From NCBI GenBank assembly GCA_001750645.1, contig MEIF01000003.1, positions 1-64,000 on the forward strand: 64,000 nucleotides of DNA. The letters run 5' to 3'. The notes beneath the pieces were generated by a model. It was not told the origin of the DNA. It did no database searches and saw only the letters and a list, made by a program, of their open reading frames with translations. Positions 1 through 64,000 of this stretch are shown here, piece after piece. Each line of letters starts with the position of its first letter. Position 1 is the stretch's first letter. This stretch comes from Gammaproteobacteria bacterium AqS3. GTDB lineage: Bacteria; Pseudomonadota; Gammaproteobacteria; MEIF01; AqS3. The position numbers and the translations under genes are program-made.

Positions 1-201
1 AGCGGACGGGCGCCCCGCCCCCGGCTTCTGCCCGCCGCCATCGCTCGGTGCAGGTATTTCGCGAACCGCCACCCGGCCGGGCGGACACTGCGATGGCGCC
101 CCGTGCATCAGCGGATAGCGCGGATACCACTCGTGCAGCCCCAGAGCGCTCAGCACCGCCCGGTGCAGCTCCCTGTCGCGCGCGCTCTTGTCGAAACCCA
201 C
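1..201 (-). CDS. Partial CDS running off the left edge; possible DNA polymerase III psi subunit (HolD)-like N-terminus (tentative)
   Basis: Reverse complement of 1-201 is open without stops; GTG start at 201 gives [38 protein letters not shown]...; divergent to ssb. Family guess rests on a weak LGLxxWYPRxPL resemblance only. Confidence 0.35.
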
Positions 202-282
202 CGCTGCCGCACCCCGGCTGTTGAAGGCGGCGATAATATTACCCGCCCAACCGCGTGCGCACGCCGAAGAGCATCAACTTTT

Positions 283-304
283 GAGTGTGATCCAGATCAC
301 ACTC
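283..304. promoter_or_regulatory. CRP/Vfr-type binding site in the divergent region upstream of ssb
   Basis: gagtgtgatccagatcacactc: contains TGTGA-N6-TCACA exactly, with palindromic flanks (GAG...CTC). Confidence 0.65.
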
Positions 305-364
305 CCAAGCGCTGATGTCTGTCATTGTGCGCCCTGTTTCATCATCCTGCGGGAGAACATTCAA

Positions 365-856
365 ATGGCTAGACGAGGAATTAACAAAGTGATCTTGGTC
401 GGCAACCTCGGTGCCGACCCGGACGAGCGCAAGCTCTCCGAGGGCGAGGGCTCGGTGACGCGAATCAGCGTGGCGACGTCGGAGCAGTACACCAAGCGAG
501 ACGGAACCTCTGAGGAGCGCACCGAATGGCATCGCGTCGTGTTTTTCGGGCGGCTCGCCGAGGTCGCGGCGCAGTATCTGAGGCGGGGCTCCAAGGTCTA
601 CATCGAGGGCTCGCTGCGCACCGACAAATACGTCGACCGCGACGGCATCACGCGCTGGAGCACCGAGATCCGGGGCCGCGAAATGCAGATGCTCGACAGC
701 CGCCAGAGCGGGTCTCAGGATCACGGTGCAGGTCAGCCCGCCCAGTCTCAGTACGGCTCGAACAACGCCCAGCCCGCAGCCCCTCCGGCGGCTGCACCGG
801 CGGCCTCCGGGGGCAAGGAAAACCCCCAGTGGCACGATGACGACGTGCCGATGTAG
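365..856 (+). CDS. ssb: Single-stranded DNA-binding protein
   Basis: [40 protein letters not shown]...[33 protein letters not shown]; acidic tip DDDVPM. Start trimmed from the longer ORF at 188. Confidence 0.97.
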
Positions 857-893
857 CCGCCCCGAACCGCCCGGCTGCAACCGCCTCCAAGTC

Positions 894-899
894 TTATAA
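894..899 (+). promoter_or_regulatory. Candidate sigma70 -10 element (TATAAT) for the desaturase gene
   Basis: gtcttataatgcc about 30 nt upstream of the ATG at 928. Confidence 0.4.
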
Positions 900-927
900 T
901 GCCGCCCCGCAGGCCGACCCGCTGGAC

Positions 928-1851
928 ATGGCCAAGACCCGTCCGCAAAGCCTGATCCCCCAAGAGCAACTGGCTCCGCTGCGCAAGCTGAAGGCTTGGC
1001 GCACTTGGTGGTCGCTGGCCGTGGTCTGGGGGCAGATCGCCGGCGCCTTCACTCTGGTGGCGCTGTATCCCTACTGGTACGTCTACCTGCCGGCGGTCAT
1101 CGTCGTCGGCCGCAACCAGTTCGCCCTGGCGGTGCTCAACCACGAGGCTGCACACCGCCTGCTGTTCACGTCAATCCCGCTCAACAACTGGGTCGGCGAG
1201 TGGCTGTGCTCCTATCCGATCATGGCGGAGCTGAAAAAATACCGCCCCTACCACCTGCAGCACCACGCCCACACCCAGACGGAGGGCGACCCCGATCTGG
1301 TGCTGAGCCGGCCGTTTCCGGTCAGCCGCTCGAGCATGACGCGCAAGCTGATCCGGGACTTCACCGGCATCGCCGGCCTGCGCCGCTACTACGGGGCCGT
1401 GCGCAGCACACTGGGCAAGCCCGATCAGCCGCTGCTGCACCGCCTCGGCTCGATGTTCTCCAAGCTGCACGGCTTCTTCATCACCCAGGCCGTCCTGTTC
1501 GGTGCGCTGTTCGCCCTCGGGGTGCCCTGGCTCTACCTGCTGATGTGGTGGGTGCCGATGCTGACCTGGTACAGCTACATCTACCGGATCCGCAACATCG
1601 CCGAACACGGCGGCACCGAGGAGACCGACAACGCACTGCAGAACACGCGCACCACGCTGGCCCCGTGGTGGTCGCTGTGGCCGGTGGCGCCGATGAACGT
1701 CAACTACCACATCGAGCACCACCTCTACCCGCTGGTGCCCTGGTACAACCTGCCGCGCGTCCACCAGATGCTGATCGACGCCGGCCACGGGCCCGACATG
1801 AATCTGGTTCCGGGGTATACCTCGGTGCTGCGCAGCGTCACCACCGCCTAG
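928..1851 (+). CDS. Membrane fatty acid desaturase family protein
   Basis: Histidine boxes HEAAH, HHAHTQ, HIEHH with several hydrophobic segments. Confidence 0.85.
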   Translation: MAKTRPQSLIPQEQLAPLRKLKAWRTWWSLAVVWGQIAGAFTLVALYPYWYVYLPAVIVVGRNQFALAVLNHEAAHRLLFTSIPLNNWVGEWLCSYPIMAELKKYRPYHLQHHAHTQTEGDPDLVLSRPFPVSRSSMTRKLIRDFTGIAGLRRYYGAVRSTLGKPDQPLLHRLGSMFSKLHGFFITQAVLFGALFALGVPWLYLLMWWVPMLTWYSYIYRIRNIAEHGGTEETDNALQNTRTTLAPWWSLWPVAPMNVNYHIEHHLYPLVPWYNLPRVHQMLIDAGHGPDMNLVPGYTSVLRSVTTA

Positions 1852-1860
1852 GAGTTCAGC

Positions 1861-2253
1861 GTGTCCCAAGACGACAACAAATCACTCAAGCAGCGGCTGA
1901 CCGAAGAGCAGTATCTGGTGACCCAGCGGGGGGCGACCGAGCCCGCCTTCAGCGGCGTCTACGTCGATGAGAAGCGCCCGGGCATCTACCGCTGCATCTG
2001 CTGCGACGCCCCGCTGTTCCGCTCCGACACCAAATACGACTCAGGCTCGGGCTGGCCGAGCTTCTGGGAGCCGGTCGCCCCGGACAGCGTCAGCAACCAC
2101 ACCGACACCAGCCACGGCATGGTCCGCACCGAAGTCCGCTGCGGCTCCTGCGACGCCCACCTGGGCCATGTGTTCCCCGACGGCCCGCAGCCGACCGGCG
2201 AGCGCTACTGCATCAACTCGGCTGCCCTTCACCTCGACGTCGGCAGAGACTGA
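1861..2253 (+). CDS. msrB: Peptide-methionine (R)-S-oxide reductase
   Basis: [45 protein letters not shown] motifs; GTG start. Confidence 0.95.
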
Positions 2254-2262
2254 AGCCCCCCG

Positions 2263-3036
2263 ATGAACAAGGTCACCGAACACATCACCAAGTGGCTGAA
2301 CGGCTGGGCGGACAAATCCGGCCTGGACGGCTTTGTCGTCGGGGTCTCGGGCGGGATCGACTCGGCGCTGGCCTCCAAGCTCTGCGCCCTGAGCGGCCGG
2401 ACCAGCGTGCTCATCAGCATGCCGCTGCACCAGGCGCCCGACCAGCTGGCGCGGGCGAGAGCGCACATCGAGGCCCTGTGTGAGCAGCACAAGAACTGCT
2501 CGTCCGTGGAGATTGACCTGACCGAGGCGTTTGACACGCTGCACGGGGCGCTCAAGTCAGAGCAGCCCAGCGACCTGGCCCTGGCCAACACCCGCGCCCG
2601 GCTGCGCATGACCACGCTCTACGCCATCGCCCAGACGCGCCGGTGTCTGGTGGTCGGCACCGGCAACCGCGTCGAGGACTTCGGGGTCGGGTTCTTCACC
2701 AAATACGGCGACGGCGGCGTCGACATCAGCCCCATCGCCGACCTGATGAAGTCGCACGTCTACCGCCTGGCGCGGCACCTGAAGGTGGCCGAGGCCATCC
2801 TCGACGCCGATCCCACCGACGGGCTGTGGGACGACGGCCGCACCGACCTGGATCAGATGCAGGTCAGCTATGCGGAGCTGGAGTGGGCCATGCAGCACCA
2901 CGGCGACGCCGCCGACCTGACCGAGAAGCAGCGCGGCATCCTGAGCCGCTACAACAAGCTGCGCCGGGCCAACCTGCACAAGATGGAGCCGGTCCCGATC
3001 TGCAAGGTGCCGCAGGAGCTGCTGCACGTCGAGTAG
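2263..3036 (+). CDS. nadE: NH3-dependent NAD+ synthetase
   Basis: VVGVSGGIDSALASKLC (ATP-PPase loop), VVGTGNRVEDFGVGFFTKYGDGGVDISPIADLMKSHVYRLA. Confidence 0.93.
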   Translation: MNKVTEHITKWLNGWADKSGLDGFVVGVSGGIDSALASKLCALSGRTSVLISMPLHQAPDQLARARAHIEALCEQHKNCSSVEIDLTEAFDTLHGALKSEQPSDLALANTRARLRMTTLYAIAQTRRCLVVGTGNRVEDFGVGFFTKYGDGGVDISPIADLMKSHVYRLARHLKVAEAILDADPTDGLWDDGRTDLDQMQVSYAELEWAMQHHGDAADLTEKQRGILSRYNKLRRANLHKMEPVPICKVPQELLHVE

Positions 3037-3044
3037 TCTGCCGT

Positions 3045-3584
3045 TCAGGAAGCCCCCTCGGGCTGGCTGCGGCGCATCATCCAGATCCCCGAGATCACCG
3101 CCGCCACCAGATTGATGGCGGTCAGGCCGAATACCTTGAAGTTGACCCAGACGGCCTCGGAGAAGCTGTACATCACCCACAGGTTCAGCAGCGCACAGAG
3201 GGTGAATGTCCCGGCCCACAGCAGGTTCAGGACGCGCCAGTCGGCTTTGGGGATCTCAACCATGCCGCCCATCAGATACTGCATGGCGTTGTGTTTGCCG
3301 AACAGCTCGCTGCCCATGAGCAGCGCCGCCATGCCGAGGCAGACGACGGTGGGCTTCCACATGATGAAGAGCGGGTCGTCGAGGTAGAGCGTGACGCCGC
3401 CGAGGACGATGATCAGCCCGGCGGTGATGGCGAACTTGCCGTCGAGCCGGCGGTAGCGGATCAGCCGGTAGGCCACCTGCAGGCTGATCACTCCGACCAG
3501 AACAGCGGTGGCGATGATCAGGTCGTACTGCCAGTAGGCGATGAGAAAAGCCAGAAGGGGCAGAAATTCAGAGAGTTGCTTCAC
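3045..3584 (-). CDS. yciB: Inner membrane septation protein A family (YciB/IspZ)
   Basis: MKQLSEFLPLLAFLIAYW...DDPLFIMWKPTVVCLGMAALLMGSELFGK...NFKVFGLTAINL. Confidence 0.9.
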   Translation of the reverse strand: MKQLSEFLPLLAFLIAYWQYDLIIATAVLVGVISLQVAYRLIRYRRLDGKFAITAGLIIVLGGVTLYLDDPLFIMWKPTVVCLGMAALLMGSELFGKHNAMQYLMGGMVEIPKADWRVLNLLWAGTFTLCALLNLWVMYSFSEAVWVNFKVFGLTAINLVAAVISGIWMMRRSQPEGAS

Positions 3585-3602
3585 GTCAATCGGGTACTAT
3601 TT

Positions 3603-4253
3603 ATGCCGGTCAAAACGGGGATAGCCATGACCGCAAAGATCGCCCAGCTGCATCCGGAGCGCCCAGACGTTCGCCTGTACGAGCAGATTGCCCTGAGCCT
3701 CAAGAACGAAGGGGTGGTAGTTTACCCAACCGACTCCAGCTATGCCCTGGGGTGCTGCGCCTTCGCCAGCACTGCCGGGCGGCGCATCGCCCAGATCCGG
3801 GGGGAGAATTTCCAGTCCCAGCGGCTGACCCTGATCTGCCCCAACCTGTCCAAGCTGAGCGAGTACGCCAACTACGACAAGAACACCTATCGCCTGCTGC
3901 GCCAGTGCACGCCCGGCCCCTACACCTTCATCATGTCGATCAGCCGCTCGCTGCCCCGCCGTCTGGCCGACCGGCGCAAGCACATCGGCCTGCGCATTCC
4001 GGACGACCCCGTCGTGCAGGGGATTCTCGAGCATCTGGAGGAGCCGCTGCTGAGCGCCACGCTGATCTTCCCCGAGGACGATGCACCGTGCGGCGATCCG
4101 AGCGAATTCCCCAAATCGCTGAGCCGTCAGGTCGACTGGATCATCGACGCCGGCGTGCGCTCAAGGGGTGAGACCACCATCATCGACTGCACCGGCAACA
4201 CGCCGCACATCGTGCGCCAGGGACTCGGGTCGGACCCGTTCGCCTCAAACTGA
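3603..4253 (+). CDS. L-threonylcarbamoyladenylate synthase-like protein (Sua5/YciO/YrdC)
   Basis: GVVVYPTDSSYALGCCAF, RGENFQSQRLTLICPNLSKLSEYA, CTPGPYTFIMSIS, KHIGLRIPDDP; alternative ATG at 3627. The 2643 ORF start is spurious (overlaps nadE). Confidence 0.88.
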   Translation: MPVKTGIAMTAKIAQLHPERPDVRLYEQIALSLKNEGVVVYPTDSSYALGCCAFASTAGRRIAQIRGENFQSQRLTLICPNLSKLSEYANYDKNTYRLLRQCTPGPYTFIMSISRSLPRRLADRRKHIGLRIPDDPVVQGILEHLEEPLLSATLIFPEDDAPCGDPSEFPKSLSRQVDWIIDAGVRSRGETTIIDCTGNTPHIVRQGLGSDPFASN

Positions 4254-4278
4254 AGCTGAGCCCCGGCGGGGCGGCCCG

Positions 4279-5334
4279 CTAGGCCGCCGAGGCGAGGAAG
4301 CGCTCCTCGGCAATGGCGTTGGAGATGCGGCCGGTGGCGATGTTCTCGCTCCGGGCGCGCTCAAAGATCTGGGTCAGGATCGGGTCGGTGCGCTCGACCG
4401 AGGCCATGCGCTCCTCCCTCGTCATCGTGCTCTCCTCAATCTCGAAGCTGACGGCGACGACGCCGCCGCAGTTGATGACGTAGTCCGGTGCGTAGAGGAT
4501 GCCGGCGCGCCAGAGCAGGTCGTCGTCCCCGGGGGTATCGAGCTGGTTGTTGGCGCACCCGGCGATGACGCGGGCCGAGATCTCCCCGATGGTCTTGCTG
4601 TTCAGGCCGGCGCCCCGGGCGCAGGGCGAGAACACGTCGACATCGGCGGCGTGGGCTCTGTGCGTGTCAAAGGTCTCGCAGCCGAACCGCTCGGCCAGCT
4701 CCTCGGCCCGCCGGGTGTTGATGTCGGCCAGCAGCAGCTCGGCCCCGGCGGCGTGGAGCTTCTCGACCAGCGCCCCGCCGACCGACCCCAGCCCCTGGAC
4801 GCAGATCCGCAGCCCGGTGAGGTCGTCGCTGCGCCCCAGCTGGTGGCGCACGGCGGCCAGCAGCCCGTGGAATACGCCGTGGGCGGTGTACAGCCCCGGG
4901 TGGCCGGATGAGTGGGGCGAGGACAGCAGCCCGCAGACGTGCCGGCTCTCCCGGCGCACGATCTCGAGATCCTCTATCGCCATGTTCATGTCTTCGGTGG
5001 TGATGTAGCGCCCCTCGAAGGAGTTGACAAAGCGGCCCAGCGCCAGCATCTGCTCTTCGGTCTTGGGTTTGGAGGGGTCGCCGAGCAGGACGCACTTGCC
5101 GCCGCCGTAATTGAGCCCGGCGATGGCGCTCTTGTAGGTCATGCCGTGCGCCAGACGCAGGACATCCTCAAGCGCGTCGGCCTGGCTGGGGTAGTTGAGA
5201 AAGCGGGTTCCGCCGAGCGCCGGTCCGATGTTGGTGTTGTGAATGGCGACGATCGCAGTCATGCCCGATGCCGTGTCGCGTCCCAATTTGACTTCTTCAT
5301 AGCCCTCGGGGACGGGCAGACTTTCGATTTCCAT
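4279..5334 (-). CDS. Glu/Leu/Phe/Val dehydrogenase, likely leucine dehydrogenase
   Basis: AIHNTNIGPALGGTRFLNYPSQADALEDVLRLAHGMTYKSAIAGLNYGGGKCVL; VQGLGSVGGALVEKLHAAGAEL. Confidence 0.88.
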   Translation of the reverse strand: MEIESLPVPEGYEEVKLGRDTASGMTAIVAIHNTNIGPALGGTRFLNYPSQADALEDVLRLAHGMTYKSAIAGLNYGGGKCVLLGDPSKPKTEEQMLALGRFVNSFEGRYITTEDMNMAIEDLEIVRRESRHVCGLLSSPHSSGHPGLYTAHGVFHGLLAAVRHQLGRSDDLTGLRICVQGLGSVGGALVEKLHAAGAELLLADINTRRAEELAERFGCETFDTHRAHAADVDVFSPCARGAGLNSKTIGEISARVIAGCANNQLDTPGDDDLLWRAGILYAPDYVINCGGVVAVSFEIEESTMTREERMASVERTDPILTQIFERARSENIATGRISNAIAEERFLASAA

Positions 5335-5362
5335 TCAGGTGCTGGCTGCTCAGCGCGGGCGG

Positions 5363-5368
5363 ATTATA
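5363..5368 (-). promoter_or_regulatory. Candidate -10 element (TATAAT on minus strand) for leucine dehydrogenase
   Basis: ggattataca; minus strand reads TGTATAATCC, about 30 nt upstream of the start at 5334. Confidence 0.4.
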
Positions 5369-5471
5369 CAGGCGGCCAATCGGATGCCGGCGACTTTTTT
5401 GAGGTGAAAAATGCGCCTATCGGTGTGCTAATCTTGCCGCCATCAGGGCCTCAGAGGATTTCTGATCGCCG

Positions 5472-7085
5472 ATGCCCGTCATTGAAAGCGCCCTGCACTC
5501 CGGCTCCCCCGACTGGAGCAAAAACCGCGAAGGCCACCTGAAACTCATCGAAGAATTTCGCGCCCTTGAGCAGAAGGTGCGCGACAACTCCGCCCGCTCC
5601 CTCCCCAAGTTCCGCGCCCGCGGCCAGCTGCTGCCGCGCGAGCGCATCGACATGCTGCTTGACCGCGGCAGCCCGTGGCTCGAGCTGTCGACGCTGTGCG
5701 GTCTGGGCATGCACGACGACGACGGCGGCGACGGGGCCGCCGGCGGCGGGACCATCACCGGCATCGGCGTGGTCAGCGGGGTGCGCTGCATGATCACGGC
5801 CAGCGACTCGGGGATCCGCGGAGGGGCGATGACGCCGATGGGGGTGCACAAGTCGCTGCGCGTGCAGGACATCGCCATGCAGAACAACCTGCCCTTCCTG
5901 CAGCTGGTGGAGAGCGCCGGGGCCAACCTGTTCCGCCAGGCCGACCTGTTCGTGCTGGGCGGGCGCAGCTTCGCCAACATGGCCAAGATGTCGGCGATGG
6001 GGCTGCCGATCGTCACCGTGGTCAACGGCTCCTCGACCGCCGGCGGGGCCTACCAGACCGGGCTGAGCGACTACGTCATCGCGGTTCGGGGCCGCACCCG
6101 GGTGTTCCTCGCCGGTCCGCCGCTGCTGAAATCGGCCACCGGCGAGATCGCCTCGGAGGAGGAGCTCGGCGGCGCCGAGATGCACTACCACCAGTCCGGC
6201 ACCGCCGAGTACCTGGCCGAGGACGACGCCGACGGCAACCGCCTGGCCAGGCTGGTGATGGCGCACCTCAACTGGACCCGGGCTGCCGAGGATCCCCGCG
6301 ATTACGCCGCCCCGCTCTACGACGCCGAGGACCTGCTCGGTGCGGTGCCGGTCGACCACCGCCAGCCCTACGACTGCCGCGAGGTCATCGCCCGCCTGGT
6401 CGACGGCTCCGAGTATCTCGACTTCAAGCCGGCCTACGGCGAGCGCACCGTCACCGGACACGCGCAGATCTGCGGGTTTCCGGTCGGCATCATCGGCAAC
6501 AACGGCCCGATCGACGCCGACGGGGCCGCCAAGGCGGCGCAGTTCATCCAGCTGTGCTGCCAGTCGCAGACCCCGCTGGTGTTTCTGCAGAACACCACCG
6601 GCTACATGGTCGGGGTCGAGTCCGAGACCTCCGGCATTGTCAAGCACGGCTCAAAGATGGTGCAGGCCGTCACCAACGCCACGGTGCCGAAATTCACGGT
6701 GCATATCGGGGCGTCATTCGGCGCCGGCAACTACGGCATGTGCGGGCGCTCCTTTGACCCGCGCTTCATCTTTGCCTGGCCCAACAACCGGATCTCGGTG
6801 ATGGGCGGCGAGCAGGCCGCCGGCACGATGCGCGTCATCGCCGAGGCTGCGGCCGAGCGCCGCGGCCGGGAGCCCGACCGGGAGGCGCTCGACGCCCAGG
6901 ACGCGCGCATCATCGAGACTTACGAGCGCGAGGGCCGGGCACTGTTTGCCACGGCCCGGCTCTGGGACGACGGGCTGATCGACCCGCGCGACACGCGCCG
7001 CGTGCTGGGTCTGTGCCTGTCCATCGCCCGAGACGGCGACGCCCGCACCCCGGCGCCCAACACCTTCGGCGTGGGGAGGATGTGA
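5472..7085 (+). CDS. Acyl-CoA carboxylase carboxyltransferase (beta) subunit; methylcrotonyl-/geranyl-CoA carboxylase type
   Basis: LLPRERIDMLLD, GGAMTPMGVHKSLRVQDIAMQNNLPFLQLVESAGANL, VNGSSTAGGAYQTGLSDYVI, GPPLLKSATGEIASEEELGGAEMH, QNTTGYMVG. Confidence 0.9.
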   Translation: MPVIESALHSGSPDWSKNREGHLKLIEEFRALEQKVRDNSARSLPKFRARGQLLPRERIDMLLDRGSPWLELSTLCGLGMHDDDGGDGAAGGGTITGIGVVSGVRCMITASDSGIRGGAMTPMGVHKSLRVQDIAMQNNLPFLQLVESAGANLFRQADLFVLGGRSFANMAKMSAMGLPIVTVVNGSSTAGGAYQTGLSDYVIAVRGRTRVFLAGPPLLKSATGEIASEEELGGAEMHYHQSGTAEYLAEDDADGNRLARLVMAHLNWTRAAEDPRDYAAPLYDAEDLLGAVPVDHRQPYDCREVIARLVDGSEYLDFKPAYGERTVTGHAQICGFPVGIIGNNGPIDADGAAKAAQFIQLCCQSQTPLVFLQNTTGYMVGVESETSGIVKHGSKMVQAVTNATVPKFTVHIGASFGAGNYGMCGRSFDPRFIFAWPNNRISVMGGEQAAGTMRVIAEAAAERRGREPDREALDAQDARIIETYEREGRALFATARLWDDGLIDPRDTRRVLGLCLSIARDGDARTPAPNTFGVGRM

Positions 7086-7087
7086 CG

Positions 7088-8271
<1,184 letters not shown>

Positions 8272-8275
<4 letters not shown>

Positions 8276-9090
8276 ACCTGCCCACGACCGAAAAAATCCG
8301 CCTCGAGGCGCGCGGCGGCTTTCTGTTCGCGACCCTGAGCGATCCGGCGGCGCGCAATGCCCTGAGCGACGAGATGGTGGCCGACTTCGAGGCCGTCTGC
8401 ACCCTGCTGGAGAGCGAGGCCGGCCGCGAGCGATTCCGCGCCCTGGTGCTGTCGGGCGACGAGAAGGCCTTCTGTGCGGGTGCGCAGCTGAAGAATCTCG
8501 AGGAGTCGCTCAGGGCGCCCGAACCCGGTCAGGACGACCCGATCGCCCAGGGCAACCGCCGCTTCGGCGAGTTTCAGCTGCGCTTCAGCCGCATTCCCCA
8601 GGTGGTGGTGGCCGTGGTCCAGGGTGCGGCCTTCGGCGGCGGGCTGGGGCTGGTGTGCAACACCGACATCGCCATCGGCTACCGCAGCGCCCGCTTTGCG
8701 CTCTCGGAGACCGGGCTGGGCCTGCCGCCGGCGCAGATCGCCCCGTTTGTGGTCAAGCGCATCGGCCTGACGCACACCCGCATGCTGGCGCTCTCCGGGC
8801 AGCGCTTTGACGGTGCGCGCGCGCACCAGCTCGGCATCCTGCACTACCTGGTGCAGGACGGCGGCGAGGCCGAGGCGGTGCTGAATCAGGTTCTCACCGA
8901 CATCGGCCGCTGCGCCCCCGGGGCCAATGCGGCCACCAAGGAGCTGCTGTTCCGCGTGGCCGGCGAGCTCTCCGACGAGGTGCTCGACCGCGCGGCGACG
9001 GCCTTTGCCGCAGCGGTGCGCGGCGAGGGGCGGGAGGGCATTGCCGCCTTCCTCGAGAAGCGCCCGGCCGCCTGGGTCGAGGAGCCCTGA
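8272..9090 (+). CDS. Enoyl-CoA hydratase/isomerase family protein
   Basis: LVLSGDEKAFCAGAQLKNLEES, VVAVVQGAAFGGGLGLVCNTDIAIGYRSARFALSETGLGLPPAQIAPFVVKRIG. Confidence 0.92.
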
Positions 9091-11105
9091 TGGCCGCCTC
9101 GCCGCAGCGGTTCACCAGCGTGCTGATCGCCAACCGCGGCGAGATCGCCTGCCGCATCATCGACACCGCCCGGCGGCAGGGCTACCGCTGCATTGCCGTC
9201 CACAGCGAGGCCGACGCCGGCGCCCGCCACGTCGGCATGGCCGATGCCGCCGTGTGCATCGGCCCTCCCGCCCCGGCCGAGAGCTATCTCAGCATCGACC
9301 GCATCCTTGAGGCCGCAGCCCGCTCGGGCGCCGAGGCGGTGCATCCCGGCTACGGGTTTCTGTCCGAGAACCCCGACTTTGCCCAGGCCTGCCTCGATGC
9401 CGGGCTGGTGTTCATCGGCCCCCCGCCCGAGGCCATTGCCGCCATGGCCAACAAGGCCGAGGCCAAGCGCATCGCGCAGAGGGCGCAGGTGCCCTGCATC
9501 CCGGGCTATGAGGGCGAGGGGCAGGACGACGCCGGCCTGATCCGTGCCGCCGAGTCGATCGGCTACCCGCTGATGATCAAGGCCGCCGCCGGCGGGGGCG
9601 GGCGCGGAATGCGCCTGGTGCGATCGGGCGAAAACCTCGCCGAGGAGCTGGAGCGGGCGCGCTCCGAGGCGCTCGGCGCCTTCGCCTCGGATGAGCTGAT
9701 CCTCGAGCGCGCCCTGCTGCGCCCGCGCCACATCGAGATCCAGATCCTCGCCGACGCCCACGGCAACTGCATCCACCTGGGCGAGCGCGACTGCTCGGTG
9801 CAGCGGCGCCACCAGAAGGTCGTCGAGGAGTCGCCCTCTCCGGTCGTCGACGAGGCGCTGCGCCAGGCCATCGGCGCCTCGGCCGTGGCGGCAGCACAGG
9901 CGATCGACTACGTCGGCGCCGGGACGGTCGAGTACCTGCTGGATGCCGACGGCTCGTTCTACTTTCTCGAGATGAACACCCGCCTTCAGGTCGAGCACCC
10001 GGTGACCGAGCTGGTCACCGACACCGACCTGGTCGCCTGGCAGCTGGCCATCGCCCAGGGCGAGCGCATTCCCCGCCAGGAGGACATCCGCCGGCAGGGG
10101 GCCGCCGTGGAGGTGCGTCTCTACGCCGAGGATCCGGTGCGCGGCTTTCTGCCGCAGACCGGGCGCGTGCTGCACTGGGACCCCAGCCCGGACGTGCGCG
10201 TCGACCACGGCCTGCTCGAGGGCGGCGAGGTCAGCAGCTGGTACGACCCGATGCTGGCCAAGCTCATCGCCCAGGGCGGCACCCGCGAGGAGGCCTGCCG
10301 CCGCCTCGCCGCCGCCCTGCGCAGCAGCGTGGTGCTGGGGGTGCAGACCAATCAGAGCTTTCTGATCCGGCTGCTCGAGCACCCGGCATTCATCGCCGGG
10401 ACGGACGTCACCACCGCCTTCATCGAGGAGCACTTTGCCGATGCCGCCGCGCGCGGGGCGCCCGCCGGCAGCGCCGAGGCGGCGCTGGCCGCGCTGCTGC
10501 TCTACCGCAGCGACGCCGAGTCCACCGCCCCCGAGTGGCGCGCCTGGCGCTCGACCGCGCGCACCGACACGCCCATCCGCCTGCGCCGGCGCAGGCAGTC
10601 CTGGGACTGGATCGTGCGCCACCTCGGCGGGGAGCGCTATCGCATCTCGGCGGCCGATGACGGCTCGGGCGACGAGCCCGAAAGCCTGGAGCTGACCCAC
10701 ACCCACACCGACGCCCTCGGGTTCTCGCACCTGCACAGCGGCGAGGGAGCGGTGCATCGGGCGCTGCTGGTGCGCCGGGGCGATGCGCTCTGGGTCAATC
10801 TGGACGGGGATGCGCACCACTTTGAGGACTGCACCTTTGCGGCGCCCGCAGCGGCCGTCGAGGGCTCCGACGGGGTGCTGCGCGCGCCCATGAACGGGCG
10901 CATCATGGCCGTCAACGCCCGCACCGGCGACGCCATTGCGGCGGGCGCCGTGCTGGCGGTGGTCGAGGCGATGAAGATGGAGCACGCCGTGGTCTGCCCC
11001 GCCGCCGGCACCGTCGAGGAGGTGGCGGTGCAGCCGGGCGATCAGGTCGCCAACCGCCAGGTTCTGATGCGGGTCAGGATCGGGTCGGGTTCAGACCCCG
11101 GCTGA
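9090..11105 (+). CDS. Acyl-CoA carboxylase alpha subunit (biotin carboxylase plus biotinyl domain)
   Basis: SVLIANRGEIACRIIDTARRQGYRCIAVHSEADA, GYGFLSENPDFAQAC, IKAAAGGGGRGMRLV, EMNTRLQVEHPVTE, C-terminal VVEAMKMEHAV biotinylation motif. Confidence 0.95.
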   Translation: MAASPQRFTSVLIANRGEIACRIIDTARRQGYRCIAVHSEADAGARHVGMADAAVCIGPPAPAESYLSIDRILEAAARSGAEAVHPGYGFLSENPDFAQACLDAGLVFIGPPPEAIAAMANKAEAKRIAQRAQVPCIPGYEGEGQDDAGLIRAAESIGYPLMIKAAAGGGGRGMRLVRSGENLAEELERARSEALGAFASDELILERALLRPRHIEIQILADAHGNCIHLGERDCSVQRRHQKVVEESPSPVVDEALRQAIGASAVAAAQAIDYVGAGTVEYLLDADGSFYFLEMNTRLQVEHPVTELVTDTDLVAWQLAIAQGERIPRQEDIRRQGAAVEVRLYAEDPVRGFLPQTGRVLHWDPSPDVRVDHGLLEGGEVSSWYDPMLAKLIAQGGTREEACRRLAAALRSSVVLGVQTNQSFLIRLLEHPAFIAGTDVTTAFIEEHFADAAARGAPAGSAEAALAALLLYRSDAESTAPEWRAWRSTARTDTPIRLRRRRQSWDWIVRHLGGERYRISAADDGSGDEPESLELTHTHTDALGFSHLHSGEGAVHRALLVRRGDALWVNLDGDAHHFEDCTFAAPAAAVEGSDGVLRAPMNGRIMAVNARTGDAIAAGAVLAVVEAMKMEHAVVCPAAGTVEEVAVQPGDQVANRQVLMRVRIGSGSDPG

Positions 11106-11208
11106 GCCGGGCCGCCCGCCCGGGGACGCTGTCCGCAGCCCGGTCGAGCCGCATATTCACCGCAGCGATGCAGCCCCCGACCGGCGCATCAGCCGCTCAA
11201 AACTATCT

Positions 11209-12558
11209 CTACCTCTTGGATTTGGATGCCGCCGCCGAGCGCGCGCTGCCGGTCTTGGTCGCTGCGGCGCTCTTGGATTCCCTCGGGCGCCCGGGTCCGC
11301 GCTTGGCCGCAGCGGAAGTCCCGCCCGCACCGGCGGCTTCCGGGGAGGTCTTGTTTTTTGACCCCTTGGGGCGGCCCGGACCCCGTTTCGGCGGCTCCGC
11401 CGAGGCGCCGGGTTCGGGCTCGGATGCGGGCTTGCTGCGCGAACCCCTGGGACGGCCCGGACCCCGTTTGTCGGGTTCTGCGGCCGCCGCGCGCTCGCTG
11501 CCGCCTGTGTCGACGTTTTCCGCAGAGCTCTCGGCGGGGGGTCTTTGGGCGGGTTTGGGGTCGGCAGTTTTGGCTTCCGGGGCTTTGGTTTGCGAGGATT
11601 CGCCTTCCCGATGCCGCACCCTGTCGAGCGCGCCCCTCTCGGACGGCGTCGTCCGGGGGGTTTCGGCCTTGGGCGTGTCGCCGGGTCGACCGGCCGGCGC
11701 CTGTGTTCTCGGTGCAGCCCCCGTCGCCGGCGGCCGGATCGGATCGCGCCGCTCTGAATCCGCCCGGGCGACATTCGGTCGCCCCGCCGCCGGTCGCGCC
11801 TCAGCCGGCGTTCTCGGGCGCGGGGCGCCGCCGACCCGCAGAGTTCTCGTCGGAGCCTGGATTTTCCCCAGCCGCTCCGGCTGCGGCTGTGCAACCGGCT
11901 CCACCGGCTCGCCCAGCGACCACCTCACCAGCGCACTCCAGGCCTCGGCCTCTCGCTCATTGCGCGTCAGCGACGCGGTCTCGTGGATGCTCTGCCCGTC
12001 AAAGAGCGTGCGCTGGTAGGACTTGGACTCTCCGAACAGCGCGATCAGCGGGATGTCGACCTCGGAGAGAAACGCCTCAAAATCGGAGAAGTCGCTGCGA
12101 TCGTCCTGATCGCGGCAGCGGTTGCCGACTGCGCAAACCGGCATCTGCCTGTCCAGATAAACCGGGTGCAGCAGTATTTCGGCGATGAAGTCGACGGCGA
12201 CCTCCATATCGAGGGGCGACGGGGTGATCGGCAAAATCAGTCGATCACTGCGCTTGAGCACCTCACCGAGCGCCTGGCCGTGCAGCGCCGCACTGGTGTC
12301 CATGACGACCTGCGAACGCTCGGAGGCCAGCAGCTGGTTCAAATCCTCCCAGGGTGCATCCTCAAGCGTGGCGTCAATGCCCATGACGCTCGGCCTGCGC
12401 CCCCTTCTCCGGGCAACCCACATCATCGCCGACTGCTGCACATCCCAGTCGGCAAGGGCGACCGGGTAGTTGTGCATTGCAAAGTAGGTCGCCAGATTGA
12501 TGGACAAAGTGGTTTTGCCGCATCCGCCCTTAGAGTTAATTAATGCAATCTTCTGCAA
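11209..12558 (-). CDS. ParA/MinD-like P-loop ATPase with long low-complexity C-terminal tail carrying three AT-hook motifs
   Basis: N-term MQKIALINSKGGCGKTTLSINLATYFAMHNYPVALADWDVQQSA; C-term KRGPGRPRGSRSK, KRGPGRPKGSKNK, KRGPGRPRESKSA. Confidence 0.88.
   Translation of the reverse strand: MQKIALINSKGGCGKTTLSINLATYFAMHNYPVALADWDVQQSAMMWVARRRGRRPSVMGIDATLEDAPWEDLNQLLASERSQVVMDTSAALHGQALGEVLKRSDRLILPITPSPLDMEVAVDFIAEILLHPVYLDRQMPVCAVGNRCRDQDDRSDFSDFEAFLSEVDIPLIALFGESKSYQRTLFDGQSIHETASLTRNEREAEAWSALVRWSLGEPVEPVAQPQPERLGKIQAPTRTLRVGGAPRPRTPAEARPAAGRPNVARADSERRDPIRPPATGAAPRTQAPAGRPGDTPKAETPRTTPSERGALDRVRHREGESSQTKAPEAKTADPKPAQRPPAESSAENVDTGGSERAAAAEPDKRGPGRPRGSRSKPASEPEPGASAEPPKRGPGRPKGSKNKTSPEAAGAGGTSAAAKRGPGRPRESKSAAATKTGSARSAAASKSKR
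11270..11470 (-). repeat. Three coding repeats encoding AT-hook motifs (KRGPGRPxxSxxK) in the ParA-like protein tail
   Basis: Recurring ...gggcggcccggaccccgttt... style segments; translated GPGRP occurs three times with basic flanks. Confidence 0.85.
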
Positions 12559-13834
12559 AATCTTGCCGGCGCACCGCGCCCTCTGCGTGGCTCGAACCGA
12601 GCAATGTTAGCAGTTGCGAGCCATTTTGCGGATGCCTCAGCAGCGGCGGCGGGTTATTCCAGGCGGAGACGGCGGCGGGCTCATCGAGACTCCAAAGACA
12701 CAGATCGACCGGGCTGCCGGCGGTCACTTCGACCGGCTCCAGCCCGAGGATGGCGCGCGGTGCGGTCGTGATCGCGCGCACCAGCGCCGGCAGCGGAATG
12801 TCGCGCCGCAGCCGGGAAAAATACGGCAGCAGGGCGTCCAGTCCGGCGACCCCGGCCCCGAAATCGCTGAAAAACGGCAGGGCTGCACCGCGCGCGGCGG
12901 GACGGTGGTCGGTGCACAGGGCGTCGAGCGTCCCGTCGATCAGGCCCTGGCGCAGTGCGGCGGCGTCCTCGGCGGTGCGCAGCGGCGGGTCGAGGTCGTA
13001 GCCGGCCTGATAGCCGGGGATTTCGGCGCCGGTGTGCACCAGGTGGTAGACGGCGGCATCGCAGGTGACGCGCGCGCCCCGCTCCCTGGCCTCGGCGATC
13101 AGCCGCAGCGAGCGGGCACAGCTGATGCGGCCGATGTGGATGCGCACGCCGGTGCGCTCGGCCAGCTGCAGGACGCGGGCGACCTCGACGGTCTCGGCCT
13201 CGGGCGGCGACTCCGGCAGCCCCAGACGGCTGCTGACCGGGCCGGGATGCACCGCCCCCGCACCGGCCCAGTCGGGGTGCAGGCAGCGCAGCAGCACCGT
13301 CGCCCCGCAGGTCTCGGCGTACTGCATGGCGTGCAGCAGCAGGCGCAGACTCTGCGGAGCCGGCGCCCCGCCCAGACTCAGCGCCGCCGCTCCGGCATCG
13401 AGCAGGGTGCGCATCGGCGCCAGCTGCCGGTCGCCCAGATCATGGGTCAGCGCCCCCAGCGGCAGATACCGGGCCGTCCTGGGGCCGAGATCCAGCTCGG
13501 CGATGCTGCGCACCGCCCACTGGCTGTCGAGCGGCTGCTGCCGGCCCGGCTGCAGGGCGACGGCGGTGAAGCCGCAGCGCAGCGCATGACCGGCCTCCTC
13601 GGCGAGCCTCTCAGGGGTACACCTCTCGTGCTCGAACAGCCCGCAGTGCAGTTCGACGAATCCGGGGGAGAGCACGCAGCCGGCGGCCTCGGTGATCGCC
13701 GCAGCGCTCGCCTCAAACCCCGCAGGGGCGGCGCCGACGGCGGCGATGCGGCCATCGGCGACGTAGACGTCTGTGACCGCATCGCACCCGGCGGTCGGGT
13801 CGATCAGCCGCACCCCGCGCAGGAGCCGCATCAC
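12536..13834 (-). CDS. pyrC': Dihydroorotase-like protein, probably non-catalytic PyrC' partner of PyrB
   Basis: VRLIDPTAGCDAVTDVYVADGRIAAVG amidohydrolase N-term; usual H-x-H metal motif is HCG (PGFVELHCGLFEHE); directly follows pyrB with an ATGA overlap. Confidence 0.85.
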   Translation of the reverse strand: MMRLLRGVRLIDPTAGCDAVTDVYVADGRIAAVGAAPAGFEASAAAITEAAGCVLSPGFVELHCGLFEHERCTPERLAEEAGHALRCGFTAVALQPGRQQPLDSQWAVRSIAELDLGPRTARYLPLGALTHDLGDRQLAPMRTLLDAGAAALSLGGAPAPQSLRLLLHAMQYAETCGATVLLRCLHPDWAGAGAVHPGPVSSRLGLPESPPEAETVEVARVLQLAERTGVRIHIGRISCARSLRLIAEARERGARVTCDAAVYHLVHTGAEIPGYQAGYDLDPPLRTAEDAAALRQGLIDGTLDALCTDHRPAARGAALPFFSDFGAGVAGLDALLPYFSRLRRDIPLPALVRAITTAPRAILGLEPVEVTAGSPVDLCLWSLDEPAAVSAWNNPPPLLRHPQNGSQLLTLLGSSHAEGAVRRQDFAEDCIN

Positions 13835-14769
13835 GCGGCATCCCCACCCAGCAGCATCTGCATCACCGCCATGCGCACCCAGACGCCGTTCTCGACCTGC
13901 CTGAGGATCAGCGAGCGCTCTGAATCGGCCAGCTGTGACGAAATCTCGACGCCGCGATTGATCGGGCCGGGGTGCAGCACGAACGCCCCGGGCGCGGCCC
14001 AGCCGAGCCGCTCATGATCCAGTCCGTAGCCCTGGCGGTACTCCTCGGCCGAGGGCAGCAGCGACGCCCCGAGCATGCGCTCGTTCTGCAGCCGCAGGGC
14101 GATGATGACCTCGACCCCGGCCAGACCCTCGGCCAGATCGGTGAAGTTGCGCGCCCCCAGCGCCTCGGGGTGGCTGGGCAGCAGCGTCGCCGGACCGATC
14201 AGGCGCAGATCGGCAACGCCCAGAACGCGCAGACCCTGGAGCAGCGAGCGCGCCACGCGCGAGTGGCGCACGTCGCCGACGATGGCCAGGGCGAGCCCGT
14301 CAAAGCCGCCGCGGTGGTCGCGGATGGTCATCAGATCGAGCAGCGCCTGGGTGGGATGGGCGTGGAAGCCGTCACCGGCGTTGATGACCGCAACCGCCTC
14401 CCCCATGACCTCGGCCGCATAAGCCGCCGCCCCGCTGCTGCTGTGGCGGATGACGACGATGTCCGGACGCATGGCGCGCAGCGTCTGCAGCGTGTCGCGC
14501 AGCGACTCGCCCTTGGTGATCGATGAGCCCTCGACATCGAAGTTCAGCACCCGAAGGCCGAGGCGCGCCGCGGCAAACTCAAAGCTGAAGCGCGTGCGCG
14601 TGCTGTTCTCGAAGAACAGGTTCAGCAGCGTGCGCGAGTGCTCCGGCGGGGCGAAGCTCTGCTGGCTGCGCAGCGCCGCGGCGGTGTCCAGAATGTTGTG
14701 CAGCGCAGGGGCGTCCAGATCGTCCAGCGTCAGCAGATGACGCAGCGGCGGCTGGGGCACCTCAGCCAT
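13831..14769 (-). CDS. pyrB: Aspartate carbamoyltransferase catalytic subunit
   Basis: MAEVPQPPLRHLLTLDDL..LNLFFENSTRTRFSFEFAAARLG, GDGFHAHPTQALLDLMTI, VLHPGPINRGVEI. Start trimmed from 15027. Confidence 0.95.
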   Translation of the reverse strand: MAEVPQPPLRHLLTLDDLDAPALHNILDTAAALRSQQSFAPPEHSRTLLNLFFENSTRTRFSFEFAAARLGLRVLNFDVEGSSITKGESLRDTLQTLRAMRPDIVVIRHSSSGAAAYAAEVMGEAVAVINAGDGFHAHPTQALLDLMTIRDHRGGFDGLALAIVGDVRHSRVARSLLQGLRVLGVADLRLIGPATLLPSHPEALGARNFTDLAEGLAGVEVIIALRLQNERMLGASLLPSAEEYRQGYGLDHERLGWAAPGAFVLHPGPINRGVEISSQLADSERSLILRQVENGVWVRMAVMQMLLGGDAA

Positions 14770-15214
14770 CCCCGGAGAGCCTGAGCTTGACGAGACTGCT
14801 GGCCTCGCCCAGATCGGCGCGCCCCTGCAGGCGCCGCTTGACGGCACCCATTGCCCGGCCCATGTCGCGAATGTCGGACACCCCGGCCTCGGCGAGGATC
14901 TCCGAGACGGCCTCGGCGAGGGCGTCGCCGCTGAGCTGCTCCGGCAGGTAGGCGGACAGGTGTTCGGCCTCGGCCGCCTCCTTTTCGGCCAGGTCGGTGC
15001 GACCGGCCTCGGCGAAGGTTTCGGCATTCTCGCGCCGCTGCTTGACCAGCTTGATCAGCAGCCCCTGCAGATCCGCCTCGGCAAGCTCTTCGCCGGCCTT
15101 GATCTCGAGCTTCTGAATTTCCGACAGGGTCATGCGCAGGGCGTCGAGGCGCAGCCTCTCGCCGGCCTTGAGCGCCTCCTTGACGTCATTTTTCAGCTGC
15201 GCTTTGATGCTCAT
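14762..15214 (-). CDS. GatB/YqeY domain protein
   Basis: MSIKAQLKNDVKEALKAGERLRLDALRMTLSEIQKLEI...MGRAMGAVKRRLQGRADLGEASSLVK. Confidence 0.9.
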   Translation of the reverse strand: MSIKAQLKNDVKEALKAGERLRLDALRMTLSEIQKLEIKAGEELAEADLQGLLIKLVKQRRENAETFAEAGRTDLAEKEAAEAEHLSAYLPEQLSGDALAEAVSEILAEAGVSDIRDMGRAMGAVKRRLQGRADLGEASSLVKLRLSGDG

Positions 15215-15233
15215 ATTCCCCACCCCCCGGTCA

Positions 15234-15263
15234 TAAAAAAACCGGCGCCGCTACGCGCCGGTT
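15234..15263 (-). terminator. Rho-independent terminator-like hairpin downstream of rpsU
   Basis: Minus strand AACCGGCGC-GTAGCG-GCGCCGGTTTTTTT: 9-bp perfect stem (15240-15248 / 15255-15263) followed by a T run. Confidence 0.8.
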
Positions 15264-15296
15264 CAATGCGTCTGCACTCTGGCCATTCAGGTCAGA

Positions 15297-15512
15297 TCAA
15301 AACGAGCGGTTCAGCCTTTGATCCACCATCCGGCTCTTCTTGTGCTGCCGCTTGACCGCCGCCTTGCGCAGGCGGCGACGCTTCCAGGTGGGCTTTTCGT
15401 GAAACTCGCGGCGCTTCAATTCGTTGATGATCCCGGCGCGGTCGCAGGCGCGCTTGAAGCGCCGCAGGCAAGTGTCAAACTGCTCGTTGTCGTTGATGCG
15501 AATGCTCGGCAC
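15297..15512 (-). CDS. rpsU: 30S ribosomal protein S21 (GTG start)
   Basis: (V)PSIRINDNEQFDTCLRRFKRACDRAGIINELKRREFHEKPTWKRRRLRKAAVKR. Confidence 0.93.
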   Translation of the reverse strand: MPSIRINDNEQFDTCLRRFKRACDRAGIINELKRREFHEKPTWKRRRLRKAAVKRQHKKSRMVDQRLNRSF

Positions 15513-15557
15513 AGGATCGACACCGCTCAAAAAGCGCGCGGAGTTTAGCACAGGGTC

Positions 15558-16073
15558 CTACCGCTCCGGCTCGGCCTGGGGCAGGTCGGCCGAGGCGATG
15601 TACTCGCCGAAACTCTCGCACCAGATCGTCACGGCCCGGGCCTGTGCGAAGGCCTCAAGGGGTGCGGGGTAGACCTGGGCGCCCTGAAAGCTCTTCAGCT
15701 TGGCCAGGCGCATCCGGCCGGCATCGGCGAGGAAGTCGGCCTCGGTTTCAATGCCGGCTGTCCGGTTGAGGTAGATCCAGAAATTCGGCCCCGGCCCGAC
15801 TTCAAAATCCTCGGCGAATTCCAGCAGCACGCTGCCGGCGCCCTGCGGGTAGACGTTCAGGCCGCCCCGGCCCCAGTGCACCATGTCCTGTCCCGGTGAG
15901 CCCTCGCGCAGCTGCGTGCGCACCAGCACGGACAGCCCCTCGGGGGCGGGCTGGTTGACCGGCTCCGGCGGGAACAGAAACGGATAGGCGATCAGCATGC
16001 CCCCGGCGCCGGCGACGCCCCCCAGGGCAGTCCCCAGCAGCAGCCCGAGTGTGATCGACACGCTGCGGTGCAC
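15558..16073 (-). CDS. DM13 domain-containing membrane-anchored/secreted protein
   Basis: N-terminal hydrophobic segment; LEFAEDFEVGPGPNFWIYLNR...RLAKLKSFQGAQVYPAP...ARAVTIWCESFGEYIASADL. Confidence 0.75.
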   Translation of the reverse strand: MHRSVSITLGLLLGTALGGVAGAGGMLIAYPFLFPPEPVNQPAPEGLSVLVRTQLREGSPGQDMVHWGRGGLNVYPQGAGSVLLEFAEDFEVGPGPNFWIYLNRTAGIETEADFLADAGRMRLAKLKSFQGAQVYPAPLEAFAQARAVTIWCESFGEYIASADLPQAEPER

Positions 16074-16076
16074 AGC

Positions 16077-16931
16077 TCAGAGCGCCCCGAACAGATGCTC
16101 AAATGCGGCGAGCATGCCGAGCGCCCCCAGGATGCCGCCGAGCAGCAGGCCGCACAGGCAGGCGGCCAGGAAGGGATGCCGCAGCCCCCAGCCGGGGGGG
16201 CTCTCCGCAGTCTCGCCGCCCTCGCCCCGGGTCAGGAACAGTCCCAGCTCAAACAGCAGCCACATCGGCACCGCCAGCAGAACCTGGGAAAAGATGTCCG
16301 GCGGCGTCATCAGCATGCCGACGACAAAGAACAGCACGACCAGATAGGGCCGCTTTTCGATCAGCGAGCGGCGCTCGACCGCACCGCTGCGCACCAGCAC
16401 CAGGATCAGCACCGGGGTCTCAAACGCGAGTCCGAAGGCGAAGAACAGCTTGATGACGAAATTCAGGTAGGCGTTGATGTCGGTCATGACCTGGACGCCG
16501 TCCGGGGCGACCGAGACGAAAAAGCCGAATATCAGCGGAAACACCACGAAGTAGGCGAAGGCGATGCCGGAGAAGAACAGCGCCACGCCCGAGCCCACCA
16601 GCGGCAGCATCATCCGCGCCTCCCGGCGGTACAGCCCCGGGGCGATGAAGCGCCAGAGCTGCAGCAGCACGTAGGGAATGGCGATGCAGAAGGCCACAAA
16701 GAAGCACAGCTTCAGCGGCACCAGCAGCGGAGTCGCCACCTCGGTGGCAATCATGCCGCCGGGCAGCTGGGACTGCAGCGGGGCTGAGAGCCCCTCGTAA
16801 ATCTGCCGGGAGAATGGCAGGCAGGCCAGAAACACCGCCAGCACGGCGATCAGGGCGCGCAGGGTGCAGCCGCGCAGCTCCAGCAGGTGCTCAACGATGG
16901 GCCTGGGCTGGTCCTCCTCGGCGTAGGTCAT
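16077..16931 (-). CDS. tatC: Sec-independent protein translocase TatC
   Basis: HLLELRGCTLRALIAVL..., FVAFCIAIPYVLLQLWRFIAPGLYRREARM, FGLAFETPVLILVLVRSG. Confidence 0.95.
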   Translation of the reverse strand: MTYAEEDQPRPIVEHLLELRGCTLRALIAVLAVFLACLPFSRQIYEGLSAPLQSQLPGGMIATEVATPLLVPLKLCFFVAFCIAIPYVLLQLWRFIAPGLYRREARMMLPLVGSGVALFFSGIAFAYFVVFPLIFGFFVSVAPDGVQVMTDINAYLNFVIKLFFAFGLAFETPVLILVLVRSGAVERRSLIEKRPYLVVLFFVVGMLMTPPDIFSQVLLAVPMWLLFELGLFLTRGEGGETAESPPGWGLRHPFLAACLCGLLLGGILGALGMLAAFEHLFGAL

Positions 16932-17299
16932 GCCTTGCGGTCGCCGTCCCGGGCCGGCGGCGGGTCTTGCGGCTGATCCGGAGCCGGGTCCGAAGCTGGA
17001 TCGACCGGATCGGTCGGGTCGGTCGGGTCGGCTGGATCGGGGTCCGGCGCCCCGCTGCGCTGCGCATCGTCCCGGTCGCGGTTGATCGAGCGCATGACAT
17101 CGCGGTTGAACAGATCCTGCTCCAGGCCGTGGACATCCAGCTGCTGCTCGACCTCCTGCTGCATCGAGCCGAGCCAGGCGCGCAGCCGGCGCCAGCGCGC
17201 CAAGATCTGCCGGACCAGCTCGGGCAGCCGCGCCGGGCCGACCACCAGCAGTCCCAGCAGCAGCACCAGGACCAGCTCAAAAAAGCCGATGTCAAACAT
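16928..17299 (-). CDS. tatB: Sec-independent protein translocase TatB with Asp-Pro-rich tail
   Basis: [31 protein letters not shown]; overlaps tatC and tatA ends. Start trimmed from 17662. Confidence 0.93.
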   Translation of the reverse strand: MFDIGFFELVLVLLLGLLVVGPARLPELVRQILARWRRLRAWLGSMQQEVEQQLDVHGLEQDLFNRDVMRSINRDRDDAQRSGAPDPDPADPTDPTDPVDPASDPAPDQPQDPPPARDGDRKA

Positions 17300-17523
17300 T
17301 AGCCGCCCGAACCGGGGGCCTTGGGCGGCTGGGAACCTGGGTCGTCGTCTGAATCCGATCTGCGGCTGTCGGATGATTCCTCCTCTTCGGAGGATTTGCG
17401 AAAACTGCGCAGCGCCGCCCCGAGGTCGCTGCCGATGCTGCGAATGCGCTTGCTGCCGAACAGCAGCAGCACGATCGCCAGCACGATTAGAAGCTGCCAG
17501 ATGCTGATTCCGCCAAATCCCAT
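17299..17523 (-). CDS. tatA: Sec-independent protein translocase TatA
   Basis: [44 protein letters not shown]. Confidence 0.95.
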
Positions 17524-17535
17524 TGTCCTGCCCCG

Positions 17536-17889
17536 CTAGGGTGAACCGCTGCGCGCGGCCTTTTCCCGATGTCCGGACGTGCCCTGCCGCCGACCCAGTT
17601 CGGCAAGTATATCGCCGGATTGCAGGCCGAGATGATGCAGCCCCACCAGACTGTGGAACCACAGGTCGGCGGCCTCGTGTATCAGCGCCGAGCGCCGCTC
17701 GGGTTCGTCGGCCTCGGCCAGCGCCAGCAGCGCCTCGGCGAACTCTTCCGCCTCCTCGGCGACCTTGGCCAGGATGGCCTCGGATCCCCCGGCATAGAGC
17801 GAGGCGACATACGACTCATCGGGCTCGGCCTCCCGGCGCGCGGCGAGGGTCTCGTCCAATTGACTCAGCACGCCTGCGGGTTCGCTCAC
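17536..17889 (-). CDS. hisE: Phosphoribosyl-ATP pyrophosphatase
   Basis: ESYVASLYAGGSEAILAKVAEEAEEFAEALLA...LIHEAADLWFHSLVGLHHLGL. Confidence 0.92.
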   Translation of the reverse strand: MSEPAGVLSQLDETLAARREAEPDESYVASLYAGGSEAILAKVAEEAEEFAEALLALAEADEPERRSALIHEAADLWFHSLVGLHHLGLQSGDILAELGRRQGTSGHREKAARSGSP

Positions 17890-17898
17890 GGACGGCTC

Positions 17899-19413
17899 CT
17901 AGGCATTGCACCACTGCGCAATGTACGGATACAGGCCGGCGCCGGCGACTCCGATCAGCGCGCCCAGGGCGATCAGCAGCAGCGTCCGGGGGCGGGAGGC
18001 GGAGGCCGGGGCGCTCCGGGCGGGGGCGGCGCCGCTCTTGATGGAGGCCAGCGCCGCCTCGGGCAGCTGCACGAGCGCATCGAGTGCGCCCACGAGGCGC
18101 CCCAGCACGGCTCTGGGGCCGTAGTGCTCGGCGTGCCAGCTGCGCAGCATCGGCACGGCGATGTCCCAGAGGTTGAGCTCGGGGTCGAGCTGCCGCCCCA
18201 GCCCCTCGATCTGCAGCAGCGTCTTGTGCAGCAGAGCCAGGTTGGTCGGCAGCCGGAAGCGAAACTCGTATCCCGCCTGGAATATCTTGCCGACCACCTC
18301 CGCCAGCGAGATCTGCCCCAGCGGGGCGCCGCGCACCGGCTCGGCGATGCGGCGGATGACCACCCCGAGCCGCGCCATCGGCGCCTCGGGGGAGACCCAG
18401 CCGGCCCGCGCCAGGGTCTGCGCCATGCCGTCGTAGTCGCCCTCGTCCAGGTGCAGGAACAGCTTGACCAGGGTGGCCATGTTGCGCCGCTCCAATGATC
18501 CGGCGATGGCGCAGTCGATCGACAGATACCGGGGGTCCTCCGGCCTGGTGATGTCGACAAAGTGGTTGCCCGGGTGCATGTCGGCGTGGAAGAAGTTGTC
18601 GCTCAGCAATTGGGTGAAAAAGATGCGCACGCCGCGCTCGGCCAGCAGGGACAGGTCGACGCCGGCGCTGCGCAGCCCCTCCAGATCGTCCAGGGCAATG
18701 CCCGAGACGCGCTCGGAGACCATCAGCCGCTCGGTGGTGTACTGCGGGTGGATCTGCGCGATGCGGTAGAGCCTGTGGGTGCGGGCATTGCGCGCCATCA
18801 GCTCGGCGTACAGCGCCTCGATGCGCAGGTCCATCTCATCGAGAATGATGCGCTCATAGTCGGCCAGCACATCGGCCAGCTTGAAGCGCTGAAAATCCGG
18901 CCTGATGAATTCGACGATGCGCCCCAGCAGCCGCAGCACGTCCAGGTCGCGCCGCACGCGCCGGTCGAGGTTGGGCCGGACGATCTTGATGACCACGGCC
19001 TCGCCGGAGTGCAGGCGCGCCGCGTGTACCTGGGCGATCGACGCCGCGGCCAGCGGGGCCGCCTCGTACTCGGCAAACACCTCGTCGACCGGGGCGCCCA
19101 GCTCGGCCTCGATCAGCTCCCGGGCGCGCCCCGGGTCGATGGGCGAGACGGCGTCGCGCAGCCGCCGCAGGGCCTGGATGAGCTCGGGGGTGAACAGGTC
19201 GGCGCGGTTGGAGAGCAGCTGGCCGAGCTTGATGTAGATCGGACCCAGACGCTCAAGGGCGCCGGCGAAGCGCTCGGCATCCGAGGTGCGCCCGCGCGGC
19301 ACCAGCCAAAACGGCCACAGCCAGAGCCACCAGGGCCGCCCGGGCAGCAGCACGTCCAGGCGGTACCAGGTGCAGATCAGCCCCAGCTGCAGCAGCTGCA
19401 GGACTGCGATCAC
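17899..19413 (-). CDS. ubiB: Ubiquinone biosynthesis ABC1/UbiB kinase-like protein
   Basis: LGPIYIKLGQLLSNRADLFTPELIQALRRLRDAV, AAASIAQVHAARL, NFFHADMHPGNHFVD. Confidence 0.94.
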   Translation of the reverse strand: MIAVLQLLQLGLICTWYRLDVLLPGRPWWLWLWPFWLVPRGRTSDAERFAGALERLGPIYIKLGQLLSNRADLFTPELIQALRRLRDAVSPIDPGRARELIEAELGAPVDEVFAEYEAAPLAAASIAQVHAARLHSGEAVVIKIVRPNLDRRVRRDLDVLRLLGRIVEFIRPDFQRFKLADVLADYERIILDEMDLRIEALYAELMARNARTHRLYRIAQIHPQYTTERLMVSERVSGIALDDLEGLRSAGVDLSLLAERGVRIFFTQLLSDNFFHADMHPGNHFVDITRPEDPRYLSIDCAIAGSLERRNMATLVKLFLHLDEGDYDGMAQTLARAGWVSPEAPMARLGVVIRRIAEPVRGAPLGQISLAEVVGKIFQAGYEFRFRLPTNLALLHKTLLQIEGLGRQLDPELNLWDIAVPMLRSWHAEHYGPRAVLGRLVGALDALVQLPEAALASIKSGAAPARSAPASASRPRTLLLIALGALIGVAGAGLYPYIAQWCNA

Positions 19414-19970
19414 GGCCCGCGCCCGTCCAGGCGCGCCTGGAGCCGGTCGATGCTCAGCTGCAGATCCTGGGTGCGCCGCACAAATTCGGCGTATTCATCG
19501 TCGCGGACGCCGGCATCCCGAACCCAGCCGGCCAGCGCCGCCCCGGCCGCCCTGACCTGGGGCTCGCGCGCGCGGAGCTCGCCGGCGATGAGCCCGGCCG
19601 GGCCGTCGCCTATGGCGCGCACCAGCAGCAGGTGCCAGGACGGGCCGAGCTTTTTGAGGGCCTCGAGCAGGCGCTGCGCCCGCTCGGCCTCGCCCTCGAT
19701 CAGGAGGCTGCGCGAATCGCCGCCGAGGGCGCGCAGAAAACCCAGCGGGGTCGCCGAAACCTGCGCCTCGGCTGTGCCAAAGTCGGCCAATTGCAGGATG
19801 CCGCCGGGGGCAATGCGCAGGCCCAGATGCACCCCCGAGCAGTCCAGGTCGAGCGAGACCCCGTCCAGCTCGGCCAGCGCCGCCCTGCCCTCGGGATCGG
19901 TCGAGGCCACCTCGGCCAGGGCGCGGTTGAGCAGCTCAAACACGGCGCACGCCCCAGTGAATCGCGACAA
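19410..19970 (-). CDS. ubiJ: Ubiquinone biosynthesis accessory factor UbiJ (SCP2 domain)
   Basis: Position between ubiE and ubiB; FELLNRALAEVASTDPEGRAALAELDGVSLDLDCSGVHLGLRIAPGGI. Confidence 0.85.
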   Translation of the reverse strand: MSRFTGACAVFELLNRALAEVASTDPEGRAALAELDGVSLDLDCSGVHLGLRIAPGGILQLADFGTAEAQVSATPLGFLRALGGDSRSLLIEGEAERAQRLLEALKKLGPSWHLLLVRAIGDGPAGLIAGELRAREPQVRAAGAALAGWVRDAGVRDDEYAEFVRRTQDLQLSIDRLQARLDGRGP

Positions 19971-20679
19971 TGCCGCCGCTCATGTCGGACCAGCGGCAGC
20001 GCTCCAGCCCGGCCTCCCGCATCATCCGAACCAGCTCCTCGCGCGGGGGGTGCACGCGAATCGATTCGGCCAGGTAGCGGTAGGCGTCGCCCTGTCCGGC
20101 GACCCATTCGCCCAGCCGGGGCATCAGCTCAAAGGAGTAGGAGTCGTAAAGCCGCCGCAGCAGCGGGTCGGTCGGATGCGAGAACTCCAGGATGACCAGG
20201 CGCCCGCCGGGACGCAGGCAGCGCGCCATCTCGCCGAGACCGGCCTGCCGGTCGGTGAAGTTGCGCAGGCCGAAGCCGACCGTGACGGCGTCAAAGCTGC
20301 CGTCGGGAAACGGCAGCTGCTCGGCGGCGGCACAGACGCAGCGCGCCAGGATGCCCTCATTGCGCAGCGCCGCCCGGGCGCGCCTGAGCATGTCAGGGGA
20401 GGGGTCGACCAGAACCGCCTCGGCGCCCAGCCGGCGCACCAGAAGCCGGGCCAGATCGCCGGTTCCGGCGGCGACATCGAGGACGCGCTGGCCGGGGCGC
20501 AGCCCGGTGCGCTCGATCGCGGCGCGCTTCCAGAGCCGGTGCAGGCCGAGCGAGAGCAGGTCGTTCATGAGGTCGTAGCGCGGCGCCACGGCGTCGAACA
20601 GCGAGCGCACGCGCGCGCGCTTGTCGTCCGGGCGGATGCGCTCATAGCCGAAGTCTGTGTCGCTAGGAGGACGGGTCAT
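19936..20679 (-). CDS. ubiE: Ubiquinone/menaquinone biosynthesis C-methyltransferase UbiE
   Basis: TDFGYERIRPDDKRARVRSLFDAVAPRYDLMNDLLSLGLHRLWKR, VLDVAAGTGDLA, FGLRNFTD. Start trimmed from 20859. Confidence 0.95.
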   Translation of the reverse strand: MTRPPSDTDFGYERIRPDDKRARVRSLFDAVAPRYDLMNDLLSLGLHRLWKRAAIERTGLRPGQRVLDVAAGTGDLARLLVRRLGAEAVLVDPSPDMLRRARAALRNEGILARCVCAAAEQLPFPDGSFDAVTVGFGLRNFTDRQAGLGEMARCLRPGGRLVILEFSHPTDPLLRRLYDSYSFELMPRLGEWVAGQGDAYRYLAESIRVHPPREELVRMMREAGLERCRWSDMSGGIVAIHWGVRRV

Positions 20680-21718
20680 TCTCATTCTGATGCACCTCAT
20701 CAAGCAGGGCGCACCAGCCCTGATGCCGGGCGGGTGAAATGATACCCGCGCGCACCGCCTCGACGACGGCGCAGCCGGGCTCGGCGGCGTGGCCGCAGTC
20801 GGCGAATCTGCAGTGCGCCCCGCTGCGGGCGATCTCCGGGAAGCCCGACAGCAGCGCATCCCGGCTCAAATGGGCGACCTCCAGCTGGCGCACGCCGGGC
20901 GAGTCGATCAGCTCGAAGTCCCTCAGCCGCAGCAGCCTGGCCACCACCGTGGTGTGCGCACCGCTGATGTTTCCGGCGGCGAGGGCTCCGGTTCTCTGCA
21001 GCTGGGCGCCGCAGAGCCGGTTCAGCAGCGCGCTCTTGCCGACGCCGGACTGGCCGATGAAGACGACGCGCCTGCCGGTCAGCCGCTCGTGCAGGTCGGC
21101 AATGCCGGCTCCGCTGCGGGCGCTGATGTGCAGCATTTCAAAGCCGGCGAGCGCGTATGCCTCGAGGATGGATTCGATCTCGGCGTCAAGGCCGAGGTCC
21201 ACCTTGTTGAGCAGCAGCAGGGTGTCTATGCCGCTGCTGCGCGCCAGCGCCAGGGAGCGATCAATGGCTCTGGGGGCGGGCCTGGGCAGCAGCGCCGTCA
21301 CGATGAGGGCCAGATCGATGTTGGCGGCGATGATGCGCACCTGTCGTGCCGTGCGGCGCTCAAGGGCGTTGCGCCTGGGATCAATGCTCGTCAGCACTTC
21401 GGTGCGGGGGTCAAATCCCCCGGCGTCGCCGGCCGCGCAGGTCAGGCCCGGACGGCACCTGAGCGAGCGGTGCTCGCCGCCCTGATCCAGCACCTCGACC
21501 CGGTTGCGGTGTGCGCTGACCACGGTGCAGGGCTGCGCTGCGCCCCGGTCCGAGGCGCCAAAGCCTGCCTGCCCGCTGCGGGAAGTTCGAGCCACTCGAA
21601 TACCCACGCCATGCCGCTGCGCAACTATTACACAACTCTGCTGGCTTATACTTCTGAACTTGACTCGGGGAGAGGTTAGTGGGCGACAAGGCCAATAAGA
21701 ACACAGAGCATCTCGCAT
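20663..21718 (-). CDS. rsgA: Ribosome small subunit-dependent GTPase A (start codon uncertain)
   Basis: DPRRNALERRTARQVRIIAANIDLALIVTALLP, LLLLNKVDL, VVFIGQSGVGKSALLNRLCG, DSPGVRQLEV, zinc-ligand region CRFADCGHAAEPGCAV. Confidence 0.92.
   Translation of the reverse strand: MRDALCSYWPCRPLTSPRVKFRSISQQSCVIVAQRHGVGIRVARTSRSGQAGFGASDRGAAQPCTVVSAHRNRVEVLDQGGEHRSLRCRPGLTCAAGDAGGFDPRTEVLTSIDPRRNALERRTARQVRIIAANIDLALIVTALLPRPAPRAIDRSLALARSSGIDTLLLLNKVDLGLDAEIESILEAYALAGFEMLHISARSGAGIADLHERLTGRRVVFIGQSGVGKSALLNRLCGAQLQRTGALAAGNISGAHTTVVARLLRLRDFELIDSPGVRQLEVAHLSRDALLSGFPEIARSGAHCRFADCGHAAEPGCAVVEAVRAGIISPARHQGWCALLDEVHQNENDPSS
21647..21652 (+). promoter_or_regulatory. Candidate -10 element (TATACT) for orn
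   Basis: ggcttatacttctg about 27 nt upstream of the GTG at 21679. Confidence 0.35.
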
Positions 21719-22236
21719 GGCTGGATCTGGAAATGACAGGTCTGAACCCCCTAAAAGAGCGCATCATCGAGATAGCGGTGCTGATCACCGATGCCGACCT
21801 GCACATCGTCGCCGAGGGCCCCGACCTGGTGATCCATCAGGACGATGAGCTGCTCGACAGCATGGACGAGTGGAACACCGAGACCCACACCAAGTCCGGG
21901 CTGGTTCAGCGCGTGCGGGAGAGCGTCCTCGACGAGCGCACCGCACAGGATGCCGTGCTGGATTTTCTGCGGGCTCACATCCCCAGGGGCAAGATCCCGC
22001 TGTGCGGCAACAGCATCTCGACGGATCGGCGCTTCCTGCGCCACTACATGCCCAAGGTCGACTCCTACTTCCACTACCGCATCGTCGATGTCAGCACCAT
22101 CAAGGAGCTGGCCAAGCGCTGGCGCCCCGATGTCATTCAGAGCTTCAGCAAGACCGAAAGCAATCACCGGGCGCTTGAGGACATCCGCGCCACCGTCGAG
22201 GAACTGCGTCACTACCGCTCGCTCTGGCTGACCTGA
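21679..22236 (+). CDS. orn: Oligoribonuclease
   Basis: AWLDLEMTGLNPLKERIIEIAVLITDADLHIVAEGPDLVIHQ, CGNSISTDRRFLRHYMPKVDSYFHYRIVDVSTIKELAKRW. Confidence 0.96.
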   Translation: MGDKANKNTEHLAWLDLEMTGLNPLKERIIEIAVLITDADLHIVAEGPDLVIHQDDELLDSMDEWNTETHTKSGLVQRVRESVLDERTAQDAVLDFLRAHIPRGKIPLCGNSISTDRRFLRHYMPKVDSYFHYRIVDVSTIKELAKRWRPDVIQSFSKTESNHRALEDIRATVEELRHYRSLWLT

Positions 22237-22287
22237 TCATTCCCAAGTCCTAGCTCCCCGGCCTGCAGTGCGCCGCTGCTGCGCTCT

Positions 22288-22315
22288 GCCCTTGGCGACC
22301 GGCGCCGCCAAGGGC
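22288..22315. terminator. Candidate bidirectional terminator hairpin between convergent orn and the giant gene
   Basis: gcccttggcg-accggcgc-cgccaagggc: 10-bp perfect stem, 8-nt loop; no clear T tract. Confidence 0.5.
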
Positions 22316-22328
22316 GCACACCGGCGCC

Positions 22329-23700
22329 TCAGAACAGGTACTGTCTCAGCTCAACGCCGATTTTGTTCTCGGGTTTCTGGCCCTGGGTGATGCGCTGCTC
22401 GCCGAAGAGGCGCGCCTCAAAGCTGTCGGTTCTCATGAACTTCAGCCCGCTCGTCAGTCGGCTCGAGGCATAGCTTCCGCCGCTGAAATTGTATTCGGCA
22501 AACGGGGTCAGCAGGCCGCCGAAGGCGTCCATGCCGTAGCCGAGCCGGGTGGCGAGCACCATGCGCTGGGCTGACTGCTGCATGCGCTGCAGATCATGCT
22601 GATCCAGATTGAAGGCCTCTTCGCGGTCGAGCAGGTCGCTCTGCTGAGCGCCCCACTCCGGCCCCAGCGACATCGAGAATCCACGCCCGACAGCATCGGA
22701 CGAAGCCACCCTGAGCGTCAGGCTCATGCCCCATTCGTCAAGCTCGACCTTGTCCTCCTCTCTGAGCGTCTGGCTTCCGCCGGCCTGATCCTCTGTCTCG
22801 TCCTCGGCGCTGTGGCTGGTCAGCCAGTGCCCGTTCAGATCCAGGCTGAAGCGGCTGCCCGGAGTGGTCATCTGCACAGCCGCAGTCACCTCGACACCCG
22901 AACCGGTGATGCCGTCGCCCTCGTCCTGACGCACCGCCACCCCGAAACGCGGAGCCAGGCGCATGCCGCTGCCAAAGCCGCTGTGGGCCAGCTCAAGACC
23001 GGCGCGCATCTGCTGGCTGTCGACGTTGAGCTCGCTGATCGATGGCGTTGCGGCGGAGCTTCCCGTCGTCATGCGACTGGAGGCGATGCTGCCGGTCGCC
23101 GACAGGGTCCCGCCGATGCCGATCTGCAGGAACGGCCAGCGCCCGCCGACCGATGTCATGTCCATCGTCAGCTTCGCCGTGCCCTCGTTTGAGTTGATCT
23201 CCTGCACCTTGACCTCGCCGATGCCGAAGCCGTAGACGACGCGGACAGAAGCGCCGCTCTCGCCGGTGATCTCGATGTAGGGCATGTAAGTCCTCAGCTG
23301 GGTCTCGATGCGGGCGGAACTGTTCCGGATCTTGTAGTCGGCCTCGCCGCTGCTGCGCGAAGCTGCAACGCCGTAGAGCCAGCCGTTTTCAGTGCGCTGG
23401 TCATAGCCCAGCCACACCGCACTCTGATTGCCCTCGTAGGGGACCTGCTGAACGGTGCCGGAGAACTCGCGCTGCTCGCTGCTGCCCCAGAGGCTTGAGG
23501 TCGCCATCGAGGAGCCGCCCGAATCGGCGGATGAGGTGAGTGCGTAGGTAAAGCTGCCGAGCATCTGCATATCGTTGCTGAACCCGCCCGCATTGGGCTG
23601 GGCGAATGCCGGCCGACCCTCGCGCAGCGGAATGCTGCCGAGCCACTCCGCACTCTGGCGGTTGACACCGAACAGATCGTCCCCGTAGCGATTCGACTGC
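22329..23700 (-). other. C-terminal autotransporter-like beta-barrel domain of the giant protein (domain limits approximate)
   Basis: WLGYDQRTENGWLYGVAASRSSGEADYKIRNSSARIETQLRTYMPYIEI...; alternating hydrophobic strands; terminates GVELRQYLF with C-terminal Phe typical of outer-membrane barrels. Confidence 0.7.
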
Positions 23701-26700
23701 GAGAACTCCTCGCGCGTGCGGGCCATCTGAGCGAAATGGCCGACCAGATCGTCAATGCCCGATTGATCCAGCGCCACATTGCGGCCGCCAAACTGCACCC
23801 GGCGGGCGCCGGCCGAGGCGTCAAAGCGCCGGCTGATCACGTCGAGGGAGCCCGCCAGTGTGGCTCTGGCAACCGCCGCCAGCACCTGCGTGGCACCGTC
23901 TCGCTCTGCGGTCGCCTTGTCGTTGTCGGTCACTGTGACCTCGATTGCGCATGCCGGATCACGGCCTTGAGCCTGGCAGTATCCCTCGTAGTCACCGCCG
24001 GCGACCCTGTAAGTGACCGTCGCCTTACCGTCCTCAAGGTCGTCATCCTCGATCGCAATGATGCTCACCGTCTGCGGTGTTTCCCAGTTGTCCGTCCTGA
24101 AGGTCATGCTGCCCTGGGCGCCGCTGGTAAACGAATCGGCATCAACGGCCAGGAACGTCGGTTCGGGGTTGGCAAAGGTCACCGTCACATCGGCAGTCGG
24201 CTGGCTGGCCATCGAGACGGTCAGGTCGACCGAGTTCCCCTCCTCCAACTCCACCAAGTACGCCGAGATCATGAGTCCGATACTTTCGTCGTCATCGACC
24301 GTGACCTGCAGCGTGCTCGCCTGTTCGCTGCCATAGCCGCCGCCGGTCGGCGACAGCGTGACGGTGACATCCTCGTTCTGGGCATCGTCATCCTGAACAG
24401 CGCCGATGGTCAGTGGCTGGGTGATATTCCAGTTCGAGGTTGTGAAGGTGAGGCTCGGTGCAGAGGCAGAAACCGCCCCGGCATCGGGGTTGGTCACCGC
24501 GACGGTCACGTCGTCACCGACGGGCGGTGAGGCCAGCTTGACCGTGAATGAGACCGAGTTGCTGTCGGAAGCGGAATCCTCCTCCAGGCTCAGCGGTCCC
24601 GTCGTCGACAGGATCAGGCCGGCGGTGCGGTCATCGTCCCAGACCTCCACCGCAACCGTTCCGCTCTCTACACCGCCATAGCCGCCTCCGGAGGCGCTGA
24701 CAGTGATCGTCGCCTGCCCGTCTTCCGCATCGCTGTCATCCGCTGCGTTAATCATCACGGTCTGGGCGTCCTCCCAGTTGTCTGCGGTAAAGGTCAGACT
24801 GGCCGAGTCCGGTTCAGCAAACGCGACTTCCGTGTCGCTGCTGGTGATGCTGACGGTCACGTCATCTGTCGGCTGGCTGCCCAATTCCACCGTAAAGGTT
24901 CCAACCTCACCCTCGGTCAGCGTCAGGGAGCTTGTCGACAGTGTCATTTCAATGTCTTCATCGTCGGTCACGGTGACCGTCACATCGACATCAGCCACAT
25001 TTCCGTAGTCAGCACCGGATGCCGACAGCGTGACGGTGACCTCCTCGTTCTCGGCATCGTCGTCCCCGACACCTGTCACCGTGATGTTCTGCGTGGCATT
25101 CCAGTTGTCTGCGGTAAAGGTCAGGCTGGCTGTGGAGACCGACACAGCGCCAGCATCATCGCTGGTGATGCCCACGGTCACATTGCCGCCGACCGGCTGC
25201 GTCCCGAGCTTGACATTGAAGGTGCCGGTGCTTCCCTCGTCAATACCCAGCGCATCACCGGACAGCTCCAGGCTGGCCGTATCGTTGTCGTTCACCGTAA
25301 CCCTCAGGGTCACCTCGTCCGCGTCGGCGTACTCGCCGCCCGATGCGGAGATAACGATGTCCGCCTCGTCATTGTTCCCATCCACATCCTCTGCTGCTGA
25401 GACGGTGACGGTCTGGGGGCGGTTCCAGTTGCTCGCATCAAAAGTCAGCGTGTTCTGATTGCTGGCCGTGCCGGTGTCGGTGTCGACCGTCACATCGGCA
25501 TTGCTGGGCTGCGCCAGCGTCACCGTTACATTCTCCGTCGGCTCGGCGGCCAGCTGCACATCAAAGGTGCCGGTGCTTCCCTCGGTCACCGTCAGCGACG
25601 TTGGCGAGAGCGTCAGGCCGGCGGTGCCGCTGTCCCGGACCGACACCGCAACGGTTTCCGATTGACCGGCGTAATTGCCCCCTGTTGTTGTCACAGCCAC
25701 CGTCACGGTGACGCTTTCATTAACCGCATCGTTGTCTTCAACCCGGGTGATGGTGACCGTCTGGGGAGTGCTCCAGTCGTTCGGAGAGAAGGTCAGGGTG
25801 GCTCCGGCAGTCACCGCTGCCGCCCCAGGATCGCTGCTGGTGACCGTCACGGCTGTCGCCTGATCCGGTGCTACGGAGAAGACCGCCGTAAAGCTGCCCG
25901 AAATTCCGCAGTCGCCGTCTGCCACCTCGCACAGCGCCAGCGATGTCTCGGTCAGAACAATCCTCGGGATGTCGTTCTCGCTCACGCTGACCGTCACATC
26001 CTCGCTCAGGCCGGCGTAATCGCCACCCGTCGCCGAGAGGGTGATGGTGATCTCCTCCTCAGTGATGTCTCCATCTTCAATGGCCGTCACCATGACCGTG
26101 CGCGCCGTGCCCCAATCATCCTGGGTGAAGGTCAGCGTGGTTTGCGGACCGGCGGTGTCTGCATCGGTGTCCACCTCCAGAGCTTGGGACGGATCGGTCG
26201 AATCGTCCGAATCGTTGTCGGCAAGGGTCAGATTCAGCGTGACCGTCGCCGTCGGCCGGCTGGACAGGGCAACGGTAAATTCTCCTGAGGCTCCGCCCTC
26301 GATAACCGACAGCGTTTCAGCGGACAGCACCAGCTCGGCCTCGTCGTCGTCAATCGTCACGGCAACATTTTCGGTCACCCCGGCGTAATTTCCGCCCGCA
26401 GCGGTAAGGCTGACCGTGATGTCCTCATCAGTCGCATCGGTGTCCTCGGCCGCGCTGATGGTGACCATCTGGGGCACATTCCAGTTGTCTGTCCTGAAGG
26501 TCAATTCCAGGCCGGGCGTCGAGATCTGCAGCAGGTCGGCGTCGGCGCCGGCGCTGATCGACACCGTGACCGCTTCTGTCGGCAGAAGCGACAGCTCCAC
26601 CGTGAAATCCCCGGCCGCCCCGCCTTCACTCAGCGAGAGCGTCGACTGGGACAGGAGCAATCTCGGGACATCCTTGTCGATGATCCTTATCGACAGGGTG

Positions 26701-29700
26701 GTGTCGTCCAGATCGTCGTAATCGCCGCCCGATGTGGTGACATTGACCGTGGCACTGCCGGTATCCTGATCCTGGTCGACAGCCGCCCTGAAGACGACAT
26801 CCTGGGCGGTGTTCCAGTTGTCCGTCGTGAAGGTGAGCATGCTCTGATCGCCGTCATCTGTCGCATTCGTGTCCAGCGTCAAATCGGTGTTGGACGGCTG
26901 CCCCAGCGTCACCGTTACATCCTCCGTCGGCTGCGTCAGCAGCTTCAGGGTCACAGTTTTGTTCTCGCCCTCAAGGATGGACAGCGGCGACTCGGACCAC
27001 ACCAGCCCCTGAACTTGGGGATCGGTCACGGTCACGGTCACCGTACCGGTGACATCGCCGTAGCCCGAGTTGAGGGCCGAGATATTGATGGTGGCGCTGT
27101 CGTCCACCGCATCGGCATCGGCGACTGTGTTCACCGTCACCGTCTGGGGGATGTCCCAAGTGTCCGCGGTGAACTCCAGCATGTTCTGATTGCCCGCATC
27201 CGAGGAGGTGTCCAGCGTCACATCGTTGTTGGACGGCTGCTCCAGCGTGACCGTCACGGGACCGTTCGGATCCACCCTCAGACTGACATCAAAGGTCTGG
27301 TTTTCACCCTCGCTGATGCTCAGCTGCGAGGCTGTGAGGGTCAAGCCGGGTGTGTCGGTATCGGTCACGCGCACCAGCACCGTCGCGCCCGCACTCTCAT
27401 AGCCGCCGCCCGTTGCCGACATGGAAATCGAGCCGGTTTCGTTCTCTGAGTCCTCATCGTCGCGCACACGCACTGTGACGGTCTGGGGGGTGCTCCAATC
27501 GTCCGTCCCAAAACTGAGCGTCCTCTGATTGCCGTCGGCTACCGTATTGGTGTCCACCTTGATGTCGGTATTGTTGGGCTGCATCAGCGTCACCGTCACA
27601 TCCCCCGCCGGCTGAGTGGCCAGAGCAATCGTAAAGGTACCCGTCATCCCCTCTTCAATGGCCAGGCCCGACGCAGGGACACCGACATCCAGTTCGGGGG
27701 GGTCGTTATCCGTCACCGAGATCGTCATGGAGTCCTCAGCGCTGCCATACCCGCCGCCGGATGCGGTCAAGTTGACCGTGAGCGGGCCCTCATTCGAGGA
27801 ATCGACATCGTGTCCCGCAGAAACCGTGACTCTCTTGCCTTCATTCCAGTCGTTTTCGCCGAAAGTCAGGGTGTTCTGATTGCTGTCGGTTCGGGGGTCC
27901 GTATCCAGCCTCACATCGTCATTGTCCGGCTGCGACAGCGTCACCATCACCTCCCCTGTCGGCTCATTTCTGAGGGCCACCGTAAAGAAACCGGTGCCTT
28001 CCTCTGCGACAGTCAATGCCTTGGTGGACAGCGTGAATCCGACCGAGTCATCGTCTTCCACGGTCACGGCGACAGTGTCGGTATCGCCGCCATAGCCGCC
28101 GTCCGCAGCCGAGACCACGATGTTGAAGGTCTCATTCTCCAAGTCGACATCGTCCACCGGGGTGACCGTCACCGACTGCGGCGTGTTGTAGTTCGCCCGG
28201 GTAAAGGTCAGGCTGCTCTCCGAGACCGTTGCCGCATTCGGAGCCAGGCTGGCGACTGACACGGTCACGTCCTCTGTCGGCTGGGTCGCCAAGGCGACCG
28301 TAAAGCTTCCGGCCGAGCCGCCCTCGACCAGGGCCAGGGTTCTCGGCGACAGCACAAACCCGCTGTCGTCGTCATCCACGACCGACACCGTGTAGGTGTA
28401 GCTGATGAACCTATTAGAGGACTTCTCAGGAGGAGGCGGCGTGGAACCGTCATCTTTGGGTGCAGGGTAAGTGAGGCTGTAACCATCCAACTTAATCTCA
28501 ACCCGCTCGTCATCCATATCCGCATCCTCAACCGATGCGACGGTGACGGTCTGGGCGGTGCTCCAATTCGTGCTGGTAAAAATCAGATTGGCCGGCGAAA
28601 CCGTGGCTATTGCGGTGTCATCGCTGGTCAGATCAATCTGCACAGCCCGCAGCGAACTGCTGTAAGTCCTGGTCAGCTTGATATCAAAAGTGCCGGGCGT
28701 TCCCCCCTCGGTCACCTGCAGCGAGGGCTTGGACAGATTGAAGCCGATCGCCCGCAGATCCCGCGGCGCCGCCTCAAGCGTCACTGTCACCGTGCGCGAC
28801 ATTTTGTATTGGTCAACTGCACCCTGACTGACCGGAATGCGGCTTTGGCCATTCAGGATGACATCGACCGTCGTTTCAGTCGTGCTGGTCGATGAGGTGA
28901 CCGTGACGGCCTGGGGGGTCTCCCAGTTGCTCGAGTTAAACGTCAGGATCCTCGGCGTGGCCGTCGCGATTTTGAAATCCTCGCTGCTCATGTTCGGTAT
29001 GACTTGGACATCGCTGCCGGGCTGGGCGGAGAGTGCAACCATAATGACGTTGCTCTGACTCCCTGCGGTCACAACCAAGTGGGGTCTGTCCAGAGCCAAT
29101 TCCGTTGACGTCGCATTCGAGTTGTCTCGCGTGACTTCAACCGAGAAGACCCGCGTCGCCCGGTACTGATCCGCACCCGTGACGGCGGGTGTGGTGGCGG
29201 ATTGCAGAGTGACATCAAAATTTTCTGTCGCCGGCCTTCTGGTGTCGGTAAACGGGGTGATGGTCACCGTCTGTACCGTGTTGTAGTTGCCCGGGATAAA
29301 GTTCAGCGTGGTCTTGTCGAGTGTCAGAACGCTTGACAGCGTGACTCTGACATTTTGGGTGGGCGCGGTGCTCAAGCTCACATCAAAGGTGTTGGCCGCA
29401 GTCCCCGCTGCCACGACAATGAAATCTGAGGCCGCGCCCCTGTCGATTTCCTTGACGCCGGTCTGGGTTTCCTTGTAGTTGGTCTCAAGCACATGCAGAC
29501 GCACTTTCGCGGGCTTGATGTCGGTGTGATCTCCGCCCTCGGCCGTGATGTAGAGCGTGGTGCGCTCCTCATACAGATTGTCGTCCTGGGGAGCGCTCAC
29601 CTCAACCGTCTGTGCAGTGTCCCAGTTGTCGTCGGTAAATTGCAGAATGACGTCATCCTGATTGCTGCCGGCCGTGTCGCTGGTGGAAGTCAGCCCGAAA

Positions 29701-32700
29701 TAGCCGCCGCCGGGGCCGACGCGGACATTAATGGTCGAGGACTGTCTCTGTCCGGCCGAGGGCTGCTGTGACAGCCTGAGGCTGAAGGATGCCGTCCCCC
29801 CCTCGTTCAGCAGCAGCGATGTATCCGAGACCAGAATCCCCCTGCCATCGTCGTCCGTCACGGTCACTGTGACCTCCCCGTACTGATGGTCATAGTTCGC
29901 TCCGGAGGCCGAGAGATTGACATAGAACTGCTCATCCTTAGCGTCGTCATCTGCATTGGGCATGACGGCCACAGTGCGCGCGGTATTCCAGTTGACCTTG
30001 GTGAATTTCAGCGTGCTCTGGTTGCCCGCCCGGGTCGTGTCGGTGTCAAGCGTTGCATCAACGGTGCCGCCGAAAAAGGCCTCGAAACTGGGCGTCACGG
30101 TGACGGTGCCGGTCGGCTGGCTGCCCAGCTTGACCGTGAAGGTCCCGGCCACCCCCTCGACCGTCGTCAGTTCTGTCTTGGACAGCACCAGTTCGACCTT
30201 GTCATTGTCCTGGGTGGTCACGACCAGAGACCTCGAGAAGCTGTAATCGGTGCCCGCCACCGACATCGAAATCACGACCCGCTCATTGGCTGCATCGCCG
30301 TCTTCGACCGCCTGGAAGCTCAGCGTCTGATCGGTGCTCCAGTTGCTGGTGGTGAACGTCAACTCCCCTGAGGCCGGATCGGTGATCGCCACCGCACTGG
30401 GATCCGAGCTCATCGCCGCCACAGTGACATCACTCTCAGGCTGACTGGCCAGTCGAATATCGACCATATAGGTCTGACCCTCGGACAACGCGCGCTCATA
30501 GCTGCCGATGGTCAGAGCGAGGGCGCCGTTGTCCGTCACCGAGACCACCACGCTGTCTTCCACCCCGTAGAGGCCGTAGCCGCCGCCGGTTGCGCTCATG
30601 CTGATCGTGGCGGTCTCATCGTCGCTGTCAGAATCCAGGGCCGCCTTGACGTATACGTTCTGTGCGACATTCCAGCTGGACTGTAAGAAATTCAGCGTGG
30701 TCTGATTGCCGTCGGCATCCCTGTCGGTGTCCAGCGTCACCTTGGTATTGCTCGGCTGCATCAGCGTCACGGTCACATCGCCGAGGGGTCGAGCCCCCAG
30801 GGCGACCGTGAATGAGCCGGTGCCCCCCTCGTTCAATGACAGTGCGTCGTCAGAGAAGTCCAGGAAGTAGGAATCATCGTCGGCAACCGAAACCGACACG
30901 GATGCAGCCAGGCCGTCGTAATCGTCGTCGCCTGAAGCGGTGAGACTGATTGTCACTTTTTCATTGTCAAAGTCGTCGTCCTCGGCTGCGGTCACGCTGA
31001 CTGTCTGTGCGGTATTCCAGCTGGATGAGTCAAACGTCAGACTCGCCGGCGAAACCCGGGCGATGCCGATATCCCTGCTGAGCACGCCCACGGTGACCGT
31101 ATCGGTCGGAGGGGAGGACAGCTCGACCGTGAAGGTTCCCGCAGAGCCCCCTTCATTGATCGAGACACTGGTGGCGGACAGCAGCAGAACTGGCTCATCT
31201 TCGTCAATCACCCTGACATTGACGGTGGCCATCTTGCCGCTGTAGTCGGAGGTCCCCGAGGCGGTGAGCGTGACGCTGGAATCGTCATTCACCGAATCAA
31301 GGTCCTCGCCGGCAGTGACCGTCACGGTTTGAGTGTCACTCCAGTTGTCGTTGTCAAAAGTCAACTGGGGCTTGTCGACGCTGAGGTCGCCGCCCGAGTC
31401 GGGTGCAACCGCCACGATAATCGTATTGCCCGCACCCGGCGCCGATGTCAGCCGAACTGCAAAAGTCTTCGCTTCGCCCTCCCGGATCGTCAGTGCTGCT
31501 GACGACAGAGAGAGGCTGTTTGGGATGTCCGCATCAGTGATGTTTACCGTCACCGTCTTGCTCTGCCAAGAGACGCCGGCTCCACCACCACTGGCAACCC
31601 TGAAGGTCACCTGCGCTGTCTCATCGTCCATGTCAAGATCGTCAAAATCCCGCACAGTTTCTATCACGACATTTTGGTAGGAATCCCAATCGGCGGGATC
31701 AATTCGCCGCTGCAGAGTATCGCCGGAGCCCGGAGCCCCTCGGATCCTGATGCTTTCGTCGCTGGTTGAAATCTCCATGACGACTGTTGTTGCACCTGCA
31801 GGAGGCTGGGCGGAAAGCTTGAACCTGATGGTGCCATTTTCCCCCTCTTTTATGGTCAGGGAAGAAGCCGGATTGGTCACAATACCGAGCGGACCGCCGG
31901 TGTCCTCAATGGTGACCGAATAATCCAGCGTTTGGCCGTCGTAGCCGCCCCCGGTGGCGGTGACTCTGACAACCGCCGAATCTTCACTGAAGTTGATATC
32001 AGGCAAAGTAAACACTTTGATCGCCTTGGGCGCGCGCCAACTATAGGATCGGATGCTTACCGTGTTCTGATTGCCCGAGGTATTGAGATCAGCGTCAAAC
32101 TCGAGAATTTTGTTGGCGGGGGAAACCTGAGTCACCGTCAGAGTGACCGTGCCGCTCGGACGCCTGCTCAGCCGAACGCCCAATGTGCCCGAATCTGCCA
32201 CCTCTTTCCCCTGCTCTGTGACAGTCTCGGACAGATTCAGATGCTTTGCCGCCGTCGACGGGGAATGTCTCAGGTAGGAAGGTATCCGATCATCGTCGGC
32301 CACGCTCACCTGCACAGTGCCGCCGGCGCTGTCATAACCGCCGCCCGAGACAGAGAGGGTGATGTCCACGTCCTCATTATTGCTATCCGCATCATCCACC
32401 GGTGTGACTTTCACCTTCTGCGGGTTGTTGTAATTTGATGTGGTGAAGGTCAGCTGCGAAGAGTCTACTGTGGCAGCCCCAGTGTCATCGCTTGCCAGAT
32501 CGACCGTCACATTGCCGGTCGGCTGCCTCGTCAGCCTCACCGTAAAGGTGCCATAACCACCGCCCTCATCCAGCGACAGGCTATTCGCAGAGACCTTCAG
32601 ACCAAGGCTATTGTCATCGTCCACGCTCACCGCCACACTGCCGCCGACATTGTTATAACCGCCGCCCGAGGCAGAGAGAGTGATGTCCACGTCCTCATCA

Positions 32701-35700
32701 TTGATATCCGCATCAACCTCCGGCGTGACGGTCACCGTCTGCACCGTGTCGTAATTCGCCTGAGTAAAGATCAGCTGCGCAGGGGATACTGTGGCAGCCC
32801 CAGTGTCATCGCTTGCCAGATCGACCGTCACATTGCCGGTCGGCGACATCATCAACCTCACCGTAAAGGTGCCGTCTGCGCCGTCCTCCTCCAGCCACAG
32901 ACTGTTCACAGAGAGTTCCAGGCCAAGGCCACTGTTGTCGTCCACGCTCACCTGCACAGTGCCGCCGGCATCGTCATAACCGCCGCCCGAGACAGAGAGG
33001 GTGATGTCCACGGCCTCATCATTGATATCCGTATCATCCACCGGTGCGACGGTCACCGTCCGCACCGTTTCGTAATTCGCCTGAGTAAAGATCAGCTGCG
33101 AAGGGGATACTGTGGCAGCCCCAGTGTCATCGCTTGCCAGATCGACCGTCACATTGCCGGTCGGCTGCCTCGTCAGCTTCACCGTAAAGGTGCCATCATC
33201 ACCGCCCTCATCCAGCCACAGGCTATTCGCAGAGAGCTTCAGACCAAGGCTATTGTCGTCATCCACGCTCACCGCCACACTGCCGCCGACATCGTCATAA
33301 CCGCCGCCCGAGGCAGAGAGGGTGATGTCCAGGTTCTCATCCCTGAGATCCGCATCATTCACCGGTGAGACGGTCACCGTCTGCACCATGCTGTAATTCG
33401 CCTGAGTAAAGGTCAGCAGCTCAGGGGATACTGTGGCAGCCCCAGTGTCATCGCTTGCCAGATCGACCGTCACATTGCCGGTCGGCAGCCTCGGCAGCCT
33501 CACCGTAAAGGTGCCGTCCACGCCGGAGCTCTCAATCAGTGCCAGGCTGTTCACAGAGAGTTCCAGACCAAGGGCACTGTTGTCGTCCACGCTCACCGCC
33601 ACACTGTCGTCGACATCGTCATAACCGCCGCCCGAGGCCAAGAGGGTGATTTCCAAGCTCTCATCATCGAGATCTCCATCATGCACCGGTGTGACGGTCA
33701 CCGTCTGAGCCATGTCGTAATTTGACCGGGTGAAAGTCAGCTGAGATGGAGACACTGTGGCCGCATCATCGTCCTCACTCGCCAAGTCAACGGTCACATT
33801 GCCGAGCGGCTGAATCGCTAGCCTCACCGTAAAGATGCCGTCTACGCCGGATCCCTCAATCAGTTCCAAGCTGTTCGCAGAGAGCTCCAGAGCACCGGCA
33901 TCGTCGTCGCCCACGCTCACCGCCACGCTGCCGCTGACATCGTCATAACCGCCGCCCGAGGCGGAGAGGGTGATGTCAACGTTCTCATCCCTGAGATCTG
34001 CATCATCCATAGGCGTGACGGTCACCGTCCGGTTGGTGTCGTAATTTGATGCGGTGAAATTCAGGGTGGATGGGGAGATCGTCACGGCATCCCCGTGGTT
34101 GCCCTCCACTGCAACTGTTACCCTGCCAGTTGGCGTGGCCGCGAGTTTCACCTCAAAGGTCCCCGCAGCACCGCCCTCGCTCAGCTGCAGACTTGTAGCG
34201 GAGAAATCCAGAGATCCGGTGTCATCGTCATCCACCGACACCGACACCGACAGGTTGCCGAACATTCTGTCCAAGTCAGTCTGTGAAAGGCCACCGCCCG
34301 ATACGGAAAAGGAGATGTTTACGTTCTCATTTGCGAAATCGCCATCGTCCACCGGGGTGACAGTGACCGTCTGCGGCCTGTCGTAATTTGATGCGGTAAA
34401 GGTCAGCGAGGCGGAGGGAACTGTGGCTGCACCCGCATCGCTGCTGGTCAGCGAAACCGTCACATCTGCACTCGGCTGACTGTCCAGCACCACCGTAAAT
34501 GTGTTGGGACTGCCTCCCTCATTGATCGACAGGCTGGTCTCGGAGAGCACCACATCAAACCTGTCATCATCAATCACCGTCACCGGAAGCTTGACGGGCC
34601 TGCCGTTGAAACCAGCAAGGTTAGTGTTGTTAATGTTGCTGGTATCTACATTCGAGGACAAGGTGATCTCCACGCTGTCATCCAAGCGATCGCTGTCATC
34701 CACCGGGGTGATGGTCACCGTCTGAGGCGCATCGAAGTTCGAATTGTCAAAGGTCAGCGAGGCGGGGGAGACTGTGGCGATATCCGTGTCGCCGCTTGTC
34801 AGCGAAACCGTCGCATCTCCAAACTGAATCGATTGATTCATTGCCACCGTGAAGGTTGCGGAGCTGCCGCCCTCCGTCAGCGACAGACTGGACTTGGAGA
34901 GCTTCAGACCGAGCTGGTCATCGTCATCCACTGTCACCGCAACCGTTTCAGTGGCGCCGCTGTGACGACCCCCCGATACAGACATGTAGATAGTCACGCG
35001 CTCATCCATGATGTCTTCATCAATTACCGGAGTGACAGTGAATTTTCGGTGGTCGGTTTCTTCGTCCGAGCCGTAGACCATCGAAGACGGTGTGACTCTG
35101 ACGGCTCCCTCGTCGCTGCTTCTCAGCGATATGACTGTATTCGGATCCGGATCTCCCCCCAACGTCCAAGTGACATCAGTACCCCAAGTATTCTCGATCA
35201 GGGAGACTTGCTTCGTTGTCGGGTTGTGGATGGTGAAACGTCCATCTTGGACATCGTTATCCTCGGTTATCACACTCACCCTGCCCGTGACATCGTCATA
35301 ACCGCCGCCCGATGCGGAAATATCGATGTTCACGTTCTCACCGCTGGAATTCCAATCCTCTATGGCAGCGACGGTCACCGTCTGCTCCGTATCGTAATTT
35401 GATGTGGTGAATGTCAGCGAGGACGGGGAGGCCGTGACGCTGCTCGTGTCAGAACTCACCAGCGAAACTGTCACGCTACCACTCGGCGGCTGCCTCAGCT
35501 TGACTGTGAAGCTATCGGTATTTCGCTCGGCCACCGTCAGCTTGGTTGCGGAGAGCTCAAAGATAGCAGCGTCGTTGTCAACCACCGACACGGCCACCTC
35601 GCCCGTGACATCGTTGTAATTGCTCCCCGATGCGGAGACGGTGGAGAGGGCGATGTTCACGTTCTCACTGTCAAGATCCGCATCGTCCACCGCAGTGACG

Positions 35701-38700
35701 GTCACCGCCTGCGTCGTGTCGTAATTTGATGTGCTGAAGGTCAGCGAGGACGGGGAGACCGTGACGCTGCTCGTGTCAGCACTCGTCAGCGAAACCGTCA
35801 CATTCTGGCTCGGTGTCACCCTCAATTTCACACTGAAAGTGCCGGCTGTCTCCTCAGTCACCCTCAAACGGGTTCTGGAGATATCAAGGACGGGAATGTC
35901 GTCGTCGGTCACCGACACGGCCACTCTGCCGGTGGCGTCGTCGTAATTGCCGCCCGATGCAAGGAAGCTGATGTTCACGTCTTCATCATCAGAATCGCCG
36001 TCGTCTATCGCGGTGACGGTGACTGTCTGCGGCTGACGGTAGTTCGATGGGGTGAACTTCATTTCAGACGGGGAGACCCTGATGCTGCTCATGTCAGAGC
36101 TCAACAGCAAGACCTCCACATCCGATTGCGGCTGCTGTTCATTCAATGTCACCGTAAAGGTTGCGGTGCCCCGCTCAGTCAGCATCAGGCTGGTTGAGGA
36201 GAAATCAAAGCCGGTGCTGACATCGACCACCGACACCGCCACTGTGCCCGTGAAATAACTCCCGATGCCCAATGCAACGAGGTTGATGTTGGCGTTCTCG
36301 CTGTAACTGTCACTGTCCTCAATCGCGGTGACAGTCACTGTCTGTGTCGTGTTGTAGTTGTTCCGGGTGAAGGTCAGCGAGGACGGGGAGACCGTGACAT
36401 TGCTCGTGTCAGAACTCACCAGTGAAACCGTTACGTCAGAGCTCAGGGCTCCGGGCCTGGTAGAGCCGCCGCCAATGATCGGCACGGTGGTGGGCGACGG
36501 CGGCAGCGGCGGCTGGGTATTCAGCTTCACTGTGAAAGTCCCGGTGGCCCCTTCGTTGATGCTCAGGCTGGTCGAGGACAAATCGAGGCCACGGTCGTCA
36601 TCATCCTCAACCGCAACCGCGACACTGCCAGTGACGCTGCCATAACCGCCGCCCGACGAGGTCAGAGAGATGCGCAAGCTCCTGTCACCAGGATTGTCAT
36701 CCTGCACCGGGGTGACTGTGACCGTCTGAGCCGTGTCGTAGTTTGACGGGGTGAAGGTCAGCGAGGCTGGCGATACTGTGGCCGCTCTCGAATTGCCGCT
36801 TGCCAGCGAAACCGTCACATTCGCAGTCGGTAGGGTCGCCAATGCCACGGTAAAGTTGCCGGCGCTGCCGCCCTCAGTCAACGACAGATTGACTGAGGAG
36901 AGAGCAAAACCCAAATCACCCACGCTCACCGACACGCTGCCGGTAGCTTGGTTATAGCCGCCTCCGGTTGCTGAGAGATTGATGCTCGCAGTCTCATCTC
37001 CTGAATTCGCAGCCTTCGTGGTGGCGACGGTTGCCGTCTGAAAGCGACCGTAATTCAACGGGGTGAATGTCATCGAGGCGGGGGAGACCGTGACAACGCT
37101 GGTGTCGCTGCTTACCAGCGAAACGGTCACATTCCCGCTCGGTCTCGCCTGCAGCCCGACCCTGAAGGTGTTGGGATGGCCGGCCTTGCGCAGCAGCACA
37201 GAGGTCGTGGGGAGCTCAAGCTTCCTCAGCTCGTCGTCATTCACTGATACCGTCACGCTGCCGGTGACATCGTCGTAACCGCCGTCCGATGCGGTAAAGA
37301 AGATCTGCACGGACTCATCCACAGAGTCGCTGTCATCCACCGGGGTGACGGTCACTGTATGCACCACCGGGGTGATGACGTTCACATACTCACCCTTCTT
37401 CAAGGAGGATTCCACCCTGGTGTAGTAGTCTTGCAGGACGAAGGTCAGCGAGGCGGGCGATACCGTGACTGCACCGGTATCGCCGCTTGTCAGCGAAACG
37501 GTCACATCCGCAGCCGGAAGCGCAGCCAGCGAGACTGCAAAGGTTTTGGCGCCGCCGCCCTCGTCCAGCGACAACCTGCTCGGCAAAGTAAAGCCGGGGC
37601 TGTCGTCGTCGGTCACGTTCACCGACACGCTGGCGGTGACATCGTCATAACTGCCGGGCTCAATGGCGTTGTCAAAGATGACGGGATTGATGGAGATGGT
37701 CTCACTATCGTCCTGCGCATCCGGATCGTGCCCTGGAGAGACAGTCACCGTCTGTGGCGTGTCGTAGTTCGACAGGTTGAAGGTCAGCGTGCTTGGGGTG
37801 GCCGTGATTGCACCACCTGTATCGCTGGTTACCAGACGAAACGACGCCGCTCTATTGGGCTTGGCCGTCAGCGCCACCGTAAAGGTGCCAGCACTGCCGC
37901 CCTCGGTCAGCGACAGACTTGTTTCAGAGACATCCAAACTGTACGTTTCGTCATCGTCCACCGACACCCGCATACTGCCGGTCGCCCTGCCGTAGCCACC
38001 GCCCGATGCAGTGATCGAGATGGGCCTTAACGTGATGTCATCGGCATCATCATCCTCAAGCGCAATGTCATCGGCATCATCATCCTCAAGTGCATAGACA
38101 GTCACCGTCTGAGTCGTATCCCAGTTGTCCGGGGTGAAAGTCAGCGTGTTTTGATAGCCCGTGACACTGGTATTCGTGTCGACCCTCACACCGGGGTTGC
38201 TCGGCTGTGCCAAGGTCACGGTCACATCTTCGTGAGGTTTGGTAGCCAGCCGAACTGTAAAGGTGTCGTCCTCTCCCTCGTCCAAACTCAAAGAGGATGA
38301 GGACAGCCTGAATGCATTTTCAACCAGCGTGACCGCAATGCTTTCGGATATGGACACTATGGAAGAGCCGTTGTCGCAGGTCGGCGTCTTGTTGGAGCAG
38401 TAAGGGTGGTAGTCCGCACCGGAGGCTGACAGCTCGATTGTCGCACTGAACTGACTGGCATTGACAGTTGAATCGACGAAGACAGTCAGGTACTGAGTCT
38501 GGTTCCAATTCGACTGCGTAAAAGTCATATTGCCTTTATTCAGTGTGACATCAGCGCTGTGCGTGCCCGCTTTCGTTATTCCCACATTAACCTCGCCGGT
38601 GGGTTGAGTGGCCAGCCGAATGCCAAGCCTGCTGCCAGCGCCTTGCGCCACCGTTAAGCCACTGTCCGGGGAGGTGACCAATGCGCGCGTGTCGTTATCA

Positions 38701-39878
38701 GTTGATGTCAGCTTGATGCTGCTTGTGACACCGGAGTACCCGCCGCCTTTACCAAACATATAGATGAATGCGCTTTCATCCCCGGCATCTGAATCCTCCA
38801 CAGGGGTTACAGTCACCGTCTGTGCTCCATAACTTGACGGCGTGAAGGTCAGCCTGGAGGGGCTGACCGTGACCCAGTCGCGGCGAGCTTCGCAGTCCTG
38901 CGGTGACCCTGCTGCCGTAATCTGCCTGCAAAGATACAGCGAAACCTCCGCATCTGCGGCTGGCGCAGTCGTCAGCGCCACGGTAAAGGTTCTGGCATTG
39001 CCGCCCTCGCTTAAGCTGATCGAATTGACAGAGGCTGTCATGCCCCGGGGGATCGGGTTGTCGTTGTCAACAGCCAGAACAGAAATGCTGCTGCCGGCGT
39101 AGCTGCCCGTGGCAGTTACGGAAATCCTTTCAGTGCTGGAGGCACGATCCACATTATCTTCGGGCACCGAAACCACCACCGTTTGGAAGGTGTTCCAGTT
39201 TGAGTTGGTGAAAGTCAGCGAGGTCTTGTCAAGCGTCAAAAGCGCCGAGCTCTCTGAAAAGGTTACGGTCACATTTGATGAGGGCTGCGAAGTCAGACGA
39301 ACCCTGAAGTCTTTGCTGGTTCCCTCGTTTATAGCCAGCGAGGTGGCAGACTCACCCAAAGACAGCGAGGCCACAGAGAGAAAGACGGCGTTTCTGTCAT
39401 CGTCGACCACCGTTACACGAAAACTGGTGTAGGCCAAGGTGAGATCATTGCCGTTTTCGGTTCTGCTATAGCCGCCACCCTTTGGGCTGAGGCGAATGCG
39501 TGCGAAGTCATCGTAGCTGTTGGTATCTGTAGCGGTGGTGACCCGAACCGACTTGGCGGTGTTCCAGTCTGAGGTCGAGAAGGTCAGCGTGTTTTGATTG
39601 CCACTGTCGCTGGTGTCCGTGTCAACCGTCACATCGGTGTTGGACGGCTGCGCTATGGTCACGGTCACGGTCCCGGTCGGCTGCGACCCCAGCGCCACCG
39701 TGAAGTCGGCGTTGCTGCCCTCATTTATGAACAGGTGCTCTGTCGAGACAACCAGCTGACGCGTCTGCCCCCATGCCGAACCCGCCACCAGGACAGACAA
39801 AAATGCCAGCCCCAGCAGCCGAGAAAACCACGCGATCCCTGAACGCCGAGCGCAAAAATCAACCTTTCGGTACGTCAT
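22329..39878 (-). CDS. Giant secreted repeat protein: signal peptide, about 50 Calx-beta-like repeats of about 105-110 aa, C-terminal autotransporter-like beta-barrel
   Basis: Uninterrupted ORF (max 39962, 5877 aa); likely start MTYRKVDFCARRSGIAWFSRLLGLAFLSVLVAGSAWGQ at 39878. Repeats follow LSLxEGGxxGTFTVxLxxxPTxxVTVxLxSxDxxxxTVSPxxLTFTxxNYxxxQTVTVTPVDDxDxxDExxxIxLxASGGGYxxVxxxVxVxVxDDD. Confidence 0.9.
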   Translation of the reverse strand: MTYRKVDFCARRSGIAWFSRLLGLAFLSVLVAGSAWGQTRQLVVSTEHLFINEGSNADFTVALGSQPTGTVTVTIAQPSNTDVTVDTDTSDSGNQNTLTFSTSDWNTAKSVRVTTATDTNSYDDFARIRLSPKGGGYSRTENGNDLTLAYTSFRVTVVDDDRNAVFLSVASLSLGESATSLAINEGTSKDFRVRLTSQPSSNVTVTFSESSALLTLDKTSLTFTNSNWNTFQTVVVSVPEDNVDRASSTERISVTATGSYAGSSISVLAVDNDNPIPRGMTASVNSISLSEGGNARTFTVALTTAPAADAEVSLYLCRQITAAGSPQDCEARRDWVTVSPSRLTFTPSSYGAQTVTVTPVEDSDAGDESAFIYMFGKGGGYSGVTSSIKLTSTDNDTRALVTSPDSGLTVAQGAGSRLGIRLATQPTGEVNVGITKAGTHSADVTLNKGNMTFTQSNWNQTQYLTVFVDSTVNASQFSATIELSASGADYHPYCSNKTPTCDNGSSIVSISESIAVTLVENAFRLSSSSLSLDEGEDDTFTVRLATKPHEDVTVTLAQPSNPGVRVDTNTSVTGYQNTLTFTPDNWDTTQTVTVYALEDDDADDIALEDDDADDITLRPISITASGGGYGRATGSMRVSVDDDETYSLDVSETSLSLTEGGSAGTFTVALTAKPNRAASFRLVTSDTGGAITATPSTLTFNLSNYDTPQTVTVSPGHDPDAQDDSETISINPVIFDNAIEPGSYDDVTASVSVNVTDDDSPGFTLPSRLSLDEGGGAKTFAVSLAALPAADVTVSLTSGDTGAVTVSPASLTFVLQDYYTRVESSLKKGEYVNVITPVVHTVTVTPVDDSDSVDESVQIFFTASDGGYDDVTGSVTVSVNDDELRKLELPTTSVLLRKAGHPNTFRVGLQARPSGNVTVSLVSSDTSVVTVSPASMTFTPLNYGRFQTATVATTKAANSGDETASINLSATGGGYNQATGSVSVSVGDLGFALSSVNLSLTEGGSAGNFTVALATLPTANVTVSLASGNSRAATVSPASLTFTPSNYDTAQTVTVTPVQDDNPGDRSLRISLTSSGGGYGSVTGSVAVAVEDDDDRGLDLSSTSLSINEGATGTFTVKLNTQPPLPPSPTTVPIIGGGSTRPGALSSDVTVSLVSSDTSNVTVSPSSLTFTRNNYNTTQTVTVTAIEDSDSYSENANINLVALGIGSYFTGTVAVSVVDVSTGFDFSSTSLMLTERGTATFTVTLNEQQPQSDVEVLLLSSDMSSIRVSPSEMKFTPSNYRQPQTVTVTAIDDGDSDDEDVNISFLASGGNYDDATGRVAVSVTDDDIPVLDISRTRLRVTEETAGTFSVKLRVTPSQNVTVSLTSADTSSVTVSPSSLTFSTSNYDTTQAVTVTAVDDADLDSENVNIALSTVSASGSNYNDVTGEVAVSVVDNDAAIFELSATKLTVAERNTDSFTVKLRQPPSGSVTVSLVSSDTSSVTASPSSLTFTTSNYDTEQTVTVAAIEDWNSSGENVNIDISASGGGYDDVTGRVSVITEDNDVQDGRFTIHNPTTKQVSLIENTWGTDVTWTLGGDPDPNTVISLRSSDEGAVRVTPSSMVYGSDEETDHRKFTVTPVIDEDIMDERVTIYMSVSGGRHSGATETVAVTVDDDDQLGLKLSKSSLSLTEGGSSATFTVAMNQSIQFGDATVSLTSGDTDIATVSPASLTFDNSNFDAPQTVTITPVDDSDRLDDSVEITLSSNVDTSNINNTNLAGFNGRPVKLPVTVIDDDRFDVVLSETSLSINEGGSPNTFTVVLDSQPSADVTVSLTSSDAGAATVPSASLTFTASNYDRPQTVTVTPVDDGDFANENVNISFSVSGGGLSQTDLDRMFGNLSVSVSVDDDDTGSLDFSATSLQLSEGGAAGTFEVKLAATPTGRVTVAVEGNHGDAVTISPSTLNFTASNYDTNRTVTVTPMDDADLRDENVDITLSASGGGYDDVSGSVAVSVGDDDAGALELSANSLELIEGSGVDGIFTVRLAIQPLGNVTVDLASEDDDAATVSPSQLTFTRSNYDMAQTVTVTPVHDGDLDDESLEITLLASGGGYDDVDDSVAVSVDDNSALGLELSVNSLALIESSGVDGTFTVRLPRLPTGNVTVDLASDDTGAATVSPELLTFTQANYSMVQTVTVSPVNDADLRDENLDITLSASGGGYDDVGGSVAVSVDDDNSLGLKLSANSLWLDEGGDDGTFTVKLTRQPTGNVTVDLASDDTGAATVSPSQLIFTQANYETVRTVTVAPVDDTDINDEAVDITLSVSGGGYDDAGGTVQVSVDDNSGLGLELSVNSLWLEEDGADGTFTVRLMMSPTGNVTVDLASDDTGAATVSPAQLIFTQANYDTVQTVTVTPEVDADINDEDVDITLSASGGGYNNVGGSVAVSVDDDNSLGLKVSANSLSLDEGGGYGTFTVRLTRQPTGNVTVDLASDDTGAATVDSSQLTFTTSNYNNPQKVKVTPVDDADSNNEDVDITLSVSGGGYDSAGGTVQVSVADDDRIPSYLRHSPSTAAKHLNLSETVTEQGKEVADSGTLGVRLSRRPSGTVTLTVTQVSPANKILEFDADLNTSGNQNTVSIRSYSWRAPKAIKVFTLPDINFSEDSAVVRVTATGGGYDGQTLDYSVTIEDTGGPLGIVTNPASSLTIKEGENGTIRFKLSAQPPAGATTVVMEISTSDESIRIRGAPGSGDTLQRRIDPADWDSYQNVVIETVRDFDDLDMDDETAQVTFRVASGGGAGVSWQSKTVTVNITDADIPNSLSLSSAALTIREGEAKTFAVRLTSAPGAGNTIIVAVAPDSGGDLSVDKPQLTFDNDNWSDTQTVTVTAGEDLDSVNDDSSVTLTASGTSDYSGKMATVNVRVIDEDEPVLLLSATSVSINEGGSAGTFTVELSSPPTDTVTVGVLSRDIGIARVSPASLTFDSSSWNTAQTVSVTAAEDDDFDNEKVTISLTASGDDDYDGLAASVSVSVADDDSYFLDFSDDALSLNEGGTGSFTVALGARPLGDVTVTLMQPSNTKVTLDTDRDADGNQTTLNFLQSSWNVAQNVYVKAALDSDSDDETATISMSATGGGYGLYGVEDSVVVSVTDNGALALTIGSYERALSEGQTYMVDIRLASQPESDVTVAAMSSDPSAVAITDPASGELTFTTSNWSTDQTLSFQAVEDGDAANERVVISMSVAGTDYSFSRSLVVTTQDNDKVELVLSKTELTTVEGVAGTFTVKLGSQPTGTVTVTPSFEAFFGGTVDATLDTDTTRAGNQSTLKFTKVNWNTARTVAVMPNADDDAKDEQFYVNLSASGANYDHQYGEVTVTVTDDDGRGILVSDTSLLLNEGGTASFSLRLSQQPSAGQRQSSTINVRVGPGGGYFGLTSTSDTAGSNQDDVILQFTDDNWDTAQTVEVSAPQDDNLYEERTTLYITAEGGDHTDIKPAKVRLHVLETNYKETQTGVKEIDRGAASDFIVVAAGTAANTFDVSLSTAPTQNVRVTLSSVLTLDKTTLNFIPGNYNTVQTVTITPFTDTRRPATENFDVTLQSATTPAVTGADQYRATRVFSVEVTRDNSNATSTELALDRPHLVVTAGSQSNVIMVALSAQPGSDVQVIPNMSSEDFKIATATPRILTFNSSNWETPQAVTVTSSTSTTETTVDVILNGQSRIPVSQGAVDQYKMSRTVTVTLEAAPRDLRAIGFNLSKPSLQVTEGGTPGTFDIKLTRTYSSSLRAVQIDLTSDDTAIATVSPANLIFTSTNWSTAQTVTVASVEDADMDDERVEIKLDGYSLTYPAPKDDGSTPPPPEKSSNRFISYTYTVSVVDDDDSGFVLSPRTLALVEGGSAGSFTVALATQPTEDVTVSVASLAPNAATVSESSLTFTRANYNTPQSVTVTPVDDVDLENETFNIVVSAADGGYGGDTDTVAVTVEDDDSVGFTLSTKALTVAEEGTGFFTVALRNEPTGEVMVTLSQPDNDDVRLDTDPRTDSNQNTLTFGENDWNEGKRVTVSAGHDVDSSNEGPLTVNLTASGGGYGSAEDSMTISVTDNDPPELDVGVPASGLAIEEGMTGTFTIALATQPAGDVTVTLMQPNNTDIKVDTNTVADGNQRTLSFGTDDWSTPQTVTVRVRDDEDSENETGSISMSATGGGYESAGATVLVRVTDTDTPGLTLTASQLSISEGENQTFDVSLRVDPNGPVTVTLEQPSNNDVTLDTSSDAGNQNMLEFTADTWDIPQTVTVNTVADADAVDDSATINISALNSGYGDVTGTVTVTVTDPQVQGLVWSESPLSILEGENKTVTLKLLTQPTEDVTVTLGQPSNTDLTLDTNATDDGDQSMLTFTTDNWNTAQDVVFRAAVDQDQDTGSATVNVTTSGGDYDDLDDTTLSIRIIDKDVPRLLLSQSTLSLSEGGAAGDFTVELSLLPTEAVTVSISAGADADLLQISTPGLELTFRTDNWNVPQMVTISAAEDTDATDEDITVSLTAAGGNYAGVTENVAVTIDDDEAELVLSAETLSVIEGGASGEFTVALSSRPTATVTLNLTLADNDSDDSTDPSQALEVDTDADTAGPQTTLTFTQDDWGTARTVMVTAIEDGDITEEEITITLSATGGDYAGLSEDVTVSVSENDIPRIVLTETSLALCEVADGDCGISGSFTAVFSVAPDQATAVTVTSSDPGAAAVTAGATLTFSPNDWSTPQTVTITRVEDNDAVNESVTVTVAVTTTGGNYAGQSETVAVSVRDSGTAGLTLSPTSLTVTEGSTGTFDVQLAAEPTENVTVTLAQPSNADVTVDTDTGTASNQNTLTFDASNWNRPQTVTVSAAEDVDGNNDEADIVISASGGEYADADEVTLRVTVNDNDTASLELSGDALGIDEGSTGTFNVKLGTQPVGGNVTVGITSDDAGAVSVSTASLTFTADNWNATQNITVTGVGDDDAENEEVTVTLSASGADYGNVADVDVTVTVTDDEDIEMTLSTSSLTLTEGEVGTFTVELGSQPTDDVTVSITSSDTEVAFAEPDSASLTFTADNWEDAQTVMINAADDSDAEDGQATITVSASGGGYGGVESGTVAVEVWDDDRTAGLILSTTGPLSLEEDSASDSNSVSFTVKLASPPVGDDVTVAVTNPDAGAVSASAPSLTFTTSNWNITQPLTIGAVQDDDAQNEDVTVTLSPTGGGYGSEQASTLQVTVDDDESIGLMISAYLVELEEGNSVDLTVSMASQPTADVTVTFANPEPTFLAVDADSFTSGAQGSMTFRTDNWETPQTVSIIAIEDDDLEDGKATVTYRVAGGDYEGYCQAQGRDPACAIEVTVTDNDKATAERDGATQVLAAVARATLAGSLDVISRRFDASAGARRVQFGGRNVALDQSGIDDLVGHFAQMARTREEFSQSNRYGDDLFGVNRQSAEWLGSIPLREGRPAFAQPNAGGFSNDMQMLGSFTYALTSSADSGGSSMATSSLWGSSEQREFSGTVQQVPYEGNQSAVWLGYDQRTENGWLYGVAASRSSGEADYKIRNSSARIETQLRTYMPYIEITGESGASVRVVYGFGIGEVKVQEINSNEGTAKLTMDMTSVGGRWPFLQIGIGGTLSATGSIASSRMTTGSSAATPSISELNVDSQQMRAGLELAHSGFGSGMRLAPRFGVAVRQDEGDGITGSGVEVTAAVQMTTPGSRFSLDLNGHWLTSHSAEDETEDQAGGSQTLREEDKVELDEWGMSLTLRVASSDAVGRGFSMSLGPEWGAQQSDLLDREEAFNLDQHDLQRMQQSAQRMVLATRLGYGMDAFGGLLTPFAEYNFSGGSYASSRLTSGLKFMRTDSFEARLFGEQRITQGQKPENKIGVELRQYLF
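32320..33930 (-). repeat. Block of about five tandem 321-bp (107-aa) coding repeats with high nucleotide identity
   Basis: Anchor cttgccagatcgaccgtcacattgccggtcgg begins at 32491, 32812, 33133 and 33454 (exact 321-bp spacing), with a diverged copy near 33775. Confidence 0.9.
38037..38094 (-). repeat. 30-bp tandem duplication in the giant gene (encodes LEDDDADDI(A/T) twice)
   Basis: gtcatcggcatcatcatcctcaagcgcaat followed by gtcatcggcatcatcatcctcaagtgca; starts 38037 and 38067. Confidence 0.9.
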
Positions 39879-39979
39879 AACCTGCTCCCCCACCCTTGCT
39901 AAGTGACTATCGGAAGTTGATGGAAATAAAAAGTGCCATCCCGCTGCTGCATGACAACCCATGCAACATAAAGCCGCCG

Positions 39980-39985
39980 ATTATA
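39980..39985 (-). promoter_or_regulatory. Candidate -10 element (TATAAT on minus strand) for the giant gene
   Basis: Minus strand TTGACC-N14-TATAAT (40005 to 39980); -10 is good, -35 spacing is short; implies about 95-nt leader. Confidence 0.35.
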
Positions 39986-40049
39986 TACACGCCCCGCACG
40001 GTCAATGCGTAGCGGGATGGCCGGCTGCCTAAAAAATCTACCCCCGCAC

Positions 40050-40490
40050 TCAGGCCACCTCCAGCAGGAAAGTCAGCGGGCCGTCGTTGACCAGGGCGAC
40101 CTGCATGTCCGCCCCAAAGCGGCCCGCCTGAACCTCTGCGTGCAGACCCCTGGCATGCCGCAGGGCGTGCTCGTAGATCGGCTCGGCCGCCTCGGGCGGG
40201 GCCGCCGGGGCAAAGCTCGGGCGCAGGCCCTTGCGCGTGTCGGCAGCCAGGGTGAACTGAGAGACCAGCATCAGGGCGCCGCCGGCCTCGATCAGGCTGC
40301 GGTTGAGGCGCCCGGCCTGATCGGGGAAGATGCGGTAGTTCAGGGTGCGCTCAATCAGCCGCTCGGCGACGGCCCCGGTGTCGGATGCCTCCACCGCCAG
40401 CAGGGCGAGGATGCCGGCGCCGATGCGCGCAACCTCCTCGCCGCCGATCGACACCGAGCAGGAGCGCACCCGCTGCAGCAGGCACTTCAA
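40050..40490 (-). CDS. dtd: D-aminoacyl-tRNA deacylase
   Basis: MKCLLQRVRSCSVSIGGEEVARIGAGILALLAVEASDT, NRSLIEAGGALMLVSQFTLAADTRKGLRPSFAPAAPP. Confidence 0.95.
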   Translation of the reverse strand: MKCLLQRVRSCSVSIGGEEVARIGAGILALLAVEASDTGAVAERLIERTLNYRIFPDQAGRLNRSLIEAGGALMLVSQFTLAADTRKGLRPSFAPAAPPEAAEPIYEHALRHARGLHAEVQAGRFGADMQVALVNDGPLTFLLEVA

Positions 40491-41555
40491 TCAGCGGACC
40501 AGCGGATCGAGCGAGCCCGAGGCATAGCGCAGGTGCATGTCCTCGAGCGAGATCGGGCGAATCTTGCCGGCGTTGCCGGCGGTGCCGAAGGCCTCGTAGC
40601 GGGCCTCGACGATGGCGCGCATCGCCTCGGTGGCCGCCGACAGAAACTTGCGCGGGTCAAACTCTGCGGGGTTTTCCCCGAGCGCGCGGCGCATCGCCCC
40701 GGTTGAGGCGAGGCGCAGGTCGGTGTCGATGTTGACCTTGCGCACGCCGTGCCGGATGCCCTCCTGGATTTCCTCAACCGGGACGCCGTAGGTCTCCGGG
40801 ATGTCGCCGCCGTGTGCATTGATGACCTCAAGCCACTCCTGCGGAACGCTGGAGGAGCCGTGCATGACCAGGTGGGTGTGCGGGATGCGCGCGTGAATCG
40901 TCCGGATGCGCTCCATGTCGAGGATGTCGCCGGTCGGCGGGCGCGAAAACTTGTAGGCCCCGTGGCTGGTGCCGATGGCGATGGCCAGGGCGTCGACGCC
41001 GGTCCTGCGGACAAAGTCGGCGGCCTGCTCCGGGTCGGTCAGCAGCATCTCCCGGCTGAGGCTGCCCTCGGCCCCGACCCCGTCCTCCTCGCCGGCCTGG
41101 CCGGTCTCGAGCGAGCCCAGGCAGCCCAGCTCGCCCTCGACCGAGACGCCGCAGGCGTGCGCCATCTCGACCGCCTGGCGGGTGACCCGCAGGTTGTATT
41201 CATAGTCGGCGGGGGTCTTCTGGTCCTCCAGCAGCGAACCGTCCATCATCACCGATGAGAAGCCCAGCTGGATCGAGCGCTGGCACACCGCCGGGGAGGC
41301 GCCGTGATCCTGGTGCATGACGATGGGAATGTGCGGAAACTCCTCGATGGCGGCGAGGATGAGATGGCGCAGAAAATTGGGCCCGGCGTATTTGCGCGCC
41401 CCGGCCGAGGCCTGGACGATGACCGGGCTGTCGGTTGCATCCGCCCCCTCCATGATGGCGCGCATCTGCTCGAGGTTGTTGACGTTGAAGGCTGGAACGC
41501 CGTAGTCGTTCTCGGCGGCGTGGTCCAGCAGCTGGCGCAGGCTAATCAGTGCCAC
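40491..41555 (-). CDS. fba: Class II fructose-bisphosphate aldolase
   Basis: [88 protein letters not shown]. Confidence 0.96.
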
Positions 41556-41617
41556 TCTGGGTCTCCCAGTCTGATGCGGCCGGCATTGTAGTGCCGCGCA
41601 TCCGGCGGGTCGGCCGG

Positions 41618-42250
41618 CTAGCTCGGGCGCCGCCTCAGCGCCCCCAGCGTGCCGACCTGCTCAAGCGGCTCGAACGCCCCGGAGGCCAGGGCGCGCTCGT
41701 AGATCAGCCTGGGCGCCTGGCCGCCCTGCTCGGGGCTGGCGAAGATGTCGTGGATGAGCAGCATCCCGCCGGTGAGAATGTGCCCCGCCCAGCAGGCCAG
41801 GTCGGTTTCGGCGGCCTCGAGGCTGTGCCCGCCGTCGATGAACACCAGGCTGAGCGGGGTCGCCCAGTCGCGCGCGGCGACCCTCGATGCCGCCACCACC
41901 GGCACCACCGTGTCCTGCAGGCCGGCGCGCAGGATGGTGTCGCGCAGGTGCGGAAAGCTGTCGATGCGCCCGCGCGCACCGTCGTAGAGCTCGGGGTCGT
42001 GATAGGCCTCGCCGGGCTGGTGCTCCTCGGAGCCCAGGTGGTGGTCGACGGCGAACAGGCTGACCCCCCGGCGGGCGCAGGCGGCGCCGAGCCACAGGGT
42101 CGATTTGCCGCAGTAGGAGCCGACCTCGAGGCCGGGACCCAGCCCGCCGGCCTCGAGCATCAGCTCGTGCAGCCGGGCGCCCTCGGCGTCGTCCAGAAAA
42201 CCCCTGACGCTGCCGGGGTCGACTCCGGCGGTGCGCTCAAACCCGCTCAC
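41618..42250 (-). CDS. Class I SAM-dependent methyltransferase (O-methyltransferase-like)
   Basis: [43 protein letters not shown]...[20 protein letters not shown]. Confidence 0.8.
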
Positions 42251-43320
42251 GGCTCCGCCCCCAATACGTACTCGCGCCGAAAGCGCGCCCCGATGCCGGT
42301 CAGGATGTCGTAGCTGGAGCGGCCGGTGAGGCGGGACAGCTCGGGGACGGTCAGCTGGGCGTCGGCGAGCGCGACCGGGTCGCCGGGCTGCACCTCGAGC
42401 CCCGTGACATCGAGGGTGATCAGATCCATCGAAACCTCGCCGACCATCGGCACCCGGACGCCGCCCACCCGCGCCCAGCCGCCGTCAAACAGCCAGCCGT
42501 CGGCGTAGCCGGCCGCGATGACGGCGATCTGCGCCCCGCCGGCCGGGGCGCACCAGCGGGCGTTGTAGCCGACGCTCTCGCCGGCCCGCAGCCGGCGCAC
42601 CTGCAGAACCTGGGTGTGCAGCTCGACCACCGGAGCGATGCGCTCGTGAAGAATTCCGCCGTAGAGTCCGATGCCGCAGCGGCAGATGTCAAAGCGGTAG
42701 TCGGCGCCGAGCAGCACGCCGCCGGTGTTGGCCAGGGAGATCGGCGCCCGGTGCGCTGATCCCAGCCGCCCGGCGGCCCGGTGCAGCCGCGCCAGCTGCT
42801 CGGCATTCTGCGCCGAATCGGGGCGGCCGGATGAGGCCAGATGGCTCATCAGCGCGTGCAGCCTGAAGGCGATGACCCCGGGGAGCTGCCCGGGGTCGAC
42901 GCCGAGCCGGTTCATGCCGGTGTCGATGTTCAGCACGGCCGGGTGATCCGCGTGGGAGCTGGACCAGCGGGCGATCTGATCGGGGTCGTTGAGCACCGGG
43001 ATCAGGCCGCGAGCGCTGCACTCGTCCTGCCCGCCGGGCTCGACCCCGTGCATGATCCAGATCTCGGCATCCGGCCCGAGGCGCTCGCGCAGGGCAATGC
43101 CCTCGTCGAGCCAGGCGACCAGGAACAGGTCGCAGCCCGAGCGCGCCAGGTGCTCGGCAACCGGCAGCAGCCCCAGACCATAGGCATCGGACTTGACCAC
43201 GGCGCCGAGGCGGGCCGGGCCGGCCAGGTCGCACAGCGCCGCGTAGTTTTCCGCCAGCATCGGCAGGCTGACGCGCAGCAGCGGCTGCGCCCCGAGGCCG
43301 CCGCCCCCGGAGGATGCCAT
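42247..43320 (-). CDS. alr: Alanine racemase
   Basis: LRVSLPMLAENYAAL..LGAVVKSDAYGLGLLPVAEHLARSGCDLFLVAWLDEGIALRE, NIDTGMNRLGVD, VGYNARWCAP, VPMVGEVSMDLITLDVTG. Start trimmed from 44319. Confidence 0.93.
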   Translation of the reverse strand: MASSGGGGLGAQPLLRVSLPMLAENYAALCDLAGPARLGAVVKSDAYGLGLLPVAEHLARSGCDLFLVAWLDEGIALRERLGPDAEIWIMHGVEPGGQDECSARGLIPVLNDPDQIARWSSSHADHPAVLNIDTGMNRLGVDPGQLPGVIAFRLHALMSHLASSGRPDSAQNAEQLARLHRAAGRLGSAHRAPISLANTGGVLLGADYRFDICRCGIGLYGGILHERIAPVVELHTQVLQVRRLRAGESVGYNARWCAPAGGAQIAVIAAGYADGWLFDGGWARVGGVRVPMVGEVSMDLITLDVTGLEVQPGDPVALADAQLTVPELSRLTGRSSYDILTGIGARFRREYVLGAEP

Positions 43321-43331
43321 TCGATTCGGGT

Positions 43332-44474
43332 CTAGTCGGCCAGCGTTGCGCTGAGGCGCTCGCAGGCGTTGAGGTAATCCTCCCTGAACTCCTGCACCAC
43401 GCTGCGCACCGACTGGCTGGACTCGAGCAGGCCGACCCCCTGGCCGACCCAGTAGGTCGCCAGCCGCTTGGCGCCCTCGTGGCCGCCCTCGGCCAGCTTG
43501 CCGACCTTGGCGAGCGCCGGCTCGCTGACCAGTCCCTGCAGCGGCATGGGCAGCGGCTCCGGGCTGTCCTCCCGCTCCCAGGCGTCGGTCCAGCTGGACT
43601 GCAGCTGGCGCGAGTGCTTGCCGGTGCGGCTCTTGGAGCGCACCGTGTCGCTGCTCGACGCCGCCAGCATCTTCTCCTTGACGACCGGGTTGGTCTCGGC
43701 CTCGGCGGTGGTCAGCCAGACCGAGGCGGTCCAGGCGCCCGCAGCCCCCATGCTCATGCAGGCCGCCATCTGCCGGCCGGTGACGATGCCGCCGGCGGCC
43801 AGGATCGGCACGTCGCCATAGGGCTGAATCGCCTGGTGAACCTCGGGCACCAGCACCAGCGTTGAGACATTGCCGCAGTGCCCGCCGCCCTCGGTGCCGG
43901 AGACCACCAGGATGTCGACCCCGGCCTGCACCTGCTTGACGGCGTGCTGCTTGGCGCCGACCAGGGCGGCGACGACGATGCCGCGCCGCTTGCCCTCGTC
44001 CAGCATGTACTGGGGCGGCACCCCCAGGGCGTTGGCGATCAGCTTGATCGGGTGCGAAAAGGCGACGTCCATCAGCTCCTGGGCGCCCTTGGGGCGGATG
44101 TTTTCGTTGAAGCGCAGCCCGCCCTGGCGCACGCCGTCGTCGATGTCGCCGCTGTCGATTTCGTGCTCGGCCAGGATCTGCGCGGCAAAGCGCTTGTGCT
44201 GCTCGGGGACCATGGCCAGGATCTCCTCGGCCGAGAGCTGCTGCCCCTTGCCGACCATCGAATTGGGCACCAGCAGGTCGACGCCATAGGGGGCGCCGCC
44301 GATGTTGGCGTCGATCCACTGCAGCTCGCTCTCGAGCTTTTCAGGGGTCAGGCCGGCGGCGCCGAAAACCCCGCAGCCGCCCGCCTTGGAGACCTCGACC
44401 ACGACATCCCGACAGTGCGTGAAGGCCACCAGGGGAAATTCAATATCCAACAGATCACAGATGGGAGAGCGCAT
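43332..44474 (-). CDS. Nitronate monooxygenase / 2-nitropropane dioxygenase family flavoprotein
   Basis: CDLLDIEFPLVAFTHCRDVVVEVSKAGGCGVFGAAGLTPEKLE, DILVVSGTEGGGHCGNVSTLVLVPEV, ILAAGGIVTGRQMAACMSMGAAGAWTASVWL. Confidence 0.88.
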   Translation of the reverse strand: MRSPICDLLDIEFPLVAFTHCRDVVVEVSKAGGCGVFGAAGLTPEKLESELQWIDANIGGAPYGVDLLVPNSMVGKGQQLSAEEILAMVPEQHKRFAAQILAEHEIDSGDIDDGVRQGGLRFNENIRPKGAQELMDVAFSHPIKLIANALGVPPQYMLDEGKRRGIVVAALVGAKQHAVKQVQAGVDILVVSGTEGGGHCGNVSTLVLVPEVHQAIQPYGDVPILAAGGIVTGRQMAACMSMGAAGAWTASVWLTTAEAETNPVVKEKMLAASSSDTVRSKSRTGKHSRQLQSSWTDAWEREDSPEPLPMPLQGLVSEPALAKVGKLAEGGHEGAKRLATYWVGQGVGLLESSQSVRSVVQEFREDYLNACERLSATLAD

Positions 44475-44542
44475 ACTCGCAGGCCGTCGCCGGAGGCCGG
44501 CGAGTATAGCCAACCGGCTCTCGGGAAATTGCGCCCCTGTGC

Positions 44543-44548
44543 TAGACT
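44543..44548 (+). promoter_or_regulatory. Candidate extended -10 (TGTGCTAGACT) for the rpsF operon
   Basis: ctgtgctagactccgc upstream of rpsF. Confidence 0.4.
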
Positions 44549-44608
44549 CCGCGCCCTCCTTGCCGCACCGCAGTCTCGCGGGCGGCTTTTATCCACGGGG
44601 AGCGCGGC

Positions 44609-45058
44609 ATGCGACACTACGAATTGATGCTTCTGGTGCATCCGGATTACAGCGAACAGGTCTCCGACCTGGTCGACGAATACCGCAAATTGATCATGGA
44701 AAGCGGCGGCAAGGTACACCGCTTTGAGGACTGGGGACGGCGTCCGCTGGCCTACCGCATCGAGCGGGCGCAGAAGGGGCACTACCTGCTGTTCAACATC
44801 GAGTGCGACCAGTCGACCCTCAGCACCTTTAAAGAGAAGCTCGACCTCAGTGAGTTCGTTCTGCGCTACCTCGTGGTGCGCACCGAAAAAGCCGAGACCG
44901 AACCGACCCCCTACCTGATCGCCCTGAGCAGCAAGCGCCAGGAGCGCTCCGGCGCCTCCGATCGGCGGGGCGTTGAGCGGGGCGATCAGCCAGCCGGCGA
45001 TGAGCCTGAAGAGGAGACCCCGTCGCTTGAACCCGAACCCGTCGAGGAGGAGGTCTAG
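44609..45058 (+). CDS. rpsF: 30S ribosomal protein S6 with acidic C-terminal extension
   Basis: MRHYELMLLVHPDYSEQVSDLVDEYRKLIMESGGKVHRFEDWGRRPLAYRIERAQKGHYLLFNIEC. Confidence 0.96.
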   Translation: MRHYELMLLVHPDYSEQVSDLVDEYRKLIMESGGKVHRFEDWGRRPLAYRIERAQKGHYLLFNIECDQSTLSTFKEKLDLSEFVLRYLVVRTEKAETEPTPYLIALSSKRQERSGASDRRGVERGDQPAGDEPEEETPSLEPEPVEEEV

Positions 45059-45061
45059 ACC

Positions 45062-45283
45062 ATGCCACGCCCCAGCTACAGAGGATCCGGAGAGCCGCTC
45101 AAGGACTCGGATATTGACTACAAAAACGTCGACGTGCTGAAAAAGCGCTTCCTGTCCGAGACCGGAAAGATCGTTCCGAGCCGGCTGACGAGCTGCAACG
45201 CCGCCCAGCAGCGCGCGGTCAGCCGTGCCATCAAGCGGGCGCGCTATCTCGCCCTGCTGCCCTACACCGACCAGCACCGCTGA
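45062..45283 (+). CDS. rpsR: 30S ribosomal protein S18
   Basis: [55 protein letters not shown]. Confidence 0.96.
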
Positions 45284-45286
45284 GTC

Positions 45287-46162
45287 GTGCTCAAAGAATT
45301 GCCCCGCCGGCTCCTGCGGACGCCGCTGAGCGCCGCCGCCGCAGCCATCGTGCTGTGCAGCCTGCCGCTGGTGTGCGTGCTGGGCATGGCGCTGGCGGTG
45401 AGTGTGCTGCTGCGTCACGGGGTGCGCTCCTGGCAGGTTCAGGCGGCCATGCTGGCCGGCTGTGCAATCCAGTGCGGCTTGAGCGGCGAGCCCACGCCCC
45501 TGCTGCTGGGGGGTTCGGTGCTGCTGGCAGCCTGCACCCTGCGCATCGCCGGGCTGGACAAGGCCGTTCTGGCGCTGCCATTCCTGGGACTGCTGGCCGG
45601 GGCGCTGCTGGGCGAGTGGATCGGCACGGACTACCTGGAGCAGCTGCGCACCGTCATCGAGACCCTGAGCCCCAAGGCCGGCTCGGCGCTGCCGAGCGAT
45701 CCGAATGAGCTGCTGGGGCTGCTCGTCCAGGGGATGGGCTTGACCACCGCCCTGCTGACCCTGGCCGTGCTGCTGCTGGGGCTGCACTGGCAGGACGATG
45801 ACGAGGAGTCCAGCGAACTGGGCGAGAGCTGGCGGGCGCTGCGTCTGCCGATGCTGCCGGCGGTCGGCCTGACCGCCGCCTTCGTGCTGGGATCCTGGGC
45901 CGAGATCGCCCTGCTCAGCAGCCCGCTGATCCTGCTGCCGCTGCTGCTCGGCGGCCTGGGCCTGCTGCACTGGCTGGGGCATCGGCTGAAGCTGGGCGGC
46001 TGGGTGTTTTTGATCTACCCGCTTGTGCTGCTGGTGCAGCCGGTGGTGGGCTGGGCGATCAGCGCCGTCGGGCTGGCCGATGCGCAGTTCGACCTGCGCG
46101 CGCAATTGGTTTCGCAGTCGGCCGAGGAGGCCGAGGAAGAGGAGGATCAACGATGGAAGTGA
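45287..46162 (+). CDS. Multi-pass membrane protein of the rpsR-rplI locus (DUF2232/YybS-like)
   Basis: GTG start; many hydrophobic segments; syntenic position between rpsR and rplI. Confidence 0.7.
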   Translation: MLKELPRRLLRTPLSAAAAAIVLCSLPLVCVLGMALAVSVLLRHGVRSWQVQAAMLAGCAIQCGLSGEPTPLLLGGSVLLAACTLRIAGLDKAVLALPFLGLLAGALLGEWIGTDYLEQLRTVIETLSPKAGSALPSDPNELLGLLVQGMGLTTALLTLAVLLLGLHWQDDDEESSELGESWRALRLPMLPAVGLTAAFVLGSWAEIALLSSPLILLPLLLGGLGLLHWLGHRLKLGGWVFLIYPLVLLVQPVVGWAISAVGLADAQFDLRAQLVSQSAEEAEEEEDQRWK

Positions 46163-46596
46163 TACTGCTGGAAAAAATCTCGAACCTGGGGGATCTGGGC
46201 GAGATCGTCAAGGTCAAGAACGGCTATGCGCGCAACTACCTGCTGCCGCAGGGGCGCGCCCTGCCGGCGACCGAGGCGCACCGCAAACAGCTCGAGGCGC
46301 GTCTGGAGGAGCTGCGCAGCGAGGCCTCCGAACGGCTCGCGACCGCCCAGCAGCGCGCCGACACCCTGCCCGAGGAGGTCGCCATCAGCGCCCACGCCAG
46401 CAGCACCGGCGTGCTCTACGGCTCGCTGGGCGCCCGCGAGATCGCCGAGGCGATCTCCGGCACCGGCCAGGCCGTCGACCGGCGCGAGATTCACCTGCCC
46501 GAGGGCTCCCTGCGCGCCCTGGGCGAATACGAGATCGAGGTCAAGCTGCACCCGGATCTGAACAAGCCGGTCAAGGTGACGGTCATCTCCGCATGA
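46153..46596 (+). CDS. rplI: 50S ribosomal protein L9
   Basis: MEVILLEKISNLGDLGEIVKVKNGYARNYLLPQGRALPAT. Confidence 0.97.
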   Translation: MEVILLEKISNLGDLGEIVKVKNGYARNYLLPQGRALPATEAHRKQLEARLEELRSEASERLATAQQRADTLPEEVAISAHASSTGVLYGSLGAREIAEAISGTGQAVDRREIHLPEGSLRALGEYEIEVKLHPDLNKPVKVTVISA

Positions 46597-48029
46597 ACCC
46601 GCTCACAGCGCCGCAGGCTGAGCAGGCCGAACGCGCTGTGCTGGGGTCTCTGCTGGTCGACCCGCGCAGCATCAGCGAGGTGCGCCAGCGCCTGGCCCCC
46701 GAGGACTTCTACGACTCGCGCCACGCCCAGGTGTTCGAGGCTCTCGAGAACATCACCGGCGAGAACCCCGACCGCGAGCTGGCGCTGGATGCGGTGCTGC
46801 AGTGGCTCGAGCGCGCCGCCCAGATCGAGCGCTCCGGCGGGCGCGACTACATCGCCGAGCTGCTGCAGCACGCAGTCCCGGCACGGCACGTCCACCACCA
46901 CGCCGTCACCGTGCGCGACGCCTCGATGCGCCGCAGCCTGCTGCAGTCGGCGCTGCTGATCCAGGAGATGGCGCTCAATCCGGGTGACGAGACTCCCAAG
47001 AACCTCATCGACAGGGCCTCGAAATCTCTGCTGGATATCGAGCAGCGCGGCCTCGGCAGCAATGAGCCCGAACCGGTACACCGGGCGCTGCGCGACAACG
47101 TCGAGGAGATCGGGCGGCGCAGCCGGGGCGAGGGGCAGAAGTTCATCGGCACCGGCTTTCGGGACCTCGACAGCAAGATCATCGGCCTGCTGCCCTCCAA
47201 TCTGGTGATCCTGGCGGCACGGCCGGGCATGGGCAAGACCGCCCTGGGGCTCAACATCGCCAGCAACGTCGCCGAAAGCGGCCACGGCGTGCTGTTCTTC
47301 AGCCTGGAGATGTCCAAGGACGAGCTGGCCCGGCGGCTGCTGTCCGAGCGCGCCGAGATCGGGCTGCACGAACTGCGCGTCGAGCAGCCGGTGCTGACCA
47401 AAAGGCAGTTCGACAGCATGGACCAGGTGGTCAGGAAATGGAGCGCCGCGCAGATGTACATCGACGACACCTCGGGGCTGGAACCCATCGATCTGCGCGG
47501 CAAGATCACCCGGCACCTCAACCAGCGGATCGACAGCGGCGAACCCTCCATCGGGCTGGTCGTGGTCGACTACCTGCAGCTGATGCGCGTCCCCGAGCAC
47601 GCCGACAACCGCGTGCGCGAGGTCTCGGAGATCTCGCGCAGCCTCAAGGAGATCGCCCGCGACTTCAAGGTCACCGTGCTGGCGCTGGCCCAGCTCAACC
47701 GCGATGTCGAGAAGCGCGGCTCGAGGCGACCGGTGCTGCAGGACCTGCGCGAGTCGGGCTCGATCGAGCAGGACGCCGACACCGTGCTGATGATCCACCG
47801 CCCCGACGTCTACGGCGAGTCCGACCAGAGGGCGCCGGCGCCGGGCGAGCCGCCGCGGGCACCCGAGGGCATGACCGAAATCCTGATCCGCAAGCAGCGC
47901 AACGGCGAGCTCGGCATCATCAAGCTGCAGTTCGACAGCAAGCGGACCGCCTTTCTCGACTACACCGAACCCGACATCGACAGGGGCTTTGAGGACGAGT
48001 TCGCAGGGGAGAGCGCCGGAGGGTTCTGA
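46593..48029 (+). CDS. dnaB: Replicative DNA helicase
   Basis: PQAEQAERAVLGSLLVDPRSISEVRQRLAPEDFYDSRHAQVFEAL, LVILAARPGMGKTALGLNIASNVA, FSLEMSKDELARRLLSE. Start trimmed from 46023. Confidence 0.97.
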   Translation: MNPLTAPQAEQAERAVLGSLLVDPRSISEVRQRLAPEDFYDSRHAQVFEALENITGENPDRELALDAVLQWLERAAQIERSGGRDYIAELLQHAVPARHVHHHAVTVRDASMRRSLLQSALLIQEMALNPGDETPKNLIDRASKSLLDIEQRGLGSNEPEPVHRALRDNVEEIGRRSRGEGQKFIGTGFRDLDSKIIGLLPSNLVILAARPGMGKTALGLNIASNVAESGHGVLFFSLEMSKDELARRLLSERAEIGLHELRVEQPVLTKRQFDSMDQVVRKWSAAQMYIDDTSGLEPIDLRGKITRHLNQRIDSGEPSIGLVVVDYLQLMRVPEHADNRVREVSEISRSLKEIARDFKVTVLALAQLNRDVEKRGSRRPVLQDLRESGSIEQDADTVLMIHRPDVYGESDQRAPAPGEPPRAPEGMTEILIRKQRNGELGIIKLQFDSKRTAFLDYTEPDIDRGFEDEFAGESAGGF

Positions 48030-48033
48030 CGCA

Positions 48034-49398
48034 ATGGCCAGGTCGAGAACCCAGTATCGATGCGGCAGCTGCGGGACCGTCCACAGCCAGTGGATGGGCT
48101 TCTGCACCCAGTGCGGCGAGGGCGGCCTGATCGAGGAGCGCTCTGCCCAGGCTGCGCGGCCGGGGCGCTCCCCCCGGCAGCAGTCGAGCCCGGGGGCGGG
48201 GGCGCCGGCGGGACAGTCGCTCAACTCGATCCAGGTGCGCGAGCAGCTGCGGCTGTCGACCGGCATCGCCGAGCTCGACTGGGTGCTCGGCGGCGGCGCC
48301 GTCGAGGGGGCGGCGGTGCTGCTGGGCGGAGTCCCCGGGGCCGGCAAGAGCACGCTGCTGATCCAGGCCTGCGTCAACATGTCGGTGCAGTTCGACGTGC
48401 TCTACGTCAGCGCCGAGGAATCGCTGCAGCAGATCGCCCTGCGCGCCCAGCGGCTGAGGCTGGACTCGGAGCGGCTCAAGCTGCTGTGCGAAACCCAGGT
48501 CGAGGCCATCCTCGCCGCCGCCATGCGCGACCGGCCCAAGGTGCTGATCATCGACAGCATCCAGACCGTCATGACCGGCGAGGGCGGCACCCCCGGCGGG
48601 GTCAGCCAGGTGCGCGAGAGCGCCGGCGCCCTGATCCGCCACGCCAAGGACACCGGCACCGTGCTGTTCATGGTCGGCCACGTCACCAAGGAGGGGGCGC
48701 TCGCCGGCCCGCGCGTGCTCGAGCACCTGGTCGACTGCTCGCTGATGCTCGACACCCCCGGGGAGACGCGCTACCGCACCCTGCGCGCGCACAAGAACCG
48801 CTTCGGGGCCGCCAACACCCTGGGGATATTCGCCATGACCGAGACCGGCATGCGCGGGGTCAAAAACCCCTCGGCGATCTTTCTGGCGCGCAGCGAGGAG
48901 ATTGTCAACGGCAGCGCCGTCACCATCACCTGGGAGGGCAACCGCGCCCTGCTGCTGGAGCTGCAGGCGCTGTGCGACATCGGCGCCGGCTACCACCGCC
49001 TGGCGGTCGGCACCGACACCAACCGGCTGCACCTGCTGCTGGCGGTGCTGCACCGACACTGCGGCATCGAGCTGGCGCAGGCCAGCGTCTACACCAATGT
49101 GGTCGGCGGCATGCGCATCGAGGAGACCGGAGCCGATCTGGGGCTGCTGCTGGCGGTGCTCTCAAGCCTGCAGCAGCGCCCGCTGCCGCGCGATCTGGCG
49201 GTCTACGGCGAGATCGGCCTGACCGGCGAGATGCGCCCGGTGCCGGCCGGGCAGGAGCGCCTCGCCGAGGCCGCGCGCCACGGCTTTCGCCACGCCATCA
49301 TCCCCAAGGGCAATGCCCCGCCCAAACCCCTCAAAGACATTCAGGTGCGCCCGGTCGAGACCCTGGCCGAGGCGGTCGACGCCGCCCTGGGGAAATAG
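48034..49398 (+). CDS. radA: DNA repair protein RadA
   Basis: CGSCGTVHSQWMGFCTQCG zinc finger, LLGGVPGAGKSTLLIQ, KNRFGAANTLGIFAMTETGM, GEIGLTGEMRPV. Confidence 0.97.
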   Translation: MARSRTQYRCGSCGTVHSQWMGFCTQCGEGGLIEERSAQAARPGRSPRQQSSPGAGAPAGQSLNSIQVREQLRLSTGIAELDWVLGGGAVEGAAVLLGGVPGAGKSTLLIQACVNMSVQFDVLYVSAEESLQQIALRAQRLRLDSERLKLLCETQVEAILAAAMRDRPKVLIIDSIQTVMTGEGGTPGGVSQVRESAGALIRHAKDTGTVLFMVGHVTKEGALAGPRVLEHLVDCSLMLDTPGETRYRTLRAHKNRFGAANTLGIFAMTETGMRGVKNPSAIFLARSEEIVNGSAVTITWEGNRALLLELQALCDIGAGYHRLAVGTDTNRLHLLLAVLHRHCGIELAQASVYTNVVGGMRIEETGADLGLLLAVLSSLQQRPLPRDLAVYGEIGLTGEMRPVPAGQERLAEAARHGFRHAIIPKGNAPPKPLKDIQVRPVETLAEAVDAALGK

Positions 49399-49405
49399 TC
49401 GTCTG

Positions 49406-49411
49406 TATACT
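49406..49411 (+). promoter_or_regulatory. Candidate -10 element (TATACT) for the restriction-modification genes
   Basis: cgtctgtatacttgcc, about 30 nt upstream of the ATG at 49441. Confidence 0.35.
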
Positions 49412-49440
49412 TGCCGCACCGCTGCACGGGGCCTGATCTG

Positions 49441-50271
49441 ATGGGTTCATCCAGAAAATCCGTGAAAAAGTGGCACAACAAAATCCACTGCGGCGACTGT
49501 CTCGACATCATGAGAAAAATGCCGGACGATTGCGTCGATTTAATCGTGACTTCCCCGCCTTATGCAGATGCCCGGGCTCATACCTACGGCGGCATTTCTC
49601 CCAAAGATTATGTTAAATGGTTTGGCGTGAGAGCCGTTGAGATGAAAAGAATATTGAAACCCAGCGGGTCGTTCATTCTCAACATCAAGGAAAAGGCCGT
49701 CGATGGAGAGCGCCACACCTATGTGCTGGAATTGATTTTGTCGCTGAAAAAAGATGCGGGTTTTCGCTGGGTTGAAGAATATATATGGCACAAAAAAACC
49801 TCCGCTCCCGGAAGGTGGAAATATCGCTTCAGAGACGCCTGGGAGCGCATCATTCATTTCAGCAAGGACAAGAACATAAAAATGAATCAGGAGGCGGTGA
49901 AAATTCCCATAGGCGATTGGAAGGACACCCGCCTTAAAAACATGAGCCAAAACGATATGGAGCGGAGAAACTCTGCGACCCAATCCGGAATAGGGAGAAG
50001 GATTTCAGCTTGGGAGGGAAGGGACACGGTGTTTCCCTCCAATGTGCTTCACAAATCCCCGGTTGCCCACAATACCGGCCACAGTGCGGCCTTCCCGGAC
50101 TGGCTGCCGGAATTTTTTATCAAATTGTTTACCGATGAGGGCGATGTCGTGCTGGATCCCTTCTCCGGGAGCGGGACGACATTCAGGGTCGCAAGTGAAT
50201 TGGGACGCATTCCGATTGGAATCGAGATCAATCAGGAATATATTGATGCCTTGCTGGAAGCGTCTTCATGA
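49441..50271 (+). CDS. Site-specific DNA amino-methyltransferase (beta-class order; TSPPY suggests N4-cytosine)
   Basis: NKIHCGDCLDIMRKMPDDCVDLIVTSPPYADAR (motif IV) precedes VVLDPFSGSGTTFRVASELGRIPIGIEIN (motif I). ATG at 49441. Confidence 0.92.
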   Translation: MGSSRKSVKKWHNKIHCGDCLDIMRKMPDDCVDLIVTSPPYADARAHTYGGISPKDYVKWFGVRAVEMKRILKPSGSFILNIKEKAVDGERHTYVLELILSLKKDAGFRWVEEYIWHKKTSAPGRWKYRFRDAWERIIHFSKDKNIKMNQEAVKIPIGDWKDTRLKNMSQNDMERRNSATQSGIGRRISAWEGRDTVFPSNVLHKSPVAHNTGHSAAFPDWLPEFFIKLFTDEGDVVLDPFSGSGTTFRVASELGRIPIGIEINQEYIDALLEASS

Positions 50272-50945
50272 GCCGACTGAGTTGGATCGATGACGATCAA
50301 TTAGAAAAAATTGTCTCGGAAATGCTGTCCCGTGCTGAAAAAGCCAAAGACAAAGCCCACAAAAGAATCAAAACAAACGTTATAGACCCCTTTGCCTCTC
50401 TGGTCACTTCTGCGGTGGTCAATATTAATAACAAAGACCAGCTCTCAAGGGCATTGCAAGATACGTCTGCGATATCTGCCACATCAAATGCTGTTGGCAA
50501 TTTTCATCAAGAAATTCTAGGTGCCATAGAAGGTTTTCGCAATCACGATGCAGGCTATGATTTGGAATGTGCCGAGAAAAAAATCTTGGCAGAAGTGAAA
50601 AACAAACACAACACGATGAATTCGTCTAATCGTGAAAATGTTATTAATAAATTAGCAACAGCGATCAGTCAGAAGCCAAGCAGAGATTGGGCGGCTTATT
50701 TGGTCATCATCATTCCGAAAAAACCTGAGCCGTATAAAAAGCCCATTCCAGGCAAAAGAAATGTGTATGAAATTGACGGCGTGTCCTTCTACAAATTAGC
50801 CACTGGTTCCCCGACAGCTCTGCACGATTTATATCGTGCCGTTGAAAAAATAATCATCGAAAGATATCCCCTTATCAATTCAAAAGATGCCACTGCTCTT
50901 GGCTATTGCCAGGAAGCTTTGGCAGAGGCTTTTGGGACGGAATAA
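50268..50945 (+). CDS. Type II restriction endonuclease, Eco47II family-like
   Basis: Overlaps the MTase by ATGA; RIKTNVIDPFASLVTSAVV, AVGNFHQEILGAIEGF, EKKILAEVKNKHNTMNSSN, YEIDGVSFYKLATGSPTAL match what I recall of the Eco47II family. Confidence 0.72.
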   Translation: MSRLSWIDDDQLEKIVSEMLSRAEKAKDKAHKRIKTNVIDPFASLVTSAVVNINNKDQLSRALQDTSAISATSNAVGNFHQEILGAIEGFRNHDAGYDLECAEKKILAEVKNKHNTMNSSNRENVINKLATAISQKPSRDWAAYLVIIIPKKPEPYKKPIPGKRNVYEIDGVSFYKLATGSPTALHDLYRAVEKIIIERYPLINSKDATALGYCQEALAEAFGTE

Positions 50946-50973
50946 TCCCGGCAAAAACTGATTGGGCAGTCCC

Positions 50974-51570
50974 CTATTCGGGCAGCGGGATGTCCCGGCC
51001 CATGCTGTAGAACTCGGCGTTGGGCTTGATGCCGACCAGGTTGGCCATGCGGTTGCTCATCGCGAAGAAGGCGGCGATGCTGCCGATGTCCCAGATGTCC
51101 TCGTCGTTGAAGCCGCACTCGTGCAGGGCGGCGAAATCGGCCTCGCCGAGGGCGGCGGAGTCATTCGTCACCTTGACGGCGAAGTCGAGCATGGCCCGCT
51201 GGCGGGGGGTGATGTCGGCCTTGCGGTAGTTGGTGGCGATCTGGTCGGCCAGCAGCGGATGCTTGGCGCGGATGCGCAGGATGGCGCCGTGGGCGATGAC
51301 GCAGTAGAGGCAGTTGTTCTCGCCCGAGGTCGCCACCACGATCATCTCGATCTCAGCCTTGGTCAGCACCGACTCGCGGTACATCAGGGCATCGTGGTAG
51401 ACGCTGAAGGCGCGCAGCTCCTCGGGGCGGTGCGCCTTGGCCAGGAATACGTTGGGGATGAATCCGGTCTTTTCCTGAATCTTCAGCACCATCTGCTTCA
51501 GGTCGTCCGGCAGCTCGTTGAGGTCGGGGACGGGATAGCGGCTGAAATCGGTGTTGGCGGCTTGGCTCAT
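50974..51570 (-). CDS. AhpD-like / carboxymuconolactone decarboxylase family, peroxidase-related protein
   Basis: LTKAEIEMIVVATSGENNCLYCVIAHGAILRI (CxxC..H motif), NRMANLVGIKPNAEFYSMGR. Confidence 0.85.
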   Translation of the reverse strand: MSQAANTDFSRYPVPDLNELPDDLKQMVLKIQEKTGFIPNVFLAKAHRPEELRAFSVYHDALMYRESVLTKAEIEMIVVATSGENNCLYCVIAHGAILRIRAKHPLLADQIATNYRKADITPRQRAMLDFAVKVTNDSAALGEADFAALHECGFNDEDIWDIGSIAAFFAMSNRMANLVGIKPNAEFYSMGRDIPLPE

Positions 51571-51649
51571 GGGGGACTCCTGACTGAGGGCGCACAGGGC
51601 GGGCAATATACCCGCTGGCGCCGGTGCGATAAAGCGCCCGCCGCCCGGG

Positions 51650-52147
51650 TCAGTCCTCGATGCGGGTCAGGCCGGCCTGCATCCAGCGCAGGTTGATGCC
51701 GATGCGGCGGCTGTCCGGCGCCGCCCAGGTGTAGGCCAGCGCCATCTCAACCCCCTCCCGGTAGACCGCCAGCTTCAGCACCGGGACGCGCCCGCCGTAG
51801 GAGACCTGGTGCAGCTCGACCTCGTATCCGGTCGCCTCCCCGTCAATCACCACCGGCACCCTGGAGCCGGCGCTGCTCCACCGCAGGCCGGTAATGCGCG
51901 CCCAGCCCTCGCCGCCCTCGAGCTCCTCCCTGCTGAAATACCCGGGCGCCAGGGCCTCGTCCGTCAGATCCCTGCGCACGGCGATCCAGCCGGTGAACTC
52001 GGCCGGCGCCTCGGCCAGGTGCGACTCATCCGGGCTGCCGCCTGGTTCGGCAGATTCGGGGGCGCCGCCGCAGCCGGCGAGCACGAGCGCCCCCAGCAGC
52101 AGCGCCGCACCCGCCGCCCCGCCCCTGCATTGAGCTGTCCATTTCAC
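51650..52147 (-). CDS. Predicted lipoprotein of unknown function
   Basis: GTG start, signal (V)KWTAQCRGGAAGAALLLGALVLAGCGG with lipobox LAGC. Confidence 0.65.
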   Translation of the reverse strand: MKWTAQCRGGAAGAALLLGALVLAGCGGAPESAEPGGSPDESHLAEAPAEFTGWIAVRRDLTDEALAPGYFSREELEGGEGWARITGLRWSSAGSRVPVVIDGEATGYEVELHQVSYGGRVPVLKLAVYREGVEMALAYTWAAPDSRRIGINLRWMQAGLTRIED

Positions 52148-53592
52148 AATCCCCTCCCGGAGCGCTGTGCGGTCCCAGCGCTGACATTCAACATCTGCAT
52201 GACCTCGCCGGCTGCGCGCCGACCCGAGACGAGCGCGGCCTCGACCCCCGGCTGGTGCAGCTGGGTGTGCTCCCCGGCAAACGCCAGCCGCCCCTCGGGC
52301 CTGGCCATTGCAGCGGCAAAGCGCTTCTGGCTGCCGACCGGAAAGTGCGAAAACGCCCCGAGGGCGAAGGGGTTGGCACCCCAGGAAATGGCCGCCTCCT
52401 GCCGCAGCGCTCCCTGCGTCGAGGGGCGCAGCTGCCCCAGCAGATTTTCTGCGGCGGCGGGGTCCTCGGCGAGCAGGCGGTCCAGCCGGGCAGCCGCCTC
52501 GCCCATGGCAAAGACCCCGGCGCGCGCACCGCCCCCGGGCAGCGGCGAGACGAACACGCGCCCGAGCGGGGCGTCGCTCCACAGGTGGGGCGGCAGCCCG
52601 TCCTTCAGCCAGAATTCCTCCTCGGCCCTGAACAGCACCCGGGTCACCGGAACGTAGGCCAGGCTGCGGATGGCGTCGACCTTGGCGGGACTCAGCGGGG
52701 CGTCGATGCGCACCCGACGCAGGGTCGAGAACGGCAGGGTCGAGATGGCCGCCCGGGCGCGCACCCCGGAACCGTCGCTGCAGCGCACCTCGATGAACTC
52801 GCCGGCCTCCGAGATGCGCTCGATGCGGCGGTTGAGCTGCAGGGCGTCGCCGACCTCGGCGCCCAGCCCCTCGGCGACCTGGCTCAGTCCGCCGGCCACC
52901 TGAAAGGTTCCGGCCGGCCTGGAGTTGCGCCGGATCAGCAGCGTGCGCAGCAGGTCGGTCCAGGAGATGTCGCGAATGTCGTGGGCGTTGAGGTTGGCGG
53001 CGATCAGGTGCAGCGCCGCCTCGGATGCCCCCCGGCCTTTCAGATAGTCGGCGAGCGGGATGTCCCACTGCTGCCAGTCGGGGCCGCCCCAGCCGTCCAG
53101 ATCCGCAGCCGGCAGCTGCCTGGGCAGGTAGCGCTGCAGCAGCCGCCACGGCTGCGCACCGCGCTCATCCTCGGTCAGATCGGCGCTGAGCTCGCTCGCC
53201 GCCCACTGCTCCTGAGACATCAGCTCGCCGCCGATCGAGAGTGCATAGCCGCGCGGATACGCCCCCTCCAGAGAGGCCTCGCCGATGCCATAGCGCTGCA
53301 TCAGCCCGAGCAGCTCGGCGTAGCTGCGCCCCATTTCAGTGGCTCCGGCCTCGGGCGCCCCGGGCAGCTCCGTCAGCGAGCGAACCCGTCCGCCGATGCG
53401 GTCCGATCCCTCCAGCAGCACGACCTCGAGCCCGGCCTCTCGCAGCAGGGAGGCGGCATGCAGTCCGGCCATGCCGGCCCCGAGCACGGCGACGTCGGCG
53501 CTCTGCGGCGGGCGCGCACAGCCGAACGGCATCGAGGCGGCGCCCAGCAGCGCCGCCGAGCCCAGCAAAAAATGCCGGCGATCGGGGCTCAT
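52144..53592 (-). CDS. FAD-dependent amine oxidase with Tat-like signal
   Basis: MSPDRRHFLLGSAALLG; DVAVLGAGMAGLHAASLLREAGLEVVLLEGSDRIGGRVRS; LAFAGEHTQLHQPGVEAALVSGRRAA. Confidence 0.85.
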   Translation of the reverse strand: MSPDRRHFLLGSAALLGAASMPFGCARPPQSADVAVLGAGMAGLHAASLLREAGLEVVLLEGSDRIGGRVRSLTELPGAPEAGATEMGRSYAELLGLMQRYGIGEASLEGAYPRGYALSIGGELMSQEQWAASELSADLTEDERGAQPWRLLQRYLPRQLPAADLDGWGGPDWQQWDIPLADYLKGRGASEAALHLIAANLNAHDIRDISWTDLLRTLLIRRNSRPAGTFQVAGGLSQVAEGLGAEVGDALQLNRRIERISEAGEFIEVRCSDGSGVRARAAISTLPFSTLRRVRIDAPLSPAKVDAIRSLAYVPVTRVLFRAEEEFWLKDGLPPHLWSDAPLGRVFVSPLPGGGARAGVFAMGEAAARLDRLLAEDPAAAENLLGQLRPSTQGALRQEAAISWGANPFALGAFSHFPVGSQKRFAAAMARPEGRLAFAGEHTQLHQPGVEAALVSGRRAAGEVMQMLNVSAGTAQRSGRGL

Positions 53593-54764
53593 TCGCTCCC
53601 CTCCTCCAGCAGCGTTCCGCGCTCCGTCAGGGCGGCGATCTGATCGGCCGTGTAGCCGATCTCGGCCAGCACCTCGGCGCCGTGCTCGCCGATCCTGGGC
53701 AGGCGAAAATCGGCCTCGGCCGGCTCCTCCCGGTAGCGGATCGGCACGCCGAGATGCGGGTTGCCGGCATCGTCATGAACCAGCATGCCGCGCTCCGCCA
53801 GGTGGGCATCGCCCAGTGCGCTGTGCAGGTCGCGCACCGGGGCGTAGCAGACGTCCTTGTCGGCAAACCAGTCGTTCCAGTAATCCAGGGTCTGCCCCGC
53901 AAACACCTCGCGCAGAAACTCCCTGACCGGATCCTGAACCGGCCCGGGCGGCTGCCGGCACAGCTCGACCAGGTCGTCCCGACCCAGCGCCCCCAGCAGG
54001 TTTTCGGCGAACTTGATCTCGGAGCCGCCGATGACGATGTGGGCGCCGTCGGCGGTGGCGTAGAGCTGATTCATGGCGGCGCCGCCCCAGGAGCGCTCGT
54101 GCTTGGGCACCGGCGATCGCCCCTCGGCAAACACCGGCCCGAGCGCATTCGGCAGCCACGCCACGGCTGCATCCTGCATCGAGATGTCGAGGCAGTCCCC
54201 GGCGCCGGTCTGGGTGCGGCGGTAGAGCGCCATCAGAATGCCGCCGAAGGCCATCAGCGACGCCGCCATATCGCTGACCGGCATCCCCGGGGCGGCCGGG
54301 GCGTCATCGGCGCCGAGGTTGAGGCTGATCAGTCCCGAGTCGGCCTGCACGACCAGATCGTGCGCCGGCTTGAGGCGCTTGGGTCCGCTCTGCCCGTAGG
54401 CCGAGATCGAGCAGTAGATCAGACCCGGGGCGCGCGCCCTGACGGTTTCATAGTCAAACCCGAGGCGCTCGGCCACCCCCGGGCGAAAGGCCTCGATCAG
54501 CACGTCGGCCTCTTTGCACAGATCCAGCAGCGCCCGCAGCCCCTCCGGGTGCTTGAGGTTCAGGCAGATGCTGCGCTTGCCGCGGTGGGTGTTGCGGAAC
54601 CAGACGCTGTGGCCGTCCCGCTCGAGCCCGATCCGGCGGTTGGGCTCGCCGCCGGGCGGCTCAACGGCGATGACGTCGGCGCCGTGGTCGGCCATCATCA
54701 TGCTCAGGTGCGGACCGGGCAGGAAGAGCGAGAGGTCCAGCACCCTGACCCCCTCGAGCTTCAC
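53589..54764 (-). CDS. CaiB/BaiF (type III) CoA-transferase
   Basis: MKLEGVRVLDLSLFLPGPHLSMMMADHGADVIAVEPPGGEPNR, GKRSICLNLKHPEGLRALLDLCKEADVLIEAFRPGVAERLG. Confidence 0.9.
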   Translation of the reverse strand: MKLEGVRVLDLSLFLPGPHLSMMMADHGADVIAVEPPGGEPNRRIGLERDGHSVWFRNTHRGKRSICLNLKHPEGLRALLDLCKEADVLIEAFRPGVAERLGFDYETVRARAPGLIYCSISAYGQSGPKRLKPAHDLVVQADSGLISLNLGADDAPAAPGMPVSDMAASLMAFGGILMALYRRTQTGAGDCLDISMQDAAVAWLPNALGPVFAEGRSPVPKHERSWGGAAMNQLYATADGAHIVIGGSEIKFAENLLGALGRDDLVELCRQPPGPVQDPVREFLREVFAGQTLDYWNDWFADKDVCYAPVRDLHSALGDAHLAERGMLVHDDAGNPHLGVPIRYREEPAEADFRLPRIGEHGAEVLAEIGYTADQIAALTERGTLLEEGSE

Positions 54765-55972
54765 GCGCCCCTCGCCCCGATGACGCCGGCGGCGGCGAGG
54801 TCGTCAATCTCGCCGTCGGAATAGCCCAGCTCGGCCAGCAGTTCGGCGGTGTCGGCTCCGAGCGCCGAGGCCGCGCACGCATCCAGGCGCGCACCGTCGA
54901 TGCGCAGCGGATTGGCCAGGGCGCGCAGCGGGGACTGCCTCTCGGGGTGGGCGAACTCGGTGATCGAGCGGTTGGCTTCCAGCCAGGGGTTGTCCAGCGC
55001 CCTGGGCAGGTCGTAGATGGGGGCGACCGGCACGCGACCCGAGAGCCGCTCGACCCAGTCGGCCGTCGGGGCGCGGGCGAATTCGCCGTCGAGGATTTCG
55101 GTCAGCGCCTCCCTGTGCTCTCTCCGGGCGGCGACATCGGCAAAGCGGGGATCCCGACCGAGGGCCTCGCACCCCAGCACCTCCAGCAGGGCGTCCCAGA
55201 ACTTGGGGGTCATCGCCATCACAAACAGCCAGCCGTCGGCGCTGGTGTAGAGCTGGCAGGGCACGGTGGCCGGGTGCGCCGAGCGGCTCAGGCGCTCGGT
55301 GACGTGACCGCCGTTGAGATACCAGGTGGCGGGATAGCTGAGCTGGTGCAGGGCGACGTCGAACAGGCTGACATCGATATCGCCGCCGTCGCCGCCCCGG
55401 CTGACGCGCAGCAGCCCCGCCAGCAGACCGAGCGAGCAGACCGCCCCGGTCATGAAATCGACCATCGACAGGCCGAAGCGCGCCGGCGGCGTCCCCGGCT
55501 CGCCGGTCAGGTGCATGAAGCCGGCCTCGGCCTGCATCAGGTAGTCGTAGCCGGGCCAGTCGGCGCGCTCGCTGCCGCGCCCGTAGGCCGACAGATGGGC
55601 GCAGATGATCTTGGGGTTGACCGGGCCGAGCCCGGCGTAGTCGATCCCCAGCTTGGCGGGCTGGTCGCCGCGCAGGTTGTTGCTGACGGCGTCGGCTTTT
55701 TCGACCAGGCGGTGCAGGATTTCGCGCCCGGAGTCGGACTTGAGGTTGAGCGCCAGGCTCTTCTTGTTCTGGTTGAAGGTCTGGAAAAACTGGCTGTCGC
55801 CGTCGCCGAGAAAGTGCGGGCCGGTGATGCGCGAGATGTCGCCGGCGCCGGGCGGCTCGATCTTGATGACCTGGGCGCCGAGCTGGGCGAGGTAGAGCGT
55901 GCCGTAGGGGCCGGCGCCGTACTGCTCGACGGCGATGATGCGCACCCCGTCCAGCGGCAGCGGGCGGCTCAT
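54761..55972 (-). CDS. CaiB/BaiF (type III) CoA-transferase
   Basis: MSRPLPLDGVRIIAVEQYGAGPYGTLYLAQLGAQVIKIEPPGAGDISR, NKKSLALNLKSDSGREILHRLVEKADAVSNNLRGD. Confidence 0.9.
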   Translation of the reverse strand: MSRPLPLDGVRIIAVEQYGAGPYGTLYLAQLGAQVIKIEPPGAGDISRITGPHFLGDGDSQFFQTFNQNKKSLALNLKSDSGREILHRLVEKADAVSNNLRGDQPAKLGIDYAGLGPVNPKIICAHLSAYGRGSERADWPGYDYLMQAEAGFMHLTGEPGTPPARFGLSMVDFMTGAVCSLGLLAGLLRVSRGGDGGDIDVSLFDVALHQLSYPATWYLNGGHVTERLSRSAHPATVPCQLYTSADGWLFVMAMTPKFWDALLEVLGCEALGRDPRFADVAARREHREALTEILDGEFARAPTADWVERLSGRVPVAPIYDLPRALDNPWLEANRSITEFAHPERQSPLRALANPLRIDGARLDACAASALGADTAELLAELGYSDGEIDDLAAAGVIGARGA

Positions 55973-57132
55973 GCCGGATTGCGCTCGATCAGCTGGCGGG
56001 CGATGATGATGCGCTGCATCTCGTTGGTGCCCTCGCCGATGCACATCAGCAGCGCATCCCGGTAGTAGCGCTCGATGTCGTATTCCTTGGAGTAGCTGTA
56101 GCCGCCGAAAATCCGCATGGCCTCCTCGGCGCAGAACACCGCCGCCTCGCTGGCGAAGTACTTGGCGATGCCGGCCTCCATGTCGCAGCGCTCGCCGGCG
56201 TCAAAGGCGGCCGCCGCCGAGCGCACCAGCAGGCGCGCGGCCTCGACGCGGGCGGCCATCTCGCCGAGCTTCAGCTGGATCGCTTGGTGCTGGGCAATGG
56301 GCTTGCCGAAGGTCTTGCGCTCCTGGGCGTAGCGCACCGCCAGATCGAGCGCGCCCCTGGCCATGCCCGAACCGCGCGCGGCGACGTTGATGCGGCCCAG
56401 CTCCAGCCCGCCGACGGTCTGGTAGAAGCCCCTGCCCTCCTCGGCGCCGATCAGGTTCTCTGCCGGGACGCGGAAATCCTCAAAGGCCAGCTCGCAGGTG
56501 TCGATGGCCCGGTAGCCCAGCTTCTCGAGCTTGCGGATGCGCAGGCCGGGTTTGGGGGCGCCGGCAGCGTCCCGGGTCTCGACAAACAGCAGGCTCATGC
56601 CGGCCCGCGGCGGCGCCGCATCGGGGTCGGTCTTGACCAGCAGCCCCAGGCAGTTGCCGTGCAGCGAGTTGGTGATCCAGGTCTTGCCGCCGTTGACGAC
56701 GTATTCGTCGCCGTCCCGCCGGGCGTGGGTGCGAATGCCGGCCAGGTCGGTGCCGGCGTCCGGCTCGGTCAGGGCGATGCCGCCCCTGAGCTCGCCGCTC
56801 GCCATGCGCCCCAGCCAGCGCCGCTTCTGCTCCTCGGTGCCGGTGCGCTGCAGGCAGGATGCGGCGATCAGGTGCGAGTTGAAGATGCCGGTCGGGGCCA
56901 TCCAGTGCCGGGCGATCTCCTCGACGATGCCGCTGTAGACCGACGCCGGCAGGCCGAGCCCGCCGTGCTCGGCATCAATCGTGGCACCGAACAGCCCGAG
57001 CTCCTTCATCTGCTCGACCAGGTCGTGCGGGTAGCTGTCCTCGTGGTCGTGCTGCATGGCCCGGGGGCGCACCTCGGCCGCAGCCCACTTGGCGATGGCG
57101 TCCAGGATGAGGGCGTGTTCGTCTGCCGCCAC
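55969..57132 (-). CDS. Acyl-CoA dehydrogenase
   Basis: GGIALTEPDAGTDLAGIRTHARRDGDEYVVNGGKTWITNS; RIFGGYSYSKEYDIERYYRDALLMCIGEGTNEMQRIIIARQLI. Confidence 0.93.
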   Translation of the reverse strand: MAADEHALILDAIAKWAAAEVRPRAMQHDHEDSYPHDLVEQMKELGLFGATIDAEHGGLGLPASVYSGIVEEIARHWMAPTGIFNSHLIAASCLQRTGTEEQKRRWLGRMASGELRGGIALTEPDAGTDLAGIRTHARRDGDEYVVNGGKTWITNSLHGNCLGLLVKTDPDAAPPRAGMSLLFVETRDAAGAPKPGLRIRKLEKLGYRAIDTCELAFEDFRVPAENLIGAEEGRGFYQTVGGLELGRINVAARGSGMARGALDLAVRYAQERKTFGKPIAQHQAIQLKLGEMAARVEAARLLVRSAAAAFDAGERCDMEAGIAKYFASEAAVFCAEEAMRIFGGYSYSKEYDIERYYRDALLMCIGEGTNEMQRIIIARQLIERNPA

Positions 57133-57136
57133 GGCG

Positions 57137-57679
57137 CTATGCCCCGCCGGAGCGGCTCTGCCCCTCGCGCAGCCTGTCCTCGACGCCGTGACCCCGCTTG
57201 GGGATCAGCATCTTGCGCACAAAGCTGCAGACCAGCGCGCCGTCCTGGTTGTGGCCGAGCGTCTTGATCGTGACGATGCCCTGGTTGGGGCGCGAGGCGG
57301 ACTCGCGCTTTTCGAGCACCTCGGATTCGGAGTAGAGCGTGTCGCCGGCGAACAGCGGGTGGGTCAGGCGGATGTCGTCCCAGCCCAGGTTGGCAATGGC
57401 CTTCTGGCTGACGTCGGAGACGCTCATGCCGACCATGATCGCCACGGTCAGCGGGCTGCAGACGATGCACTTGCCAAACTCGCTGGCGGCGGCGAACTCG
57501 GCGTCAAAGTGAATCGGGTGCGTGTTCATGGTCAGCAGCGTGAACCAGGTGTTGTCGGCCTCGGTGACGGTGCGCCCGGGGCGGTGCTCGTAGATATCGC
57601 CGATGACGAAGTCCTCGTAGTAGCGTCCGAACGATTCGCGGTAGCGGTTTTCTCCGACTGGATCTGCTTGCTTGACCAT
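57137..57679 (-). CDS. MaoC family dehydratase
   Basis: GRYYEDFVIGDIYEHRPGRTVTEADNTWFTLLTMNTHPIHFDAEFAA...LFAGDTLYSESEVLEKRES. Confidence 0.88.
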   Translation of the reverse strand: MVKQADPVGENRYRESFGRYYEDFVIGDIYEHRPGRTVTEADNTWFTLLTMNTHPIHFDAEFAAASEFGKCIVCSPLTVAIMVGMSVSDVSQKAIANLGWDDIRLTHPLFAGDTLYSESEVLEKRESASRPNQGIVTIKTLGHNQDGALVCSFVRKMLIPKRGHGVEDRLREGQSRSGGA

Positions 57680-57721
57680 GGGTGCTCTCCTCAGTGCGTG
57701 GGCGGATAGTAGATGAAGGCC

Positions 57722-58615
57722 TCAGGTGACCGGGCGCAGCGGGGGGCGCACCGGCCTGTCCGGGTGCAGCTGCTGCCAGCGCTCGGCAATGGCGCGCCGG
57801 GTCGCGATCCAGACGTCCGGGTGGCGGTGCACGTGGGCGAAGAACTCATCGAGGGCGCCGATGCGGCCCGGGCGGCCGATGATGCGCAGGTGCAGGCCGA
57901 GGGACATCATTCGCAGCGCCCCGGCGGCGGCCTCGGCGTAGAGCACGTCAAAGGATTTTTTGGCGTAGTCGAGCCAGTCCGAGACGCCCAACCCGGGGTC
58001 GATCCACATTTTCATGTCGTTGGAATCGAGCGCGTAGGGGACGATGAGCAGGGGCTGATCCGAGCCCTCGACGGCGGTCCAGAACGGCGCATCGCCGCTG
58101 TAGTCGTCCATGCAGTAGAGAAAGCCGGCGCGCTGCAGCAGCCTGCGCGTCGCCGGGGTGTGCAGGTAGCGCGACAGCCAGCCGACCGGGCGCTTGCCGG
58201 TGCTGGCCTCGATGCTGACAGCGGCACGCTCGATGAAGTCGCGCTCCTGAGCCTCGTCCATGCCGAATTGGTGTACCCAGCGGTGGCCGTGCGCACAGGG
58301 CTCGTGCGCCCCCTCGGCAATGTATTCGGCGATGTGGCCGGCGCGCTCCAGCGCCACTGCGGCGGCGGCGAAGGTCGCCGTGATGCCGTGCCGGTCGAGC
58401 AGGCCGCGGACGCGCTCGAAGCCCTCCCGGAGGCCGTATTCGTAGTTGCTCTCATTGCCGTAGTTGCGGATCGAGCGGCGCAGTGCAATGCCGAGCTCGT
58501 CGACCGGCTCGGGGTGCTCGTCGCCGTCGGCGATGCTGGCCTCGGCGCCCTCCTCGACATTGACGACGATCGAGACCGCAAGGTGCGAGCCGTCGGGCCA
58601 GGCCGGCTGGGTCAA
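57722..58615 (-). CDS. Polysaccharide deacetylase family protein (PuuE/allantoinase-like), probable TTG start
   Basis: TQPAWPDGSHLAVSIVVNVEEGAE; ATFAAAAVALERAGHIAEYIAEGAHEPCAHGHRWVHQF; overlaps the SDR stop. Confidence 0.78.
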   Translation of the reverse strand: MTQPAWPDGSHLAVSIVVNVEEGAEASIADGDEHPEPVDELGIALRRSIRNYGNESNYEYGLREGFERVRGLLDRHGITATFAAAAVALERAGHIAEYIAEGAHEPCAHGHRWVHQFGMDEAQERDFIERAAVSIEASTGKRPVGWLSRYLHTPATRRLLQRAGFLYCMDDYSGDAPFWTAVEGSDQPLLIVPYALDSNDMKMWIDPGLGVSDWLDYAKKSFDVLYAEAAAGALRMMSLGLHLRIIGRPGRIGALDEFFAHVHRHPDVWIATRRAIAERWQQLHPDRPVRPPLRPVT

Positions 58616-59439
58616 TGGTATTCCTCGCCGCCGGAGACGTTCATGCACTCGCCGGTGACGTAGCACGCCTGATCCGACGCCAGAAACGCGCAGGCGTCGG
58701 CGATGTCCCGCTGCCGGCCCGGCCTGCCGAGCGGAATGCGCGCGCGCATCGCCGCCAGATAGTCGTCCTCGCTGAGCCCCTGCAGCTGCGAAAAGTGACT
58801 GTTCTGCCAGGCCCCCAGCCCGGTCGTGATGTGGTTCGGGCAGACCGTGTTGACGCGCACGCCGCTCTCGCCCAGCTCGAGCGCCGCCGAGCGCGTCAGC
58901 CCGACCAGGCCGTGCTTCGAGGCCGTATAGGCGCTGGCGTGGCCGAAGCCCGACTTCGAGGCCTGGCTGCCGATGTTGATGATGCTGCCGGCGCCCTGCT
59001 TCTGCATCTGCGCACCGGCGTATTTGATGCCGAGGAAGGCCCCGCGCAGGTTGACGTCGAGAACTGTGTCCCACTCCTGCACCGACATCTCGACGATGGG
59101 CTTCATCAGGTAGCCGACCCCGGCGTTGTTGACCCAGATATCCAGCCGCCCGTGGGTGGCGACGACGGCCTGCACCGCAGCGGCGACATCGGTCTCGCTG
59201 GTGACATCGCAGGCCAGGGTCAGCGTGTCCTCAGCGCCCAGTGCATCGGCCAGCCGGCGCATTTCGTCGAGCTCGCCAATGGCGCCGCTCGGGAAGTGCT
59301 CGCCCCTGGGGGCGCCGATGTCTGTCAGGACGACGCTGCAGCCCTCCTCGTGCAGGCGCCGTGCGATCGCAAAGCCGATGCCCGCCTCCCGGCCCGAGCC
59401 GGTGACGACGGCGACCTTGCCGCTGAGGTCTTGGTACAC
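58612..59439 (-). CDS. Short-chain dehydrogenase/reductase
   Basis: GKVAVVTGSGREAGIGFAIARRLHEEG, WVNNAGVGYL, INIGSQASKSGFGHASAYTASKHGLVGLTRSAALELG. Confidence 0.92.
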   Translation of the reverse strand: MYQDLSGKVAVVTGSGREAGIGFAIARRLHEEGCSVVLTDIGAPRGEHFPSGAIGELDEMRRLADALGAEDTLTLACDVTSETDVAAAVQAVVATHGRLDIWVNNAGVGYLMKPIVEMSVQEWDTVLDVNLRGAFLGIKYAGAQMQKQGAGSIINIGSQASKSGFGHASAYTASKHGLVGLTRSAALELGESGVRVNTVCPNHITTGLGAWQNSHFSQLQGLSEDDYLAAMRARIPLGRPGRQRDIADACAFLASDQACYVTGECMNVSGGEEYH

Positions 59440-59442
59440 GCC

Positions 59443-59757
59443 TCAGACCGGTTCGGTCAGGATGAAAATCGGGTTGTCGGTCCACTCCTGGTACTGCGCG
59501 GCGACCTGCTGCATGGCCTCGCTGGCGGCCATCTCGCTCGCCAGACCCTCGACGCTGTTGACCTCGAGCACCTCGATGTACTGATAGGGCGGGGCCTCGT
59601 CCGAGCCGAATATCCCGGTCGCGCGCAGCAGGTCAAAGCCGTCGATGGATTTCAGGCTGGTGGCCGACGGAATGTCGACCTCCCTCGCCCACTTCTCATA
59701 AGCAGCCGGGTCCTTGCCCGGCTTGAGATTGCAAATCACGATGATCTTGGTTGACAT
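59443..59757 (-). CDS. Small REDY/HapK-like dimeric alpha/beta-barrel protein
   Basis: IIVICNLKPGKDPAAYEKWAREVDIPSATSLKSIDGFDLLRATGIFGSDEAPPYQYIEVLEVN...FILTEPV. Confidence 0.6.
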   Translation of the reverse strand: MSTKIIVICNLKPGKDPAAYEKWAREVDIPSATSLKSIDGFDLLRATGIFGSDEAPPYQYIEVLEVNSVEGLASEMAASEAMQQVAAQYQEWTDNPIFILTEPV

Positions 59758-59826
59758 GGACTGATCCTCCCAAATAGGTCAAAGCCGGGCGGAATGGTAT
59801 AACAATATGGCTTTTGACTGGTGCGC

Positions 59827-61158
59827 TCAGACCCGCAGACGCAGCGCCGCCCAAGCCGATATCAGCAGCGGCGCCGCGAATATGAAGAACAGCCAGGGCA
59901 CCGACAATTCCAGCGCCAGCAGCTGGCCGGCCAGGTAGGGGCCGACCACCCCGCCGATGCGTCCCAGGCCAATGCCCCAGCCGACTCCGGTGGCGCGCAC
60001 CTCGGCCGGATAGAGGATCGTCCCGCAGACGTAGAGCCCGACCACCGCCCCCTGAATCAGCCCGCCCATCAGCCCGCACACCAGCAGAATGACGTCGCCC
60101 TGGACAAAGGGGAAGACCATCATCGAAGCCGCACAGGCGACGAAGAACACGCCGACCATCAGCGAGGTTCGGCCCTGCCCCGACAGCACGCCGAGCAGCA
60201 GGATGCCGGCCACCGCCCCGACGTTGAATGCCGTCAGTGCGTAGATCGAAACCGTCTCGCTGGCCCCGGCCGCGTTGACGATCTGCGGGATCCAGTTGAG
60301 CAGGAAGTAGAGCCCGCCGTAGGAAAACCCGAAGCTGAGCCACAGCAGCAGCGTGCGCCCGCGCCACTCGGAACTCAGCAGCTGGCCCGGGCCGCCGCTC
60401 AAAAGTCCCTTCTGGGCTTCCTCTCTGGGGGGATCGAGCCGCTCGAGCGGCTGCATGTCCAGCTTCGCCAAAATCCGGTTCAGGCTCTCCAGCGCCCCCT
60501 GGGGCCTGCGGCTCAGCAGAAACTCCGGGGACTCCGGCAGCCCGATCCAGACCAGCAGCACCAGCATCAGCGTCAGCGCCCCGCCGCCGTAGAAGATGCT
60601 GCCCCAGCCGTAGACGCCGATGATCTCGGCGGAGACGATCCCGCCGACCACGGCGCCGAATGCAAACCCCGCCAGCGAGGCGTTGACCATCAGGCTGCGC
60701 CAGCGCACCGGGGCAAACTCGGCGACGATCGTGGCCACCGTCGCCAGCAGCACGCCGACGCCGACGCCGGTCAGCAGGCGCAGGGCGGCAATCGCCCAGA
60801 GCGATTCGGGCAGCGGCGTCAGCACCATGCTGACCCCGGACAGGGTCAGCGCCGCCAGGATCATGCGCCGCCGCCCCAGCAGGTCCGACAGCAGGGTCAG
60901 CATCATCGCCCCGAGCATCATCCCCAGCAGACCCGAGCTGAACAGGATGCCCATCTGATCGGGGGTCAGGTTCAGCTCCCGCTGGATCGAGACCGAGGCG
61001 AAGGCGATCGCCAGGACGTCAAAGCCCTCGAGCATTGACAGCACGAAGCCGATGACGAATACGCCGATCTGCAGCGGGCCGATCGGGGCGTGGTGAATCG
61101 CATCGGTCACACGCTCCGACACAGAGGTGTCGGCGGGCGAATGGGCGTTTTCTTCCAC
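59827..61158 (-). CDS. MFS transporter (aromatic acid:H+ symporter-like)
   Basis: Twelve-TM-like pattern; GFVLSMLEGFDVLAIAFAS, LLGMMLGAMMLTLLSDLLGRRRMI, YPAEVRATGVGWGIGLGRIGGVVGP. Confidence 0.88.
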   Translation of the reverse strand: MEENAHSPADTSVSERVTDAIHHAPIGPLQIGVFVIGFVLSMLEGFDVLAIAFASVSIQRELNLTPDQMGILFSSGLLGMMLGAMMLTLLSDLLGRRRMILAALTLSGVSMVLTPLPESLWAIAALRLLTGVGVGVLLATVATIVAEFAPVRWRSLMVNASLAGFAFGAVVGGIVSAEIIGVYGWGSIFYGGGALTLMLVLLVWIGLPESPEFLLSRRPQGALESLNRILAKLDMQPLERLDPPREEAQKGLLSGGPGQLLSSEWRGRTLLLWLSFGFSYGGLYFLLNWIPQIVNAAGASETVSIYALTAFNVGAVAGILLLGVLSGQGRTSLMVGVFFVACAASMMVFPFVQGDVILLVCGLMGGLIQGAVVGLYVCGTILYPAEVRATGVGWGIGLGRIGGVVGPYLAGQLLALELSVPWLFFIFAAPLLISAWAALRLRV

Positions 61159-61423
61159 AGTTTCTTCAGATGTTGTGCTAATGAGATTTCCCCCTCGACC
61201 GTCCGAATCGGCGGGGCTGCTCCGCCGCAGGCGGCGAATGATAAGGGTTCAGAGTGTTTCCGCTCGGGTGCGGCTCCGCCGCTACTCGCCGTCGATGACC
61301 GAGGGGTCCCTGGGCTGCTCCCGCCGGTAGCGAAGCAGGTTTTTGATGATCAGAAAAATCCCGGCGATGAGCACGGCCGGCAGCGAAAAGCTCGGGTCAA
61401 ACCGAAGGGGTGGCTTTTGCGGA

Positions 61424-61780
61424 TCAGCTCGGCGGATCGCTGCGCCGCGAGCGCAGCCACTGAACCAGCAAGGTTAGCCCGCCGCCGAGTCCGGTGGTCA
61501 GCAGATAACCCAGTATCGAAGTCCACCGATCCAGCTCCGACCAGCGGACGACATCCTCACGCTCGGCCTTGACCTCGGCTATGAGAGTTCTCACCTCATC
61601 CTCGATGCGCAAGGTCGCCGCCTCCACATCGCGCCTGATGTCCTCGGTTGTTTCTTTAATGTTGCGGACATCCGCCTTCAGCTCGCCGAACTCCTGCGGA
61701 TCGATCTCACTCGCCGGCAGGTGCACCGGTGCGAGGACCAGTGCGGCGAGGATCAGAACAGCGGGGGTGACGGCGGACAC
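61424..61780 (-). CDS. Hypothetical small membrane protein with central charged helix
   Basis: Signal/TM N-term, heptad-like ELKADVRNIKETTEDIRRDVEAATLRIEDEVRTLIAEVKAERED, C-terminal TM LGYLLTTGLGGGLTLLVQWL. Confidence 0.5.
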   Translation of the reverse strand: MSAVTPAVLILAALVLAPVHLPASEIDPQEFGELKADVRNIKETTEDIRRDVEAATLRIEDEVRTLIAEVKAEREDVVRWSELDRWTSILGYLLTTGLGGGLTLLVQWLRSRRSDPPS

Positions 61781-62137
61781 AGCGGCAAGCCTGGCGGCGC
61801 GGTGCAGCGTAAGTATAAAGGCTTAGGTAGAACAGCGCCCCGACCGCACAGGCGATCAGGATCGCCCTGACGATGACCCAGACCACCGGCCAGAAATGCC
61901 GCCTGCGGACCGAGGGCACGGTGCGAAACTGATGGGACACCTCCCGCTGCTGTCGTCCCGGCTGCAGCACCAGCGCTGCATTAGCTGCCGGTGCTCGCCG
62001 CCGCCGCTGCGGTGAGATTCTTACTTATAGCGCAATCCGCATAAATGGCCGCCGCGCTGGCCAGAATGCAGCAAATCGGTGCGCGTCCGGACAAGCATGC
62101 AAGCCCCCGACAGCCCGCTCAGACCGGGGAAACTCCG

Positions 62138-63682
62138 CTAGGCCGCCTGCTCGGCAACCGGCTCCCGGCGGGCGGGCGGGACTTCAGCCCGCTCGGCGGC
62201 GCCGGCATCGGGCGCTGCCGCCGCACCGGGCGGATTGGAGAAAGTCAGCCGGCCGTCTTCCAGCGGGGCGTTGCGGATCATCTGCTTGTCCAGATGGTAG
62301 TTCTGCGTGTTGAGCCACGGCTCCCGATCGCCCTGCTTGGGGAACAGGTGCATCTTGCGACGCATGTAGCCCGGCTGGAATTCCTCGCTGATCCACGTGG
62401 TGACGTCCATGTCGACATCCTCGGGGGACAGCCTCGGCGTCACCTGGCGCATGCCCAGCTCATCCATGCGATTGACTAGGCGGCAGGAGTACTCCGCCGT
62501 CAGGTCGGCCCGCAGCGTCCACGAGGCGTTGACATACCCGAAGGTCTGCACCAGGTTCGGGATGTCCGAGAACATCATGCCCTTGTAGGCAATGGTCTCG
62601 GGCATGTCGATGTCAAGGCCGTCCACATTCAGACGGACATCGCTCAGCACCACCAGGTTCAGCCCGGTGGCGGTGACGATGATGTCGGCCTCGATCTCCT
62701 GGCCCGACTGCATCTTCAGCCCCCTCTCGGTGAAGCGCTCGATGTGATCGGTGACGACATCGGCCCTGCCCGAGTTGATGGCGTCGTAGAGATCGCCGTT
62801 GGGGATCAGGCACAGCCGCTCATCCCAGGGGTTGTAGCGGGGCACGAAGTGCTCGTCGACGTATTCATCGGGCAGGTTCTTGCGCACCATCTTGAGCAGG
62901 TTCTCCTTGACCTTCTCGGGCTTGGTGCGGGTGCGACCGTAGGCATAGCGCTGCAGGTTGATGTTCTTCCAGCGCGTGATGGCATAGGCCCACGAGTCCG
63001 GCAGGATCTTGCGCAGGGTGTTGGCGATGAAATCGTGATCGGGCATCGAGATGACGTAGGTCGGCGAGCGCTGCACCATCGTGACCCGCTCGGCCCCGCT
63101 CATGGCCATCGCCGGCACCAGCGTCATCGCCGTGGCGCCGGAGCCGATGACGACGACCCTCTTGCCGGCGTAGTCCAGATCCTCGGGCCACTTCTGCGGA
63201 TGCACCACGGCGCCCTGAAAATCGGAGACCCCCTCAAACTCCGGCGTAAAGCCCTCGTCGTAGCTGTAGTAGCCGCCGCACATCAGCAGCATGTTGCCCG
63301 TGTAGCTCTCCCCGCCGTCGGTCTCGACCGACCACTCAGCACGCTCGCTCGACCAGGCCGCCGAGCTGATCCTGGTGTTGTAGCGGATGTGCTGCTCCAG
63401 GCCGTTCTCGGCAACGGTCTCGTGCAGATATTTCATGATGGCGGGGCCGTCGGCGATCGATTTGGGGTCGTTCCACGGCTTGAAGCTGAAGCCGAGCGTG
63501 TGCATGTCGCTGTCGGAGCGGATGCCGGGGTATCGGAACAGATCCCAGGTCCCGCCGATGCTGTCTCGCCCCTCGAGCAGCGCAAAACTCTTGCCGGGAC
63601 ACTGCCGCTGCAGATGGCAGGCGGAGGCGATTCCCGATATGCCCGCCCCGACGATTAAAACATCAAAGTGATTGCTGCTCAT
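62138..63682 (-). CDS. Flavin-containing / Baeyer-Villiger-type monooxygenase
   Basis: DVLIVGAGISGIASACHLQ; FQGAVVHPQKWP matches the FxGxxxHxxxW(P/D) fingerprint; KRVVVIGSGATAMTLVPAMA. Confidence 0.92.
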   Translation of the reverse strand: MSSNHFDVLIVGAGISGIASACHLQRQCPGKSFALLEGRDSIGGTWDLFRYPGIRSDSDMHTLGFSFKPWNDPKSIADGPAIMKYLHETVAENGLEQHIRYNTRISSAAWSSERAEWSVETDGGESYTGNMLLMCGGYYSYDEGFTPEFEGVSDFQGAVVHPQKWPEDLDYAGKRVVVIGSGATAMTLVPAMAMSGAERVTMVQRSPTYVISMPDHDFIANTLRKILPDSWAYAITRWKNINLQRYAYGRTRTKPEKVKENLLKMVRKNLPDEYVDEHFVPRYNPWDERLCLIPNGDLYDAINSGRADVVTDHIERFTERGLKMQSGQEIEADIIVTATGLNLVVLSDVRLNVDGLDIDMPETIAYKGMMFSDIPNLVQTFGYVNASWTLRADLTAEYSCRLVNRMDELGMRQVTPRLSPEDVDMDVTTWISEEFQPGYMRRKMHLFPKQGDREPWLNTQNYHLDKQMIRNAPLEDGRLTFSNPPGAAAAPDAGAAERAEVPPARREPVAEQAA

Positions 63683-63791
63683 TGGAAACCCCCGTGCAAT
63701 GCTGCAATGCAGTGCGGCATTCTACTCATATAGGGAATGAAATTTTGGCGCTAAGATTACCGCCGCAAAACTGCACCGAGGGAAGACCCCC

Positions 63792-64000
63792 ATGAGTTTT
63801 GAAGATCACGCGATTGCACCCGTCAAGGAGGAACAGATCGCCCAGTGGCTCGGCGGTCGAAGCTTTGAAGATGTCTACCGCGACTACAGCGAGACCGGCT
63901 ACGCCATCTTTGAGCGCGTCCTCAGCGATGAGCAGCTCACCGAGATCCGCTCCGCACTGAGGCCGCATCTGGAGGCCGACATCAGGGGGCGCGGCGATTT
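63792..64000 (+). CDS. 5' end of a gene, possibly phytanoyl-CoA dioxygenase family (truncated by window edge)
   Basis: MSFEDHAIAPVKEEQIAQWLGGRSFEDVYRDYSETGYAIFERVLSDEQLTEIRSALRPHLEADIRGRGD, open to window end. Confidence 0.55.
   Translation, partial: MSFEDHAIAPVKEEQIAQWLGGRSFEDVYRDYSETGYAIFERVLSDEQLTEIRSALRPHLEADIRGRGD

Follow-up and report, generated by a model that had tools for sequence, protein, structure and literature searches.

Between two conserved genes of Gammaproteobacteria bacterium AqS3 lies a single reading frame of about 17.6 kb. What kind of protein does it encode, how would such a chain reach the cell surface, and what would it do there? We addressed these questions for the window, that is, the whole stretch of 64,000 nucleotides analysed (contig MEIF01000003.1, positions 1 to 64,000). 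An initial annotation had proposed a giant surface adhesin or extended stalk, built of Calx-beta-like repeats and exported through its own autotransporter-like barrel; judged by the architecture, an adhesin or stalk is still the most economical reading. We consider it probable that the gene encodes a giant self-exported surface fibre, stiffened by Ca2+ and used for attachment or recognition, and that its owner is a sponge symbiont; at least 44 paralogues, this gene among them, were counted in the genome.

The frame is open throughout, without internal stops, as had been claimed. Translation may start at the ATG at 39878 (5,849 aa) or at an upstream ATG at 39962 (5,877 aa) and stops at 22329. 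The 5,849-aa protein has 842 acidic residues, 279 Lys/Arg and nine cysteines. Its neighbours were both identified where the initial annotation had placed them, with dtd recognised by its Pfam family, and fba is the next gene beyond dtd. A phage origin of the giant gene was rejected, as no match was found in phage records or PHROGs. The longest exact repeat inside the coding sequence measures 70 bp, and the identity of a repeat to its nearest repeat has a genome-wide median of 55% (best matches); collapse of the array during assembly is therefore unlikely.

Table. Features of the giant gene and its flanks (window coordinates).
Feature	Position	Strand	Detail or basis
orn (oligoribonuclease)	21679..22236	+	convergent neighbour
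Giant autotransporter-like protein gene	22329..39878	-	5,849 aa, 611 kDa, pI 4.05
C-terminal autotransporter-type beta-barrel, ~residues 5437-5849	22332..23570	-	PF03797, strand pattern; ends in Phe
Core Pfam match within barrel	22884-23465	-	PF03797
Predicted helical linker after last repeat (ATAERDGATQVLAAVARATLAGSLDVI region)	23856..23918	-	paralogue alignment; low-confidence model
46 tandem Calx-beta-like Ig-fold repeats, ~104 aa, residues 42-5320	23919..39755	-	repeat count, model, Foldseek, column conservation
Repeats 18-22, youngest duplicates of the array	32289..33890	-	73-79% identical to nearest copy
Sec signal-peptide-like segment, residues 1-37	39768..39878	-	read from sequence
dtd (D-Tyr-tRNA deacylase)	40050..40490	-	PF02580; 171 bp upstream, same strand as giant gene

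The repeats tile their region with hardly any gaps. The tandem array is thus present as described, but the count of roughly 50 had to be lowered to 46. A repeat pair, modelled from an alignment of the window's own repeat pairs, reached a pLDDT of 95 and folded into two beta-sandwiches, each with about seven main strands, which bears out the predicted fold. Against the PDB, Foldseek matched this model to the CBD12 structures of NCX1 (3us9; E=6e-5, TMq 0.55 for the pair) and CALX (3rb7). Because Ig domains of ciliary proteins scored equally well, the fold is assigned at the level of the Calx-beta/Ig superfamily only, and it is at this level that the model shows the seven-strand Greek-key sandwich of the CBD type. 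The term Calx-beta-like therefore holds for the fold but not for the family: the Pfam Calx-beta cut-off (PF03160, 27 bits) was unreached, the genome's best three matches scoring 21-22 bits (top 22.1) and falling on repeats of paralogous giants, and we rejected a Calx-beta assignment by Pfam family. When the 46 window repeats were searched for families, Calx-beta was not among the 25 listed out of 35, and an NCBIfam search returned matches below cut-off only. When the repeat profile was compared with structures, no Calx-beta structure, eukaryotic or other, was matched by sequence; a weak similarity to S-layer Ig domains was found.

The ends of the repeats are acidic. Asp was found at column 102 in ~95% and at column 104 in 100% of the window repeats that reach those columns, in line with the DDD-type ends noted initially. 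Across 1,324 repeats, columns 12, 70, 72, 76 and 102 are acidic in 97%, 97%, 84%, 81% and 99%, respectively. The predicted strand order puts these columns behind strand A, within the E-F loop and directly behind strand G, and so in loops of the outgoing pole, where the next domain joins. Calx-beta domains bind Ca2+ at the pole that joins the next domain, and it is therefore reasonable to infer that Ca2+ stiffens the chain between domains. Extender domains stiffened in this way are established for RTX adhesins (PMC7493085).

Both ends of the protein suggest how it would be exported. The N-terminal MTYRKVDFCARRSGIAWFSRLLGLAFLSVLVAGSAWGQ, with its hydrophobic core and Ala-x-Ala-like end, reads by eye as the Sec signal peptide claimed before, and most complete paralogues carry the same features. 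At the other end, PF03797 (Autotransporter) matched the last 537 aa above its cut-off of 26 (32.6 bits, E=9e-8), and the protein terminates in ...VELRQYLF; the barrel and its final Phe, as noted initially, are thus upheld. The same family was matched in 14 of 19 paralogues (best E=3e-11), Phe or Tyr is the terminal residue at 41 of the 44 barrel C-termini of the genome, and the barrel shows a strand pattern of alternating hydrophobicity. A barrel profile matched no solved structure in the PDB. Because a barrel model computed without an alignment was too poor to use (pLDDT 34), we base membership on PF03797, the aromatic terminus, the strand pattern and the domain order, and call the protein type Va-like. 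In textbook type Va proteins, an alpha-helix immediately precedes a barrel of 12 strands; here, by contrast, the linker in the ATAERDGATQVLAAVARATLAGSLDVI region, conserved among paralogues and helical in a model of low confidence, lies about 100 residues ahead of the barrel core. The genome encodes an Omp85/BamA-type protein.

The position of the barrel separates the protein from other giant adhesins. RTX/Bap adhesins (SiiE, LapA, MpIBP, BapP; PMC5466336, PMC7493085, PMC12153261) share long Ca2+-dependent chains of Ig/Calx-beta-like extenders but exit by type I secretion, whereas here the chain is fused to an outer-membrane barrel; an RTX/T1SS adhesin, with C-terminal RTX repeats, a T1SS signal and no barrel, was ruled out on this ground. 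Inverse autotransporters of type Ve (intimin/invasin; PMC6555100) likewise display strings of Ig-like domains through a barrel, but theirs is N-terminal and the passenger C-terminal, and the C-terminal barrel ruled out this class as well. The closest resemblance in order is to BigE, a classical autotransporter of 10,429 aa that was described in 2012 as the largest known (PMC3419190): it, too, has the type Va order, a C-terminal barrel and a giant passenger enlarged by internal duplication. BigE, however, is a single gene in which a common autotransporter passenger domain is replicated eight-fold; here the passenger consists of Calx-beta-like sandwiches, and the genome has at least 44 paralogues. 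Giant autotransporters are thus already known, and it is the scale of the expansion that surprises.

Following established type Va biology, we propose that the Sec signal would bring the chain into the periplasm, and that the BAM machinery would insert the C-terminal barrel, which would let the passenger out. The passenger would remain anchored by its C-terminal end with its N-terminus outermost, displaying a row of 46 Calx-beta-like beta-sandwiches. Ca2+ is abundant in sea water, and could stiffen the chain to a rod of about 0.2 micrometres (estimated at 4-5 nm per domain). Such a fibre would probably act in attachment or recognition, with sponge tissue or neighbouring cells as its most likely targets. 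As no ligand-binding tip domain was recognisable in the window protein, we infer this adhesive or recognition role from the architecture.

The window gene is not alone. Its barrel sequence matches 55 places in the assembly from which the window comes (3.16 Mb, 234 contigs, 95% complete, 1% contamination; no 16S rRNA was found in it). Since the family was counted in 1.13 Mb fetched largely for their matches, the totals are lower bounds: no fewer than 1,397 repeats, which together occupy at least 442 kb, no fewer than 44 barrel C-termini, and at least 532 kb (17% of the genome) in spans from repeat to barrel. A loose first look at the whole assembly gave about 1,670 repeat candidates. Intact frames include ones of 10,469, 9,657, 8,232, 6,049, 5,504 and 5,379 aa, and giants also occur in tandem, for example as three full genes on contig C45. 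Having called the combination of repeats and barrel unusual, the initial annotation understated the case, as the architecture recurs in sponge-associated members of several phyla and occurs in at least 44 barrel genes of this one genome.

Could these genes be products of assembly or decay, with concatenated or collapsed repeats or a functionless, degenerating family? The assembly is fragmented, and many of its contigs end within giant genes. Frames of five to ten thousand codons are nevertheless intact, the longest exact internal repeats of the giant genes are 23-77 bp, young repeats show omega values under 1, and a closed chromosome encodes an 11,062-aa relative; we regard this explanation as highly improbable. 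Near-identical barrel 3' ends were observed on separate contigs (the ends of C13, C174, C193 and C218, and those of C1, C128 and C4), which points to recent duplication or gene conversion and would also be a cause of contig breaks.

The paralogues arose within the lineage by duplication of genes and of repeats within genes. In a tree with 44 relatives, all 28 complete barrels of the genome form one clade (SH-aLRT 100), which indicates a lineage-specific radiation. Repeats found their best match in their own frame far more often than expected (343 of 1,345 versus about 30), most often one to three repeats away. Young intragenic copies gave omega values of 0.56-0.73 (all pairs binned by total divergence) and are constrained, though loosely. 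Among window repeats 19-22, dN equalled or exceeded dS in four of six pairwise comparisons; positive selection on the repeats was set aside in view of the binned values. About nine giants (C161, C124, C5, C39, C19, C187, C231, C27 and C142) share very similar signal peptides of the form CSRQRLLLLVGVLLLGLxFSxPAHGQDTSPGLVLSET despite differing repeats, which suggests that gene ends have been exchanged among them.

The diversity of the family also bears on whether the fibres act among sister cells, linking them by homotypic, Ca2+-dependent contacts or building an S-layer-like coat. An acidic and repetitive passenger would suit this, as would the weak profile similarity to S-layer Ig domains, and bacterial cadherin-like adhesins act in such a way (PMC12153261). 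A single bulk coat protein, however, is unlike a set of diverse paralogues whose barrels are about 40% identical, and we think aggregation or a coat unlikely compared with a fibre for attachment or recognition.

We next consider how rare such an expansion is. By the first-look repeat count, the next highest value among the genomes listed was 71 for 369 genomes of the same class and 127 for 37 genomes chosen as carriers of the barrel family; a sample of 399 genomes from the phylum gave listed counts of up to 40, with at most 21 in any genome that had a match. About 770 further Pseudomonadota genomes came nowhere near this repeat density, and the relatives returned included no second genome from its genus, family or order. 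A contig scan with a narrow alignment of paralogue barrels found no relative, and one with a broader barrel alignment gave 42 loci, distant relatives spread over seven phyla: Pseudomonadota, Acidobacteriota, Nitrospirota, Nitrospinota, Binatota, Gemmatimonadota and Cyanobacteriota.

These relatives come mostly from symbionts of marine sponges, and every one with a checkable source is sponge-derived. The names of some refer to sponges (Ca. Synechococcus spongiarum, Ca. Porisulfidus), and further ones bear prefixes that we take to be those of sponge surveys. Others were obtained from Ircinia sponges (jk18x bins; PMC9531527) or Aplysina aerophoba (bin56, bin107 and bin129; PMC5649159), and Nitrospira SB0677 is the closest match to Great Barrier Reef sponge reads (PMC12203066). 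With relatives of this origin, the window organism is itself likely a sponge symbiont. The same repeat-plus-barrel architecture was found with 19 and 24 repeats in two relatives (L169 and L187), in Nitrospira proteins of 7,013 and 7,052 aa, and in a chromosome-level assembly of a Binatia member, where the 11,062-aa protein has 57 repeats. In Binatia, adjoining giants of 11,062 and 3,156 aa have identical final residues (L210-L212; G753:C1:576165-619007). Some barrel sequences cluster across phyla in the tree, which suggests transfer among symbionts. Two near-identical contigs from one Ircinia project were binned as Binatia and Gemmatimonadetes (L184 and L186); their likeness may reflect misbinning or a very recent transfer.

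A sponge habitat would also suit fibres that serve as eukaryotic-like decoys, mimicking the Ig/Calx-beta surfaces of the host and so sparing the symbiont from sponge phagocytes instead of gluing it in place. Calx-beta has been reported among the enriched eukaryotic-like proteins of Ircinia sponge microbiomes (PMC9531527), eukaryotic-like proteins with autotransporter domains occur in methane-oxidiser symbionts of sponges (PMC6474228), and the barrel relatives are mostly sponge symbionts. A family of dozens of copies with lengths reaching 10,469 aa, however, fits reach or a stalk better than mimicry, and the repeat profile matches no Calx-beta structure by sequence; the decoy explanation is in our judgement improbable, and a fibre for attachment or recognition is preferred.

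Large surface proteins of symbionts have been described before. The sponge-symbiont eukaryotic-like proteins with autotransporter beta-domains, in ORFs of up to 14.6 kb (PMC6474228), resemble the present ones as large repeat proteins, some of which bear an autotransporter domain; they differ in having LRR, cadherin-like and bacterial Ig-like domains, with no Calx-beta-like arrays reported, and in ORFs shorter than the largest here. Apilactobacillus kunkeei devotes 6% of its 1.5-Mb genome to the surface proteins Giant1-5 (PMC12863079) and is likewise a symbiont in which giant surface proteins take up a large share of the genome, but it is Gram-positive and carries five consecutive beta-solenoid genes, whereas here at least 17% of the genome is involved, with another fold and another export route. 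In the open-access papers searched, we found no report of Calx-beta-like arrays on a type V-like barrel at a scale of at least 44 genes and 17% of a genome.

If our reading is correct, a single family of self-exported fibres takes up at least 17% of one symbiont's genome, almost three times the share in A. kunkeei, and the enrichment of eukaryotic-like proteins in sponge symbionts gains a concrete anatomy, a Calx-beta-like array plus barrel, across phyla. Two questions for type V secretion would follow. How could Ca2+-binding-type sandwiches linked into a chain of 600-1,100 kDa pass the outer membrane, and might folding outside the cell, driven by Ca2+, draw the chain through? More speculatively, and with considerable doubt on our part, the at least 44 giant fibres, a diversifying repertoire with varied repeat arrays and tips, might serve as a code for recognising sponge cells or neighbouring symbionts, and would then represent the largest known genome share of one self-exported surface-fibre family.

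Two further observations were made. Repeats of identical score occur in several frames of 750-2,500 aa dispersed round the 1.5-Mb single-contig genome of a member of the same class (G324, C1), which represents another, smaller repeat-protein expansion. In AqS3, a cysteine-containing domain of about 110 aa, for which Pfam gave no match, caps the N-termini of giants on C34, C178, C168, C204, C139, C42, C125 and C78. It follows the pattern C..TNxC...C[IV][EQ]Yxdx.xQRdsGYxxCP, is also repeated within the C168 protein, and may be a tip or binding domain.
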